Positions 1-51,771 of a stretch of 51,771 bases of DNA are shown here, piece after piece (position 1 is the first letter of the stretch; each line of letters opens with the position of its first letter). The DNA is from a virus: IMG/VR virus record IMGVR_UViG_3300025671_000094, positions 1-51,771 of that record; one strand, given 5' to 3'. The notes under the pieces are model-generated. The model saw only the letters and a list, made by a program, of their open reading frames with translations. It was not told the origin of the DNA and did not search any database. A program made the position numbers and the translations under genes.

Positions 1-2
1 CT

Positions 3-419
3 ATACCTTCAGATGGTATGGAGGCTGATGACATGGTACGTATTAAAGCTACTGAGTGTGCATCACTCAACGTAGACTTTACTATAGTACATATCGATAA
101 GGATCTTGATTGTATTCCGGGGAAACACTACAACCCTCATAAGGAGACCTTCTATGAGATTGATGTTGACGCAGCTGATTTATTTTATTGGACTCAGATG
201 TTAAAGGGTGATCCAACAGATAACCTTCCAGGGCTACCTAAAGTAGGGCCAAAGAAAGCAGAGAAGATGCTTAACGGTGTACCGCTAGGTAGACGTAAAC
301 ATAGAGTACTTGCTGCATACAGAGCTAAATACGGTCGTGTTGACTGGAAAGAAAAGCTATTGGAAACAGCAAACGGTATTCATATTCTAAGGAGTCATGA
401 TGACTACTTCTCGATTTAA
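3..419 (+). CDS. 5'-3' exonuclease (FEN/T7 gp6-like), 5' end cut by window
   Basis: This is the C-terminal part of a flap/5'-3' exonuclease that would remove RNA primers or degrade host DNA during phage replication. The reading frame is open to the window edge, so the N-terminal catalytic part lies outside. The visible residues include the family signature GMEADD (metal-binding acidic pair), the stretch DKDLDCIPGKHYN, and the helix-three-turn-helix region LKGDPTDNLPGLPKVGPKKA, which binds the DNA backbone. These are the classic landmarks of the Taq-type 5' nuclease C-terminal domain. The gene sits directly before a GIY-YIG nuclease and a primase-helicase, the usual replication context in T7-like phages. 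Its end overlaps the next gene by about 20 bases. The family call is firm; whether it acts as exonuclease, flap nuclease or both is inferred from the family. Confidence 0.88.
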   Translation: MPSDGMEADDMVRIKATECASLNVDFTIVHIDKDLDCIPGKHYNPHKETFYEIDVDAADLFYWTQMLKGDPTDNLPGLPKVGPKKAEKMLNGVPLGRRKHRVLAAYRAKYGRVDWKEKLLETANGIHILRSHDDYFSI

Positions 420-1035
420 CAACCATGAACGTTGGCATAACGTACAAGTTGAACGTGTTACTCAGTTCGATAGTAACGACTGGTGTGGCATTATCACAAA
501 AGAACACGGTGAAATACGGTGTAAGCGTAGAAATAAGAAACGCTTTAAACTAAAGAAAGGATTTAAAGGTCCAATCACTGTTTTCTTTTATCAGGGTAAG
601 ACACCAACGATTGCTGACGATCCTCGGGGTCACATTGAAGTAGAAAGTCACTGGAATATTCTTAATCCAGAGGTCTTTGATGAATCACATCATGGCTTTC
701 TTTATATCATCACGGATAAACGTAATGATAGACGCTATATCGGCGTTAAAACACTGCATACTAGCTGGAAGGGCTATACTAGTTCTTCCTCAGAACTCAA
801 CGAAAAAATAACTAAAGCAGGTAAAGAGAACTTTACTTTCGATATCTTGTTCTCTTGCCCAATGAAAGGTGATCTTAGTTATATGGAAGCCTATATGATT
901 ATGATTACACATGCCCTATGCTCTGATGAGTGGTATAATAAATGGGTACATGAAATTAGGTTTAAACCTGCAATGAAGGATATGGAGAGACAAATTGAAA
1001 TCGCCAAAGACTATTCGCAACCCCTACCACAATGA
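400..1035 (+). CDS. GIY-YIG family endonuclease
   Basis: This is a probable DNA endonuclease of about 211 residues. The second half carries a GIY-YIG core: GFLYIITDK, then RRYIGVK about ten residues later, a conserved W.GY.SSS segment, and an acidic MEAY segment that supplies the expected metal-binding glutamate. The first half (about 95 residues) is basic and not recognised; it could bind DNA. Two ATGs lie in tandem (397 and 400). The AAGGAG at about 389-394 is only 2 nt from the first and 5 nt from the second, so the second is preferred. The gene overlaps the exonuclease gene before it and the next small gene after it, indicating one transcription unit. It could be a resident recombination or packaging nuclease (the T7 gp3 role) or a homing-type nuclease. 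Its tight operon position favours a resident function, but this is inference. Confidence 0.72.
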   Translation: MTTSRFNNHERWHNVQVERVTQFDSNDWCGIITKEHGEIRCKRRNKKRFKLKKGFKGPITVFFYQGKTPTIADDPRGHIEVESHWNILNPEVFDESHHGFLYIITDKRNDRRYIGVKTLHTSWKGYTSSSSELNEKITKAGKENFTFDILFSCPMKGDLSYMEAYMIMITHALCSDEWYNKWVHEIRFKPAMKDMERQIEIAKDYSQPLPQ

Positions 1036-1222
1036 CATTAGGAAGTATAAGGTTATCCCTAATGAACGTTCAGAGGTAACTGAAGAAGATTGGGATGAAG
1101 ATCTAATTGATCTGTTCAATAACAAGCAGCAGAAAGCTGAAAAGATTATGAAGTCAGATAGAGCTAGAAACCGAAGGAAGGAAGCTCGATATGCCAAAGA
1201 AGATAGAATATACGGAGAGTAA
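995..1222 (+). CDS. Small charged hypothetical protein, TTG start
   Basis: This 75-residue protein is highly charged, with an acidic centre (EEDWDEDLIDLF) and a basic C-terminal helix rich in Arg and Lys. I do not recognise the family. No ATG exists in the N-terminal part of the frame. The TTG at 995 has a ribosome-binding-like GGAG about 7 nt upstream, so a TTG start is assigned. It overlaps the 3' end of the GIY-YIG gene by 41 nt and the start of the primase-helicase gene by about 30 nt, which is typical of compact phage operons. The position between a nuclease and the primase-helicase suggests a replication accessory role, but nothing in the sequence proves it. Confidence 0.6.
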   Translation: MKSPKTIRNPYHNDIRKYKVIPNERSEVTEEDWDEDLIDLFNNKQQKAEKIMKSDRARNRRKEARYAKEDRIYGE

Positions 1223-2852
1223 AGAAATAGGTAAGACAGCTTGTCCCGCTTGTCCTTCAAGCGATGGCTTTGCTGTATACGATGATGGACACGGTTACTG
1301 TTATGTATGTAACCACTATGAAAAAGAAATTGGAAAGGAAGAGGAAATGCCTCTTGATACTAACACACCTAGCCTCGAGCTATTTGAAGCAAACCTCGGC
1401 GATTGTCGTGGTGTACAAGACCGTAGGATAACTAAAACTATTGCAGAACACTACGGTGTTCGTGTTAACTATGATAGTGACCGCAATATTATTGCCTATA
1501 ACTATCCTTATTATGCGGATACACATCACCCCATTGCCTACAAAACAAGAACATTACCTAAACAATTCAAGACAGTAGGAGACTTTAAAGATGTTTGGCC
1601 TTTCGGCGTTCACGCTTTTCATGCGGGAGGAAAGAGACTCGTCATCACTGAAGGCGAGTTCGATGCGATGGCGGTCGCGCAAGCTTCGTATGACCACTAT
1701 AATAAAATCTATCCTGTCATCTCGGTAGCAAGTGCTTCTAACCTTAAGAGTCTTCTTCATGCTCGGACATGGATTAGATCCTTTGAGGAAGTTGTTTTAT
1801 TCTTTGACAATGATGCTGCAGGACAGAAGGCTATCAAAGATGCCGCTAATATTATCGGTATCGATAAAGTAAAGATAGCTTCTTTAGGTAGCGTAGCTAA
1901 AGATCCCTGTGAGTTGTACGTAGCTGCAGGTAAAGACGGTGTTATGCGTGCTGTATGGGATGCACAACCCTATAGTCCAGCGGGTATTGTGGTAGGCCAC
2001 GAACCTGTATGGGAACAATACCTAGCTCGACAAGCTACTGAGTCAGTTCCTTATCCGGATTGCTTAGACGGTATCAATGATAAGACTAAGGGTATGCGCT
2101 TCGGTGAGATAACCTTGTTTACTTCTGGTACTGGCAGCGGAAAAAGTACCGTCATTAAAGAAATTGTACTTGACTTATTAGATAAAACTAGTTATAAGGT
2201 AGGTATGATCTCTCTTGAAGAGAGTATTGGCGATACCGCAGAGAAGTTTATTCAGATGAAACTTAAACAAAACCTGCAAGAGTTCGATGTACCACTCGAT
2301 ATACAGGAAGCAGCATCAAAGGAGGTGTTTGGTAGTGAACGGCTTGTATTACTTGATCACCAAGGTTCTGTTGGTGATGAGTCACTCATTGATAAGATTG
2401 AATATATGGCTCTTATGGGTTGTAAGTATCTTATTCTCGATCACATTACGATTGCAGTATCAGAGGGCGCAGAAGGTTACTCTGGCAATGAGGCTATCGA
2501 CAAGGTTATGTCAGACCTACTTAAGATTACTAAGAAGCATGACATCTGGCTTGGAGTTATATCTCATCTACGGAAAGTACAGGGCGGCGGTACCACATTC
2601 GAGCAAGGTAAGTTACCTAGCATGGATGATATCAAAGGCTCTGGATCCATCAAGCAAATCTCTTTCGATATTATCGGGTTCTCTAGAGATATGGCTAATG
2701 AAAATGAAGAAGTTAGAAATACTATTGAGTTCATCGTACTCAAAAGCCGCTTTTCGGGTAAGACAGGACCAGCGGGTTCGGTTAAATACAACCATGAGAC
2801 TACGCGGTTAGAGTATAATAACAACAACATTGACTTTGAGGTGCTACCATGA
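1191..2852 (+). CDS. T7 gp4-like primase-helicase
   Basis: This bifunctional replication protein makes RNA primers and unwinds the fork ahead of the phage DNA polymerase. The 553 residues show all expected domains in order. An N-terminal zinc ribbon has CPAC at residues 18-21 and CYVC at 37-40. A TOPRIM primase core follows, with TEGEFDAM (Glu about 154) and FFDNDAAG (Asp about 206 and 208). The RecA-like hexameric helicase has Walker A GTGSGKST (residues 313-320), a Walker B-like YLILDHI segment and a C-terminal arginine-rich SRFSGKTG loop. Length is close to T7 gp4 (566 residues). A GGAAGGA ribosome-binding site lies about 9 nt before the ATG at 1191. The stop overlaps the next start (ATGA). 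No DNA polymerase is in the window, so it presumably lies beyond one edge. All catalytic motifs appear intact. Confidence 0.95.
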   Translation: MPKKIEYTESKEIGKTACPACPSSDGFAVYDDGHGYCYVCNHYEKEIGKEEEMPLDTNTPSLELFEANLGDCRGVQDRRITKTIAEHYGVRVNYDSDRNIIAYNYPYYADTHHPIAYKTRTLPKQFKTVGDFKDVWPFGVHAFHAGGKRLVITEGEFDAMAVAQASYDHYNKIYPVISVASASNLKSLLHARTWIRSFEEVVLFFDNDAAGQKAIKDAANIIGIDKVKIASLGSVAKDPCELYVAAGKDGVMRAVWDAQPYSPAGIVVGHEPVWEQYLARQATESVPYPDCLDGINDKTKGMRFGEITLFTSGTGSGKSTVIKEIVLDLLDKTSYKVGMISLEESIGDTAEKFIQMKLKQNLQEFDVPLDIQEAASKEVFGSERLVLLDHQGSVGDESLIDKIEYMALMGCKYLILDHITIAVSEGAEGYSGNEAIDKVMSDLLKITKKHDIWLGVISHLRKVQGGGTTFEQGKLPSMDDIKGSGSIKQISFDIIGFSRDMANENEEVRNTIEFIVLKSRFSGKTGPAGSVKYNHETTRLEYNNNNIDFEVLP

Positions 2853-3040
2853 GCGAGACTGCTTTATATCATCAAATAGGTTTACTACAACAAGAACTTG
2901 CTCATGCAAAAGAAATCATTGAAAGTCTTACTACGGAACGTAATAAGTTTCGTAGTCAGGCTATGATGAGGGCAAATAAAATAGAGACATTATCAAATGA
3001 GATCAATAGTATTTATACGAAACAAGAGTATATCCCCTAG
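2849..3040 (+). CDS. Small coiled-coil hypothetical protein
   Basis: This 63-residue protein is predicted to be almost entirely helical, with heptad-like spacing of Leu, Ile and Met, consistent with a short coiled coil. It begins with an ATGA overlap on the primase-helicase stop, which implies translational coupling. No enzymatic motif is visible and I do not recognise the family. It may be an oligomeric accessory factor; that is a guess from composition only. Confidence 0.6.
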   Translation: MSETALYHQIGLLQQELAHAKEIIESLTTERNKFRSQAMMRANKIETLSNEINSIYTKQEYIP

Positions 3041-3164
3041 TCAAGACATTATTAAGCTATTAAATAGTCTTAGATCAAGGGGTACTGAGCCTATTGACTG
3101 GCACTATGATAACAACTATATAACATTTAGAGTAAAGGATGAAAATTATGGCGAAGCAAGCTAG
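2997..3164 (+). CDS. Small hypothetical protein (55 residues)
   Basis: This short frame opens at the ATG at 2997 inside the end of the preceding coiled-coil gene (44-nt overlap) and ends at the TAG at 3162-3164. The product is about 55 residues, with a basic N-terminal half and the segment IDWHYDNNYITFRV, which looks like a small beta unit. The ribosome-binding site is weak. Without this frame the space between 3041 and 3148 would be empty in an otherwise gapless operon, which supports it. No family is recognised. Confidence 0.45.
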   Translation: MRSIVFIRNKSISPSQDIIKLLNSLRSRGTEPIDWHYDNNYITFRVKDENYGEAS

Positions 3165-3246
3165 TCTTCTTAAACCACGCAAGCAGCGAACCTTCACAGG
3201 AAAGAAATATGCAGGACGTAAAAAGTATCGAGGACAAGGTCGATAA
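3148..3246 (+). CDS. Very basic 32-residue peptide
   Basis: This tiny gene encodes a 32-residue protein in which about 40 percent of residues are Lys or Arg, including the tail YAGRKKYRGQGR. An AAAGGA ribosome-binding site lies about 9 nt before the ATG. It overlaps the preceding small frame by 17 nt and ends before the preferred start of the dCMP deaminase gene. Such a composition suggests nucleic-acid binding, but no family is recognised. Confidence 0.5.
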   Translation: MAKQASLLKPRKQRTFTGKKYAGRKKYRGQGR

Positions 3247-3265
3247 CTACAAAGGTTTTATTACC

Positions 3266-3700
3266 ATGACAATAAAGGAAGAACGATATGATACACTATA
3301 TATGGACATCGCTAAGCGAGTTGCTCAAATGTCTTACGACAGCGACACGCAAGTTGGTGCAGTCATCGTTAAAGATGGAAACATTATTTCAATGGGCTGG
3401 AACGGTACTCCAAGCGGCTTTGATAATAACTGTAAACACCCTGAAACGGGTATCACTTTATCTACTGTTATTCATGCTGAAGCTAATGCAATCTGTAAGC
3501 TCGCTCGTACTAGTGGTTCTGGATTGGGTGCCACACTGTACACTACGCTCTCACCTTGTATCGAGTGTACTAAGCTTATCCTCCAATCTGGTATCAGCGA
3601 AGTTGTCGTTGAGAAAGCGTATGAAAAAGATCTAGAAGGATTTAAAATTCTCAATGAGAAAGGTATGTTAAGGGTATGCAAATCCATTATCAAAGAATAG
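3266..3700 (+). CDS. dCMP deaminase
   Basis: This zinc-dependent deoxycytidylate deaminase converts dCMP to dUMP and so feeds thymidylate synthesis for phage DNA. The zinc site is visible: HAE at about residues 70-72 (His ligand and catalytic Glu) and PCIEC with Cys 98 and Cys 101. The N-terminal substrate region includes DTQVGAVIV and GWNGTPSGF, typical of the dCMP deaminase branch rather than tRNA or riboflavin deaminases. A longer frame opens at 3209. The ATG at 3266 gives the usual family length (about 144 residues) and avoids overlap with the basic peptide gene, so it is preferred. Together with the ribonucleotide reductase at 26409-28157 it forms a precursor-supply pair, although the two genes lie in different transcription units. 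Confidence 0.9.
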   Translation: MTIKEERYDTLYMDIAKRVAQMSYDSDTQVGAVIVKDGNIISMGWNGTPSGFDNNCKHPETGITLSTVIHAEANAICKLARTSGSGLGATLYTTLSPCIECTKLILQSGISEVVVEKAYEKDLEGFKILNEKGMLRVCKSIIKE

Positions 3701-3945
3701 AGACTTTACCCGATTATGTTGCTTGGGTCCAATGTAATCCTGAAGATCGCAGTCAAGTAGAGGAGATGTTTCCTAAGGATAAATACGAACTACTGATTGC
3801 AATACAACCTAACTATGACCCTATAACTTGTTCACAACAAGTACTTTACAATCCACCCGCTCCAACTTGGGGCTTAGATGTATGGAAGAAAGAGGACGAT
3901 GGAAGATATACGGAACTATCTACTAGAGAGAATCCGCAGCGATAA
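3676..3945 (+). CDS. Hypothetical protein (89 residues)
   Basis: This 89-residue protein is of unknown family. It contains an acidic-aromatic N-terminal half and a proline-rich segment (LYNPPAPTWGLDVW). An AAGGG ribosome-binding site lies just before the ATG, inside the end of the deaminase gene (25-nt overlap). Its 3' end overlaps the RNA polymerase start by up to 68 nt. Its placement in the early metabolic operon is all that can be said about its role. Confidence 0.55.
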   Translation: MQIHYQRIETLPDYVAWVQCNPEDRSQVEEMFPKDKYELLIAIQPNYDPITCSQQVLYNPPAPTWGLDVWKKEDDGRYTELSTRENPQR

Positions 3946-6016
3946 CATAGGTGTTAAGCCTAGACGCAGCCTACAACTTATGCGTATGATCGACACCGAT
4001 GGTGTTGATATGCTCGACTTCCTAATCGAAGATATGATTATCTACGGACGTAAGTTTATCCAGCGTTGTTTTAAGCGTAGTAAAGTAGAAGGTGAAACCC
4101 CTATTACACAAGCTTCAATGGCTATCGGCAAGTATATTGTTGAAGGCTGGGACAGTAACAACGTTAACTTTAGAGACCATGTTCGTGTTGGTGATCTTAT
4201 CATTGAAGGCTTTGTTATGTGTGGCTACCTGACTATCTCAGTAGGTCACATGAAGAGCCGTAAGCCAGTTACAATCCATGCCACCGATAAATGGGGTGAG
4301 ATGGAAGTAGTAGCTGGCAAAACTACTTGTATGAGTGCAGATCCAATCCCACCTATCAGTAAACTATTTCAGGATAATGGTAGGGCTGTAATTAAAACTT
4401 GGGATAAGTCTAAAGAACACCTGTTTATGAAGTATATTAATGCACCTTTTGTAAAAGCAATTGATAGACTACAGTCTACAAGGTATCGGGTTAACACTGA
4501 AGTTAACCAAGCCATTAAAGAAAATATGTTTATGTTTGTTAAGAACGAAACATTTGATGGTGAAGATAAAGAAGAAAACACTAAGCTGTATCAGCGTCAG
4601 GCTTCTAAGAATCGAGAGATAAAAGAAGTAATGGCTATTGCAGACAAGTGGCTAGGTGAGTCATTTAGTTTCTACATTGATGCAGACTACCGTGGGCGGT
4701 TATACTATAGCGAACCCTTCTTTAACTTTCAGGGTGCTGACATTGCAAGAGGACAACTCTTGTTTGATGAAGGTAAACGCTTTGATGAGTCTGCTAGCTT
4801 CTGGTTAGCTGTTCATACTGCTTGTTGTTTTAATCAGTCATATAGTATTGATGAAATTCCTGAGTGGACTACAGGTAACTACCGTTCTGTACTCGAAGAA
4901 GAAAACTTAGATACTATTTCAGTAGACAAAATGACTCTAGAGGATCGCGCTCAGTGGACTCAAAAGAACATTGAAGTCATTATTGAGATGGGCGAAATGC
5001 GAATGATCGCAGAAGAGGCCGAGAAAGCTATCTCTTTCTTAGCATGTTGCATCGAGTGGTACCGCTACAGTACTACGGATGGGGACTACTATACTCGACT
5101 TCCAATCCCCATAGACGGTGCTAATAACGGCTGGCAACACCTAGGCGCTATGTCTAAAGATTCACTAACAGGGAAGCTAGTTGGGCTTGTTCCTACTGAA
5201 ATCCAGAACGACTTCTATGTACAAATAGCTAAGCGGCTATGCGACAGGATGCCTGAATGGTTTGAAGAAAGACAAATCCCAATGAAGCATATCCGTAAGG
5301 GCATTGCCAAACGTGCAGCTATGACTCGTGCTTATAGTTGTGGTCAAAAGAAAATGTCTGAGTCTATGTATAGCGATTGCTATCAATATGGCTTCACTAA
5401 TGACTACAACATTTCTACCTGGGATTGTGATGAGTTAAGTAGCCAGGTTATTAGGGCTATCCAGGAAGTTTGCCCCGGTCCTTTAGACACCATGAAGTAT
5501 CTGCAGCGGTTAGCTGATCAAGAGATCACTAACTGGTATAAGCAGTATGGTACTGATAGAGGCAAGGGTATCGAGTGGACTACCCCTTCAGGCTTTCCTG
5601 TGATATATGAATGTTATCGCACTAGACCTGTTAAGGTAGACTGTTATGGCTTCAATACGCCTGACGGAGAGATCCGCTTCAAGCACGTTATTAGAGAGCA
5701 TACAGACATCCCTGATCGTAGAGGCTTTATGTGCGGCATTAGCCCTAACTTTGTACACAGTATGGATGCTAGTCATATGGCTCTTGTTATAGCAGACTGG
5801 GAAGGCGACTTCGCTGCTGTGCATGACTCGTATAGCGCTCACGCTGGTAACGTAGAAGATCTTATGGTCAAGACAAGACAAAAGTTTGTTAGTATCTACG
5901 ACAAAGAAAACTTCTATGATACAATACCCTTTGGTAAGGGCTTCGAAGGAGTAGTACCTACTATCGGTAAACTATCTATTAAAGATGTTGCTGATTCTAC
6001 TTACTTCTTTTGTTAA
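3878..6016 (+). CDS. T7-like single-subunit DNA-directed RNA polymerase (short form)
   Basis: This polymerase would transcribe middle or late phage genes. Catalytic landmarks of the T7 family are intact: DYRGRLYY (Asp 270, Arg 274), motif A IDGANNGWQH (Asp 413, equal to T7 Asp537), motif B KRAAMTRAY (Lys 478 and Tyr 486, equal to T7 Lys631 and Tyr639, same 8-residue spacing), NFVHSMD, and motif C VHDSY (Asp 650, equal to T7 Asp812). The C-terminus is YFFC, compared with the aromatic FAFA foot of T7. At 712 residues it is about 170 shorter than T7 RNAP (883), mostly missing from the N-terminal domain, which in T7 binds promoter AT-rich DNA and initiates RNA. The first ATG (3878) has a poor ribosome-binding site. 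The ATG at 3899 follows an AGAGG at short spacing and is a credible alternative (705 residues). It is the last gene of the plus-strand module and is followed by a strong terminator. Confidence 0.93.
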   Translation: MYGRKRTMEDIRNYLLERIRSDNIGVKPRRSLQLMRMIDTDGVDMLDFLIEDMIIYGRKFIQRCFKRSKVEGETPITQASMAIGKYIVEGWDSNNVNFRDHVRVGDLIIEGFVMCGYLTISVGHMKSRKPVTIHATDKWGEMEVVAGKTTCMSADPIPPISKLFQDNGRAVIKTWDKSKEHLFMKYINAPFVKAIDRLQSTRYRVNTEVNQAIKENMFMFVKNETFDGEDKEENTKLYQRQASKNREIKEVMAIADKWLGESFSFYIDADYRGRLYYSEPFFNFQGADIARGQLLFDEGKRFDESASFWLAVHTACCFNQSYSIDEIPEWTTGNYRSVLEEENLDTISVDKMTLEDRAQWTQKNIEVIIEMGEMRMIAEEAEKAISFLACCIEWYRYSTTDGDYYTRLPIPIDGANNGWQHLGAMSKDSLTGKLVGLVPTEIQNDFYVQIAKRLCDRMPEWFEERQIPMKHIRKGIAKRAAMTRAYSCGQKKMSESMYSDCYQYGFTNDYNISTWDCDELSSQVIRAIQEVCPGPLDTMKYLQRLADQEITNWYKQYGTDRGKGIEWTTPSGFPVIYECYRTRPVKVDCYGFNTPDGEIRFKHVIREHTDIPDRRGFMCGISPNFVHSMDASHMALVIADWEGDFAAVHDSYSAHAGNVEDLMVKTRQKFVSIYDKENFYDTIPFGKGFEGVVPTIGKLSIKDVADSTYFFC

Positions 6017-6017
6017 A

Positions 6018-6068
6018 TAAAAAAACCCCACAAGGTTTCCATTACGGATTCCCTGTGGGGTATTTTTA
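6018..6068. terminator. Bidirectional intrinsic terminator between convergent modules
   Basis: An inverted repeat pairs CCCCACA (6026-6032) with TGTGGGG (6054-6060). It is flanked by a run of A on the left and a T-rich tract (TATTTTTATTTT) on the right, so it can act as an intrinsic terminator on both strands. It separates the plus-strand RNA polymerase gene from the minus-strand late module and would stop both from running into each other. Confidence 0.85.
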
Positions 6069-6070
6069 TT

Positions 6071-6322
6071 TTATACTAGTAGCTTTTGAATGTCTTGTTT
6101 TATTTTTGCACGTGCTCTTCCAGAATCAGCTTTAGCTTTTCCTTCTTTAACACCTGCATCGATCAAACCTTTAACATTTTTGTTGTACATTATACGCAAT
6201 AGTTCATCATTAATAGCCGGAGTATATGCCAAAGCAGGATCTAATCCATATTCTTTTACAAATTCCATATCATCAATTTTAAAGCCTTGTAATGCCATTC
6301 GATTATAATTTTTGTTAGCCAT
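6071..6322 (-). CDS. Small basic hypothetical protein, last gene of the late module
   Basis: This 83-residue, mostly helical, Lys/Arg/Asp-rich protein is not recognised. The second half (GRARAKIKQDIQKLL) is strongly basic. A GAGGAA ribosome-binding site precedes the ATG. It lies 10 nt downstream of the large RNA-polymerase-like ejection protein and directly before the terminator, so it is the distal gene of the late operon. It may be a virion-packaged or chaperone-like partner of its upstream neighbour; that is inference from position only. Confidence 0.6.
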   Translation of the reverse strand: MANKNYNRMALQGFKIDDMEFVKEYGLDPALAYTPAINDELLRIMYNKNVKGLIDAGVKEGKAKADSGRARAKIKQDIQKLLV

Positions 6323-6332
6323 AATTTCCTCA

Positions 6333-9300
6333 CTACATATTACTAATGTCTTTAGGTATTTGCGATAAGTATCTATCTTCCACTTCTTTATCTAGCTTTG
6401 CAATACCATTAAGTCTACTTGCAATAGCATAACTTGCAAGATATCCTTTTATAATTGCGGCTAATTGCGATTTAGTTACTATTGAATTTGAACCCTTCCA
6501 ACCATTAGCTTTTGCAATAGAATACCATTTAGCTTCAAATTCATTTAAGCCTCTGCCTGCAGCACGTTTAGCATCGAGTGTCGCTAATTGATCATGCAAA
6601 GCTTTATACTCATTTGATTGATTTAAGATATAGGACGTAGGTGCTTCTGGGCTTAGCAAGTTTTTTACATGTGAGCGAAGTCCGTCTTGTAATGCTTCAT
6701 ATACACCTTGAAATGCATTATGTCCCATTCCATTTGGATTAATTGCAATCTTTTTAAAGTTTCTATTATAGGCACCTCGATAATCTCTAATGCCTCTTAC
6801 ATCCGAAACAATAGCGTCATGAATAAAGTAACCCCACTTAGGTTCTTTTTTATTTTCATTTACTTCAAGAATAGATCTTGCCATAATTGCCGCATCAATT
6901 GCTTGAATTACAAGAACAGGTAATTGATATCTAACTTGATAGCCGTAGGGATCTGGGTTTCTCTTTACGTTTTTAAGTGTTTCAATATCAAATTGTTTAG
7001 AAGTTCTAGCTGGGCGCAAACTGCCTGATGATCTTGTCTTTTTAAGCTCAATAGGATAGCCTTCGGGAAAGTCAGGTAAAGGTACATTGATCATCTCTCC
7101 GGTACCTACTCTTTCTTTTCCACCGATAAACACTACATTACCTAATGGTCCATAGAATCTTGGCGTTTCACCACCAAGCAATGCCCACCCAATACCTACG
7201 TCTTGTAATACTTTTTGATGATCAATATTATCAAGCGTAGCAGTTAAAGCATTTCTAATTAAGCTATTAAAATCTTCTACAAGACCACGATAACCATTAG
7301 GGTCTTCAGCCGTTGCTGCATAACCCTCAATCCGACTATACTTAGCTAGCTCTAATACTTGTTGTCCAAAGCCTGTGCTATTTAAAATCTTCATAACTGT
7401 TTCATAGTTAAACTTTGCAGACTTACCATAAGAATGTTCCATGAGAGGAGTTCTAGATAACATTTTTTCTAATGTTGATTTATCGTTTTGTGAATCTAAT
7501 AATTTAATTACTTCATCACCCCAAAAGTCTTTTTTAAGTTCACGTTGACCTACAAAAGCTGCACCCGTAATTGCTTCAGCTTTAAAGTTAGCATTAAACT
7601 TGGCTCGAATATCTCCTTCTGGGATAACATTCTCTTCATCATTAAAGATAATGCCTACCTTTTTACTTAAATCAATATCTCTACGTTGAGCTGCCTGGAT
7701 AGCCATACCCGATTGTCGTCCATCGGCTTTTGCGCCAACAGTTATTTCAAACCTAGTACTAGCGGTTTCCTCAATTGGCTTTCTAATTAAACCTAGTTGA
7801 GCTGCAATCTGTTGTTCAGCTTGTTGAATAGCGTCTGGATCTCCAGATAACTTAGCATCCTCTAACATCTGAGTTAACCTTTCTGATTCTGGGCTTTCAT
7901 CTGCTTGCGGGATATAATACTTTGATTCTGAGATTTCAGCACCAGGATACTGTCTACGAATATCGCTTGCACCAGTTCGTTTATTGTTTAACTTTGCAGT
8001 ATGGTAATTAGCAAAATCAATATAAGCCCTGACTTGATCGCCCCAGCTTTCGGGATCATCAAATGCTTTCATATCATTGTCAAACTTAATCAACTTAGGA
8101 TTTGATTGTGACATTGCTTTCCAGCGATATCCATTACGAAGCCACCGAGTATATGGTGAGTCATTCTTAGGCTCCTGAGTTACTGCAATTTGCATAACCT
8201 TAGTTATCTCGCGCATTGTCATATTCTTAGGTGCTAAACGTTTACCAGTATAGTATAACACATCGTCTGTAGTTAACAATGCTTCACCTAATGAATACAA
8301 AAAGTCTTGCATTATTTCACTATCTAATGTTGTTTTACTTACATCGACAACTGTTTTCCTAGGACTACGAAGTATGTTTCGTACGATTTTATCATCTTGC
8401 GGATTAAGAACAATGTTTCGATACATATAACGCTCATTGCTTGATGCGTATGCAACAGGAAAATAAAATACTTTATCTTGAAACTCTTCTGCTGCTACAT
8501 AATTTCTAGCAAGCTTCCGGGCTTTCATTGCCATAATAGCATTAGCTTCTGCTTTAGCTGTTTCGTCATCAACTCTTAGCAATGCTTTGGTATAATGCTC
8601 CATCCATTTTGATTCATCTAATCCCAATGCTTTAGCTGCTGGTAGTGTAGAAAATAAACGATTATCTATTTGACCATTAAACGTAGCAAATCCACGAGTA
8701 GGATCACCTACCGATGGAGCCAACAAAGTGATTTTACCATTAGGTGCAATATTAAAATTAACAACTGAGTTAATCATAACCTTCATAATATTAGTAGTTG
8801 TTTTATCTAATGCATTACCCATACGCCCCATAATATCTAGGACTTTTCTCTGCACAGAATCATCATTTGCTCTGCGACTTTTAATAGCTGCATTACCTAC
8901 TTTTTTAAAGCCTTGAGCTAAGTAATGATGCAAACCAACACCTTCAATTTGAGGAGATAGTGAGGGCTTTCTAACATTGCCAGGGTTTAGGTCTACTAAT
9001 ACTTCTCTGGCTGAGTTATAAAAAGTAAGACCGGATTGGGACATCCGATAAGTTTTTCTATTATCAATAGTAATCGGCTCGATAAAACCCATATCTTGAA
9101 TAGCGGACCAAAGAATAGTGTCTGCAAATGCACGTACACGAGGACTGAGTTCTACGCCACCGAACCCCGCCATTGCCCCCGAAGGTAATTGCTGTGGATT
9201 AGGACTTAGTTTATTAACTAAAGAGTTAGCTAGCTGACCACGCTGATATTCTGGATTTATTTCTGTTTTAACTGAAAGTGGAACTGCACCTTCTTCATCA

Positions 9301-10130
9301 ATCTCAAATCCTAATCCTTCAAAGAAGTCTTCAGCTGTTTCAATTTCAGAGCTACTATCTGGATCCTGTTCATTTAAAGCAAGCTTGTCCTTAATATCTT
9401 GCTCACCTTTAAATACTTCTAACAAAGTAACAGCTAGCGCATTGCCTCCAGTATTTGTAAACTGCCTACTCTCAGGGTCTATTACCCCAGCTTTAATCAT
9501 TTCTTGTTGAAACTCAATTGCAACAGGATCATTTGATTGAAGCGCGGGTAAACCCTGCCGATTGAGCGCAGCCTGCAAGCGAACCCCTGTATTGCTAATA
9601 TTATTAAATACAGATTTATTAGTTCCTTGTGCTGGGAATTGGCTTTGTAAAGCTTCGCCTGTTTCAAAAGAGTAGTCTAATGTAGGCGGCGTATACTGAT
9701 TACTAAACTCTTCATCTTGCGCAGCCACTACTTCTGCTGTACCTATGCTCGGCGGTATTAGCTGACCTTCTGGCGTACGCATTGGAGTTTGTTGTATTTC
9801 TTCTGCATAAGGAGTTAACGAGCTAGTTGCCCGCATTGCTTGTCCTACTTGCTCTCTTGTGCTTGGTGCAGCTAATGCAAGATCGCCTTCTGGTCCTACA
9901 TTATAACCGCCTACCATTCGTTCTTGCAAATCTTCGGTAGGTAAATTAATATTTAAATCTTCAGTAGGATCTACTCTTGGGCCTGATTCAAGCGCAAGTT
10001 GATCTAGCTGTGCATCTGTTAACTCTGCACCTGGAGTTGCTTGAGCGCGTTTCCTTGCTTCAAGTTCTACTTTTAGTTTATCGTCAATGCCCCCACGTTG
10101 TAGTGCAAGCGCGGCTCTTCCTTTTGCCAT
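6333..10130 (-). CDS. Putative virion (ejected) single-subunit RNA-polymerase-like protein
   Basis: This 1265-residue protein sits at the end of the ejection-protein cluster. Its C-terminal two thirds show, in order and at plausible spacing, degenerate motifs of T7/N4-type RNA polymerases. A VAYASSNERYMYRN segment followed by NPQDDKIVR (Arg about 567) resembles the D..GR region. Motif A-like KADGRQSGMA follows (Asp 803). Motif B-like SRTPLMEHSYG has Arg 893 and Tyr 901, the same 8-residue gap as T7 Lys631-Tyr639 but with Lys replaced by Arg. The last part has IQAIDAAIM and then motif C-like YFIHDAI (Asp 1105). The A-to-B spacing (90) is close to T7 (94). The first 300 residues are Gln/Pro-rich and acidic and not recognised. 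In N4, a giant T7-related RNA polymerase is packaged and ejected to transcribe early genes; the gene position here fits that. If it is not active, it may be a structural relic. Activity is inferred, not shown. Confidence 0.62.
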   Translation of the reverse strand: MAKGRAALALQRGGIDDKLKVELEARKRAQATPGAELTDAQLDQLALESGPRVDPTEDLNINLPTEDLQERMVGGYNVGPEGDLALAAPSTREQVGQAMRATSSLTPYAEEIQQTPMRTPEGQLIPPSIGTAEVVAAQDEEFSNQYTPPTLDYSFETGEALQSQFPAQGTNKSVFNNISNTGVRLQAALNRQGLPALQSNDPVAIEFQQEMIKAGVIDPESRQFTNTGGNALAVTLLEVFKGEQDIKDKLALNEQDPDSSSEIETAEDFFEGLGFEIDEEGAVPLSVKTEINPEYQRGQLANSLVNKLSPNPQQLPSGAMAGFGGVELSPRVRAFADTILWSAIQDMGFIEPITIDNRKTYRMSQSGLTFYNSAREVLVDLNPGNVRKPSLSPQIEGVGLHHYLAQGFKKVGNAAIKSRRANDDSVQRKVLDIMGRMGNALDKTTTNIMKVMINSVVNFNIAPNGKITLLAPSVGDPTRGFATFNGQIDNRLFSTLPAAKALGLDESKWMEHYTKALLRVDDETAKAEANAIMAMKARKLARNYVAAEEFQDKVFYFPVAYASSNERYMYRNIVLNPQDDKIVRNILRSPRKTVVDVSKTTLDSEIMQDFLYSLGEALLTTDDVLYYTGKRLAPKNMTMREITKVMQIAVTQEPKNDSPYTRWLRNGYRWKAMSQSNPKLIKFDNDMKAFDDPESWGDQVRAYIDFANYHTAKLNNKRTGASDIRRQYPGAEISESKYYIPQADESPESERLTQMLEDAKLSGDPDAIQQAEQQIAAQLGLIRKPIEETASTRFEITVGAKADGRQSGMAIQAAQRRDIDLSKKVGIIFNDEENVIPEGDIRAKFNANFKAEAITGAAFVGQRELKKDFWGDEVIKLLDSQNDKSTLEKMLSRTPLMEHSYGKSAKFNYETVMKILNSTGFGQQVLELAKYSRIEGYAATAEDPNGYRGLVEDFNSLIRNALTATLDNIDHQKVLQDVGIGWALLGGETPRFYGPLGNVVFIGGKERVGTGEMINVPLPDFPEGYPIELKKTRSSGSLRPARTSKQFDIETLKNVKRNPDPYGYQVRYQLPVLVIQAIDAAIMARSILEVNENKKEPKWGYFIHDAIVSDVRGIRDYRGAYNRNFKKIAINPNGMGHNAFQGVYEALQDGLRSHVKNLLSPEAPTSYILNQSNEYKALHDQLATLDAKRAAGRGLNEFEAKWYSIAKANGWKGSNSIVTKSQLAAIIKGYLASYAIASRLNGIAKLDKEVEDRYLSQIPKDISNM

Positions 10131-10146
10131 TTTAATCTCCTAGTTA

Positions 10147-10170
10147 GGGAGATGCCCGTAAGCACCTCCC
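10147..10170 (-). promoter_or_regulatory. Intergenic stem-loop before the RNA-polymerase-like gene
   Basis: A 9-bp inverted repeat (minus strand GGGAGGTGC and GCATCTCCC, one G-T wobble) with a 6-nt loop fills the 48-nt gap between the two largest ejection-protein genes. No T tract follows, so it is not a typical terminator. It could be a processing site or mRNA stabiliser that sets the level of the downstream gene. An AGGAG ribosome-binding site lies just beyond it. Confidence 0.5.
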
Positions 10171-10178
10171 GTAGTTAA

Positions 10179-13100
10179 TTAAGATAATAGATCCATTAAT
10201 TCTTTTAAATATGAATCTTTATAGTTTAATGATGCTGCTGGACTTCTCATATGGAGGATATCAGTAGCGGCATCTCGTACTCTATTGATTGAGCTAGTAA
10301 CAGGTACTGTGCTCAAAACACTTTTTGCTGCGCCTTCAGTATTACCTTCTAACAGCTGACCGGCACCTTTAACTACTTTCTGTATATTCCTAGATGAAGG
10401 TCCAGTGTCACCGCCTAAAGTAGATAGCAACCAATTACTCCTATCTGGATACAGCGGAGCTACTAAATCTATAGCACGTTCGTATTGGCCTAATACACCC
10501 GAAGAATATAATGCACGCTGAATATACCCTGGACCATCCAAATATGGGCTTGGCTTTCCAAACTTTATTTCATCCTTAATATACTGACTTGCACCGCCAA
10601 GAACCATCATCATAACGATTAACACAAAGGTGTCATACTTTACTTGTAATGTACCCTTTGCTAATTGATTACGATACAATTGAGGTATTACTACTGAAGT
10701 AAAAGTAGAAATAAAACCATTGAATTGAGTAAACAATTGGTAATGCGGATCTTGGAAAAACAAAGGTCTATTGCTTGATTGAGGATTTTGGATACGTTCA
10801 TTTACAAAATTATAAATTGCAGTATCCATTTGATCTTTAATAAAGTCATCTAGGTTTTGTGCATCTTGAAACAATTCTCTTTTGGAAGTATTTGCAATAT
10901 CACTATTAGCAACCGCAGCATTTAACGCTCGTTGTCTAAGTGGCATATCACCTACTTGTTCATAGTAAGGGTCTTCAGCCTCTCCTTCAATTGCAAATAA
11001 AGAGTCACGATATATTTCCTCTGACAAGGCATAGGCTTCGTAAAGACCTTCTACATCAATACCTAAGTTTGAAAGATATGTATACGCTCTTTGTTCTTCT
11101 GAATTAAATTCATCAAAGTCAAAACCTAATTCAACTTTGCCTGATTCTAAAGCAGCACGTTCAATTGCTTCAGTATCTCCAGGAAGTTCTGTGCTAAATG
11201 GATTTAATTCTTCACGTTGTATACCATAATCTTTTCTTGGTGCATTTAATAATGTTTGCATATGTGATCTAACAAAATCTATAGCAAAGGTAGCATTTAT
11301 TCTACGTTGAAATTGAGTAAAAGTAGTCAACCCAATTACACTAAAGAAAGCTTCATGGGCTCTTAAAAATGCAATATCTTTTTCGCCACTCGCTAGCCTA
11401 TCAATTGCTGAACTTTGTTGTGCAGTTAATCCTGTTCTCTCTAAGTAAACTTTAGAACGTTTAACTTCTTCTGCTAAAAATTTACTATATGCACCACCGA
11501 GTTGTTTAAATAAAGTATCAGTTGCTTGTTTAAATAAAGCATCATCATTTACTTTAAAGTATATCATAACAGTTTCAGGTAATGAAGCCGCTGCAGATAG
11601 TGTTAACCCTGCAAAGATAGACCAGTTAGTAAGTATGCTATTTAACTTTGCTAGCATAGGATTTTTAACTCTGTTAAAGTTACCATGCTCGCTATTAATC
11701 ATTGAAATAACATAATAAGCTAGTTTATCTATTTGAGTTTCAGTAAGACCATCGGGTAGTTCGGCTTGCTCTGCACGTAATTCATTAAATAACTGCGTTA
11801 ACTTACGTCCATTATGACCAAAGTATTGTGTTGAAGAAGAATATTTAGCTGCTTCGCGTTGAGAGCGATGCAATTGCTCAAATAAATTATCGCTAGCCCA
11901 TTGAGCAAAGCCATCAGGATCTTCAATACTAATACGCCGAGTGCGTTCATTAAAAGTCCAGGGTACCCAAGGCTGAGTGCCGCTAACTAATGAATACTCT
12001 TCTCCAAAAGTTGCTTCCCCTCGAAGAGTAATGCTTTCAAACAACTGTTCTAATTGAATTTCATCTGTGCCTAAACCGTTTTTCTTTGCCCAACGCATAA
12101 AACCTTTTTTATCTGATTTTACTTTTTTCCAATCAAAACCATCGAACTTATACCAATACCCAGGAATATAGTCTAGCGCTTTTGCTCCCGTTTCTTCAGT
12201 GTAAGCAGTATTAATCTCATTATGAATTGCTCGATAGGCATCATCAAGTTCTTTTGCAGCTTGATAATAAGTCAATGCTTGTGCTTCAGTATAATCTAAA
12301 TCACCTTTAAAGTCTGCCCATATTATTTTAGAGTCTTGTCCAGGCACAACAACTTCATTTCTTTTAGCTTCAAGATAAGCAGCAACAGCTTCCATGCCTC
12401 CTGCTTTTCCGAATGCTTTAAGTATTTTAGATACCTTAATAGTATTCCTAACATTTGTTCTTGCTTTAGGATTAAATAAAACATTTTTAATCATCTGTGA
12501 CTGATTAACCATTCTGCGCAAACGACCTTCAATTTTATCTTTAGCTGCGCGATGGTTGTCTCCACTAAAGAAACGACCAAATGTAGTCATACCTACTCTT
12601 GACATAATGTCTAAGCCAATTTTACTTTTAACAAGATCAACAGCTTCTATAGCCGCTTTTTCTGCTCCGCGTAATAAATTTAAAACGCCTACTGCAGCAG
12701 TGCCTGCATATTCTTTCAACTCTGTATTAGCAGTAAACCATTTTTTAACACCAACAAAAGCGCTTTTGTAACGATCATGCATTGTTTGAACCGTGTCTTC
12801 TGCAGTGTTTACAGTTTCTTGTTTAACAGCTTTATCTTGCCTAGCTACTTTACTTTGAGCAGCATCTAAAAATAATTGTGCTTCAACCGCACCATACTTT
12901 TCTTTAATTACTTCTGCTTGTAACTTAGCTCTTTCTAAAGTAGGATCTTGGATTGCTGAATCAATAGCATCGTTTACTAACTGCCGAGTTAAATCTTGAT
13001 CAATTGAATTTTTAAACTTATTAACTGTGTTATTAATATACGCTGCATCTTCTTCCTGCGGAGATACTAAACTTAAATTGCTAGCTGTTTGTCTTGCAGT

Positions 13101-14786
13101 AACTTTTGCCCGATCATCAGCTACCTTAATATTATCTTTAACGCTAGGGATAATCTCGCCTGCAGCCTCTCGCTTAACTCTTTCTGCTTCTACTGGTTCT
13201 AACTTATTAATATCCGCTTTATCAGTTTTATCTTTGCGAGCCATATAATTTTTTAATTGACTACGACCACTAGCTACTCCTGAAAAAGTACCGCCAATGG
13301 CTCCACCTGCAATACCTGCATTAATTAATCGATGTTTAATATCATCAGCACTATATACTTTATCCGAAAATCCAGCAGCAGTAGCCATCTGAATTGATTC
13401 TTGAAGTATTTCAGTAATTGATTCAACTGCTGCACCGCGAGCAGAAGCCTTTCCTACTTGAGCAAGTGAAATCCTAGCAAGCATTTCAGGATCTAAAGCA
13501 CCTGCTGCTTTCAATAAACGTGTTTGCTCAGATCTAACTGCATTAGTTAGTATCTTCTCAGCCTCTAGCTGTGTTAAGGGTTTTAGTCTCACCCCTTTTT
13601 TAGTTATACCAGCGGCTACCTGTTTAGCTCGCTGCTCAACTAATGCTTGAGCACCTTTTTGAATTCCTTCTTTAGACAACAAAGATGTTTTTGGTATAAG
13701 CTTACTTAAACCAAAACGTTCTACGACTGACATAGATACGCCGCCAGCTGTAGCTGCAGCCCACTGTGCTGCTCCTTTTTCGCCTTCCATTTCATTCCAG
13801 ATTTGTCCTGAAAAGATAAGCGAGTTAGGGAGCGCAGTAGCACCTAATGCTACCATGCCTGCACCTGCTGCACCAATGAATGGTGTTGCGACTAACATTG
13901 TAGGAGCAGCTAATGCTAGTCCTGCGATTGAAGTTGCAAAGTAAGGAGCTGCCATTGCCGTATTATTCATAACATATTGGAAGCCATCAAATACATTGTT
14001 TACTTCTCGATAGTCTAATAATACTTCCGGTGCTTCTCGCATATTTGCACGAGCACGAGCCACCCCTTGTTCCCCAAGGTTTTCTAACATTTCAATGCCA
14101 GTGACTTGGCCTGTGGCATCCATATAGCCGTACCAGCCTTCTTTAATTCCCTGCCAAGATTGCCCTAATGAACTACCTGCTTGACTAAAGAATCCAATTT
14201 GTTCGTTATCTAAATTACGATCATGGTCTCTGAATGCAACTGAAGAATGATAATCCGGAGAATAATTAGCTTCATTTAATGCGGTGGATTTAAATCGCAA
14301 ACCACCCTTATCAAACTCTTCTTTTACTTTATCTCCAAGCAACTCATAATCAGTTGCTTCGCCCGTAAGCTGACGTCTTGCCCTAGCTGCTTCCAGATTT
14401 GCTAAATCAGAGGCTGCAGTAAAAGCGTTAGGCTCTGCAATTCCAGCAGCAATAAGCGTTTCATCAAGGTCTTCGCCTTCATTGTTAGTGCGCCGAATAA
14501 TAGTACGCCCATACTTATCCACACCTTTTTCTTCGATGTTATAAAATTTACCCTTACGAATAACTTCTTCAACAGCTTCGCTTTGCGCAGCAGCGCCAAG
14601 CTGAGGAGGAGCAACATACTCCTCCCCGTACTTATCTTTCTTTACTGTTGCAATTTCACGCGTATTAGATCCTTCACGGCGATAACGATTACCCGTAGCA
14701 TCAACTTCAGTATCTCCATCGATAATGCGATTAAAGCCGCCTTTACCATCAGGTATTAGCCGTTCTTTCTTTTCGTCATCAGCCAT
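10179..14786 (-). CDS. Large ejection (internal virion) protein with N-terminal staphylococcal-nuclease-like domain
   Basis: This 1535-residue protein is probably ejected into the cell with the DNA, by analogy with T7 gp15/gp16. Residues about 20-125 match the SNase/TNase fold pattern: IIDGDT (Asp 25, equal to SNase Asp21), YRREGSNTRE (Arg 36 and Glu 44, equal to Arg35 and Glu43; Asn 41 replaces Asp40), DKYGR (Arg 94, equal to Arg87) and a closing DETLIAAGIAEPN. Three of the catalytic residues are kept, but one metal ligand is changed. Hydrophobic segments at roughly residues 265-310 and near 1100 and 1390 could enter the membrane. The rest is long helical sequence rich in Ala, Lys and Glu. 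It lies between the transglycosylase protein and the RNA-polymerase-like protein. Ejection-protein status rests on size, membrane segments and position; nuclease activity is unproven. Confidence 0.68.
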   Translation of the reverse strand: MADDEKKERLIPDGKGGFNRIIDGDTEVDATGNRYRREGSNTREIATVKKDKYGEEYVAPPQLGAAAQSEAVEEVIRKGKFYNIEEKGVDKYGRTIIRRTNNEGEDLDETLIAAGIAEPNAFTAASDLANLEAARARRQLTGEATDYELLGDKVKEEFDKGGLRFKSTALNEANYSPDYHSSVAFRDHDRNLDNEQIGFFSQAGSSLGQSWQGIKEGWYGYMDATGQVTGIEMLENLGEQGVARARANMREAPEVLLDYREVNNVFDGFQYVMNNTAMAAPYFATSIAGLALAAPTMLVATPFIGAAGAGMVALGATALPNSLIFSGQIWNEMEGEKGAAQWAAATAGGVSMSVVERFGLSKLIPKTSLLSKEGIQKGAQALVEQRAKQVAAGITKKGVRLKPLTQLEAEKILTNAVRSEQTRLLKAAGALDPEMLARISLAQVGKASARGAAVESITEILQESIQMATAAGFSDKVYSADDIKHRLINAGIAGGAIGGTFSGVASGRSQLKNYMARKDKTDKADINKLEPVEAERVKREAAGEIIPSVKDNIKVADDRAKVTARQTASNLSLVSPQEEDAAYINNTVNKFKNSIDQDLTRQLVNDAIDSAIQDPTLERAKLQAEVIKEKYGAVEAQLFLDAAQSKVARQDKAVKQETVNTAEDTVQTMHDRYKSAFVGVKKWFTANTELKEYAGTAAVGVLNLLRGAEKAAIEAVDLVKSKIGLDIMSRVGMTTFGRFFSGDNHRAAKDKIEGRLRRMVNQSQMIKNVLFNPKARTNVRNTIKVSKILKAFGKAGGMEAVAAYLEAKRNEVVVPGQDSKIIWADFKGDLDYTEAQALTYYQAAKELDDAYRAIHNEINTAYTEETGAKALDYIPGYWYKFDGFDWKKVKSDKKGFMRWAKKNGLGTDEIQLEQLFESITLRGEATFGEEYSLVSGTQPWVPWTFNERTRRISIEDPDGFAQWASDNLFEQLHRSQREAAKYSSSTQYFGHNGRKLTQLFNELRAEQAELPDGLTETQIDKLAYYVISMINSEHGNFNRVKNPMLAKLNSILTNWSIFAGLTLSAAASLPETVMIYFKVNDDALFKQATDTLFKQLGGAYSKFLAEEVKRSKVYLERTGLTAQQSSAIDRLASGEKDIAFLRAHEAFFSVIGLTTFTQFQRRINATFAIDFVRSHMQTLLNAPRKDYGIQREELNPFSTELPGDTEAIERAALESGKVELGFDFDEFNSEEQRAYTYLSNLGIDVEGLYEAYALSEEIYRDSLFAIEGEAEDPYYEQVGDMPLRQRALNAAVANSDIANTSKRELFQDAQNLDDFIKDQMDTAIYNFVNERIQNPQSSNRPLFFQDPHYQLFTQFNGFISTFTSVVIPQLYRNQLAKGTLQVKYDTFVLIVMMMVLGGASQYIKDEIKFGKPSPYLDGPGYIQRALYSSGVLGQYERAIDLVAPLYPDRSNWLLSTLGGDTGPSSRNIQKVVKGAGQLLEGNTEGAAKSVLSTVPVTSSINRVRDAATDILHMRSPAASLNYKDSYLKELMDLLS

Positions 14787-14797
14787 TGATCACTCCT

Positions 14798-17395
14798 TTA
14801 ATTGTCATTAAACAATTGTTCTGCTGTAGGATTATTTGCATAGATTTGAGACATCCACCAAGTAAATGCTGTATGTCCATCAGTACGCTCTTTATCTTCA
14901 AAGCTACCCATATTATAATCGGGGTCTTTTCTTTTACGCTCAAGTATTTTATTCCACTTGTTATTCATTGCTTTAAATTCTACTTTAGCATCGGTCTTAC
15001 TTTGATTTACTTCTTGTTGAACTGTATTCATAAGATCTGCAAGCTTGTAGGGATCTGCACCTTCTACATATTTCATATTAAGGCCTGGATTATCTACTGC
15101 AATTCTTTCTTGACGATAAAAATATAATAATGAATTAACAGGGTCTCTACCACCAAAACTAGTATCATCTTTTTTAAACTGAAGATTAGCATCAGCGTAT
15201 TTATCAAGCGCTCTTCGCATTGCTGTTTTAATTCTTCCTTGATTTGAAGTATCAGCAGCTTCTTTGGCAATATCTTCCATTACCAAGTCTCTAGCAGCGC
15301 CACCTAAAGAAGTTAAAGGTACTAATTGATTTTCTTCTTTTACACCTTTATTTACTCGCTCAAAGGCTTGCTTTGCTGCAGAATCGAATGATTTAGCAAG
15401 TTCAATTGGTGAATTTTCAGGTATTACCTTTTTCGCACCAATAGATGCAGCATTAACCCTTTCAAGTTTACCATTAACTTTAACAGTAAGCATAGGTACG
15501 CCATCTACATCTACTGCAGCTTGCATACCTGTCATTCCTGGAACTATATAATAATCTCCGGGGACTACTTTCTTTACTGTACCGCCTTTATCTTCAAGCA
15601 CACCAATGTCACCTGTCTCTAGATATAGCTTAAGAGACTTTGCAGTATAGTTTTTAAGATTATCTTTATTAGTAATAAACTCTTTTCTTGCAGCTAAATC
15701 AGAATCAATCCGCTTAACATAATTTTTCATTGAGTAGTTAAGTGAGTCACCATGATTATAACCCATAATGCGAGAGCCTGCATAAGTAATAAACATTCTA
15801 GCAATTTCAGGTCCACTAAACATACTGGAAAAGGTATCTTTAAACCAGCCACCAACTTCATTAGTTACTTCATCAAACTTAGATTTAGCTTCAGGATCCT
15901 TAGGCAAAGAATTAATAAGCTGATTAATCCCTGCTTCACCCTCAAGAGTAATCTCATTAACGGGGCCAAGCTGTTGCATAACCATTCCAGCAGCATTTTT
16001 CTTTTGCGTTGTTTCTGTAGTATCTTCTGGTTTAGGCGGTACTTTATCTGCTTCAGGTACTGGAACTAACTCCTTTTCTAATTCCGACTTTCTAGCTTTT
16101 AAAGCATCAGCAAGTACAGTATTACCTGCTGCTTTTGCCGCCAAAATCTCTGCATCTATATTAGCTATATTAGATTCGATAGGTGCATTACTAGTAGTTG
16201 CAGATTGAATTGCTTGTTCTTTCTTATATTTTTGATTAGCTTCATTTTGTTTAACTGCTTGATTGTATTCAGCCATACGCCGATCATACATTTCACGATC
16301 ACCATTTTTAGCAAACGTTTCTGCAATTTGTTTAGGTATATCTTTAGAGATGCGATTAGGGTTTACTGCCTGTGGACGCCCTTTATTATCTAGAATAATA
16401 TCCTCAGAATAAGGTGATGTTACTGGTGGAATATTATCTATAACAGGGACACCCATACCCGCAGCTTGTGCAGCTGCATCAGGTAAATACTGACCAGAGC
16501 CTTGTCCACCTGTAGGTACAGGCGGCAATGTAGCTGCATTAGCAGAAAACATTCCTGATTCAATATCTGATTGAGTTAAATCTGAAGGAGTTACACCTCT
16601 ATCAATTAACTCTTGAGGGAAAACTTCTGCATTATTAACCTTACCAGCATAAGCTTGACCACGAGGTCCAAGTGCTTCTGTTCCCTCTTTAGCCTTACGA
16701 ACATTACCTACACCCGAATGATAAGCAGTAATTACTTCATCTTCAGTAAAGTCTGGATTAGCTGCTGCGATACCCATAAGATATTGTCTAGCAAACTCAC
16801 GAGACTTAACCGGATCACGAATATCTTCTGCTGCTAGCGGTGTTACGCCATAGCCAGGCTGCGCTGCTGTAGCAGGCATGATTTGATATTGACCCATAGC
16901 ACCTGCTTCAGAGGTAGCATTAGGATCACCACCGGATTCTATTCTGCGTATGCGATCTAATAAACTATTAGTAACAAAATCACCAGCAGCCGAGTACATA
17001 GGTCCACCATCTCTATCACCAAGCCGTTGACCAAGACTATTTAACATCCCATCATAACGAGGTACTTCCATTCCACCAGCAGCATAAGTAGGAATAGGTC
17101 CACCCTGTGCCTGTTGAATAGCACGACCTTGCTCATTCATTTCATCAATCTTTTCTTGATTACCAGGAAGACGAGATGCTTCAGCGTTAACAACATTTTC
17201 TCCAGGGGTTAACCATGCAGGGACTGTATCAGTTCCTTTAGGATTCCCCGGATGATTACTGGTATCTGCACCGTTATAACCATTAGGCATATCGGGAATC
17301 ATCATCATCATAGGTACGTTTTGGTCTTCAAACAATTCGAGAGAAAACATATTACCATAACGGTCTTTTTGAGTAATGCTTTTTATGTTATGCAT
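14798..17395 (-). CDS. Ejection protein with lytic transglycosylase (SLT) domain
   Basis: This 865-residue virion protein would open peptidoglycan during DNA entry. Residues about 144-250 form a lysozyme-like SLT domain: LLDRIRRIESGGDP with catalytic Glu at about 153, then GAMGQYQIMPATA, and ITAYHSGVGNVRKA, the classic AYN-G-like signature in variant form. The N-terminus contains DTVPAWLTPGENVVN, a motif common in phage tail and tape-measure proteins, and two GG-x-Y-A-A-G style segments (QGGPIPTYAAGG, RDGGPMYSAAG) also found in the next two genes upstream. The remaining 600 residues are helical, charged and unrecognised. It overlaps the previous gene by one base and precedes the nuclease-like ejection protein by 11 nt. 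The SLT call is firm; cell-wall opening at entry is inferred from gene order and the T7 gp16 precedent. Confidence 0.85.
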   Translation of the reverse strand: MHNIKSITQKDRYGNMFSLELFEDQNVPMMMMIPDMPNGYNGADTSNHPGNPKGTDTVPAWLTPGENVVNAEASRLPGNQEKIDEMNEQGRAIQQAQGGPIPTYAAGGMEVPRYDGMLNSLGQRLGDRDGGPMYSAAGDFVTNSLLDRIRRIESGGDPNATSEAGAMGQYQIMPATAAQPGYGVTPLAAEDIRDPVKSREFARQYLMGIAAANPDFTEDEVITAYHSGVGNVRKAKEGTEALGPRGQAYAGKVNNAEVFPQELIDRGVTPSDLTQSDIESGMFSANAATLPPVPTGGQGSGQYLPDAAAQAAGMGVPVIDNIPPVTSPYSEDIILDNKGRPQAVNPNRISKDIPKQIAETFAKNGDREMYDRRMAEYNQAVKQNEANQKYKKEQAIQSATTSNAPIESNIANIDAEILAAKAAGNTVLADALKARKSELEKELVPVPEADKVPPKPEDTTETTQKKNAAGMVMQQLGPVNEITLEGEAGINQLINSLPKDPEAKSKFDEVTNEVGGWFKDTFSSMFSGPEIARMFITYAGSRIMGYNHGDSLNYSMKNYVKRIDSDLAARKEFITNKDNLKNYTAKSLKLYLETGDIGVLEDKGGTVKKVVPGDYYIVPGMTGMQAAVDVDGVPMLTVKVNGKLERVNAASIGAKKVIPENSPIELAKSFDSAAKQAFERVNKGVKEENQLVPLTSLGGAARDLVMEDIAKEAADTSNQGRIKTAMRRALDKYADANLQFKKDDTSFGGRDPVNSLLYFYRQERIAVDNPGLNMKYVEGADPYKLADLMNTVQQEVNQSKTDAKVEFKAMNNKWNKILERKRKDPDYNMGSFEDKERTDGHTAFTWWMSQIYANNPTAEQLFNDN

Positions 17396-18459
17396 TATTT
17401 CCCTCCTACTGAATTAACGTAACCACCTTGTGAGGCATAAATTCGACCTCCCATTGAACGAAAACTATCGTTACCACCATCTATACCACCACCTCCGGAA
17501 TTTGCACCGTCAGTTCCACTTCCACTATCTGAATCACCATCGCCATAACCACCACCGCCAGAGCCGCCGCCCATGCCATCATCGTTATTTCCGTAACCTC
17601 CATCTCCGCTAACAGAATTGTTGTTATCATTAGAAATCTCTTCAATTGCTGCTTCAAGGTCTGCTTTAAAGTTAGTTGCTGGCGTAGACTTAGTTACTTC
17701 TGGGCTAACTGTAGTTGGCATAGGATTAGATACAACTGTTATATTAGCAACTGGCGGTGAATAGTCGCCTGGGATAGCGCCCATAGTAGGATTAGTGTCA
17801 TCAATCCCATAGTCACCAACTGATGCATACTCATCTGCTAATGGATTAATACCTGTTTGAACTGCTACATGTCCGGGCAAAGCATTTTGTGCTGGACTAT
17901 AATCAGAAAAATCATAAATGGCGTCATACAACTGAGCATCCATAAAAGGATTAACTTTATCTATTACTTGTTGATTTGACATGCCTGCCATTAAGCTATC
18001 GGCTATTGCAGTTGCTGCAGTACCAAGCACTGGATTTGAAGCGGCGCTAAGCGCTTGGCCTAGCGCTGTTTTTGCTGCTACTTTGGCAGGTTGATTAGCT
18101 GCTGCTGTTGTTTTATTTGAAATATAGTTAAGGCCTTCGTTTATAAACCCACCTATTTCCTTATCGTCCATTAGCATACCTTGGTTAGCATACATAGGTG
18201 GGATTGCGCCGCCATGTGAAAATCCACCGCCTTCACCGTCTCCTTCAGAGTTATCATCGCTAGGGTGGTATCGCTGGACAGGCTCTTCTACTGGTGCTAC
18301 ATACTCTGGCACTTCATAATCAGAAAAATCAACATAGTTAGTAGTTAAAGGACCAACTGGTATTGGCGCATAATTAAATAAACCTTCAAAGTTACTATTA
18401 AGATAACCGAAAGGATTAGGTATTGCCTCTGTATTAGGCTTTCTTATAAACCCAGCCAT
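17395..18459 (-). CDS. Glycine-rich putative virion protein
   Basis: This 354-residue protein is of unknown family. The second half is low-complexity, with an acidic Gly/Asp/Ser/Asn-rich tract at roughly residues 280-335. It carries the recurring segments HGGAIPPMYANQG (about residue 100) and GGRIYASQGG near the end, which resemble segments in the two neighbouring ejection-type proteins. No signal peptide or membrane helix is evident. Translation is coupled: its stop shares a base with the start of the transglycosylase gene and it starts 1 nt after the previous stop. It is probably an internal virion or ejection component. Confidence 0.6.
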   Translation of the reverse strand: MAGFIRKPNTEAIPNPFGYLNSNFEGLFNYAPIPVGPLTTNYVDFSDYEVPEYVAPVEEPVQRYHPSDDNSEGDGEGGGFSHGGAIPPMYANQGMLMDDKEIGGFINEGLNYISNKTTAAANQPAKVAAKTALGQALSAASNPVLGTAATAIADSLMAGMSNQQVIDKVNPFMDAQLYDAIYDFSDYSPAQNALPGHVAVQTGINPLADEYASVGDYGIDDTNPTMGAIPGDYSPPVANITVVSNPMPTTVSPEVTKSTPATNFKADLEAAIEEISNDNNNSVSGDGGYGNNDDGMGGGSGGGGYGDGDSDSGSGTDGANSGGGGIDGGNDSFRSMGGRIYASQGGYVNSVGGK

Positions 18460-18460
18460 A

Positions 18461-19273
18461 CTACTCTCCTTTAGTTAGCGGTCCACCACCATAAGATAAT
18501 TTGTAAACATCACCACCCGCTGATTTATATTCTACTTTAGATAATGGTCCAGCCATACCACCGCCGTATAGGTTTAATTCATTTATCATTTTACCCATTT
18601 TGCGCCTGTCGTTTTGAGGATATTCAAAATCGCTTTCGCTATATCCTTCTCTCTCTTGATTTCCGCGTACATAGCTATCAGATTTTTTATTTAATGCTTT
18701 ACTAAGTCCTCGGAATTTTAAACGATCTATATTTTTTTGTACAGCTTCATTTACATTTTTAAGATTACCATCAGCAGCATACAATGGTCCAACATGACCA
18801 CCATCACTAAAGAAACCAAACATTTTAGCTAGTGCAAGTCCACCTACAATAGGCGCTAACGGACTAGCCATAGCTGCTGTTGCCATACTGCCTAGCCCAG
18901 TCCCCCCTGTTGCTAACCCTGCTTCTACCATTGCCGGTGCACCACCTTTCAATGCTATTGACATAGGTGCGCCAGCTTGTTTTGCAACTAACGCTGCTTT
19001 ATCTGCACCAGAACCAATAACTGCTGAAGCCATTTGTGGTGACATACCAGTTCCTGCTTGTGCAATTGGAGTTACTTGTGGTGTAAAAAAATCTTTTATT
19101 TTTGGAATTGTTGTATCTACTAAATTATTAGTAGACTTAGTTAATGCATAATCACCTATTTTTTCTGTAACAGAAGGATCTTTTTTAGGCATAACTGGAC
19201 GAGGAGTTTCCATAGGGGTCATTCGTGATGTTTTTAACTTTTCACGATCATCAGGAAATCTTAGCATAACCAT
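18461..19273 (-). CDS. Putative internal virion protein (270 residues)
   Basis: This protein has a central Ala/Gly-rich, weakly hydrophobic region (about residues 85-160, including MVEAGLATGGTGLGSMATAA). That region could insert in a membrane, as with T7 gp14-type ejection proteins. It ends in several Gly-rich YAADG or YGGG segments (DGGHVGPLYAADG, YGGGMAGPL, YGGGPLTKG). The family is not recognised. It is preceded by a coupled gene and followed within 1 nt by the next. Ejection-protein status is inferred from composition and position. Confidence 0.55.
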   Translation of the reverse strand: MVMLRFPDDREKLKTSRMTPMETPRPVMPKKDPSVTEKIGDYALTKSTNNLVDTTIPKIKDFFTPQVTPIAQAGTGMSPQMASAVIGSGADKAALVAKQAGAPMSIALKGGAPAMVEAGLATGGTGLGSMATAAMASPLAPIVGGLALAKMFGFFSDGGHVGPLYAADGNLKNVNEAVQKNIDRLKFRGLSKALNKKSDSYVRGNQEREGYSESDFEYPQNDRRKMGKMINELNLYGGGMAGPLSKVEYKSAGGDVYKLSYGGGPLTKGE

Positions 19274-19275
19274 AA

Positions 19276-19875
19276 TTACTTACCCCCTGATTGTGTAGTT
19301 GTAGTAGATCTAGGCGCTGCACCTGTAATACGACCAAAGAAACGATCAAGCGCAGTATCTTGTGCAGATAACTCAGCTTGTGTTTGTTGTTGCAAAGAAG
19401 AACCTACGTCACCTAATTGTTGTACACCTGTATCTGCAAACTCTTGTCGCTGTTTTTGGTATTCACCTGCACGGCCTGCTAAAGCAGATGCCATAGCTTT
19501 TTGAGAACGAGCAGAACCTAAATTGCCAGCAGCTGATGCAGTTCCCATTTTGTTACCTAATAGTCCTTGAAGCGAAGCTTGCTCTGCTGCTGCAGTATCA
19601 TAAATACCTGTGCCTTTAATTTTATCTTCTGCAAAAGTTTGGCTAGCAGTTAACGCATCTTTTTGTTGTTGATTTAAGGAAGCTACTACTTTTGAAGGGT
19701 CTAATGCCTGTTCAGAAAGCAATTCTTTAGCCATACCTAAACCATACTTTAAATCAGGTTTAAATTCTTCATCAATCCCTGATACAGTAGTTGATGTGCC
19801 GCCTCCTCCTTTATACACTGTTCGCGCACCATAAGGTGCATAAGCATCTCCAGTGAGTCTACTCATTAAAATCAT
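19276..19875 (-). CDS. Putative internal virion / head-tail core protein (199 residues)
   Basis: This protein is rich in Ala, Gln and Ser, with long amphipathic helices (for example QQQKDALTASQTFAEDKIKG and AGEYQKQRQEFADTG). It resembles small internal core proteins of podoviruses (the T7 gp14 position). The ATG at 19875 has a GGAGAAG ribosome-binding site; a second ATG three codons in is possible. It directly follows the acetyltransferase-like gene. Enzymatic motifs are absent. Confidence 0.5.
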   Translation of the reverse strand: MILMSRLTGDAYAPYGARTVYKGGGGTSTTVSGIDEEFKPDLKYGLGMAKELLSEQALDPSKVVASLNQQQKDALTASQTFAEDKIKGTGIYDTAAAEQASLQGLLGNKMGTASAAGNLGSARSQKAMASALAGRAGEYQKQRQEFADTGVQQLGDVGSSLQQQTQAELSAQDTALDRFFGRITGAAPRSTTTTQSGGK

Positions 19876-20349
19876 TTACTTCTCCTGTATCACGCCTCTA
19901 ACTGAAACGTGTAGTGCCGCATCATAGCGGTGTTGCAAGAAACGACCATAATCAAGGGCTTCTTGCTCGCCCATGATTGAGTCGGAACGCCATTGTTTGC
20001 CACCATGTTTTTCAGTATGTGCAATCATAGCATCAAATAAGCGATAGATAGTATAAGCGTTATTATGGTCATGATCCACAATACAATCTTTAACATCCAT
20101 TATATATTCGTTATTGTAATAATTAATAAACGATTCAGCAGAAAGAAAACCCCTTAGCGTTCCATCGATATAGTCTCCTATAACAAGTGCATGAGGGGTT
20201 GTTTTTTGTTTTTCTATTAACTCAAGAAAATACTTTATCCATACTGCTTCATTACGAGAGTATCCAAAATGATATTCATTATCTTGCGTTGATTTATTCA
20301 TAAGCTGAATAGCTTCTAATACATTATTGTCCTCTAGTTTTTTTATCAT
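19876..20349 (-). CDS. GNAT-like acetyltransferase-fold protein
   Basis: This 157-residue protein has the outline of a GCN5-related N-acetyltransferase. It has an N-terminal helix-turn with MIKKLEDNNVLEAIQLM, a central strand pair VIGDYIDGTLRGFL, and a C-terminal half with a helix after a glycine-containing strand (KHGGKQWRSDSIMGEQEA). The canonical acetyl-CoA loop (Q/R-x-x-G-x-A/G) is not clearly visible, so catalytic competence is doubtful. Small GNAT-like proteins are often found beside tail genes in marine podoviruses, where their role is unknown. It lies between tail-tip and ejection genes, suggesting tail assembly or modification of a virion protein. Confidence 0.5.
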   Translation of the reverse strand: MIKKLEDNNVLEAIQLMNKSTQDNEYHFGYSRNEAVWIKYFLELIEKQKTTPHALVIGDYIDGTLRGFLSAESFINYYNNEYIMDVKDCIVDHDHNNAYTIYRLFDAMIAHTEKHGGKQWRSDSIMGEQEALDYGRFLQHRYDAALHVSVRGVIQEK

Positions 20350-20350
20350 A

Positions 20351-21010
20351 TTACCAAATCCAAAGCTCTATAAACCCAGGCTGTCCTGCCTCTGCAGTTA
20401 AAAACTGACCCGTTGCTGCTGCACCTCCTGCACCTATTGAATAGGTTAACACCTTTCCACCAACAGTTGAGCTTTTTATATAAGTACTTACTAACGATCC
20501 CGGTTTTCCACTCATAGTTGGATAAGATGTAATATTATTACCTGCATATCCAGTACGCCCTTGGCCTCCTTCTGCACCTTTGCCTGCTTGAACAGAACCA
20601 CCTGTTGATCCACCAGTAATTCCACTAAATGATTTTTGGCCAGCCGTACCTCCTTTAGCGGTTATTGAGAGGCTTAGAGAACTGTTACTAATTGCAGTAT
20701 CGCCACCTGCACCACCACTAGGATAAGAAGGATCGGAGTCACCTTGACCTGGAGTTTCAACTCCGCCTCCACCACCTCCTCCTGAAGCACGAATATAGAT
20801 AGCTATTGCGCCAGTAGGTATTGTATAAGAAGTCCCGCTAGTTAAAGTAGTAACTACCTGAGGGCAATTAACCGCTATTGCAAGCGCTTCTTGATTAGCA
20901 TTTACTTGGGCTAAAACATCGCCTACTCCAGTTCTAAAGTCACCTTCGTTTGTTGCAGTAGAAGTTACTAAGGCCTGTACTGTTGATAGTGTTTTACCAT
21001 TAATTGTCAT
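20351..21010 (-). CDS. Glycine-rich tail-tip protein (possible receptor-binding)
   Basis: This 219-residue protein has an N-terminal region of about 50 residues (FRTGVGDVLAQVNANQEAL) and then YTIPTGAIAIYIRASGG, followed by a long glycine-rich domain (about residues 75-205) ending in PGFIELWIW. This layout is typical of glycine-rich tail-tip or receptor-binding domains, where Gly-rich strands pack into a compact bundle with variable loops. It follows directly after the 1144-residue tail protein, with one base between them. Receptor binding is inferred from composition. Confidence 0.58.
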   Translation of the reverse strand: MTINGKTLSTVQALVTSTATNEGDFRTGVGDVLAQVNANQEALAIAVNCPQVVTTLTSGTSYTIPTGAIAIYIRASGGGGGGGVETPGQGDSDPSYPSGGAGGDTAISNSSLSLSITAKGGTAGQKSFSGITGGSTGGSVQAGKGAEGGQGRTGYAGNNITSYPTMSGKPGSLVSTYIKSSTVGGKVLTYSIGAGGAAATGQFLTAEAGQPGFIELWIW

Positions 21011-21011
21011 A

Positions 21012-24000
21012 TTAAAATCCCCTTACGATTCCATAAATAGTCCCCGATCCATTGGTTGTAAGACTAGTTGTGCCAACAGAAGTTGCATACGCCGTAGTTG
21101 ACGTAGTGCCTGTAAGCTGTACATTAGTAATCTGTTCGTATGTATTTGTATAGTTATAAAGACCTGGAATTGATTGTTCAAAAAATTCTTCTATGTTTAC
21201 TGCATAGGCTTGTAAAGAAAAAGCAGTAAAAGAAGGTATATTTGTACCATCTGCAGTAAACTTAACTTCAAATCTTTGTCCTGCTTGAGCAGCGTTAAAT
21301 TCAACTGCAGGGTCAATAAGTCTAAGAATTTCAGCTTGGTTTAAATACATACTAGTTCCAATACCTAGAACTTCTTGTCTTGAGTTATTATTAGACCCAG
21401 CGCTATAAAAGTCTACCCCGTCTACTCCAACGTAAAAAGTAGTTGTTTGTGCAGAAGTAATATCATCTACTACAAAGACTTCAATGTTACCACCGTCAAT
21501 AGAATAGCCTGTATTAGCAGTAAAAACAGGGTAATAAAATCGTTTAGTTCTAAGATTATTAGTTCCTGAATTAGACGCTGAGTCTACCTGTACTGAAAAA
21601 CGATAACGTAAATCTGTAGTAGCACTGCCGCTAGTTACAACACTACCATCAGCACTACCAGAGCCTACAATAAGATTATTAAGTCCATCAGTATAATCAT
21701 CAACAGTTGTTCTATGTGTACGTGTAGCAATTGCTGAACCATCTAATGTAAGAATATTTTTAGATCCAATTACAAGAGTATCAACATCAATTTGATCTGC
21801 TGTAATTGATTTAGAAGTAATAGCAGCTGAAACAATACTAGATGCTATTAAACCACCTCTAATATCTACATTATTAAACTCAGCATTACCGCTAGCCCTT
21901 TGTATTTGCCAGCCAGAACTGCCTGTTACATAGTTATCTGATTGTATATTAGTGCCAAAGTTTACAGAAGCAATAGGCGCATTAAACGATACTGTAGCTG
22001 TAGAATCAGTTGGGCCTTTAGTAATCCTATAACGAGCAGACCAAAACAAAGCTGTTGTACTAGTTATATTTACAACAACAGGTTGTGTCTGCCAACCACT
22101 AGTGAGGTTTGTAAAAATGCCTGTGTTAAAGTTGTAATCAGTAGCTGATGGAGTCCCAGGTGAAGAAGCACTAGCAGTCGAATAGTATACTAGACCACTT
22201 TCTAATTCAGCACCATCAGCACCCGCAGCACCGTTAGTGCCGTTTGATACAAGCAATTGAGGAGCTGTCCAATCAGCTGCAACTACGCTATCAGTAGCAG
22301 TATTTGCAGAAGCAACAGCAATGCAAAAATATAAATCATCAGTTCCTGATGGGTTTATTCCGCTCCAACCGTTACCTAAATCATTGTTGTCCCAAGTTCC
22401 TGAATTAAAAGTCCATGTTCTCGTAGTGTTAGGTTTATCAGTTGCTGCAAGCACTGAAGCACTTCGTTTATATGCATTTACTACAGCAGTATTAACGCCG
22501 TTAGCGCCATCTTGTGTAAAGATTTGTGCAGCAGACCAATCAGCTGCAACTACATTGTCAGTAGCACTTGTACTGCTAGCAATTGCAACACACACGCTTA
22601 GTATTGTATTACTTCCTTTAGTTGGAATTTCACCAAGAGTCCAACTGTTTCCACCATCTATATTACTCCATGCAGAAGTAGCAAAAGTATATGTGCGGGT
22701 TGTAATAGGTGCGTCAGTTGCTACAGCCGAACCCCATTTATAAGCATAAACTACTGCAGTGTTAACCGCAGGTGCTCCATCAGTTCCATCAGTCCGTTGT
22801 GCAAAGACAACAGGTGTTATTGGACTTCCAAAGTTTACACTTGCACTTAGTTCCAAAGGTGTGCCACTAGCTACGCCCGATACTCTATATATTTTATCAC
22901 CATCAAGTGATAAAGAAGGTACGCTAACAGACCATCCGCTTGGAATACTAGCGCTATTTACTTCTTTTGTTGCAAAGTTATAGGTTATATTTGAAAGCCC
23001 TGTAGTTGAAACACTACTACCACTAGCAACAAGACTATATAATGCTATTTCTGCTACTGCTTCGCCTTGGATTTCAAAAGGTTTTGACCATGTAAAATTA
23101 GTAGTTGAAGGGTTTGAACTTGCTGGTTTAAATCCATTTACAGCCCATAGTGTTTCAGTACCCGTTGTATCAGAGGAAATATCTTCCCAGCCAGAAGGAA
23201 TTCCCGGCGAAGGAGTAAGGGCGTTTCCGCTATTAGGCGCAGTAGCCTCGCGCCGAAATATAATATTAGTTGTGCCTCCAGTATCTCCATCAATTCTTCG
23301 GGCAAAGATAATAGGTGTTCCAAAGTTTACACTTTCATTAGTTTTTTCAGGTGAACCACTAACTACGCCCGATACTCGGTATAATACCTCTCCATTACTT
23401 AAAGAAGGAAAACTTGTAGACCAATCGCTTGGAATATTATCTATGCTTCCTGTACTAAAGTTATAGGTTACATTTGAAAGCCCTGTGGTTGAGTTGCTAT
23501 TAACGCGATACAATACTACTTCAACTGTTGATGTTCCTTCAAGCTGAAAAGGTTCTGACCATGTAAAATTAGTAGTTGCAGGATTAGCGCTTGCTGCTTT
23601 AACCCCGCTAACTGCCCATAATGTGTCATTGCCCGTTGTATCAGAAGAAATATCCTCCCAACCATCAGGGATGCCTGTTGAAGGCGAAAGAGCGTTTCCA
23701 CTATTAGGCACACCATCCTGACGCCGAAATATAATATTGGTAGTTGCACCAGTAAGACCAGTAGCACCAACTGCGCCGTTTTCTACCATTTTTACAGGTT
23801 GTGACCAAACAAGGCTATCATCAGTACCAGTAGATCCTACTACAGTTGCTATAGCAGTACAAATATAAACTGGATCGCTACCTGCAGGTATTCCCGCAGA
23901 CCATACTACAGTATCTGGATCATCAACATTTCGAGTAGGAGGTGTTAACGTAGTTGTAGAAAAATCATATGATCCACCAGATGGTTGACCCGGAGTAGTT

Positions 24001-24446
24001 GCTAACCGAACAAATGCTTCACATACAAAAGAGCTATTACCATTAACTGCAAGAATAGTAGGAGTAGACCAACTAGTAGCTGGTATAATTTCACTTTCAA
24101 CGTTAGCAGAAATATTAACTAATGTTATCCATAAATAATCTCCATTAGCAGTAGTTGAAGCACTACGCTCCCAATTAGAAGTTCCAATAGGAAAATTAAC
24201 TCCTGTAAAGGTAGCTGATTTATAATTATAAGTAAGCTCTTGAGCAATAGAAGTCGGAGTAGCACCATCTGTTCTTGTATAAAGATAAAGAGTAGCTGCA
24301 CTAATCCCATTTAAACTAATATTAGCTGGCGTAGATGCTGCATTGATACTTGGAGCAAGCAATCCTTTGTTAATAGCCTCAGTAACTTGATTCGCCCAAG
24401 AATCTTGTGGGCTATCCCCAGAAATTGGTGGACGAATAATACTCAT
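21012..24446 (-). CDS. Tail fibre / tail tip protein with tandem repeat domains
   Basis: This 1144-residue structural protein has repeats running through the first 700 residues. A domain beginning TTNIIFRR and containing GWEDISSDTTG and TTNFTWS is present twice. An intervening domain (TGLSNVTYNF, YRVSGV.SG, VNFG) is also present twice. A third type (VNTAVV.AYK, ATDNVVAADW) is present twice. After a short collagen-like GTNGAAGADGA comes a segment with NYVTGSSGWQIQRASGNAEF and DIRGGLIASS, the signature found in central tail fibre (lambda J-type) C-terminal regions. The end (about 250 residues) is likely the distal binding domain. The start overlaps the stop of the preceding gene (24446). Confidence 0.75.
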   Translation of the reverse strand: MSIIRPPISGDSPQDSWANQVTEAINKGLLAPSINAASTPANISLNGISAATLYLYTRTDGATPTSIAQELTYNYKSATFTGVNFPIGTSNWERSASTTANGDYLWITLVNISANVESEIIPATSWSTPTILAVNGNSSFVCEAFVRLATTPGQPSGGSYDFSTTTLTPPTRNVDDPDTVVWSAGIPAGSDPVYICTAIATVVGSTGTDDSLVWSQPVKMVENGAVGATGLTGATTNIIFRRQDGVPNSGNALSPSTGIPDGWEDISSDTTGNDTLWAVSGVKAASANPATTNFTWSEPFQLEGTSTVEVVLYRVNSNSTTGLSNVTYNFSTGSIDNIPSDWSTSFPSLSNGEVLYRVSGVVSGSPEKTNESVNFGTPIIFARRIDGDTGGTTNIIFRREATAPNSGNALTPSPGIPSGWEDISSDTTGTETLWAVNGFKPASSNPSTTNFTWSKPFEIQGEAVAEIALYSLVASGSSVSTTGLSNITYNFATKEVNSASIPSGWSVSVPSLSLDGDKIYRVSGVASGTPLELSASVNFGSPITPVVFAQRTDGTDGAPAVNTAVVYAYKWGSAVATDAPITTRTYTFATSAWSNIDGGNSWTLGEIPTKGSNTILSVCVAIASSTSATDNVVAADWSAAQIFTQDGANGVNTAVVNAYKRSASVLAATDKPNTTRTWTFNSGTWDNNDLGNGWSGINPSGTDDLYFCIAVASANTATDSVVAADWTAPQLLVSNGTNGAAGADGAELESGLVYYSTASASSPGTPSATDYNFNTGIFTNLTSGWQTQPVVVNITSTTALFWSARYRITKGPTDSTATVSFNAPIASVNFGTNIQSDNYVTGSSGWQIQRASGNAEFNNVDIRGGLIASSIVSAAITSKSITADQIDVDTLVIGSKNILTLDGSAIATRTHRTTVDDYTDGLNNLIVGSGSADGSVVTSGSATTDLRYRFSVQVDSASNSGTNNLRTKRFYYPVFTANTGYSIDGGNIEVFVVDDITSAQTTTFYVGVDGVDFYSAGSNNNSRQEVLGIGTSMYLNQAEILRLIDPAVEFNAAQAGQRFEVKFTADGTNIPSFTAFSLQAYAVNIEEFFEQSIPGLYNYTNTYEQITNVQLTGTTSTTAYATSVGTTSLTTNGSGTIYGIVRGF

Positions 24447-26395
24447 TATCTAGTTCCTCCTTTAAGGATTTCATATTCTAATCCTGATAAACTCCAGCTA
24501 TTAGTGCCTGTTTCAGAAAGCTTATAATTAATAAATCTTCCTGATTCTCTAATATCTATTTTATAATCGTCATTAACAACAAAAGTATTAGATACTCCTG
24601 TAGTTGGATTTGCATCCTGCCCCGGTATATTTGTGCCTAACACATTTACAGTAAGGGATGCACCTGAACCTTCTATTTTCATAGCAATAGAAGCAAGCGT
24701 TTCAGTATCAAACTCTGGACTCATAGCTAAACGTCTACGTTCTACGTATGACTCGTATGCAGCACCTGCTACATTAGTGTAACTTTTATCCCCATACATT
24801 ATTTCTGTGCTATAACTAAAAATAGGAACTCGTTCGTTAGGATTATTTTGATAAGGCGCAATATCTCCTGATGTAATATTGTTTTGTAACCTTCGAATAG
24901 TCCAGTTCTCAAGTCGATAATTCCATATTAAACATTCGTTAACAGTAGTGCTAGTTCCTTTAGGGTAACATATCCATATTTCATCTTTAAATTGATAACG
25001 CAAAATAAATAATTTTTGTTCGTGTGCTTTATTAAGATTATTTATTAAATAGTTTCTTACTTTTAAAGCAGCTATTGATTTAATAGAGCCAGGATGACCT
25101 CCAAATATATACACATCTCCACTACCTACAACAATATGCTTACCATCGTATTCTTGAACTGCTTCTATTGTTTGTGCGCCATAGCTATCTGTTACTGTAG
25201 AAATAGAAAAGGGAACAACAGAACTTCCTGTTTGTTCTAGAGAATGAATAGAGTTATTAGTATAAATATACATACGACCTTGAAGCTCAGCCATATCTTG
25301 TACAGTTCCAGTTGAAGATAAAGTAAATTCTTCTGCTGTGCTTACTCCTGCTGAAAAAGGATTCCAGTTAGATGGCATAGATCCTGGCGCTGCAACATCA
25401 GATGTTCTAACAACTCCTGCAAGCCTACGAATAACTTTTGTATTTGTGCTGTTAAACTCTGTAAGATTACCTGCAATTAATAAGTTTTTGTAAGCGCGAA
25501 TAACACCACATCTTACTTTTACAGTAGTTTTAGATTGTATTTTAATAACAACAGTATCTCCTTCTAAAACTGAGCCTACAGAAAGTGTTACTGTCGTTGT
25601 ATTTGAGCTATTAGGTGGATTAGCGCAAGTAAATATAGTTTGATTTGGATTACCAGCTGCATCAGTTGAATCAGTACCTACTCCGAAAAATGTACCAAAG
25701 TTTCTAATTGTAGCTGTTTCGCCGTTAATAACAGTAACAGTTACATTTTTATCAACGAAAAGCCTATCGGCATCATCGGTGCTAGTGCCTACTGTTTCTA
25801 CAAGTTGTCCTAAGTCAAACTCAAGTGTTGTATCAAGCGAGGTAGGGTTAAATACACTAGAAATAACTTCTTCGTTAGCATAATAAGAATCCCAGCCTGG
25901 AATATCATACATAGCTAGATTAGTTATATCTTGATTTCCATCAACATCTTGTACATATAATGGTTTTTCAACTCCATTATTAATAATAAAACTAAATCCA
26001 CCGTTAAATAATGTATGTTGCCACACGCCGCCAGTAGGAATACTGTGTTTTAATACATGCCTAACAGGATTATCAGTACCATCCTCATTTTTATTTTTAA
26101 TTGCAATTATTTTTTCAAATGAACCATTTTTAGTTACTACAATGTAATATCCTTCGCCTGGATCTAAATTTGGATTATCCCAAAATGCTACATATATAAT
26201 AGAATCTGTGTTAGGTGTAGTATTATTTACATCGGTAGGTATTGCCTCTTCACCTTCCATTTTTCTTACAGCCCCATCTCTAAAACGAACATTTAAACAA
26301 TCTGTAAACATGTTTTCCGCTAAAGAAACTGCAGGCATGTCAATTACTACGCCAGCCGAAGCTATATCATTAATCGGTATTATTTGACCTGCCAT
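24446..26395 (-). CDS. Putative tail nozzle / tail tubular protein B-like
   Basis: This 649-residue protein begins MAGQIIPINDIASAGVVIDM and has an early NVRFRDGAVRKMEGEEAIP segment. That opening recurs in podoviral tail tube or stabilisation proteins of the T7 gp12 / P22 gp10 type. The rest is beta-rich with repeated aromatic-strand patterns (FILRYQFKDEIWICYP, CLIWNYRLENWTIRR), consistent with a beta-propeller-like nozzle. An AAGGAG precedes the ATG. It is separated from the tail adaptor candidate (37894-38763) by an 11-kb insertion of fibres, lysis genes and ribonucleotide reductase. Assignment is by resemblance and order only. Confidence 0.5.
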   Translation of the reverse strand: MAGQIIPINDIASAGVVIDMPAVSLAENMFTDCLNVRFRDGAVRKMEGEEAIPTDVNNTTPNTDSIIYVAFWDNPNLDPGEGYYIVVTKNGSFEKIIAIKNKNEDGTDNPVRHVLKHSIPTGGVWQHTLFNGGFSFIINNGVEKPLYVQDVDGNQDITNLAMYDIPGWDSYYANEEVISSVFNPTSLDTTLEFDLGQLVETVGTSTDDADRLFVDKNVTVTVINGETATIRNFGTFFGVGTDSTDAAGNPNQTIFTCANPPNSSNTTTVTLSVGSVLEGDTVVIKIQSKTTVKVRCGVIRAYKNLLIAGNLTEFNSTNTKVIRRLAGVVRTSDVAAPGSMPSNWNPFSAGVSTAEEFTLSSTGTVQDMAELQGRMYIYTNNSIHSLEQTGSSVVPFSISTVTDSYGAQTIEAVQEYDGKHIVVGSGDVYIFGGHPGSIKSIAALKVRNYLINNLNKAHEQKLFILRYQFKDEIWICYPKGTSTTVNECLIWNYRLENWTIRRLQNNITSGDIAPYQNNPNERVPIFSYSTEIMYGDKSYTNVAGAAYESYVERRRLAMSPEFDTETLASIAMKIEGSGASLTVNVLGTNIPGQDANPTTGVSNTFVVNDDYKIDIRESGRFINYKLSETGTNSWSLSGLEYEILKGGTR

Positions 26396-26408
26396 TTACT
26401 TCTCCTTG

Positions 26409-28157
26409 TTAAGCGCACTCTTTTTGGCCAGTAAGCGGGTCGATAAAGCAAGCCTCTGCCTTTCCCGTTTCTTCAACCATTGTCTGAGTTTCGCTAGGTA
26501 TCTTCGTTTCTTCTTCCAGGGTTTCGTTAAGTATGCCGAACCTTTTACCACTAAGTCTGAACGTTGTACATCCTTTCGCGTTGCCTTTCCAGGCATCAAC
26601 ATAGACCTGTTTGAACTCATCATACGTTACATCGTCTCCTACATTGCAAGTTTTAGAACAAGCTGAATCAACGTAGTTTTGTGCTAGTAAGAGAACTTTA
26701 AGGTGATCTTGTACACTAATATCATTAGCGCCTCGACCCTCAACACCTTTAGAATAAGCATAATCCATAACGCGTTCAACTTTCGGGCCTTCAAATGTTT
26801 GTATTGTCCTGTCGTAGTAATGGCTAAACACAGGTTCAATACCGCTTGATACATTATCTGCACACAAGCTAATAGTTCCGGTTGGTGCGATACTAGTTAA
26901 ATGGCTATTACGCATACCGTTTTCTTTAATTAAATCAATAACATCTGGACTTAGCGTATTAATAAAATGACTATCTAAGTATTGCTCAGTGTATAAAGGG
27001 AATGTTCCTTTCTCTTTTGCAAGGTTTGCTGATGTACGATAACACTCATCTCTTAGCGTTTTGAATACAGCTTCCATCCAAGCAAGAAACTTATCTGTCC
27101 CATAAAGGTATCCAAGCATTTCACCTGCATTAGCCAATCCTGTGACTCCAAGCCCCATACGTCTTTTATTTCGTGCTTCATCTTCTTGTTCCTTCAGCGG
27201 ATAAATAGTACGATCTACGACATTATCCATTGCACGAACTACTTCTTTAATGTCTGCTGACATTTGAGCATAGTCAAAAGTATTATGGTCATGTTCATTT
27301 TCAATTACATACTTAGTTAAATTAAAAGAGCCTAATAAACAGGCTCCGAAAGGTGGAAGCGGTTGTTCACCACAAGGATTAGTAGCTGCAATATCTTCAC
27401 AGTACCATAGGTTATTCATTTCAGCAATGCGATCAATAAACAAAACACCCGGCTCTGCCCAATCCCAAGTTGATTCCATAATCTCATCCCAGAGATTGTT
27501 AGCATCAATTGTATCGTATACTTTACCTTCAAACACTAAATCAAAACCTTCACCTGTTTCTAAACATTCCATAAACTTGTCGGTAATACCTACAGAAATA
27601 TTAAAACCTGTTAGCTTATCATTGTTACGTTTAGCGCGAATAAAGTCATATACGTCAGGATGATCAATACGTAATACGCCCATTTGCGCTCCACGCCTGT
27701 GACCAGAACTAGCAATAGTTTGGCAGATAGCGTCATAGATACCCATGAACGATACTGGCCCACTTGATTGGGACTCAAGAGAAACAATCATATCTCCACG
27801 AGGACGAATATGGCTAAAGTCATAACCAATACCACCACCACGGCGCATAGTCTCTGCTGCCTGTGTAGCACGGAGCATAATGCTATCCATCGAGTCTTCA
27901 ATTGTACCACTAACAAAGCAATTATAAGCGGTAGTAATCCGAGGGCTACCCATAGCATTTTGTACTCGCCCTGCTGGTAGAAACCTTAGATTACCTAAAA
28001 TATCTTCTAATGCATACTGATGCGTGTCGTTATCACAGAGTGCCTTTGCAATGCGTTTAATCTTTCCATCAAATGTTTCATCTTGTAGTCTATATTTCAT
28101 ACGATCGATTTCTTCAGAAATAGGCATCGATGGACCTTTGTACTCTGTGTTTCTCAT
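26409..28157 (-). CDS. nrdJ: Adenosylcobalamin-dependent (class II) ribonucleoside-diphosphate/triphosphate reductase
   Basis: This enzyme reduces ribonucleotides to deoxyribonucleotides with a B12-generated thiyl radical, supplying DNA precursors. In 582 residues it shows the class II landmarks: RFLPAGRVQNAMGS, AYNC (Cys 80, first redox Cys), RRGGGIGYDFS, NPCGEQPL (Cys 262, radical Cys), IAPTGTIS and SSGIEPVF. The C-terminal redox pair is Cys 570 and Cys 581 (CFIDPLTGQKEC). NPCGEQ and a single-chain gene without an NrdB partner favour class II over class I or III. No ATP-cone is visible at the N-terminus. The position is odd: it lies inside the late structural and lysis module, between lysozyme and tail nozzle genes, rather than with the dCMP deaminase at the left end. 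A GAGG ribosome-binding site precedes the ATG, after a 37-nt leader. Confidence 0.92.
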   Translation of the reverse strand: MRNTEYKGPSMPISEEIDRMKYRLQDETFDGKIKRIAKALCDNDTHQYALEDILGNLRFLPAGRVQNAMGSPRITTAYNCFVSGTIEDSMDSIMLRATQAAETMRRGGGIGYDFSHIRPRGDMIVSLESQSSGPVSFMGIYDAICQTIASSGHRRGAQMGVLRIDHPDVYDFIRAKRNNDKLTGFNISVGITDKFMECLETGEGFDLVFEGKVYDTIDANNLWDEIMESTWDWAEPGVLFIDRIAEMNNLWYCEDIAATNPCGEQPLPPFGACLLGSFNLTKYVIENEHDHNTFDYAQMSADIKEVVRAMDNVVDRTIYPLKEQEDEARNKRRMGLGVTGLANAGEMLGYLYGTDKFLAWMEAVFKTLRDECYRTSANLAKEKGTFPLYTEQYLDSHFINTLSPDVIDLIKENGMRNSHLTSIAPTGTISLCADNVSSGIEPVFSHYYDRTIQTFEGPKVERVMDYAYSKGVEGRGANDISVQDHLKVLLLAQNYVDSACSKTCNVGDDVTYDEFKQVYVDAWKGNAKGCTTFRLSGKRFGILNETLEEETKIPSETQTMVEETGKAEACFIDPLTGQKECA

Positions 28158-28194
28158 TTTAATAAACCTCTATAGTATAATGACGATTTTCCCC
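28158..28194 (-). promoter_or_regulatory. Leader of ribonucleotide reductase with promoter-like ACTATAG
   Basis: This 37-nt gap is one of the larger ones in the late module. On the minus strand it reads TTATACTATAGAGG just before the start codon. ACTATAG resembles the initiation core of T7-type promoters (CACTATAGGG), and the phage encodes a T7-like polymerase. Similar strings occur at 39988-40006 and, more weakly, at 48325-48340. The AGAGG also serves as ribosome-binding site, so the similarity may be chance. Confidence 0.25.
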
Positions 28195-28647
28195 TTATAG
28201 GGTGTTTTTTATACTACGCATACGGCTTACTAAACGGTCTGCTCTATTAGTTACTTGTTGATACCAACGACTATCAACCATTTCAACTGCAGCGCGATGC
28301 CAATCACCAATATCTACAGCAGCCTTCATACCTTTAAACTTACTTAGCCTAGGATAACCCATATTAAACATCATATTAGCAATAATTAATTGGACTTCTT
28401 CGGGCAAAAACTCAAAGTTTGAATATAATTTTTTGCAATCTTCGAGCACAATTCGGGTGTCGCTAGCGAAACACTCATTAACTCGATTTTCTGAGACAGG
28501 CGTTCCAGGTGCCTGTCCATACTCAGGATCGCTATCGAGAATAAGATGACCAATACCAAAAGTAGGGAGGCCAAGGTGATCCAAGTAGATTTCATACTTA
28601 CATCCTTCATCGATTTTAAGTTCCTCTCTAAGCTGCTCTATATTCAT
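28195..28647 (-). CDS. Endolysin, T4-type lysozyme (glycoside hydrolase 24)
   Basis: This 150-residue muramidase would degrade peptidoglycan at lysis. The T4 lysozyme catalytic triad is present with exact spacing: Glu 14 (DEG), Asp 23 (YLD) and Thr 29 (PTFGIGH), corresponding to T4 Glu11, Asp20 and Thr26. Further family segments are MMFNMGYPRLSKFKGM and DSRWYQQVTNRADRLV. Length is slightly under T4 lysozyme (164). No signal peptide or anchor is seen, so it would need a holin, and a three-span holin gene lies about 500 bp upstream in the same operon. The start overlaps the stop of the preceding small gene by 4 nt. Confidence 0.93.
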   Translation of the reverse strand: MNIEQLREELKIDEGCKYEIYLDHLGLPTFGIGHLILDSDPEYGQAPGTPVSENRVNECFASDTRIVLEDCKKLYSNFEFLPEEVQLIIANMMFNMGYPRLSKFKGMKAAVDIGDWHRAAVEMVDSRWYQQVTNRADRLVSRMRSIKNTL

Positions 28648-28922
28648 GTTGTCCTCACTGTAGCTGCTTTAGTATTCTTAACATACTGTTTCTTTTTCTT
28701 AATGCCTTCACGTTTCTTTTTAGTTGTTGCAGCATATTCTTTAGCAGTGAGACTAGCAAGTTTAGCTTTAGGCAAGTATCTTTCACCTGTAGCTTTATTA
28801 CCTACAATAGAATTCTTACCGCTTCTAGTACCCCAGTCTGCTTCAGTCCATTTAATCATTGAAATAGCTTCTTTAGAAAGTGGTCCTTTTTTAACACCCG
28901 GTCTTGTTTTAGGAGGACTCAT
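28644..28922 (-). CDS. Small basic hypothetical protein (92 residues)
   Basis: This Lys-rich protein starts MSPPKTRPGVKKGPLSKEA and ends in long basic helices (KKKREGIKKKKQYVKN). The family is not identified. It is embedded between lysozyme and another small basic gene with ATGA-type overlaps on both sides, so it is co-translated with the lysis cassette. The high positive charge suggests binding to DNA or to another virion component. Confidence 0.6.
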   Translation of the reverse strand: MSPPKTRPGVKKGPLSKEAISMIKWTEADWGTRSGKNSIVGNKATGERYLPKAKLASLTAKEYAATTKKKREGIKKKKQYVKNTKAATVRTT

Positions 28923-29125
28923 GTTGTATAACCTCCACCTTTAGCTTTATATTCTTTAGCAACAGCTTGCATAAGCCTTGCACTTACTTGTCCGGGTTTA
29001 CCGTACTTACCGCTTGCTTTTAATCTTTCAAAAATTGCTTTACGTAACTTTGGATTAGTATAATTACCTGCACTATTAACAGTGCTTTTCTTTTTCTTTG
29101 CTAGTGGACCTGGTCTTTTCCTCAT
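28919..29125 (-). CDS. Small basic conserved phage protein (DUF5872-like)
   Basis: This 68-residue protein contains the segment GKPGQVSARLMQAVAKEYKAKGGGY, split here as GKPGQVSARLMQ followed by KEYKAKGGGY. From memory this matches a small conserved family of marine phages annotated DUF5872; the name is given with caution. It is very basic at the N-terminus (RKRPGPLAKKKK). It overlaps both neighbours by 4 nt. The function is unknown. Confidence 0.6.
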   Translation of the reverse strand: MRKRPGPLAKKKKSTVNSAGNYTNPKLRKAIFERLKASGKYGKPGQVSARLMQAVAKEYKAKGGGYTT

Positions 29126-29517
29126 TTAGCTTTCCCCTTAACTTTTTCAAATGTCCTAAGTCCACCAAGACCAAGCATACCCATGAGTACAGTCATCAGT
29201 GTTTCCATTTCAAATTCAGGCAAAGTAGGAATTTCTACAGCAAACCAACTAACAAAGAATAGGGTTATAGGTAATCCTACGAAGTGCCAAAATAATGCAA
29301 TGCCGCAAGTCCACCCAATAAAGGGTCTCCAACCAGCTACAAACATATTACGGCTAGCAGCCTCTGCTTTATTTATTTCTAGCTGTCCTTTAGCTAATTC
29401 TTGAGCGTGTCGTTCACCCATAGTAGCTAGCTCATGAGCAATCCTAGCCTTTTCATCTGCATCAGGAATAAACTTATCTAACAGTCCTGTTACTGGCCCT
29501 ATTAAAGCTTGTATCAT
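29122..29517 (-). CDS. Holin, gene-transfer-agent three-span type
   Basis: This 131-residue membrane protein would permeabilise the inner membrane so the lysozyme can reach the wall. It has a helical cytoplasmic N-terminal half (about residues 20-60, DEKARIAHELATMGERHAQEL), then the family signature NMFVAGWRPFIGW. Two adjacent hydrophobic spans (about 66-80 and 81-97) and a third (about 105-121, LMTVLMGMLGLGGL) follow, with a basic tail. This is the layout of the 3-TM holin family known from gene transfer agents and many alphaproteobacterial phages. It shares the operon with lysozyme. Confidence 0.85.
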   Translation of the reverse strand: MIQALIGPVTGLLDKFIPDADEKARIAHELATMGERHAQELAKGQLEINKAEAASRNMFVAGWRPFIGWTCGIALFWHFVGLPITLFFVSWFAVEIPTLPEFEMETLMTVLMGMLGLGGLRTFEKVKGKAK

Positions 29518-29721
29518 TTATAACTCCTGCCCTTTTAATTTAACACAACGAAACATTTTAGGTTTTAAATCGTACCCTTGCATTTCCATAATGTTGTTAC
29601 CCATTTCGTAAGCTCTTGAAGAACACTGATCGTATGTCTTATAAGGACCACGTGTATCGTGAAACTCCCAACAATCTGTAGGTACAGACAAGCTGCAAGC
29701 TAATACTAAGACTTTAAACAT
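29518..29721 (-). CDS. Small exported Cys-containing protein (possible lipoprotein)
   Basis: This 67-residue protein starts with a short hydrophobic signal (FKVLVLACSLS), in which VLAC resembles a weak lipobox. The mature part has Cys at CWEFHDT, at QCSS and at FRCVKL. A similar layout (short signal, spaced Cys residues, aromatic-Asp motif) is found in the protein at 45569-45751, also beside a small membrane protein gene. It might be an outer-membrane lysis or exclusion factor. A spanin role is possible but not supported by clear motifs. Confidence 0.5.
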   Translation of the reverse strand: MFKVLVLACSLSVPTDCWEFHDTRGPYKTYDQCSSRAYEMGNNIMEMQGYDLKPKMFRCVKLKGQEL

Positions 29722-29731
29722 AATAGTTTCC

Positions 29732-30199
29732 TCATATAATATTAACTACTACTACAATTACAATAACTATTGCAACTATAATAGAGATTACTAATAAGAT
29801 AGTTTGAAATAATTCTTCTATCTCTTTAGCTTTTTGTATTTGTATTCTCTTAGCTTCCATAGCTTTAGCTTTTTCTTCTTGTATTCTTTTAGCACGTTCA
29901 TTTACAATAGATTTCCAGGTACCATGACCAAATCGCATATCTACTAGTGAAGCTACTTCTTGTAATTTTTCAGCTGCTAGTCGAGCATCAATAACTTCAG
30001 CGGCAACTCCTTTAATGCCTCCAAAGCTATCAACACCCGACTTTTGATTTCTTTTTTGTTGTACTTGTTTTTCGCCCTCAAACAATTTATCTATATGCCC
30101 AGCTATTTCGCTAATGTCATTACAAGTACCAATCATACTTTTAATGCCATCTACTGCGCCTTTAACAAGAGCTATACCTGCCATTGTTTCTGCGATCAT
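29732..30199 (-). CDS. C-terminally membrane-anchored helical protein
   Basis: This 155-residue protein has an N-terminal weakly hydrophobic helix (MIAETMAGIALVKGAVDGIK) and a central charged coiled-coil region (about 95-130, AKRIQEEKAKAMEAKRIQ). It ends in one strongly hydrophobic C-terminal span of about 23 residues composed mainly of Ile and Val. The topology suits an i-spanin-like or antiholin-like membrane factor in reverse orientation. The lysis neighbourhood supports that, but the family is not identified. Confidence 0.5.
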   Translation of the reverse strand: MIAETMAGIALVKGAVDGIKSMIGTCNDISEIAGHIDKLFEGEKQVQQKRNQKSGVDSFGGIKGVAAEVIDARLAAEKLQEVASLVDMRFGHGTWKSIVNERAKRIQEEKAKAMEAKRIQIQKAKEIEELFQTILLVISIIVAIVIVIVVVVNII

Positions 30200-30222
30200 T
30201 TTACACTCCTGGAATTACTCCA

Positions 30223-30426
30223 TTAGAGTTTCATCAACAGTGATGAGGCAAGACCAATTATTACTATAGTTGATCCCATTATCATTGCTTCTAATCTCCA
30301 CAATCTTTTGTCGAGATTAGTTAGTTTGTCTTCTACAGATTGATACCGGATAGCACATTCTTTTTCGTGTGCTTCTAGTTCTAGTGCCACACGAAGTTCA
30401 GGGGTTACAGACTGCTCTAGTTTCAT
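30223..30426 (-). CDS. Small membrane protein (XhlA/holin-like topology)
   Basis: This 67-residue protein has a helical, coiled-coil-like N-terminal part (VEDKLTNLDKRLWRLEAMI) followed by one C-terminal hydrophobic span (GSTIVIIGLASSLLM) and a basic end. This is the layout of XhlA-type membrane lysis accessories. It lies at the head of the lysis cassette, just after the tail assembly chaperone gene. The assignment is by topology only. Confidence 0.5.
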   Translation of the reverse strand: MKLEQSVTPELRVALELEAHEKECAIRYQSVEDKLTNLDKRLWRLEAMIMGSTIVIIGLASSLLMKL

Positions 30427-30430
30427 TTAT

Positions 30431-30712
30431 TTACTCCGGCTTAGTCGGCCAAGTTACGCTTGCAGGAAATCCAGCTTGCGCTGGTATGTCACGCAGAGCT
30501 TGGCGATAAACAATCCAAGCATTAGACATAGTAACATCACTCAAAGCCATCCAGTCTGTTTCAGCAAGTAACCTGTCACGTTGATTGCGTATATCCAATG
30601 CAACGCTATTGCTTTCCTCAACAGCCCAAATAGATTCTCTAGCATTTCGCGCAGTAATTTCAGCTTCAGTTAACTCTGTTAAAACTCCATTCACACTTTT
30701 ATAATTAGCCAT
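30431..30712 (-). CDS. Tail fibre assembly chaperone-like protein
   Basis: This 93-residue protein carries the conserved block RDRLLAETDWMALSD, then WIVYRQALRDI and a closing VTWPTKP. The block is characteristic of the phage tail assembly chaperone family (often annotated pfam16778). Such proteins help fold or trimerise tail fibres. It overlaps the preceding tail accessory gene by one base and sits just downstream of the fibre genes, as expected. Confidence 0.8.
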   Translation of the reverse strand: MANYKSVNGVLTELTEAEITARNARESIWAVEESNSVALDIRNQRDRLLAETDWMALSDVTMSNAWIVYRQALRDIPAQAGFPASVTWPTKPE

Positions 30713-31251
30713 TATTCAGATATCCCATACAATGAAATCGTTCCGTTATTAAAACTAGCTGTTAACTCAATACAATTACTTCCTTGTTGCCCCCAATATC
30801 CGCCGGTTTTGGTAGTGGTATTATTGTTACTACTTCCAGCAGTTATTCCATAAAACGTATAAACACCTCTGCGATAGTTTAGAGTAGAAACACGAGCTAA
30901 GTCATATATGTAAAGATTTCCAAAAACACCATATTTATAGGCCGAAGTGTTTATAGAAAACTCTGGCCCGCTAGTGCTACTCCCATCGTTTTTGTAATTA
31001 TTACCACTGTCATATGTACCGTCAATTCCATAGCGCATTGTAAGATTGCTATAATTGGTACTTGCGTTTAACAGCATAAGATAATGGTCATAAGTATCAA
31101 GTCCAGTAAACTCTATAGAACTTACTGCTGAACTAATTGTGGTTGTACTAATTAAATTAAATGCACCACCACCAGCCGCCGCACCATCTAGCGTGATGCT
31201 GCCACTAGTAGCACTAATGTCGTTGGTTTGATGGTTAATCGTTAAAGCCAT
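30712..31251 (-). CDS. Putative tail fibre accessory / receptor-binding protein
   Basis: This 179-residue beta-rich protein begins with SGSITLDGAAAGGGAFN. That resembles the linker LLLDG.AIGGGGGADLY of the three large fibres, and it may therefore attach to the same scaffold. The C-terminal part is rich in Tyr, Asn, Ser and Thr, typical of a distal binding domain. It lies between the fibres and the assembly chaperone. No family was recognised. Confidence 0.5.
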   Translation of the reverse strand: MALTINHQTNDISATSGSITLDGAAAGGGAFNLISTTTISSAVSSIEFTGLDTYDHYLMLLNASTNYSNLTMRYGIDGTYDSGNNYKNDGSSTSGPEFSINTSAYKYGVFGNLYIYDLARVSTLNYRRGVYTFYGITAGSSNNNTTTKTGGYWGQQGSNCIELTASFNNGTISLYGISE

Positions 31252-31260
31252 TATCTACTC

Positions 31261-31566
31261 CTAAACGGCTGTAGAACCAGCCATATCATCCTGCGCCATA
31301 ACCCAGCTATAACACTTGTCTAAAAAAGCATCGCCGCTACTAGCATTAATGTCGTCTAGGTTTGCGTGATAACGTTTAAAGTCTACCTCACGAGTGTCAT
31401 CTGTGGGCGAATTACTAGCGTAACCTGACAGATCAATCATTACCTCAAACTTCGGGTCTGTTCCACGTTGGCGAGAGATTGCTGCCGTTACAATACGGTA
31501 GTATGCGTTATTAAATGCAATGCCGTACTGACTTGCACTTTCTGCAATATTGTTTTGAATTGCCAT
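31261..31566 (-). CDS. Hypothetical protein in tail fibre cluster
   Basis: This 101-residue protein begins MAIQNNIAESASQYGIAF. It has a middle beta-rich part (RQRGTDPKFEVMIDLSGY) and an acidic C-terminal half. It is intact, with an AAGGAG ribosome-binding site, in a run of fibre-related genes. Its family is not recognised; a tail-associated structural role is inferred from position. Confidence 0.55.
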   Translation of the reverse strand: MAIQNNIAESASQYGIAFNNAYYRIVTAAISRQRGTDPKFEVMIDLSGYASNSPTDDTREVDFKRYHANLDDINASSGDAFLDKCYSWVMAQDDMAGSTAV

Positions 31567-31581
31567 TTTATTTTGCTCCTT

Positions 31582-32847
31582 TTAAGCGTAAATAGTTTCG
31601 ACTGTGCGGATGTTCGCCACCCAGCGAATGTTGTGTGATGCTTCACCAGTGACTGTTATTGCTAGTCTGTTGTTTGTATTGTCTGCTGTTAGTGCAAGAC
31701 CCCAATTAGGTGTGTTATGAATTGTGGTTATTGCGCTGTTAACAAGAGTTGTTGTACCAGCATCATTAACAATCATTCCTTCGATTTTCCAACCAGCATA
31801 AGAGTTAACACCAGACTCTAGACCAGTAATGAGGCCATCAAAAACAACTGCCCCATTAGTAGGAACTTTAATTCTTGCTGAAGATTCAGCAAGTTCTGTT
31901 GCAGTTGCATCGGTTGTTTGTACACGCAGAATATACATTCTGCCTTGTGCATCACCTAGTGCCGACCCAAAATAACCACTCCCTGCAAAAGCAATACCGC
32001 CTTTAACATCTGAATAAGCTGGGTAGCCAATAGCCACAGCAGCTTCCGCTGTAGCTTGTGCGCTACGACCCATTGCAATTGCATTTGTACCTGACGCAGT
32101 ACAACCACGACCAATTGAAGTTGAACCAATTCCAGACGCTGTTGGGCCATCTCCGATTGCTACGGCTCCGCCACCTGACGCAGTTGCACTGCCACTATAT
32201 GTGTTTGAAGAAATTGCTACAGATTTTGCGCCAGTGGCCTTTGCTTGATACCCTATAGCAACGCTACTAGCACCAGTCGCACCGTAGGTTGTGGTATTGT
32301 TAGTTATTACTGCCGCAAAACTATCTTCACCATTTGCTCTAGAATTACCTAATGAAACCGCTCTTCTTGTTCCTGCTTGTGCATTATGTCCGAGAGCTAA
32401 TGCTCCGTCATTTGCAGCGTAAGCACTAGAACCGAAGGCTTGAGCATTAGATCCAAATGCGTGAGCATTGTATCCTACAGCAGTAGAATACGCATTGTTT
32501 ACATCTGTACTAGTTCCAATAGCAAGGCTATTTTGTACATTAGCTCTTACTCTTGCTTGATAACCTATTGCAATAGGATTAGTAGTTCCGCTTAAAGCAC
32601 CGTATGAAGTGTCTCCAATGTTTATTGCAATTCCTCTAGTTCCGGCAGAAACAGAAGCTTCACCAATAGCAATTGCGTTAGTACCAGTTGCAGAAGGCTG
32701 TGAAGTTGGACTGCTTTCATTAGCAGCATAAAGGTCAGCACCACCACCACCACCAATAGCAGTACCATCTAGCAATAAACTTGTTCCATCAGAGCTTAGT
32801 GTTACGCTGCTACCGGAGCCAGTGTTATCTAAATTAATTTCACCCAT
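31582..32847 (-). CDS. Tail fibre with YadA-like head repeats (third copy)
   Basis: This 421-residue fibre protein has a short N-terminal segment MGEINLDNTGSGSS.VTLSSDGT, a Gly-rich linker and LYAANES. About 200 residues follow of 14-residue repeats of the type AIAIG..A.A.G (for example SLAIGTSTDV, STAVGYNAHAFG, ALALGHNAQAG). Such repeats form the left-handed beta-roll head of trimeric autotransporter adhesins (YadA, Hia). The last 110 residues (TTDATATELAES to NIRWVANIRT) are shared with the two fibres upstream. No bacterial membrane anchor is present, so this is a phage fibre. It would form trimers at the tail and bind a host surface structure. Confidence 0.78.
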   Translation of the reverse strand: MGEINLDNTGSGSSVTLSSDGTSLLLDGTAIGGGGGADLYAANESSPTSQPSATGTNAIAIGEASVSAGTRGIAINIGDTSYGALSGTTNPIAIGYQARVRANVQNSLAIGTSTDVNNAYSTAVGYNAHAFGSNAQAFGSSAYAANDGALALGHNAQAGTRRAVSLGNSRANGEDSFAAVITNNTTTYGATGASSVAIGYQAKATGAKSVAISSNTYSGSATASGGGAVAIGDGPTASGIGSTSIGRGCTASGTNAIAMGRSAQATAEAAVAIGYPAYSDVKGGIAFAGSGYFGSALGDAQGRMYILRVQTTDATATELAESSARIKVPTNGAVVFDGLITGLESGVNSYAGWKIEGMIVNDAGTTTLVNSAITTIHNTPNWGLALTADNTNNRLAITVTGEASHNIRWVANIRTVETIYA

Positions 32848-32858
32848 ATCTATTACTC

Positions 32859-34115
32859 CTAAGCATATGTCACCTCACTAGTTGAAATATTAGCAACCCA
32901 ACGAATGTTGTGAGCAGCTTCACCTGTACAGGTAATTGCTAAAGCATTGTTTGTATTATCAGCGGTCAAAGCTACAGTCCAACCGTTGCCATCTGCAAAA
33001 GTCTGTATGTTGCTACTTACTAGTGTAGTTGTCCCGCCATCGTTTTTAAGTAGACCTTTAATTTCCCAGCCACCTTGGTCTTGTGCGCCGTTTTGCATAG
33101 CTACAAGTGTTCCGCTGAACATAATGCAAGTGTCAGTAAACGCTACAAGTTGGTTAGTAGAACCTGCCGCACTTGTATTTGTACGCAAAACAGTAGGTGT
33201 AGCATCTGTTGTAGCGGCTCCTAAAATCATCATACCGCCTTGTGAACCACCTACACCAAAACCACCAGCAAAAGTTCCTGAAAAACCAAAATATCCACCA
33301 TAAGAATACTTGCCAATTTCTTTAGCTGAAGCACGATTTCCAAAGGCATATGATTCCTGACCAGTAGCATAGTTAGTGCTACCTCCTAATGCTGTTGCTC
33401 TTGTACCAGAGGCAGTATTGTTTTCGCCTCCAATTGAGGTTGCTTGAATGCCACTTGCTGTAGTTGTATTTCCAGAAATTGCTAAAGATTGTGTGTTAGT
33501 AGACTTGGCTAGACTTCCTATAGCAACGCTACTAGCACCAGTCGCACCGTAGGTTGATGTGTTGTTGGCTATGTTTGCAGCAAAAGCACCGCCACCTTGT
33601 GCGTAAGAATTACCTATAGCAGTTGCATAATTTCCAGCAACAGTATAAGCATCATAGCCTATTGCTAAGGCATAACTATTATTTAAACAAGTTGCATCGT
33701 AACCAATAGACACACTTTGTTGTCCGGTAGCGTATGCTTCATTTCCAATTGCCACGCTATTAGATGCACTAGCCCCTGCTCTTGCTAATCTACCTATAGC
33801 TACACTATAACTACCTTCAGCAAGAGCCTGATCCCCCATAGCAATTGTATTAGAACCAGTTGCGCCTTTAATTGAATTTTGAGTATTAACTGCAAAGCTG
33901 TTATTTCCTGATGCTACTGATTCTTCACCAATCGCAATTGCGTTAGTACCTGTTGCACTTGGTTGAGCCGATGGTGTGCTTTCATTAGCAGCATAAAGGT
34001 CTGCACCACCACCGCCGCCGCCAATCGCAGAGCCATCTAGCAGTAGGTCGGTACCGTCAGAGCTTAGCGTTACTCCAGAACCGGAACCTGTGTGATCTAA
34101 TTCAATTTTTCCCAT
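32859..34115 (-). CDS. Tail fibre with YadA-like head repeats (second copy)
   Basis: This 418-residue paralogue of the downstream fibre has the same N-terminal opening (MGKIELDHTGSGSG), the same GGGGGGADLYAANES linker, about 15 head repeats (NTIAMGDQALAEG, SVAIGRLARAG and so on) and the same C-terminal domain ending in NIRWVANISTSEVTYA. A frame extension to 34157 exists. The ATG at 34115 aligns with the paralogue start, shares a TAATG with the previous stop and is preceded by a strong GGAGGTGA, so it is preferred. That ribosome-binding sequence is encoded within the conserved SEVTYA end of the preceding fibre, an economical arrangement. Confidence 0.78.
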   Translation of the reverse strand: MGKIELDHTGSGSGVTLSSDGTDLLLDGSAIGGGGGGADLYAANESTPSAQPSATGTNAIAIGEESVASGNNSFAVNTQNSIKGATGSNTIAMGDQALAEGSYSVAIGRLARAGASASNSVAIGNEAYATGQQSVSIGYDATCLNNSYALAIGYDAYTVAGNYATAIGNSYAQGGGAFAANIANNTSTYGATGASSVAIGSLAKSTNTQSLAISGNTTTASGIQATSIGGENNTASGTRATALGGSTNYATGQESYAFGNRASAKEIGKYSYGGYFGFSGTFAGGFGVGGSQGGMMILGAATTDATPTVLRTNTSAAGSTNQLVAFTDTCIMFSGTLVAMQNGAQDQGGWEIKGLLKNDGGTTTLVSSNIQTFADGNGWTVALTADNTNNALAITCTGEAAHNIRWVANISTSEVTYA

Positions 34116-37100
34116 TACGCGTATGTCACCTCCGATGTATGAACGGTGGCAACCCACCTAATATTTGTAGACGCTGCACCAGTAACTTCAATTTTTAAGC
34201 CACCATTAGTTGTGTCGGCAGTTAAAGCAATAGCCCAAGCAGATGCGCCTGCGGTTGCATAGAGTTTATTTTGAATACCATTGCCTAATACAGTTGATGC
34301 AGCATTAGCATCACGTAGCAATGCTCCTTTAATTTCCCAACTTGCGTAGTCGCTGCCATCAGTTGCATCTTCACGAGCAATAATTGTGCCTAAAAAACTG
34401 TAGGCTGAATTGTTGGGTAGAATAAGCTGGTTATTAGTAGACGCTGTACTGTTGTTTGTTGTTAAGGCTTCCGCTGTAGCATCTGTAGTGTCGCTACGAA
34501 GAATAAACAAACCGTGTTGACTATCTCCCGTTGCGGCAAAGTAGCCATTACCGTAGCCATGACGACCTATTACAGTCGATGCTTGAGCCTGATAACCAAG
34601 AGCAGTTGTGTTATTTGCGTTTGCACTTGAATTTGGACCTAACACGATACTATACTGGGGGCTTGAGAAAGTCTTTGCTTGATAACCAAAAGCACTAGAC
34701 CTAAGTCCTGAAGCTATCGCATTACTCCCGACAGCTTGAGTTTCTTGTGCTGTAGCTTGACTATTATAACCAATACTAGTAGCTCCAGTGTTTGTTGCCT
34801 TCGCATGACGCCCTATAGCAACACTATTATTACCACTTGTACCATAGCTTGAAGTGTTGTTTGCTATAGCCGCCGCAAAACTATTTGAACCAGAGGCTCT
34901 TGAATTTGTTGTGGCGTGAGAATACCCGCCAGTAGAAACAGAACTGTGACCATCAGCAAAAGATTGTGTGCCAGAAGATAAACTATTTCCACCAATTGCG
35001 ATTGTGTTGCTATTGTTAGATTCGCCATTTCCGATTGATATTGCGTTAAAACCACTTGCTAAAGAACTGAAGCCAAACGCAATTGCATTAGCTCCTGATG
35101 ATACCGCACTGTCACCAATTGCAACCGCATCATCGCCTGTCGCTGAAGGTTGTGCTGTTACACTAACTTCATTTGCAGCATAAAGGTCTGCACCACCGCT
35201 GGACGGAAGATTGGTCAATCCACTTCCATCACCAGTCACGGCTGTTGCTGCTAAAGTGCCTGTGACTGTTACGCCTGTCGATGTTGTTTCAAACTTTTTA
35301 ATATTATTATGATATAAATCAACAGACCCATCCGCACTAAAAGAAGCATACTCTTCGCCTCCACCTTGTGTAGCAAAAGTTATATCACTACCAATAATTC
35401 TAGTTGAACCTCCGCTATACAACCTAAGCTCTGCGCCATTAGAGTATATGGAAGAATGGTTTGAATTGCCTAAATACAAACGATCATTAGATGCTAATTT
35501 GATATCAAAACTATTAGACTCAAGATCACCACCAAGTTGCGGCGAAGTATCATCAACTACGTTACTAATCCCGCCACTAGCTGGAACAACCCAATCATAA
35601 TCAGTGCCTGTCCACGACAAAACCTCACTTGATGATGCGGTTGATGTATTAAGATGAGCGTCTACCAGAGGCTCTACGTTAGCTGCATCTGTGACATCTG
35701 CTGACGCTTCGATGCTATTTAACTTTGTATGATCCGCATCTGTGAATACATTACTATCTGTAGCACTTTCAACCAACGCACGGATTTCAGATGCTGTTTG
35801 ATCAGTAGTAGCACCGGCTTCTATTCCGTTTAATTTACTGTGGTCTGCATCTGTGAATACATTACTATCTGTTGCACTTTCTACTAAAGCTCTGATTTCT
35901 GCGGCTGTCTGATCTGTGGTAGCTCCGGCTTCGATACCATCTAACTTAGCACCGTCAACAGATACATCACGACCATCGAAAGTTGAGTTAGTAGTAATGG
36001 CCCCTGTCATAGCCCCACCACTACGAGGCAAAGCTGCATCAGCAGTTGTCCCTTGTGCGGCGGTAGCATAATTAGAGCTATCAAAAGCTTTTACTTGTGC
36101 AAGATTAGTAACCTCACTGTCCATCAAAGCACCAGCAGCGGTAACATTAGTTGTATCTGTTACATCTGCATTAGTTTCTATAGTATCAAGCTTAGTGCCA
36201 TCAACAGATACATCACGACCATCAACAGTTTGCGCTCCTGTAAAAGTAAGATTGCCTGTTAATGAAGTTGCACCTAATGTTTTATTAGTAAGTGTTTGAG
36301 TACCTGTTAGCGTAGCTACTGTGCTGTCAATATTTAATGTGACTGCACCACTAGTTCCACCGCCAGAAAGACCTGTACCTGCAGTAACTGCAGTTATATC
36401 GCCTACTGGAACGGTTGCTATTTGTGTATCTACATATGATTTGATTGCTTGCTGTGTTGATAAAGCCGTAGCACTATTAGATGCCATATTATCTTCATCA
36501 AGAATACTATTTACAAGAGTAGTACTAGCTAAGTTAATACTAGGCGCAGTGATAGCGCCAGTAAAGTCAGCACCTGATAAAGAAGCAAACCCTTGACCTG
36601 ACACATAAGCAGCTACCCAAGCTGATCCCGTATATACTTTCATTACATTATCAGTTGTATTAAAGTATAACATTCCTGCTTGTAATGGATCACCATCGTT
36701 ATCTACTGTAGGATCAGAAGATTTTTCACCAAGATACTTATCATCAAAATTATCAAAAGCTGCTAATGCTTGATCTCTTGCTGCCTCAGAAGCTGTTTTA
36801 GCAGTTTCAGAAGCAGTAGCCGAAGTAGCAGAAGCAGTAGCTGAAGTAGCCGCTGCCGTTGCGCTTGTGCTAGCATTAGTAGCTTGCGTACTTGCAGTTG
36901 AAGCGCTTGTAGCTGCATTGGTTTCGCTTGAGGCTGCGTTTGTTTCAGAGGTAGCTGCAGCGGATTCACTTGCAGCTGCATTAGTTTCGCTCGTAGAGGC
37001 TGCTGAAGCTGAATTACTAGCGTTTGTTGCACTAGTTGCAGCAGATGTAGCGCTATTTGAAGCATTAGTTGCCTGAGTGCTTGCTGTCGAAGCACTTGTA

Positions 37101-37894
37101 GCTGCATTGGTTTCAGACGTAGCTGCATTAGTTTCGCTTGTAGAAGCTGCTGAAGCTGAGTTTGACGCATTAGTCGCTGAAGTTGCGCTAGTTGTCGCGC
37201 TGTTTGCTGCTGCTGTAGCTGAGTTAGCTGCATTTGTTTCAGCAGTTTCAGCGTTAGTCTCAGCAGTTTCAGCATTAGTCTCAGCAGTTTCTGCAGCTGT
37301 TTGTGCTGTACTTGCTGAAGTAGCAGAATTTGCAGCATTAGTTGCGCTTGTTGATGCTTCGCTAGCTTTAGTAGATGCTGTAGAAGCACTTGTGGCTGCA
37401 TTTGTTTCAGAAGAAGCCGCTGCTGTTTCACTAGCGGCTGCCGCTGTTTCGGATGCTGCAGCTGCTGCTGCATTTGCAGCTACTGAAGAGGCACTCCCAG
37501 CCGCTGCCGTTGCGCTCCCAGCTGCGTTTGTTTCAGAGGTAGCTGCATTACTTGCTGAAGTATTAGCTGCAGTTCGATCAAGCCCTGTTTGTACTCTATC
37601 TGCTGCCGTATTAACTGCATCTGCTGCCGTATTAACTGCATCTGCTGCTGCTTCACTAGCTTTAGTAGAAGCAGTTGTTGCACTAGTAGCTGCATTAGTA
37701 GCACTAGCAGCTGCGTTAGAAGCGCTTGCCCCTGCTGCTGTTGCTGCAGTTTGTGCTGCTTCAGCATTAGATGCAATAGCAGTATTAATGCTATTTAAAA
37801 TAGTGTCTGAGCCAGTGTTAAGAAGACCTCCGCTAGAGGAATCATCAGTTGAACCTACGCTATTGGAGGTATCTGGATTTGCTGGTATAGTCAT
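34115..37894 (-). CDS. Long tail fibre: Ala-rich stalk, repeat region and YadA-like head (first copy)
   Basis: This 1259-residue fibre has four parts. A short N-terminal segment precedes about 340 residues of heptad-like Ala/Ser/Thr/Asn repeats (SATNAATSAT.., ETNAATSAST..) predicted to form a long coiled-coil stalk. A central part (about 375-890) includes two tandem copies of a unit with EIRALVESATDSNVFTDADH. From about 900 onward come LYAANEV, YadA-like AIAFG/AVAIG repeats and the shared C-terminal domain (NIRWVATVHTSEVTYA). It follows the tail adaptor by a one-base TAATG overlap and is itself followed by two shorter fibres that lack the stalk. It is probably the fibre attached to the tail, with the shorter ones forming distal or alternative tips; this is inference. 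Confidence 0.8.
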   Translation of the reverse strand: MTIPANPDTSNSVGSTDDSSSGGLLNTGSDTILNSINTAIASNAEAAQTAATAAGASASNAAASATNAATSATTASTKASEAAADAVNTAADAVNTAADRVQTGLDRTAANTSASNAATSETNAAGSATAAAGSASSVAANAAAAAASETAAAASETAAASSETNAATSASTASTKASEASTSATNAANSATSASTAQTAAETAETNAETAETNAETAETNAANSATAAANSATTSATSATNASNSASAASTSETNAATSETNAATSASTASTQATNASNSATSAATSATNASNSASAASTSETNAAASESAAATSETNAASSETNAATSASTASTQATNASTSATAAATSATASATSATASETAKTASEAARDQALAAFDNFDDKYLGEKSSDPTVDNDGDPLQAGMLYFNTTDNVMKVYTGSAWVAAYVSGQGFASLSGADFTGAITAPSINLASTTLVNSILDEDNMASNSATALSTQQAIKSYVDTQIATVPVGDITAVTAGTGLSGGGTSGAVTLNIDSTVATLTGTQTLTNKTLGATSLTGNLTFTGAQTVDGRDVSVDGTKLDTIETNADVTDTTNVTAAGALMDSEVTNLAQVKAFDSSNYATAAQGTTADAALPRSGGAMTGAITTNSTFDGRDVSVDGAKLDGIEAGATTDQTAAEIRALVESATDSNVFTDADHSKLNGIEAGATTDQTASEIRALVESATDSNVFTDADHTKLNSIEASADVTDAANVEPLVDAHLNTSTASSSEVLSWTGTDYDWVVPASGGISNVVDDTSPQLGGDLESNSFDIKLASNDRLYLGNSNHSSIYSNGAELRLYSGGSTRIIGSDITFATQGGGEEYASFSADGSVDLYHNNIKKFETTSTGVTVTGTLAATAVTGDGSGLTNLPSSGGADLYAANEVSVTAQPSATGDDAVAIGDSAVSSGANAIAFGFSSLASGFNAISIGNGESNNSNTIAIGGNSLSSGTQSFADGHSSVSTGGYSHATTNSRASGSNSFAAAIANNTSSYGTSGNNSVAIGRHAKATNTGATSIGYNSQATAQETQAVGSNAIASGLRSSAFGYQAKTFSSPQYSIVLGPNSSANANNTTALGYQAQASTVIGRHGYGNGYFAATGDSQHGLFILRSDTTDATAEALTTNNSTASTNNQLILPNNSAYSFLGTIIAREDATDGSDYASWEIKGALLRDANAASTVLGNGIQNKLYATAGASAWAIALTADTTNGGLKIEVTGAASTNIRWVATVHTSEVTYA
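36765..37800 (-). repeat. Degenerate tandem repeat encoding the Ala-rich fibre stalk
   Basis: About 1 kb of short imperfect repeats (units of 21 to about 42 nt dominated by GCA, ACT, AGC and AAT codons) encodes the Ala/Ser/Thr/Asn stalk of the long fibre. The low complexity leaves several long spurious frames open on both strands. Synonymous variation between units shows that the repeats are not recent identical copies. Such tracts are prone to slip and change stalk length. Confidence 0.7.
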
Positions 37895-38763
37895 TATAGT
37901 AAACCCCCTGCGCTATAAGTCATTTGAATATTGCCGCCTGAAGCGCTACGTTGATTGTCTTCAGCATTTAATTCATCTATTTCAGCTATAAACATAGCTA
38001 AGTATTTTTGAGCTTGATCATCATCTTGAAGATAAGCAAATGCTTCTGCAAGAGACCCCATAAGAAGAACTCTTTCGTTTTCATCGCGTAACCAGTTAAA
38101 AGCTAATTTACCAACAAAGTAGCCATTAGTTTGTGTTCCACCAGCAGCGGTTGCTTCGGCTTGCGTTGCATAAGCTGTTGTTACTCCGTTTACTTCTGAA
38201 AAGAAAAGTTGAACAGCACCTGTTGCTCCCTGAGAAGAAGTATCAAGTAGTCCAGCAGACCAGTTTGCAGGAGTAACGGTATACAGTGCATTAAGTGCAG
38301 GTAGTCTACGATAATAATGTAGTTCTACTTTGTCTGCTCCATTCGAGCTATCAAAGCCAGGAGATAATAAAATACTATTTCCTTTTCTAGTCCAATAAGC
38401 AGAATAATTATATTTATTAGACGTCCAATCATTAAAAGTTCTTAAATCAGTTTTCTCATTAAAAACCCTAGTAGGTTGACCATTAGCATCAATCTCACGA
38501 ATTTGAATAAACTCAATAAGATCTGACGGTATTGTTAACTCTGTTTTACTAGGCACTAAATTACTATTAGAAGTTGTAGCTGTTAACAAACTTGCAGAAG
38601 TATAAGTAATTGTGTTTTCAAGAGGTAATACGCGAAGTTTACGGTAAGCTTTATCTGCTGCATATCGTAAACAGTCTTTTATTCTCGCATCTGAAAGAAC
38701 TGTAGAATCCTTATTAGACCAGTCTCGCACTAATGCAACAAGTTCTGTGTATGTTAATGCCAT
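37894..38763 (-). CDS. Tail adaptor / tail tubular protein A-like (T7 gp11 position)
   Basis: This 289-residue protein begins MALTYTELVALVRDWSNKDS and continues with RIKDCLRYAADKAYRKLRVLPLE. A middle beta-rich part follows (IPSDLIEFIQIREID, ADKVELHYYRRLPAL), with a helical C-terminus (AYLQDDDQAQKYLAMFIAEIDELNAED). This helix-beta-helix plan matches podoviral head-tail adaptor proteins, which form a dodecameric ring below the portal. A TAGGAGG ribosome-binding site precedes the ATG. It lies between the capsid cluster and the fibres, the expected place. The family call is by pattern, not search. Confidence 0.58.
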   Translation of the reverse strand: MALTYTELVALVRDWSNKDSTVLSDARIKDCLRYAADKAYRKLRVLPLENTITYTSASLLTATTSNSNLVPSKTELTIPSDLIEFIQIREIDANGQPTRVFNEKTDLRTFNDWTSNKYNYSAYWTRKGNSILLSPGFDSSNGADKVELHYYRRLPALNALYTVTPANWSAGLLDTSSQGATGAVQLFFSEVNGVTTAYATQAEATAAGGTQTNGYFVGKLAFNWLRDENERVLLMGSLAEAFAYLQDDDQAQKYLAMFIAEIDELNAEDNQRSASGGNIQMTYSAGGLL

Positions 38764-38777
38764 TCTTGGCCTCCTAA

Positions 38778-39119
38778 TTAAGTATTAATTACCAAATCGG
38801 AGTATTCTGTAACTAAGATAGTCTTAAGCTTTTTAAGGTTATTAGGATCTTTCATAAAGGCAGGATCATGTAGATCTAGCTTATGGTCTTCAAGAATCTT
38901 AATAGCTACAATGTCAGGAATAGTTGCCATTTTACGGTATCCATTATTACTTTTACCATAATACGCTTCCTTATCTCGCTGAAGTTTTGCTGCTTCCTTA
39001 TACTTTGAAATATCTTGTACGGCTTGCCAATCTCCACTTTGAAGATCAAAACCAGCCTGAATACCTTCTTTGGCTCCTACAGTTTGACTATAGAATTTAA
39101 AGTCTGTTTCTTTACTCAT
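38778..39119 (-). CDS. Hypothetical protein (113 residues) between capsid and tail genes
   Basis: This protein begins MSKETDFKFYSQTVGAKEGIQ and is helical and Lys/Asp-rich, with the central segment GYRKMATIPDIVAIKILEDHKLDLHDP. The latter looks like a conserved phage block, but the family is not identified. Its place between adaptor and capsid decorations suggests head completion. No catalytic motif is visible. Confidence 0.58.
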   Translation of the reverse strand: MSKETDFKFYSQTVGAKEGIQAGFDLQSGDWQAVQDISKYKEAAKLQRDKEAYYGKSNNGYRKMATIPDIVAIKILEDHKLDLHDPAFMKDPNNLKKLKTILVTEYSDLVINT

Positions 39120-39135
39120 GTCCTCTCCTACTTAA

Positions 39136-39366
39136 TTAAGCGGCGGGTTCTGTATAAGCTACAAAACGACCTGATTTACCAATATAACCTAAACGTGAAC
39201 CTGTTGGTGCAACTGTTGGTACAGATGAACCGCCGCTAGTGGGTACGTTTGGGCTATGAATACTAAAGTGTGTAAGGCGATAACCGCCTGAAGTTAACTG
39301 TTCAGTGCGCCATACACATGTTTCTGCGGGGTAAGTATTCCCGTTTGCTGCTTGAATAACTAGCAT
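39136..39366 (-). CDS. Small beta-rich hypothetical protein (76 residues)
   Basis: This protein includes the strands TYPAETCVWRTEQL and YRLTHFSIHSP, then a Ser/Gly/Pro-rich linker and RLGYIGKSGRFVAYTE. It could be a small head decoration or head-tail protein by position. Its family is unknown. Confidence 0.5.
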   Translation of the reverse strand: MLVIQAANGNTYPAETCVWRTEQLTSGGYRLTHFSIHSPNVPTSGGSSVPTVAPTGSRLGYIGKSGRFVAYTEPAA

Positions 39367-39391
39367 TTTACTGTACTCCTATTTGTTTATA

Positions 39392-39787
39392 TTAACGTCT
39401 GTTTTTACGGTTAGCCTTCATCTTAGCTTTCATTTCTTCAAACTTAGACATGTTCATGCTACTACCAGTATTTTTGTTTTTCTTAGTAGGTGCAGTACGA
39501 CTACCACCTTGTTTGCCTTGAGATTGCATACTTTGCGTAGCCATTTGTTGAGCCGTTTTATCTTTATTTTTAACGTCCATCATAGCCATTTGAGTACGTG
39601 TCATTCCAGCATAAGGGTTTTTGTTAGCTGAACCAGCTTGCATAGCCTTAGGTGGAATAGTAATAGTTTGACCTACACGAATTTGATTAGCGTTTTTAAT
39701 CTGTGGATTTGCTGCAAGTAGAGATTTAAGCGTCATACCTTTACTTTTAGCAATTTGGGATAATGTATCACCTGATTTAATTTTCAT
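39392..39787 (-). CDS. LysM-domain protein
   Basis: This 131-residue protein has an N-terminal LysM domain (residues 1-47: SGDTLSQIAKSKGMTL, LLAANPQIKN, IRVGQTITIP), a peptidoglycan- or chitin-binding fold of about 45 residues. The rest is basic and Gln/Met-rich (KMKANRKNRR at the end). There is no signal peptide and no catalytic domain. In the virion region it may anchor a component to the cell wall during entry, or work as an assembly protein. The weak ribosome-binding AGGGGC lies before the ATG. Confidence 0.8.
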   Translation of the reverse strand: MKIKSGDTLSQIAKSKGMTLKSLLAANPQIKNANQIRVGQTITIPPKAMQAGSANKNPYAGMTRTQMAMMDVKNKDKTAQQMATQSMQSQGKQGGSRTAPTKKNKNTGSSMNMSKFEEMKAKMKANRKNRR

Positions 39788-39789
39788 AT

Positions 39790-39987
39790 CTATCGCCCCT
39801 TAAAAACAGTACCACCAGATGATTTATACTGAGGATCCATCTTTAAACCAGTAGTTCGCTCAGTATTCATTGGATGATTAGGTCTAGCATTTTTAGGTGG
39901 TTTAGATTTAGGTAAAGGCATACCCTTCATACACTTGCCTGCAGCTTTACATTTAGCTGGTGATGGGCAATCTGCGCATATCTTCAT
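39790..39987 (-). CDS. Small Cys-rich basic protein (possible metal-binding knot)
   Basis: This 65-residue protein starts MKICADCPSPAKCKAAGKCM, with four Cys in 16 residues that could bind one zinc. A Pro/Lys/Asn-rich basic tail follows (GLKMDPQYKSSGGTVFKGR). It is the first gene after the capsid terminator, preceded by an ACTATAGGAG string. Function is unknown. Confidence 0.55.
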   Translation of the reverse strand: MKICADCPSPAKCKAAGKCMKGMPLPKSKPPKNARPNHPMNTERTTGLKMDPQYKSSGGTVFKGR

Positions 39988-40003
39988 ATTATACTCCTAT
40001 AGT

Positions 40004-40034
40004 AAAAAGAGGGGAAGCCCGAAAGCCTCCCCTC
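40004..40034 (-). terminator. Intrinsic terminator after the major capsid gene
   Basis: On the minus strand GAGGGGA...TCCCCTC forms a stem (7 bp plus about 3 inner pairs) with a loop containing TTTCGG, followed immediately by TTTTT. It lies 9 nt past the capsid stop codon. A terminator at this point is the T7 arrangement (after gene 10) and would raise capsid expression relative to downstream tail genes. Confidence 0.85.
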
Positions 40035-40042
40035 AATAAAAC

Positions 40043-41212
40043 CTACTCTAGGCCGTAGATAGCACCACAACCCAATGGGTTACGGACTTCCAAGGTTGAT
40101 TCTTCAACCATCATGCCTTTAGTTGAGTCGCCTTGCTGTCCTACGTCAACTTCTGCAAGAGGACGCAGAGTTGCAATAGCAAACCACATTGGATCATAGA
40201 TCAATGCAGAGAAGTTAGCAAGGTTAGTAACACCAGCGCCTGAGTGAGCAACGTTGTTGTCACCAGTAAACGCAAAGTTGTTTGTGAGACCCATGACATA
40301 GTTAGGAACTACCATTAGATCACCGAAGTCTGACATATAGATGTCAACTGACTGACGCAGTTTGCCTGAGTCGTCAATGTTACGCTGTACGCCTGTATCG
40401 CCAACCATCAGGTCAGAGAAATCACGGCGAAGCTTTGGTGACAACATGATCTTTGAGGCTTTACCGCCTTGCTCATAGATCTTCTGCATGACTGAGTCAA
40501 TGTTAGTCAAAGCAATTGGGTCACGATCAGGTGCAGTTGTTGAACCATTAATGGTTGAACGAGCAATAGCTGTACCGTCTGCATCTGTACCAGCACCAGT
40601 TGTTGCTGCTGAAGGAGCCTGGAATTCACCAACATAGTCAACTGTTGAAGCTGAGTTGATGAAAGACTGATAACCACCAGCTGAACGAGCGTTAGCATTT
40701 TGTGTACCTACAGCGTTTGAAGTGTTCATTGAGTGAATCATATCAAACTCAACGTCACGGCGTAGTTCTGTACCACGCTTCTTCAACTGATAAGCATACT
40801 CATCAGCTACACCGGCCTGATCTACTGCACGGCGTGTGCCTGATACAGCAATTGTCTTACCGTTGATCTGAGTGTAGTTACCCAGACGAGTGCGATATGG
40901 ACCTGAGATAGCAAATTTGTTGCCAGTTGCAGGTGTTGCACCTGTACCGCCTGAGCCTGTTGCGTCTGGTGCAATCCAGTCTGTACCTTCGCCAATGCGA
41001 GAGTTGCCTGGCGCTTCCAGCTGGTCTGTCTGCCACTCATGGTAGATAGCTGTTGCTTTTGCTTTGCCAATAGATGACATGAAAGGGGTTTCATCACGAG
41101 TAATCATTGTGATAAAGTTGGCAAGATCCTCACGCTGTGAGACGTCTTTGCCGGTTCCGCGAGCTGGTCCTGCTGGACCTCCGGTGCCGCGAACACCAAG
41201 ATTATTAGCCAT
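40043..41212 (-). CDS. Major capsid protein (SU10 / DUF5309-like, HK97 fold)
   Basis: This 389-residue protein forms the icosahedral shell. The segments LANFITMITRDETPFMSSIG, IYHEWQTDQLEAPG and GRAGTVDQAGVADEYAYQL-like regions fit the SU10 major capsid family, and so does the late block DFGDLMVVPNYVMGL. It is preceded by the acidic scaffold gene and followed by a terminator, which is the canonical context. The start has a GGAGG ribosome-binding site placed in a 15-nt palindrome (41220-41234). No delta-domain protease is present, so the separate scaffold gene is consistent. Confidence 0.85.
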   Translation of the reverse strand: MANNLGVRGTGGPAGPARGTGKDVSQREDLANFITMITRDETPFMSSIGKAKATAIYHEWQTDQLEAPGNSRIGEGTDWIAPDATGSGGTGATPATGNKFAISGPYRTRLGNYTQINGKTIAVSGTRRAVDQAGVADEYAYQLKKRGTELRRDVEFDMIHSMNTSNAVGTQNANARSAGGYQSFINSASTVDYVGEFQAPSAATTGAGTDADGTAIARSTINGSTTAPDRDPIALTNIDSVMQKIYEQGGKASKIMLSPKLRRDFSDLMVGDTGVQRNIDDSGKLRQSVDIYMSDFGDLMVVPNYVMGLTNNFAFTGDNNVAHSGAGVTNLANFSALIYDPMWFAIATLRPLAEVDVGQQGDSTKGMMVEESTLEVRNPLGCGAIYGLE

Positions 41213-41219
41213 TATTCAT

Positions 41220-41234
41220 ATACCTCCGAGGTAT
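41220..41234 (-). promoter_or_regulatory. Palindrome containing the capsid ribosome-binding site
   Basis: The 15-nt palindrome ATACCTC-C-GAGGTAT overlaps the scaffold stop codon and contains the GGAGG ribosome-binding site of the major capsid gene (minus strand). In mRNA it could form a weak hairpin that hides the site until the ribosome finishes the scaffold gene, coupling capsid to scaffold translation. It could instead be an operator-like site. Both readings are inference. Confidence 0.45.
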
Positions 41235-42334
41235 CATAAGTTAAGTGAGCGTTGTGCTAAACTCCTAAGAAAATCTTGTTGTTCATCAGCTGAAGCATTA
41301 CCACTTAAAGCTTTTTGCCTTAGACGTTCAGCATTACTTGTTTCCTTCTGGGAACGAGTTTTAGCCTTACGAATAGGAGCTTTCTTAACAGTAGTAGTTT
41401 TACGTTTAGCTTGTCCTTTAGAGACACCTTGTTTAAGACGACGATAGTCATCAACAAACTTAACAATGATAGGATCTGCAATTGTATCCAATATTTCTGA
41501 AGGGATTCCTTCTTCGAGAGCAAACTCCCGAATTGCCATTGCAGTATCTTCGCTAAAGTCAGGGATTAGAGTTGGAATTGTTTCATTGAAATAATTCAAT
41601 TGCTCTGACCATTGTTGATTTATTTTTTCTTCTTCTTGTTTTTGAACTGTCTGTACTAGTGACTCACGTTTTTTGCGTGCTTCCCAGTATTGTTTTTGAG
41701 ATTGCTCTCGCTTATCTTTCAGTTCATTAACTTCATAGGTGTCGCCATCAGCACGAGCTTGTTCAATAGCTGCTTCAATCTCATGATATTCCTTAGCGAG
41801 TTCTTGTTCTTGACTATAAAGCACAGCAGCAGAAGCCTGAGCCATAGAGTTAATCTCTTGGATTTTACTCTGGTACTCCTCTTCCATTACTTTACGTGCT
41901 TCGCCAAGTTCACGACCCTTGTTAGAAAGATGTTGTTCAGTAGAATAACCTTTGATTAGGTCATTAAAGGATACTGCCACTTCTTCCCCGTCAATTTTAA
42001 CGAGCACAGAGGCATCCAAATCGAGGTCATCAGTAGTGTAGACATCAGCTTCTTGGGTAGACGTATCATCCGCATCTTCTGTTTCCACTTCATCTTCTTC
42101 GACTTCTTCTTCATCATCAACGTTATCGGCCTCGTCTGATTCTTCTGGGTCTTCGTCATCAGAGTCTTCCGCGTCTAACTGTGGTACTTGCTCATCGGGT
42201 AGAGATTCTTCATCACTGAGAAACTCAGTATTACGAAGAATGTCAGCCAGCATAGCCTCTTCAGTTCGACTTTCACCCGTTGCTACAGAGTCATCCAATT
42301 GGGTAGAGTCTGTTGTTGCATTGGTATTTTCCAT
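41234..42334 (-). CDS. Scaffolding protein
   Basis: This 366-residue protein has a highly acidic N-terminal third (runs of Asp and Glu, for example DSDDEDPEESDEAD and EEEVEEDEVETED), a central helical part (coiled-coil-like QEQELAKEYHEIEAAIEQAR) and a basic C-terminus (KGQAKRKTTTVKKAPIRK). Acidic, helical proteins with a basic C-terminus immediately upstream of the capsid gene are typical podoviral scaffolds, which guide procapsid assembly and bind capsid through the basic end. A GGGAGG ribosome-binding site lies upstream. Confidence 0.82.
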   Translation of the reverse strand: MENTNATTDSTQLDDSVATGESRTEEAMLADILRNTEFLSDEESLPDEQVPQLDAEDSDDEDPEESDEADNVDDEEEVEEDEVETEDADDTSTQEADVYTTDDLDLDASVLVKIDGEEVAVSFNDLIKGYSTEQHLSNKGRELGEARKVMEEEYQSKIQEINSMAQASAAVLYSQEQELAKEYHEIEAAIEQARADGDTYEVNELKDKREQSQKQYWEARKKRESLVQTVQKQEEEKINQQWSEQLNYFNETIPTLIPDFSEDTAMAIREFALEEGIPSEILDTIADPIIVKFVDDYRRLKQGVSKGQAKRKTTTVKKAPIRKAKTRSQKETSNAERLRQKALSGNASADEQQDFLRSLAQRSLNL

Positions 42335-42336
42335 TT

Positions 42337-42543
42337 CTAATTACCTCCCTTCTTAGTAACAGGTGTTACCACAGGTTTAGGTTCTTTAGAACTATAACGA
42401 TCTTTAAGTGCGTGCATATAATAAAGTACTTCAGCATTAAGCTTAGCCTTTCCTGCGCTACGCATAGAGTCATACTCTAGTGTATCAATCATAGTTTCAT
42501 AATTCTTAGTAAGTTGGGCGTAATCAATTATTCGCTTCGCCAT
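42337..42543 (-). CDS. Small hypothetical protein (68 residues)
   Basis: This helical protein has a conserved-looking N-terminal part (MAKRIIDYAQLTKNYETMID) and a Pro/Lys-rich tail. It overlaps the gene before it by 20 nt and lies 2 nt before scaffold. It may be a head assembly accessory. No family was recognised. Confidence 0.52.
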   Translation of the reverse strand: MAKRIIDYAQLTKNYETMIDTLEYDSMRSAGKAKLNAEVLYYMHALKDRYSSKEPKPVVTPVTKKGGN

Positions 42544-42865
42544 TGTTGTCCTCCATCATATGCGGAATATTCTTCCCATACATTTCAAAGCCTATCATTT
42601 TCTCTTTAACACTTCCTAATGCCATAGCAGAACTGTAGAGAAACTCACGGGACTTTGTTTCATGCGGCTCCGTCTTGAGCCATTCAATAAAGAGGTCAAT
42701 TAGAACCTCACCATATACTTCATCAAAGAATTCATCCCGTTCCTTGGCGGCGAAGTGACCCTTAACATGAGCCCTTCGCGCCAATTCTTCAGGATGAACT
42801 TTATGATTACCGTATGACTTATTATTACCTAGCTTCGTCTCAGCTGTTTTGCGGTATTTGTCCAT
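42524..42865 (-). CDS. Hypothetical protein between portal and scaffold (113 residues)
   Basis: This protein is helical and charged, with HPEELARRAHVKGHFAAKERD and LIDLFIEWLKTEPHE segments. The stop of portal (42840) overlaps its start by 26 nt, so it is co-translated. Proteins of similar size and place occur in many podoviruses without known role. It carries no motif I recognise. Confidence 0.58.
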   Translation of the reverse strand: MDKYRKTAETKLGNNKSYGNHKVHPEELARRAHVKGHFAAKERDEFFDEVYGEVLIDLFIEWLKTEPHETKSREFLYSSAMALGSVKEKMIGFEMYGKNIPHMMEDNNGEANN

Positions 42866-45014
42866 CTTGTTGTGTCATTTCCTGTTGTTGTGGTTCTGGC
42901 TGTCCCATAATAATTTGACGGGCAAGCATAAGAACCTGATCATAGGAAGGATGCTCCGGTAAAGTTGCACCCTCTTTAGTTGCTTTAATAGTCATATCTG
43001 CCCACTCTTGGAAGTGCTTATCAATCGATACGGCTAACTGACGAGCATTATCATCCATAGTATTTTTAGCTTGAGCATTAGTATAACTAACGTTAGCTTC
43101 TGCTAGTGCAGCATCAGCTTCTTTCTTACGCTGTTCAATGTCTTGATTAACTTGAGCGTCCTTAGTTTGCTTTTCAATTGCTTGAGCTGCTTTTTGTACA
43201 AAGTCTTCTTGAGTGTAATCTTCAAGAAAGTCATTGCTATCAACACCCATTGCTTCAATAAGCTTAGTTGCTAATACAGCAGGTGCTGTTGGCTTAATTA
43301 CCATACCTGCTCCCTGTTGATTTAGTCCAGGGAGAATTTCTGCACCAATCTTACTAAGTTTATTAATAGCATTAGCGTTAGAGTTTTCACCAATATCAAG
43401 AAGTATCTCTACGTCCATCTTTGAAGGTAACTCACTCATGTTAACAATTCCATATGCTCCATCTAGAGAATAAGATTGCTTACCTTTCATATTAGCATAC
43501 AGCGTTTCATAGATACCGCTAATAAGTCGCTTAAATCCAGTCTCCGCAAATCTACGCGCGATATGCTGGATCCTCTTTTGAGCAGCTGATTGTACAGCTG
43601 AAAGCTTCTGTTCAGAGTTACCCGATACATAAAGAGTATCGTTTAAACCCTGTGCAGCCTTTGACATACCTGTTGCTTGTTCTTTAATCATCTGTAGATG
43701 CTCAAGCAGTGGTACGGTACCTGTTGAAATAGTCTCTGGTGCTAGTGCTGCTACTGCGCCCTGTGGATTACCGTTAGTTGGAATAATCTGCTTAGGCTTC
43801 ATGTTTTGTAACGCACTGAAGTCTACTACGTTTGGATCAGCTAGCTTCGGAGAATAGTTAGTTAGGTAAGTATTCTCTACAAATCCACGAAGGATTGCTG
43901 TGCTAGCAAGAGTAGAAGACCGGGTAAAGTCTGCCATTGATAAACCAAAGAATTCATGTGGGATATCAATTGGTACAATACTAGCTAGTGGTACGTATTC
44001 AGCATCTTCTTCATAGAGAATATGATTCCCTACGGTAATGAAGTGCTTAAGCTCTGCAATACCGTCTCCGTCTCTATCTACCCGAATCCAAGACTCGGTT
44101 AGTGTAACTTCACGACTAGCTTCTGCAGGATAGTTATTTTTACCTTCGTATCCTTGCCAGTATCTCTGACCAGTAATTTCTTTTCTAGCAGCAACATCTT
44201 CACTGTAGTTACCACTACCTAGCCAATCTTCGTCACTTCCTAGAGACTGCCATTCCTGTTCTGTTAATCCCGCTGCCCACTCAGGGTAAAACTTACGGAG
44301 ATCTGAACGTGTCATCTCTGATTGTAGACCAACAAAGTTAGCGTCTTCAATGTCTTTAGCTTCGTTACTAATCCTGAAAGACTCAGGTGGAATAACTTCT
44401 AGCTTAATGCGGCTCTTATCGATCTTCTTACGTAGTCTTACATCAATATAAGAAATAGTCTCTGATGTAGGATTGAGCGTTAGCTCATTAACAATTTCAA
44501 TGTTTTCATCTGAGAGAATCTCATCGAGTTTAGCCTCATCAATCTCCTCATATTCTTCCATAACGTAATCAAAGTCTTCGATGTAGTCCCAGCGAATAAC
44601 ACTATTTTTCCAGAGAAGAGAAGCTTTCATCCAAGTCTGTAGGATTTCCCATCCTTTATTCTTTTTAAAGATACAATAGTTAACTAGGTTAGCTGCATCT
44701 TTAGAAGCCTTAAAAGCCCCTGGAGTGTCATCGTAAGGAATAAACCTAGCGATTCTATTATTAGACAAAAATAGGTCGGAGAGTACGGCTGTGTAAGCCT
44801 CCACTACTTCAGTAGTACTTGTATCTACAATAGTACTTACGCCCTGAGGAGCTAGGTGTGCTGCTGCAACTCCGGCATACTCATAAGTAGACTTAAGTCT
44901 CTCCCTTGTTAGATCAGAACTGTTTAACCAATCCCCTGAAGAACTCTGAACTCCTGCCTCAATAATGTTAACTAGTTCTTCATCCGATACGGCTTCTTTA
45001 TAACGATATCCCAT
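42840..45014 (-). CDS. Portal (head-tail connector) protein
   Basis: This 724-residue protein would form the dodecameric portal ring for DNA packaging and ejection. The N-terminus carries SSSGDWLNSSDLTRERLKS and ATVLSDLFLSNNRIARF-like segments, then the wing (PPESFRISNEAKDIEDANFVG), the stem (STALASTAILRGFVENTYLT-like) and the crown region with KEQATGMSKAAQGLND. The C-terminal tail is Gln-rich (QPEPQQQEMTQQDGQ). This is the pattern of large podoviral portals. The weak ribosome-binding site and TAATG overlap with the gene before it suggest coupling. Confidence 0.85.
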   Translation of the reverse strand: MGYRYKEAVSDEELVNIIEAGVQSSSGDWLNSSDLTRERLKSTYEYAGVAAAHLAPQGVSTIVDTSTTEVVEAYTAVLSDLFLSNNRIARFIPYDDTPGAFKASKDAANLVNYCIFKKNKGWEILQTWMKASLLWKNSVIRWDYIEDFDYVMEEYEEIDEAKLDEILSDENIEIVNELTLNPTSETISYIDVRLRKKIDKSRIKLEVIPPESFRISNEAKDIEDANFVGLQSEMTRSDLRKFYPEWAAGLTEQEWQSLGSDEDWLGSGNYSEDVAARKEITGQRYWQGYEGKNNYPAEASREVTLTESWIRVDRDGDGIAELKHFITVGNHILYEEDAEYVPLASIVPIDIPHEFFGLSMADFTRSSTLASTAILRGFVENTYLTNYSPKLADPNVVDFSALQNMKPKQIIPTNGNPQGAVAALAPETISTGTVPLLEHLQMIKEQATGMSKAAQGLNDTLYVSGNSEQKLSAVQSAAQKRIQHIARRFAETGFKRLISGIYETLYANMKGKQSYSLDGAYGIVNMSELPSKMDVEILLDIGENSNANAINKLSKIGAEILPGLNQQGAGMVIKPTAPAVLATKLIEAMGVDSNDFLEDYTQEDFVQKAAQAIEKQTKDAQVNQDIEQRKKEADAALAEANVSYTNAQAKNTMDDNARQLAVSIDKHFQEWADMTIKATKEGATLPEHPSYDQVLMLARQIIMGQPEPQQQEMTQQDGQIPQNS

Positions 45015-45175
45015 TATAGTTTACCACCCGTACCACTATAGACAGGCTTGCTGCCTTCCATAGTCTTTTGGCTATAGCCTTTAGATCCTGGCTGAGAAAG
45101 AGGAACCTTACGTTCTGTTGGTTTCTTAGCCGAAGATACAGGCTTAACCTGTTGATATCTTCCTACTTGTGTCAT
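45014..45175 (-). CDS. Small basic hypothetical protein (53 residues)
   Basis: This short gene lies between the DUF6321-like gene and portal. The 53-residue product is rich in Gln, Ser, Lys and Gly (MTQVGRYQQVKPVSSAKKP, YSGTGGKL). Its stop overlaps the portal start by one base (TAATG), so it is likely translated and couples to portal. An AGGAGCGG string, a fair ribosome-binding site, precedes the ATG. No family was recognised. Confidence 0.6.
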   Translation of the reverse strand: MTQVGRYQQVKPVSSAKKPTERKVPLSQPGSKGYSQKTMEGSKPVYSGTGGKL

Positions 45176-45190
45176 TTACCGCTCCTGGGT

Positions 45191-45475
45191 TTACCACTTG
45201 ACTTTATTAGCCCAATAAGCTGCACTCATTGGACCCTTTTTAATATCTGGGCCATGCCTTGCTTTCCAAGCCAAACGCCTCTTCTTATACTTTTCACTTT
45301 CACCTTTTTTCTTAGGGCTACCCTTAGCGCCTTGAGAGCCAAACCGAATGAGCTTTGGTCTCCCTGTCGCTGGATTTTTAACTGCAACAGCATGAGACTT
45401 AGTTGGGTGGTTAGGGGTTCGTTTAGGTTTATTAAACCCACTAAAGGTTTCTCCTCCAACCTCGATTCTTGCCAT
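45191..45475 (-). CDS. Conserved small phage protein (DUF6321-like)
   Basis: This 94-residue basic protein begins MARIEVGGETFSGFNKPKRT and includes RFGSQGAKGSPKKKGES. It ends with the very conserved MSAAYWANKVKW. This signature is found in many marine phages and, from memory, carries the DUF6321 label; I cannot confirm the number here. Its function is unknown. The ribosome-binding AAGGAGG lies inside the preceding DUF1289-like gene. Confidence 0.68.
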   Translation of the reverse strand: MARIEVGGETFSGFNKPKRTPNHPTKSHAVAVKNPATGRPKLIRFGSQGAKGSPKKKGESEKYKKRRLAWKARHGPDIKKGPMSAAYWANKVKW

Positions 45476-45572
45476 TTCCAGCCTCCTTTATTTGGTCTAA
45501 TGTTCTTCCGCAACCAATACAATATTTACCCATTGCATCTAGCTTGCATATTCCTACACACGAACTTTTCAT
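45441..45572 (-). CDS. DUF1289-like small zinc-ribbon-type protein
   Basis: This 43-residue protein, MKSSCVGICKLDAMGKYCIG followed by CGRTLDQIKEAG, matches the DUF1289 pattern (CxGxC-KLD-x-CxGCxRTLxEI) with four Cys residues that could coordinate a metal. DUF1289 proteins are common in bacteria as small Cys-containing proteins of unknown function. The start overlaps the stop of the gene before it (ATGA), and its last 35 nt overlap the next gene, whose ribosome-binding site it contains. Recognition of the pattern is good despite the small size. Confidence 0.72.
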   Translation of the reverse strand: MKSSCVGICKLDAMGKYCIGCGRTLDQIKEAGNGKNRGWRRNL

Positions 45573-45751
45573 GTTTTTACTCCATTGAGCAGTTTACAAT
45601 TGTATTCAACAATACTCCAATTACCATCTTGCGGTAATTCTTCGTGTAGTAGTTTAAATTCTATACAGTCTTGTTTATCTTCAAACCACTGTATTTCTTG
45701 ATTCATACAGCTAGTCTGCATACAAGCAGTTAAAATAAGAGACCATATCAT
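45569..45751 (-). CDS. Small exported Cys-containing protein (possible lipoprotein)
   Basis: This 60-residue protein has an N-terminal hydrophobic signal (MIWSLILTACMQTSC), in which LTAC resembles a lipobox. It is followed by an aromatic-acidic stretch (IQWFEDKQDC) and a last Cys in EYNCKLL. It resembles the 67-residue protein at 29518-29721 in layout, and both sit next to small membrane proteins. The role may be lysis or superinfection exclusion; this is inferred only. Confidence 0.5.
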   Translation of the reverse strand: MIWSLILTACMQTSCMNQEIQWFEDKQDCIEFKLLHEELPQDGNWSIVEYNCKLLNGVKT

Positions 45752-45945
45752 TTTTGCTCATGCCCCATCCAAATCCCAAATACACCTGTCATGACTCCCA
45801 TAACTACTGATACAAAAGCGGATTGTGCGCCTGTTGGATCTGGCAATGCCATAAACCATTCAGCACAACGCCAAGACATTATAGTACTAGCTAGCATCAT
45901 AAACCTTGGGAGGATTTTCCACTTTAGAAATGTTTCTACAGTCAT
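45748..45945 (-). CDS. Small two-span membrane protein (possible second holin)
   Basis: This 65-residue protein begins MTVETFLKWKILPRFMMLAS and has two hydrophobic spans (about residues 10-32 and 41-60, the second SAFVSVVMGVMTGVFGIWMG) joined by a short DPTG loop, with charged ends. This is a small class II holin layout. A three-span holin already exists at 29122-29517, so this one may be an antiholin, a second holin or an unrelated inner-membrane factor. It overlaps the next gene by 4 nt. Confidence 0.58.
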   Translation of the reverse strand: MTVETFLKWKILPRFMMLASTIMSWRCAEWFMALPDPTGAQSAFVSVVMGVMTGVFGIWMGHEQK

Positions 45946-45947
45946 AG

Positions 45948-46145
45948 TTATGCTACTTCTTTTTCTAACGCTTCTACTTCTTCTTTAAGAAGTCTTAGGC
46001 GTTTTTTCTTTTGAATCTGTTCGCGTTCCTCTGGAGACACATGACGTTCAAGGTGCATACGCCCGAACCCATCATGATAAATATCAATAGACTCTCCTGC
46101 TTTATAGTCTTCTTCTAATACCCAAGTTTTTTTAAATAACAACAT
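45948..46145 (-). CDS. Small hypothetical protein with coiled-coil end (65 residues)
   Basis: This protein has a short beta-rich N-terminal half (WVLEEDYKAGESIDIYHDGF) and a strongly charged C-terminal helix (EEREQIQKKKRLRLLKEEVEALEKEV) with heptad spacing. The family is not recognised. It lies between TerS-region genes and the membrane protein gene. Confidence 0.52.
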   Translation of the reverse strand: MLLFKKTWVLEEDYKAGESIDIYHDGFGRMHLERHVSPEEREQIQKKKRLRLLKEEVEALEKEVA

Positions 46146-46154
46146 AGTCTTCTC

Positions 46155-46310
46155 CTATTTGTTTAGCTTTTCTTGCTTTACTATTGGACACTTATATTTT
46201 TTATGTCTACTTCTTTTAAATCTTTTAAAGTCAAAACGAGATGGGCTTTTCCTACCCCTAGCAGCCCAGACTAGGTGAGGACAATGGTAGTTTTTTATAG
46301 TGTCATCCAT
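46155..46310 (-). CDS. Small basic Cys/His protein (51 residues)
   Basis: This short gene starts with a one-base TAATG overlap on the TerS-like stop. The product has Cys and His at NYHCPHLVWAA and a Cys in KYKCPI near the end, separated by a strongly basic stretch (RFDFKRFKRSRHKK). It could bind metal or DNA. The tight coupling to its upstream neighbour supports it being real. The family is unknown. Confidence 0.55.
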   Translation of the reverse strand: MDDTIKNYHCPHLVWAARGRKSPSRFDFKRFKRSRHKKYKCPIVKQEKLNK

Positions 46311-46693
46311 TACTGTAGCGTGAGCCGATCTAGCTCCGCTTGTAACTCTTCGTCCGTGAGGTCTGAAGCATCTAGGTTTGTCTGTGTAACATCTTGCCTA
46401 CTTAGCTTCGGTGCTTGGTATTCTGCTAGAATACTGGCAACTTTAATTATTTGATCTGTATCCCCGTCTTCCATTGCCTGTACTAGCACGTAGTTTAGTG
46501 CCGACATAGCGTCAGGCGCCTCATCTCCAAGGGATTTCATAGCAAGAATAGTTTGTTTTGCTAAATCTCGCTTCTCTTTATTCTTTCGTCTTACCTCAAG
46601 CCCTCTTTTGCGCCATTCTTCAGCCATCTCGCTGTCTTTAATAGACACTAGGTTCTTGAGTCCTGGATGATTATCATCACCTCTTATAGCCAT
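46310..46693 (-). CDS. Putative terminase small subunit
   Basis: This 127-residue helical protein has a positively charged N-terminal part (EEWRKRGLEVRRKNKEKRDLAKQ) that could bind DNA and a conserved acidic end (DLTDEELQAELDRL). It overlaps the large terminase stop by 10 nt and follows it in transcription order, with a GGAGGAG ribosome-binding site inside the TerL coding sequence. The size and neighbourhood suit a small terminase, but TerS usually precedes TerL, and the order here is reversed. The assignment is tentative. Confidence 0.42.
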   Translation of the reverse strand: MAIRGDDNHPGLKNLVSIKDSEMAEEWRKRGLEVRRKNKEKRDLAKQTILAMKSLGDEAPDAMSALNYVLVQAMEDGDTDQIIKVASILAEYQAPKLSRQDVTQTNLDASDLTDEELQAELDRLTLQ

Positions 46694-48309
46694 TGTGTAT
46701 TCTCCTCCACTAAGTGGCCTACTTTATCTCTCCAAGAGACATTATCATCAGTTAATCTATGCTGGTGCGTTCTATAGGCTTCAAATGCGATTGCAAGAGC
46801 CATAACAGTATCATCATAGTTTCCTGGGAGGGCATTAGTTGACCCGTTTTCTGCTGAGACATAAGTTCTTAACTCCCCAACCATAACATCTGAGGGAATC
46901 CATACGTCTTCTTCCTCAATTGCCCGTTTAAGGTTTCCTATTACCATAGGTTTTGTAGAAACAGTAGTCCTGAAACCAGGTTTTCCACCCTCTTCATTGA
47001 GAAGATTAGCAGCCTTAGTCTGATAGTATAGGTTTACATAGTTCATCTGTTTAAGTCGATTAAGCGTAGCAATACCTAGACTATTACTCTCTACCGCTAG
47101 TAAGGCATTGTTGTAGTATCTACCCAAATAGAATAGAATATCACCAAAGTTACTAGGATCCGTGAAGTTATCTCTAAATAGTGCACAGACCCGTCTCTCC
47201 TTATCAAGAATAACTGCTGTACTGTAGTCTTGACCTACGCCAAGTGCTACATCAGCACCAATAATAAACCTACCTTCAAATGAAGGGGGTACCCATATCT
47301 CCAAGTGTCCTTCTTTAGCATCCTCGAAGTAACTACTCTTCTCGTCATACTCTCTAACGTAGTCAGGAGCAATAACCTGTATACTGTTAATAACCTCTTG
47401 GTCAAAAACACTGTTACCTGAGACAAGAAAAGCCTCTTCAGGACTAGCAGGATACTCCTGACGGAACTTTCGCTCCCCTGACTCTGCTATCTTTAGCCTT
47501 CTCCAGTAAATCTGATCGTTATCCAATTCATATTTTTCTACTAGATCCCATTCTTCTACTGTTAAGTCTAAGTCTTCTGGTGCCTTCCTACGATATTCAT
47601 CTGTAATAAACCAAGGTAGGAAAATAGGAATGTATTCATTCTCACCTTTCATAGCCCCCTGGTATAACCGATAGAATTCTCCACTGGCTCCATTAGCTGT
47701 ACTTTCCAGTAATACCTCAGTACCGTTTTCCTGAGAGATTCCCTGGAAGAGTCCTGCTAGGATTTGTTCGTCGAATTGCCAGAACCCGACTTCCGAGAGG
47801 TGGGCAATCGTAGGGGTAGTTCCTCGTCCTGCTTCTTTAGCACCCGCTGTGTAGAGCCTGTATCCACTCTTGTTATGTTCAAATAAAATCTCTTTGGCAT
47901 TAGACTTGTTTAGTGTTGGTGGCTCTTCCATGTTATCGATAATGTTTCTCGACATATTGAAAAGAGCGTCACTGGTAGCGCTATCATGCGCCATCACAAC
48001 TGACCTAGTGTAGGGAGTGAAGAATGTCTTCCAGAATACTCTAGCAGCGCAGTAGGTACTGATACCCTGCTGGCGTGCTTTTAGAATAATTGCGCGTACC
48101 TTTCCGGTAGCCTCTAGCTGTTCTTCAATCTTTTTATTTACGATAGACTGAGCCTCGTTAAACTCAAACGGAACGAAACCCTGTGAAGCATTCTTTGTAA
48201 TAATCCTAATTTGTTCTTTTGAAAAGAGGCCGAAATCATCTTTGTATGCCCCTAGCTTTTCTCTACGTTTGGCTTCTTTGAGAAGTTCCAGTTTACGTTT
48301 ATTGTTCAT
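46684..48309 (-). CDS. Terminase large subunit
   Basis: This 541-residue protein is the packaging ATPase and headful nuclease. The ATPase has a Walker A-like LKARQQGIST (about residues 78-87) and a Walker B region IAHLSEVGFW with catalytic Glu. The nuclease has the acidic triad in FIIGADVALG, LAVESNSLG and NYDDTVMALA. The family is T4/SPP1-like TerL. A GAGGA ribosome-binding site lies before the ATG. It is the first gene of the late module, just downstream of the divergent control region. Confidence 0.95.
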   Translation of the reverse strand: MNNKRKLELLKEAKRREKLGAYKDDFGLFSKEQIRIITKNASQGFVPFEFNEAQSIVNKKIEEQLEATGKVRAIILKARQQGISTYCAARVFWKTFFTPYTRSVVMAHDSATSDALFNMSRNIIDNMEEPPTLNKSNAKEILFEHNKSGYRLYTAGAKEAGRGTTPTIAHLSEVGFWQFDEQILAGLFQGISQENGTEVLLESTANGASGEFYRLYQGAMKGENEYIPIFLPWFITDEYRRKAPEDLDLTVEEWDLVEKYELDNDQIYWRRLKIAESGERKFRQEYPASPEEAFLVSGNSVFDQEVINSIQVIAPDYVREYDEKSSYFEDAKEGHLEIWVPPSFEGRFIIGADVALGVGQDYSTAVILDKERRVCALFRDNFTDPSNFGDILFYLGRYYNNALLAVESNSLGIATLNRLKQMNYVNLYYQTKAANLLNEEGGKPGFRTTVSTKPMVIGNLKRAIEEEDVWIPSDVMVGELRTYVSAENGSTNALPGNYDDTVMALAIAFEAYRTHQHRLTDDNVSWRDKVGHLVEENTQWL

Positions 48310-48406
48310 TTAGTTGTCCTCTAAATATCTCCTATAAGGGGGTGTTTAGGTCCAAAGTGGTACTAATGGTTTTTCTCTATGTGTTAAAAAGATGTAGAGC
48401 GGTGTT

Positions 48407-48459
48407 GGGTACCCCCTCTGTGTTTCGGGGTCCCCCCTGTTTCTTTTTCTTTTTTTTTG
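48407..48459 (+). terminator. Stem-loop followed by T-rich tract in the control region
   Basis: GGGTACCCC (48407-48415) pairs with GGGGTCCCC (48427-48435) with one mismatch and an 11-nt loop, followed by a long T/C tract with nine consecutive T. It has the shape of a rightward intrinsic terminator. It lies upstream of the right-hand module, where it might insulate this module, but it also resembles the first stem of the paired hairpin elements further right (all begin GGGTA or GATAG). Either reading is possible. Confidence 0.5.
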
Positions 48460-48460
48460 T

Positions 48461-48476
48461 AGGACAATCCCGTCCT
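48461..48476 (+). promoter_or_regulatory. Small hairpin before the first right-hand gene
   Basis: AGGAC pairs with GTCCT (5 bp; A/C at the closing position, loop ATCC if counted as six positions). It lies 9 nt before the AAGGAGG ribosome-binding site of the gene at 48497. It looks like a variant of the 6-bp stems with 4-nt loops that precede genes at 49298, 49784 and 51728. Confidence 0.45.
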
Positions 48477-48496
48477 GCTGTGTCAAGGAGGTTGCT

Positions 48497-48904
48497 ATGC
48501 AACATTTGACAACGACCGAGCTGAAGCGCGAACTGGTCATTCGCGAGTCCGTGGCTGCTTTCGAGAAAGCGCTTCGTGGTAACACTAACGTCTGCATAGA
48601 CGTCATGTGGCACATGGAGTATGAAGGCTTGTACGGTGAGGCCGAAGCCAAGGTCAAAGCCTTGCTGTCTTATGCAGACAGCGGTGGTTGGGGCGTTGGC
48701 GAGTTCGGAGACGAACCAGAGGCTGAACCAGCTAAGGACAGAACTCTTGGAGAAATCCTAGGTGCTGCCTTAGAAGCCACACCAGGTGTGGTAGCCACAC
48801 CAAAAGAGCCTGAGTCAATTCCCGATTGGGAATACTACGGGTTTCCCGATGAGGAGTCATACACTCCTGGTGAAGGATGCGGTGTTGAAGGATGCTGCAA
48901 ATAA
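48497..48904 (+). CDS. Hypothetical protein, first gene of the right-hand module
   Basis: This 135-residue acidic protein has a helical N-terminal half (TTTELKRELVIRESVAAFEK, VCIDVMWHMEYEGLYGEAEAKV) and a loose Pro/Glu-rich second half ending in Cys residues (GEGCGVEGCC). The family is unknown. A strong AAGGAGG precedes it, and the codon use looks more GC-rich than in the neighbouring late genes. A terminator follows, so it is expressed as a single-gene unit. The position next to the control region suggests an early protein, possibly host takeover. Confidence 0.65.
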   Translation: MQHLTTTELKRELVIRESVAAFEKALRGNTNVCIDVMWHMEYEGLYGEAEAKVKALLSYADSGGWGVGEFGDEPEAEPAKDRTLGEILGAALEATPGVVATPKEPESIPDWEYYGFPDEESYTPGEGCGVEGCCK

Positions 48905-48910
48905 AACAAG

Positions 48911-48942
48911 AGAGACCTCTTCGGGGGTCTCTTTTTTTTTTT
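48911..48942 (+). terminator. Strong intrinsic terminator with UUCG tetraloop
   Basis: AGAGACCTC (48911-48919) pairs with GGGGTCTCT (48924-48932), a 9-bp stem with one T-G wobble, closed by a TTCG tetraloop and followed by a run of about 11 T. It is a textbook intrinsic terminator for the gene at 48497-48904. Confidence 0.92.
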
Positions 48943-49032
48943 GGCTGTCCTCGTGGGCGCTTGGTTCTCCTCCCTTGCCAAGCGTCCTCGTGGGTTGCCG
49001 CTGTTGGTTTCCCTTAACAGAAGGAGTTTGTT
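48943..49032 (+). promoter_or_regulatory. Structured leader of the gene at 49033
   Basis: Between the terminator and the next start lie an inverted repeat CGCTTGG (48958-48964)/CCAAGCG (48978-48984), the 11-mer GTCCTCGTGGG repeated (48947-48957 and 48984-48994), and a stem CTGTTGG (49001-49007)/TTAACAG (49014-49020) directly before AAGGAG. It differs in detail from the other leaders but again places stem-loops immediately upstream of the ribosome-binding site. Confidence 0.5.
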
Positions 49033-49206
49033 ATGTTTATCGAAGTCGATGATGAGTATTTAAAGCTGCTCAATCTAACGCTTGCTAAGGATTCTAAAGG
49101 TCTATTTGAGGCGCTCCAGGCATTGCCTCCCAAAGATCCTAAAGTTCCGGCTGTTCTTGGTATGATCAAGCATGTGACAGGCGTTGAGTTTGAAACTGTG
49201 GAGTAG
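49033..49206 (+). CDS. Hypothetical protein (57 residues)
   Basis: This short protein, MFIEVDDEYLKLLNLTLAKD followed by SKGLFEALQALPP, is acidic and helical and unrecognised. It has an AAGGAG ribosome-binding site 6 nt before the ATG and is followed by the paired-hairpin element at 49213-49270, so it is likely a single-gene unit. Its size and position suit an early phage protein that binds a host target. Confidence 0.6.
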   Translation: MFIEVDDEYLKLLNLTLAKDSKGLFEALQALPPKDPKVPAVLGMIKHVTGVEFETVE

Positions 49207-49212
49207 CTTCCA

Positions 49213-49270
49213 GGGTAGTCCTGCTAGGACTATCCGAGAGGACACTTCTGTCCTGCGGGCAATCATGCCC
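49213..49270 (+). promoter_or_regulatory. Triple stem-loop leader upstream of the gene at 49298
   Basis: Three stems occur in succession. GGGTAGTCC/GGACTATCC (49213-49235) is 9 bp with one wobble and loop TGCTA. AGGACA/TGTCCT (49239-49254) has loop CTTC. GGGCA/TGCCC (49257-49270) has loop ATCA. TAAC follows, then AAGGAG at 49285 and the ATG at 49298. The first two stems match the paired elements at 49717 and 51659 in size and spacing, with compensatory base changes, so structure is conserved rather than sequence. Confidence 0.7.
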
Positions 49271-49297
49271 TAACACCCTAGTACAAGGAGATTAGCT

Positions 49298-49702
49298 ATG
49301 GGTAAGTTTAATCAAATGACTGTTGTTGCAACTCAAGCACAGGAGATTGCTACATTCGTGCCTTCTAACCCGGTTCTTAACGGACAGCCTACTACGGTTG
49401 TCTGGAGGAACCAACAAGGAGTTGGCAAGATTGTAGCTGCAGGTTCTGTAGCTGGCAACATCAAAATCCGGCTAGATACTGGTGCAGAGTTTACTTGTAA
49501 GCCAGATGTCTTTGGTGGTTTCTTTCCGGAGGCATTTATCAATGCCCTTCGTGAAGCTCATGCCAATCAAGTCGAGATTGTTGTGTGTACAGCAGTTACA
49601 CCAAACAAGATTAGCTCGCGTGGTGGTGCGGTGTTTTCACCTAACTTCTTCTGCGGCATAAAGCCTGCTGGTGCTTCTGCGCTTACTGGCTTTAACCTGT
49701 AA
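49298..49702 (+). CDS. Hypothetical protein (134 residues)
   Basis: This beta-rich protein includes VATQAQEIATFVPSNPVL, a central TTVVWRNQQGVGKIVAAGS and KIRLDTGAEFTCKPDVFGGF, and a C-terminal half with Cys in VVCTAVT and FFCGIKP. It looks like a small barrel fold (nucleic-acid binding possible), but the family is not recognised. It has a strong ribosome-binding site and paired-hairpin elements on both sides, so it is its own transcription unit. Confidence 0.65.
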   Translation: MGKFNQMTVVATQAQEIATFVPSNPVLNGQPTTVVWRNQQGVGKIVAAGSVAGNIKIRLDTGAEFTCKPDVFGGFFPEAFINALREAHANQVEIVVCTAVTPNKISSRGGAVFSPNFFCGIKPAGASALTGFNL

Positions 49703-49716
49703 TCAATTTGCCTTCT

Positions 49717-49761
49717 GGGTAGCACTCTACGGGGTGCTATCCTAAAGGATAATTGTATCCT
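49717..49761 (+). promoter_or_regulatory. Paired stem-loop leader upstream of the gene at 49784
   Basis: GGGTAGCAC (49717-49725)/GTGCTATCC (49734-49742) is a 9-bp stem with the same G-T wobble position as the element at 49213. It is followed after 3 nt by AGGATA/TATCCT (49746-49761), a 6-bp stem with loop ATTG. CAAC follows, then CAAGGAG and the ATG at 49784. Compared with the element at 49213, both stems differ by paired changes (TCC/GGA to CAC/GTG; C-G to T-A), which is evidence of selected pairing. Confidence 0.7.
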
Positions 49762-49783
49762 CAACAGCCACAAGGAGTGTATT

Positions 49784-49900
49784 ATGTGGAATGGACTAGC
49801 AACAACTGCGCTGAAAGAATGGGCAGAGAAAGAAGCCAACAAGATACGTGTTGAAGCGAACAAGAAGCGTATCGAACAGTACTCGAAAGGAACAAAGTGA
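49784..49900 (+). CDS. Small charged peptide (38 residues)
   Basis: This 38-residue helical, Lys/Glu-rich peptide (MWNGLATTALKEWAEKEANK) has a good ribosome-binding site (AAGGAG) and is preceded by a paired-hairpin element. Its stop overlaps the next start (TGATG), so the two are co-translated. The family is unknown. Confidence 0.55.
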   Translation: MWNGLATTALKEWAEKEANKIRVEANKKRIEQYSKGTK

Positions 49901-50226
49901 TGATTATTCGTAACCTTAACATTAAAGATATGTCTAACAGACAACTGGAGAACCTCATGCAGGACATTTCGGTAGAACTACAAGACAGAGAAGTAAGAGA
50001 AGATGAACAAATAGCTATCGAGGCAAAAGAGGCTATGACAATGGGCTTAGAAATAAGCGAGATATATCACCCTGACAAACGTCTTGAAAAGAAAATGAGA
50101 GATAAATACATTGAACTCTGCGAAGAAGCTGCGGGTCCAGGGGAAACTCCTTTCTTCCAAGAAATTCTCTCTGAGTGGTACTCTGAACAAGACAGAATAC
50201 AGTCAATGCGCACTACAGGGGCATAA
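49900..50226 (+). CDS. Hypothetical protein (108 residues)
   Basis: This helical acidic protein begins MIIRNLNIKDMSNRQLENLM and includes AIEAKEAMTMGLEISE and PFFQEILSEWYSEQD. No family was recognised. A GTG one codon earlier is possible, but the ATG at 49900 gives the usual TGATG overlap with the previous gene and an AAAGGA at suitable distance. It is followed by a large stem-loop. Confidence 0.62.
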   Translation: MIIRNLNIKDMSNRQLENLMQDISVELQDREVREDEQIAIEAKEAMTMGLEISEIYHPDKRLEKKMRDKYIELCEEAAGPGETPFFQEILSEWYSEQDRIQSMRTTGA

Positions 50227-50229
50227 ATA

Positions 50230-50287
50230 GGACCACTTTGGGAATACTTCTGGGTTTACGTGGAGTATTCCCTGTAGTGGTGTGTCC
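50230..50287 (+). promoter_or_regulatory. Large nested stem-loop after the gene at 49900
   Basis: GGGAATACT (50240-50248) pairs perfectly with AGTATTCCC (50264-50272). An outer ACCACT (50232-50237)/AGTGGT (50276-50281) extends the structure, with further GGAC/GTCC at the base. No T tract follows. It contains the CCACTTTGGG string also found in the leader at 51659. It may be a terminator for a polymerase that does not need a U tract, a processing site or an element like the other leaders. Confidence 0.6.
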
Positions 50288-50321
50288 TTATGTGTGATAA
50301 TGTGAACCGAAGGAGGACTAA

Positions 50322-50372
50322 ATGATCGAATCAATCTTACTCTGGACAATCATATGCATATACATAATATAA
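50322..50372 (+). CDS. Possible 16-residue hydrophobic peptide
   Basis: This is a 16-codon frame encoding MIESILLWTIICIYII, nearly all hydrophobic. It sits 6-7 nt after an excellent AAGGAGG ribosome-binding site that serves no other nearby start. It could be a membrane micropeptide or a translated leader for the overlapping zinc-ribbon gene at 50354. The frame is too short to prove. Confidence 0.35.
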   Translation: MIESILLWTIICIYII

Positions 50373-50473
50373 GACCAAAGTGTGACAATTGTGATTCACC
50401 GTCAGACGCAACTGACTTTGCAACCTACTGGCTATGTGCTAAATGCTGGTTAAGGAGATTTAAATGTACTTAG
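50354..50473 (+). CDS. Small zinc-ribbon-like protein (39 residues)
   Basis: This frame encodes a 39-residue protein with CDNC at residues 10-13 and CAKC at 28-31, a two-CxxC pattern able to bind one zinc, with a basic end (WLRRFKC). It starts inside the 16-codon frame (19-nt overlap) and its stop overlaps the next gene start by 10 nt. No ribosome-binding site of its own is obvious, so coupling to the upstream micropeptide is likely. The family is not recognised. Confidence 0.5.
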   Translation: MHIHNIRPKCDNCDSPSDATDFATYWLCAKCWLRRFKCT

Positions 50474-50670
50474 ATAAAGAGTTCCAAATAAAGCTTGCAA
50501 ATGCAATGCTACATACTTCACTACTTGCCTATTCAACTGCAGAAGACATTAAAGAAGATTATCCTGAAAGGGCTGAACAGCTAAAAGATATTAACGAACT
50601 TTGCGGCCAACTATTTAATATCTTTAATCCGAAAGAAGGAATTAAACTTGAAGTAGAGCTAGGAGAATAA
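50464..50670 (+). CDS. Hypothetical protein (68 residues)
   Basis: This acidic helical protein is MYLDKEFQIKLANAMLHTSL through to KLEVELGE. An AAGGAG ribosome-binding site lies in the end of the zinc-ribbon gene. No motif was recognised. Confidence 0.58.
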   Translation: MYLDKEFQIKLANAMLHTSLLAYSTAEDIKEDYPERAEQLKDINELCGQLFNIFNPKEGIKLEVELGE

Positions 50671-50672
50671 AA

Positions 50673-50942
50673 ATGACTAAACAAGAAATGCAAACTACAA
50701 TCGATGAACTAAACGATAAACTCTCTAATCAATCTAAGATGATTGCGGAGTTAGCAACACATGCTCAAGAGATTGAAACGTACCAAGAAATACAGGAATT
50801 AGCAGATAAGAAAATTGAAAGTCTAGAAGAACAAGTAACTCATTACAAAGAACAAAATGATAGCCTATTCAAAATCATCAGTAGATTAGAAGACAAAATA
50901 GAAACCTACAAAGAAGTAGTGATGGTGCTGAAAAATGCGTAA
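50673..50942 (+). CDS. Coiled-coil protein (89 residues)
   Basis: This protein is almost wholly helical, with heptad-like Leu/Ile spacing (IDELNDKLSNQSKMIAELAT, KKIESLEEQVTHYKEQND). It is likely a dimeric or trimeric coiled coil. It resembles in composition the small protein at 2849-3040. It ends in the start of the next gene (8-nt overlap). No family was recognised. Confidence 0.58.
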   Translation: MTKQEMQTTIDELNDKLSNQSKMIAELATHAQEIETYQEIQELADKKIESLEEQVTHYKEQNDSLFKIISRLEDKIETYKEVVMVLKNA

Positions 50943-51306
50943 AGTTATAGTGAAAAATATTACATTAAATTGGGATAAAACTAGAACTGAAGGACCATAC
51001 GGTGGTTACTCAATCCAAATCGAATTCGATGGAGATCGATACGAAGAATTGTACAAATTTGGTAGAGCAAAAATAAGTAGTACTAAATGGAGAATGAACT
51101 TGCGTAGTACAAAACCTATCAAAGTTATAGATTCTTGTATGAATGAGCTGCCCGACGAAGTACTAATAAGTAATCAATCAATTGGCAATATAATGTTACT
51201 ATTACCAGATACGCCAATATCTTTTAGAGGTAATGAAATAAGAAAAGGAATTCCAATTGCAATACAAATCACTGACTACAACGGCTACATTAAGGAGGAT
51301 TTCTAA
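50935..51306 (+). CDS. Hypothetical protein, possible ssDNA-binding-like OB fold
   Basis: This 123-residue beta-rich protein starts MRKVIVKNITLNWDKTRT. The end SIGNIMLLLPDTPISFRGN and IPIAIQITDYNGY has the general cadence of phage single-stranded DNA-binding proteins (a GN-containing strand and a final IQ-hydrophobic strand). The next partial gene (51728) starts similarly (MQTIIRNVSVNYAK), suggesting a duplicated family. The acidic C-terminal tail that such SSBs normally carry is weak here (YIKEDF). The call is tentative. Confidence 0.4.
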   Translation: MRKVIVKNITLNWDKTRTEGPYGGYSIQIEFDGDRYEELYKFGRAKISSTKWRMNLRSTKPIKVIDSCMNELPDEVLISNQSIGNIMLLLPDTPISFRGNEIRKGIPIAIQITDYNGYIKEDF

Positions 51307-51651
51307 ATGAAACTAACCATTGATCCAATTCTAAACGAAAACCTGAGACGTGTATTAGGTTTAAAGAAAGACGCTGGCTACTTTGAAATACAAGGTAGAA
51401 AATTCGAAAGCTACATCAGTGAAGGCTTCACTAAAGATATGTATGCTAAAGGCTCTTTCAAAGACGAACGAAAGTACATCTTCAAACACAATGTAACCGA
51501 TGAAGTCTTTGTCGGTACAATGAAAACAATCGCTAGGATAAGCTTAGAAAATGGTTGGCATCAAGGCTCATGGTGTGGAACTCAGCTTGTTAAGCGATTA
51601 GGTTCTCAACGTTCATTGTTAACTTTTCTAGGTGAAATAAAAAGTGAGTAG
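51307..51651 (+). CDS. Hypothetical protein (114 residues)
   Basis: This mixed alpha/beta protein begins MKLTIDPILNENLRRVLGLK and includes GYFEIQGRKFESYISEGF and NGWHQGSWCGTQLVKRLG. The family is unknown. It has a strong AAGGAGG site and starts right after the previous stop. It is followed by the paired-hairpin element at 51659-51701. Confidence 0.58.
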   Translation: MKLTIDPILNENLRRVLGLKKDAGYFEIQGRKFESYISEGFTKDMYAKGSFKDERKYIFKHNVTDEVFVGTMKTIARISLENGWHQGSWCGTQLVKRLGSQRSLLTFLGEIKSE

Positions 51652-51658
51652 CACCTAA

Positions 51659-51701
51659 GATAGTTCCACTTTGGGACTATCTTTCGAGACACTCATGTCT
51701 C
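51659..51701 (+). promoter_or_regulatory. Paired stem-loop leader upstream of the gene at 51728
   Basis: GATAGTTCC (51659-51667)/GGGACTATC (51673-51681) is a 9-bp stem with one T-G wobble and loop ACTTT. It is followed by GAGACA/TGTCTC (51686-51701), a 6-bp stem with loop CTCA. TAAC follows, then AAAGGAG and the ATG at 51728. The layout is the same as at 49213 and 49717, with changed base pairs in both stems. Confidence 0.72.
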
Positions 51702-51727
51702 TAACCAAGCATGTAAAGGAGTTTATC

Positions 51728-51771
51728 ATGCAAACAATCATCCGTAACGTATCAGTTAACTACGCTAAAGT
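51728..51771 (+). CDS. Partial gene at window edge (possible ssDNA-binding-like protein)
   Basis: Only the first 14 codons and part of the next are inside the window (MQTIIRNVSVNYAK). The opening resembles that of the protein at 50935-51306 and the N-termini of phage SSB-like proteins. It has an AAAGGAG ribosome-binding site and a preceding paired-hairpin leader. The product cannot be decided from this fragment. Confidence 0.45.
   Translation, partial: MQTIIRNVSVNYAK

What the first reader, a model, noticed from the sequence alone, without database searches (positions are those of the whole stretch)
6333..10130. A second, RNA-polymerase-like protein in the ejection-protein cluster: candidate virion RNA polymerase outside the N4 group
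The 1265-residue protein has, in order, segments that align by eye with the catalytic motifs of single-subunit RNA polymerases. They are NERYMYRN + NPQDDKIVR (Arg 567), KADGRQSG (Asp 803), SRTPLMEHSYG (Arg 893/Tyr 901, 8 apart as in T7 Lys631/Tyr639) and FIHDAI (Asp 1105). The gene follows the transglycosylase and SNase-like ejection proteins, the place where entry proteins lie. The phage also has a normal T7-like polymerase (3878-6016). Phage N4 packages a giant T7-related polymerase that is ejected and transcribes early genes; a much smaller one in a phage of this gene order would be a new arrangement. Differences from the canon are visible: Lys to Arg in motif B, and no clear D..GR.
Basis: partly seen in the sequence, partly recalled or inferred. 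Interest (0 to 1): 0.92.

Follow-up and report, generated by a model that had tools for sequence, protein, structure and literature searches.

The report
Compact virion RNA polymerase of podoviruses
A protein with no database match proves to be a small relative of the RNA polymerase that phage N4 packs into its particle and injects; it belongs to a large, unannotated phage group outside the N4 family, and it is exchanged between phages as one block with the entry proteins.

Summary
The 1265-aa minus-strand protein alone matches nothing, but its 46-member family keeps every single-subunit RNA polymerase catalytic residue. Profile comparison places it with Schitoviridae virion RNA polymerases (E 4e-15 local, 3e-22 global; T7-like polymerase of the same phages 1e-3). 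R567, K581, R584, D803, K889/R893, Y901 and D1105 fall on N4 R424, K437, R440, D559, R666/K670, Y678 and D951. The AlphaFold2 model (pLDDT 80) matches single-subunit polymerases along its length. Three lines tie it to the ejection apparatus. It ends the late operon, next to the ejection protein in 55 of 56 testable loci and convergent with a T7-like polymerase in 72 of 72. It is cysteine-free like the ejection proteins, whereas the T7-like polymerases carry 7-17 cysteines. It is swapped with the ejection genes: phages with 98-100% identical T7-like polymerase carry cassettes only 27-41% identical. It lacks N4's flanking ~1000- and ~1400-residue domains. Cultured Roseobacter phage CRP-7 has a relative (gp33, 'hypothetical'). 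Packaging, activity and promoters are inferred, not shown.

The parts
6333..10130 (-). Compact virion-RNA-polymerase-like protein, 1265 aa, no cysteine
8373..8447 (-). TxxGR region, residues 562-586; R567 = N4 R424, K581 = N4 K437, R584 = N4 R440
   Evidence: invariant in family; mapping; N4 K437/R440 bind the initiating nucleotide (PMC4496689)
7692..7736 (-). Motif A, residues 799-813; D803 = N4 D559
7419..7475 (-). Motif B, residues 886-904; K889/R893/Y901 = N4 R666/K670/Y678
6798..6830 (-). Motif C, residues 1101-1111; D1105 = N4 D951
   Evidence: relatives match PHROG 2206 'virion RNA polymerase' in this region, best shown E 6.6e-8
10179..14786 (-). Large ejection protein (1535 aa, cysteine-free; weak SNase-like segment; PHROG 6958 'virion structural protein' E 2e-18); directly upstream of the polymerase gene
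14798..17395 (-). Lytic transglycosylase ejection protein (865 aa, cysteine-free; Pfam SLT E 3e-15)
17395..19875 (-). Three more consecutive cysteine-free late genes (354, 270, 199 aa), role not assigned; possible further entry or tail parts
3878..6016 (+). T7-like RNA polymerase, 712 aa, 16 cysteines; convergent neighbour, presumed middle/late polymerase
6071..6322 (-). Small 83-aa ORF right after the polymerase gene, conserved in L001
6004..6082 (.). Large inverted repeat between the two convergent polymerase genes; the boundary of the exchanged ejection block lies here (the alignment with the 94%-identical module of G001 stops at 6091)

Best explanation
The gene encodes a virion RNA polymerase: a single-subunit polymerase, closest to the catalytic domain of the N4 vRNAP, that is made late, packed into the head with the transglycosylase and the large ejection protein, and ejected ahead of or with the DNA. 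In the new cell it makes the first phage transcripts, whose products include the T7-like polymerase that then takes over; its transcription may also help to pull the DNA in. Shown here: homology, full-length fold, conserved catalytic residues, purifying selection, late-operon place, cysteine depletion, and exchange as one unit with the ejection proteins. Inferred: packaging, ejection, activity, and that it is the early-gene polymerase.
For: Profile-profile E 3.8e-15 to nine Schitoviridae vRNAPs over 495 columns, against 1e-3 for T7-like polymerases and 0.2-0.5 for control families. The catalytic residues map on N4 residues, including K437/R440, which hold the initiating nucleotide. Family members hit PHROG 2206 'virion RNA polymerase' (best 8.7e-9), PHROG 414 'RNA polymerase' (9.4e-6) and Pfam RNA_pol (1e-3). 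Model pLDDT 80, pTM 0.82; top structural matches are all single-subunit polymerases. Synteny: 55 of 56 testable loci with the ejection protein upstream, 72 of 72 with the convergent T7-like polymerase. Cysteines: 41 of 46 family members have none, as 9 of 9 vRNAP catalytic regions and 39 of 41 ejection proteins, while the T7-like polymerases of the same phages have 7-17 each. Pairwise identity follows the ejection protein (partial r 0.92 given the T7-like polymerase) and not the T7-like polymerase (partial r -0.41 given the ejection protein). dN/dS 0.12, near that of the T7-like polymerase (0.09).
Against: No virion proteomics or activity data exist. N4 vRNAP's N- and C-terminal domains, reported (as unpublished data cited in PMC4496689) to serve genome injection and encapsidation, are absent, so another packaging signal is needed. 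No repeated N4-like hairpin promoter (stem of 5 or more, 3-nt loop) was found in the early region of the incomplete window, although the same scan showed two GCTCCGC hairpins in the N4 left end. Polymerases only about 30% identical are exchanged into nearly identical genomes, and the early region is not clearly exchanged with them, which is hard to square with strict promoter recognition.
Confidence: 0.82

Rival explanations
1. It is a second intracellular (non-virion) RNA polymerase, made late and acting on late genes in the same cell.
For: It has all catalytic residues and no packaging data exist.
Against: The phage already encodes the T7-like polymerase. The gene lies at the very end of the late operon next to the ejection proteins, is cysteine-free unlike the T7-like polymerase, and is exchanged with the ejection genes rather than with the transcription genes.
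Confidence: 0.08
2. It is an entry motor first of all: it is ejected with the DNA and transcribes with little promoter specificity, pulling the genome in; making early mRNA is secondary. (This overlaps with the best explanation: it is also a virion polymerase.)
For: Block exchange with the entry proteins into nearly unchanged genomes; no promoter family that follows the polymerase; N4 vRNAP has a proposed role in genome injection (PMC4496689).
Against: Transcription-driven entry still needs start sites. The window lacks about 7 kb of the early region, so promoters may have been missed.
Confidence: 0.25
3. A polymerase fold reused for another virion role (for example a structural or DNA-binding ejection protein) without catalysis.
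For: Motif B is rearranged (K889/R893 for R/K) and the sequence is very divergent.
Against: The two catalytic Asp, the TxxGR Arg, the motif-B Tyr and the nucleotide-binding K581/R584 are invariant in all 46 long members, down to about 14% identity, with dN/dS 0.12.
Confidence: 0.06
4. The motif matches are chance in an unrelated protein.
For: The protein alone has no family or PDB match.
Against: Family-level profile, fold and residue evidence.
Confidence: 0.01

Closest known systems
Virion RNA polymerase of Escherichia phage N4 (gp50; catalytic domain mini-vRNAP, residues 998-2103) and other Schitoviridae
   Same: Catalytic core aligned over its length, the same catalytic and initiating-nucleotide residues, no cysteines, last gene of the late operon next to ejection proteins and convergent with early/middle genes
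   Different: 1265 aa instead of 3500: no ~1000-aa N-terminal and ~1400-aa C-terminal domains; no match to the N4-specific Pfam domains (vRNAP_plug, vRNAP_dom, vRNAP_dom_2, N4_RNAP_helical); the partner polymerase is one T7-like chain, not the gp15/gp16 heterodimer; the ejection partners are a transglycosylase and a 1300-1800-aa protein, not gp51/gp52
T7-like and mitochondrial RNA polymerases
   Same: Whole-length fold (Z about 14-21), motifs T/DxxGR, A, B and C
   Different: Much weaker sequence relation (hhalign E 1e-3); this protein is cysteine-free and in the late operon; the phage has a separate T7-like polymerase as well
Roseobacter phage CRP-7 gp33 (MK613349, 'hypothetical protein')
   Same: Same place (last of the ejection genes, convergent with a T7-like polymerase); hhalign to the family Prob 97.4, E 9e-12; cysteine-free; HDA motif C
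   Different: Only about 15% identical; model confidence low (pLDDT 52). Host is an RCA roseobacter; the RCA phages were described as non-N4-like podoviruses (PMC6918029)
Tail-tape-fused virion RNA polymerase of Thermus phage P23-45 (PMC10770324); virion polymerases of phiKZ-like phages
   Same: Polymerase carried in the virion to start infection
   Different: Those are homologous to cellular (multi-subunit) polymerases, an unrelated fold (PMC10770324 abstract; established knowledge)

Membership tests
Single-subunit (T7-like) RNA polymerases | Right-hand fold with the polymerase N-terminal domain | tested here: met
   Foldseek E 1.9e-13 (T7), 4.2e-13 (N4); Z up to 21 over 680-750 residues; model pLDDT 80.2
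Single-subunit (T7-like) RNA polymerases | T/DxxGR Arg, motif A Asp, motif B K/R...Y-G, motif C Asp | tested here: met
   Present in the window protein and kept in all 46 long members; motif B Lys/Arg order inverted in the window protein
Single-subunit (T7-like) RNA polymerases | DNA-directed RNA synthesis | not testable with these tools
   Needs purified protein
N4-type virion RNA polymerase | Sequence homology of the catalytic domain | tested here: met
   hhalign Prob 98.5, E 3.8e-15 local; 99.5, 3.1e-22 global; PHROG 2206 hit by relatives
N4-type virion RNA polymerase | K437 and R440 that hold the initiating nucleotide | tested here: met
   K581 and R584, invariant (residues from PMC4496689)
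N4-type virion RNA polymerase | About 3500 aa with N- and C-terminal domains | tested here: not met
   1265 aa; complete members roughly 1120-1390 aa
N4-type virion RNA polymerase | N4-specific Pfam domains (plug, vRNAP_dom, vRNAP_dom_2, helical) | tested here: not met
   N4 control hits all four; none of 17 family members does at E 1 or below
N4-type virion RNA polymerase | Packaged in the virion and ejected | not testable with these tools
   Indirect support only: synteny, cysteine depletion, block exchange
N4-type virion RNA polymerase | Hairpin early promoters with a 3-nt loop in the first-injected end | tested here: inconclusive
   No repeated hairpin in the incomplete window; positive control found in N4
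Schitoviridae (the phage) | 17 conserved core proteins | tested here: not met
   16 of the 17 (gp25 not tested) plus gp51 give no tblastn match at E < 1e-3 in the incomplete window; the portal shares PF23899/PHROG 1216 with the N4 portal; list from PMC7650795
Schitoviridae (the phage) | Three polymerase genes including a two-chain middle polymerase (RNAP1, RNAP2) | tested here: not met
   One 712-aa T7-like chain
Schitoviridae (the phage) | Genome of 59-80 kb with terminal repeats | tested here: inconclusive
   Window 51.8 kb lacks about 7.4 kb against G001; nine long relatives of 55-61 kb

The most novel reading that the evidence does not exclude
Phages of this group carry alternative, about 30-45% identical 'entry cassettes' (transglycosylase, large ejection protein, virion polymerase) that are exchanged as a block, with a sharp boundary just after the T7-like polymerase gene, into otherwise nearly identical genomes. 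The polymerase that starts infection is therefore chosen by the entry apparatus and not by the rest of the transcription programme, and it must work on genomes it did not co-evolve with: either it recognises a very conserved or small co-exchanged promoter, or it transcribes with relaxed specificity while acting as the motor of DNA entry.
Probability: 0.4. Interest if true: 0.9.

Novelty: new variant of a known kind. Interest (0 to 1): 0.8.

Why it matters
A single-subunit polymerase packed in the virion has been treated as the hallmark of N4-like phages (PMC7650795). Here is a natural 'mini-vRNAP' without the domains thought to serve injection and encapsidation, in a broad phage group with SU10-like head proteins that has gone unannotated. 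It gives a second, independent system for asking how a folded enzyme is packed and passed through a phage tail, and which parts of the N4 giant are really needed. The block exchange with ejection proteins offers a natural experiment on promoter specificity. A cultured phage (CRP-7) makes it testable.

Tried and rejected
Single-sequence searches of the protein (Pfam, PHROG, PDB, tblastn of phages) gave nothing; the family was found through its neighbour. hmmsearch of a 17-sequence profile against PDB sequences gave only noise, and an HMMER profile did not find CRP-7 gp33, while hhalign did. Pfam's N4-specific vRNAP domains do not match. The full 1265 residues were too long for structure prediction; residues 66-1265 were used. 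A repeated motif TAGNNCCACTTTGGNNNTA in the early region (window 48347-, 50228+, 51661+) first looked like a hairpin promoter of the virion polymerase. It was not adopted, because it is identical in G001, whose virion polymerase is only about 30% identical while its T7-like polymerase is 98% identical, so the T7-like polymerase is the likelier reader. Co-exchange of the early region with the cassette was examined on genome pairs and is not clear. A genome-contig scan gave one phage contig binned with a Dehalococcoidia MAG, which is weak evidence for a host. The CRP-7-type model is low confidence (pLDDT 52) and its alignment contained rows of this family, so its structural matches are not independent evidence. 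VIA-align lists no family outside single-subunit polymerases among the 50 rows shown; absence of others from that list is not evidence.
Full report
What was checked. The window holds one uninterrupted 1265-aa frame at 6333-10130 on the minus strand. On its own it matches nothing in Pfam, PHROGs, the PDB sequence set or tblastn of 50,697 phage records, and a direct IMG/VR search gives only one relative, L001. Searching with the upstream neighbour instead (1535 aa) gave 22 loci; in those long enough a homologue of our protein follows that neighbour directly. Two alignment-based scans enlarged the set: 46 non-redundant long members including the window's.

Is it a polymerase? Yes. R567 (TxxGR), K581, R584, D803 (motif A), Y901 (motif B) and D1105 (motif C) are kept in all 46 long members; position 893 is Lys or Arg. 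The more distant clade has textbook motifs: 'GYSGRIAPQQTLFNP', 'YIDGKTNG', 'RELNKQTTMTFGYG', 'YDAF'. Members match PHROG 2206 'virion RNA polymerase' (best E 8.7e-9), PHROG 414 'RNA polymerase' and Pfam RNA_pol. hhalign of the family against nine Schitoviridae vRNAPs gives Prob 98.5, E 3.8e-15 over 495 columns; against the T7-like polymerases of the same phages, E 1e-3; against two control families, E 0.2-0.5. In global mode E is 3e-22. In local, greedy and global alignments R567, K581, R584, D803, K889, R893 and Y901 fall on N4 R424, K437, R440, D559, R666, K670 and Y678; D1105 falls on D951 in the greedy and global ones.

Fold. AlphaFold2 on residues 66-1265 with 47 aligned sequences gave pLDDT 80.2, pTM 0.82. 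The 50 best PDB matches by Foldseek are all single-subunit RNA polymerases (T7 1.9e-13, N4 mini-vRNAP 4.2e-13, mitochondrial). VIA-align gives Z 21.3 for yeast mitochondrial polymerase, 19.8 for T7 and 15.6 for N4 mini-vRNAP, spanning most of the model. By structure it is no closer to N4 than to T7; the specific link to N4 is from sequence. Active-site distances were not measured.

Why a virion protein? Direct proof is lacking, but three independent lines agree. First, place: it is the last large gene of the late operon. Of 72 distinct loci, 55 of the 56 with room have the large ejection protein immediately upstream, and all 72 have a convergent T7-like polymerase downstream. Six long relatives (57-61 kb) share the layout TerL-portal-capsid ... 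transglycosylase-ejection protein-polymerase. A polymerase made with the structural proteins at the end of infection makes sense mainly if it serves the next cell (inference). N4 has the same layout, with vRNAP last and convergent with middle genes.

Second, composition: 41 of 46 family members have no cysteine at all (the window's has none in 1265 residues), as do 39 of 41 upstream ejection proteins and 9 of 9 vRNAP catalytic regions; the T7-like polymerases of the same phages have 7-17 each. In the window the six consecutive large late genes from 6333 to 19875 have none, other virion proteins few, and enzymes 1.5-2.4 per 100 residues.

Third, inheritance: the window and the L012 genome (G001) are 96-98% identical in T7-like polymerase, terminase, portal and capsid proteins but only about 30-40% in polymerase, ejection protein and transglycosylase; DNA similarity ends at 6091, just after the T7-like polymerase gene and its inverted repeat. 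Window and L004 have 100% identical T7-like polymerases and 28% identical virion-type polymerases. Over 45 loci the identity of this protein follows the ejection protein (r 0.955; partial 0.92 given the T7-like polymerase) and not the T7-like polymerase (partial -0.41 given the ejection protein). Loci are related, so these correlations are descriptive. The gene is under purifying selection (dN/dS 0.12-0.16; T7-like polymerase 0.09).

Where it stands. It works like, and is homologous to, the catalytic domain of the N4 vRNAP, but it is not an N4 vRNAP in the strict sense: it is about a third of the size, lacks both flanking domains, and does not match N4-specific Pfam domains. The N4 flanking domains are said to be needed for injection and encapsidation (unpublished data cited in PMC4496689), so how this protein is packed and ejected is open. 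The phage is not a Schitovirus by gene content: 17 N4 proteins tested (16 core proteins plus gp51; gp25 was left out) give no match below 1e-3; capsid, adaptor and portal are of the SU10 type, the portal family being shared with N4. The cultured podovirus CRP-7, described as non-N4-like (PMC6918029), has gp33 at the same place; hhalign joins it to the family with E 9e-12.

Prior reports. In the papers reached, virion polymerases of the single-subunit kind are tied to Schitoviridae and a derived family (Poorviridae, PMC11654794). One paper conjectured a vRNAP in the podophage StenR_269 from size, helix content and lack of cysteine only (PMC10747016). None describes this family. The library is open-access only, so this is not exhaustive.

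Mechanism and open problem. Most likely the polymerase enters with the ejection proteins, transcribes the early genes including the T7-like polymerase gene, and that enzyme takes over. Promoters were not identified. A 19-bp motif near the early end is shared by the window and G001 although their virion polymerases differ strongly, so it probably belongs to the T7-like polymerase. Exchange of polymerases about 30% alike into nearly identical genomes without clear exchange of early DNA is the real puzzle; relaxed specificity coupled to DNA entry is one answer.

Noticed in passing
window 48347-48365 (-), 50228-50246 (+), 51661-51679 (+): Three exact copies of TAGNNCCACTTTGGNNNTA beside early genes and upstream of TerL; also in G001 (exact and near copies) and, slightly changed, in G010; likely promoters of the T7-like polymerase.
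   Followed up: partly
window 49216-49232 (+): Perfect hairpin TAGTCCT-GCT-AGGACTA followed by TCCGAGAGGACACT in an intergenic gap of the early region; resembles the 51661 element and its downstream sequence.
   Followed up: partly
window 1-6091 against G001; ends of window: The window is incomplete: about 7.4 kb present in G001 (3040-10465) lies beyond its two ends.
   Followed up: yes
window 37894-38763, 40043-41212, 42840-45014 (-): SU10-type adaptor, major capsid and portal proteins; the portal is in the same Pfam and PHROG family as the N4 portal, hinting at a shared head ancestry.
   Followed up: partly
window 26409-28157 (-): Ribonucleotide reductase large subunit inside the late structural operon.
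   Followed up: no
window 6071-6322 (-): Small 83-aa ORF between the two polymerase genes, conserved in L001; last gene of the late operon.
   Followed up: no
window 48445-49691: First ~1.2 kb of the early region has no DNA counterpart in the otherwise very close G001; fast-changing takeover genes or a co-exchanged promoter region.
   Followed up: partly
L125: A family member lies on a phage contig binned into an uncultured Dehalococcoidia genome; probably a binning artefact, but the only host hint besides CRP-7.
   Followed up: no
G005 137 and 58608 (L142, L144): The same sequence occurs near both ends of this 58.75 kb record, suggesting terminal redundancy although IMG/VR classes it as linear without end repeats.
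   Followed up: no
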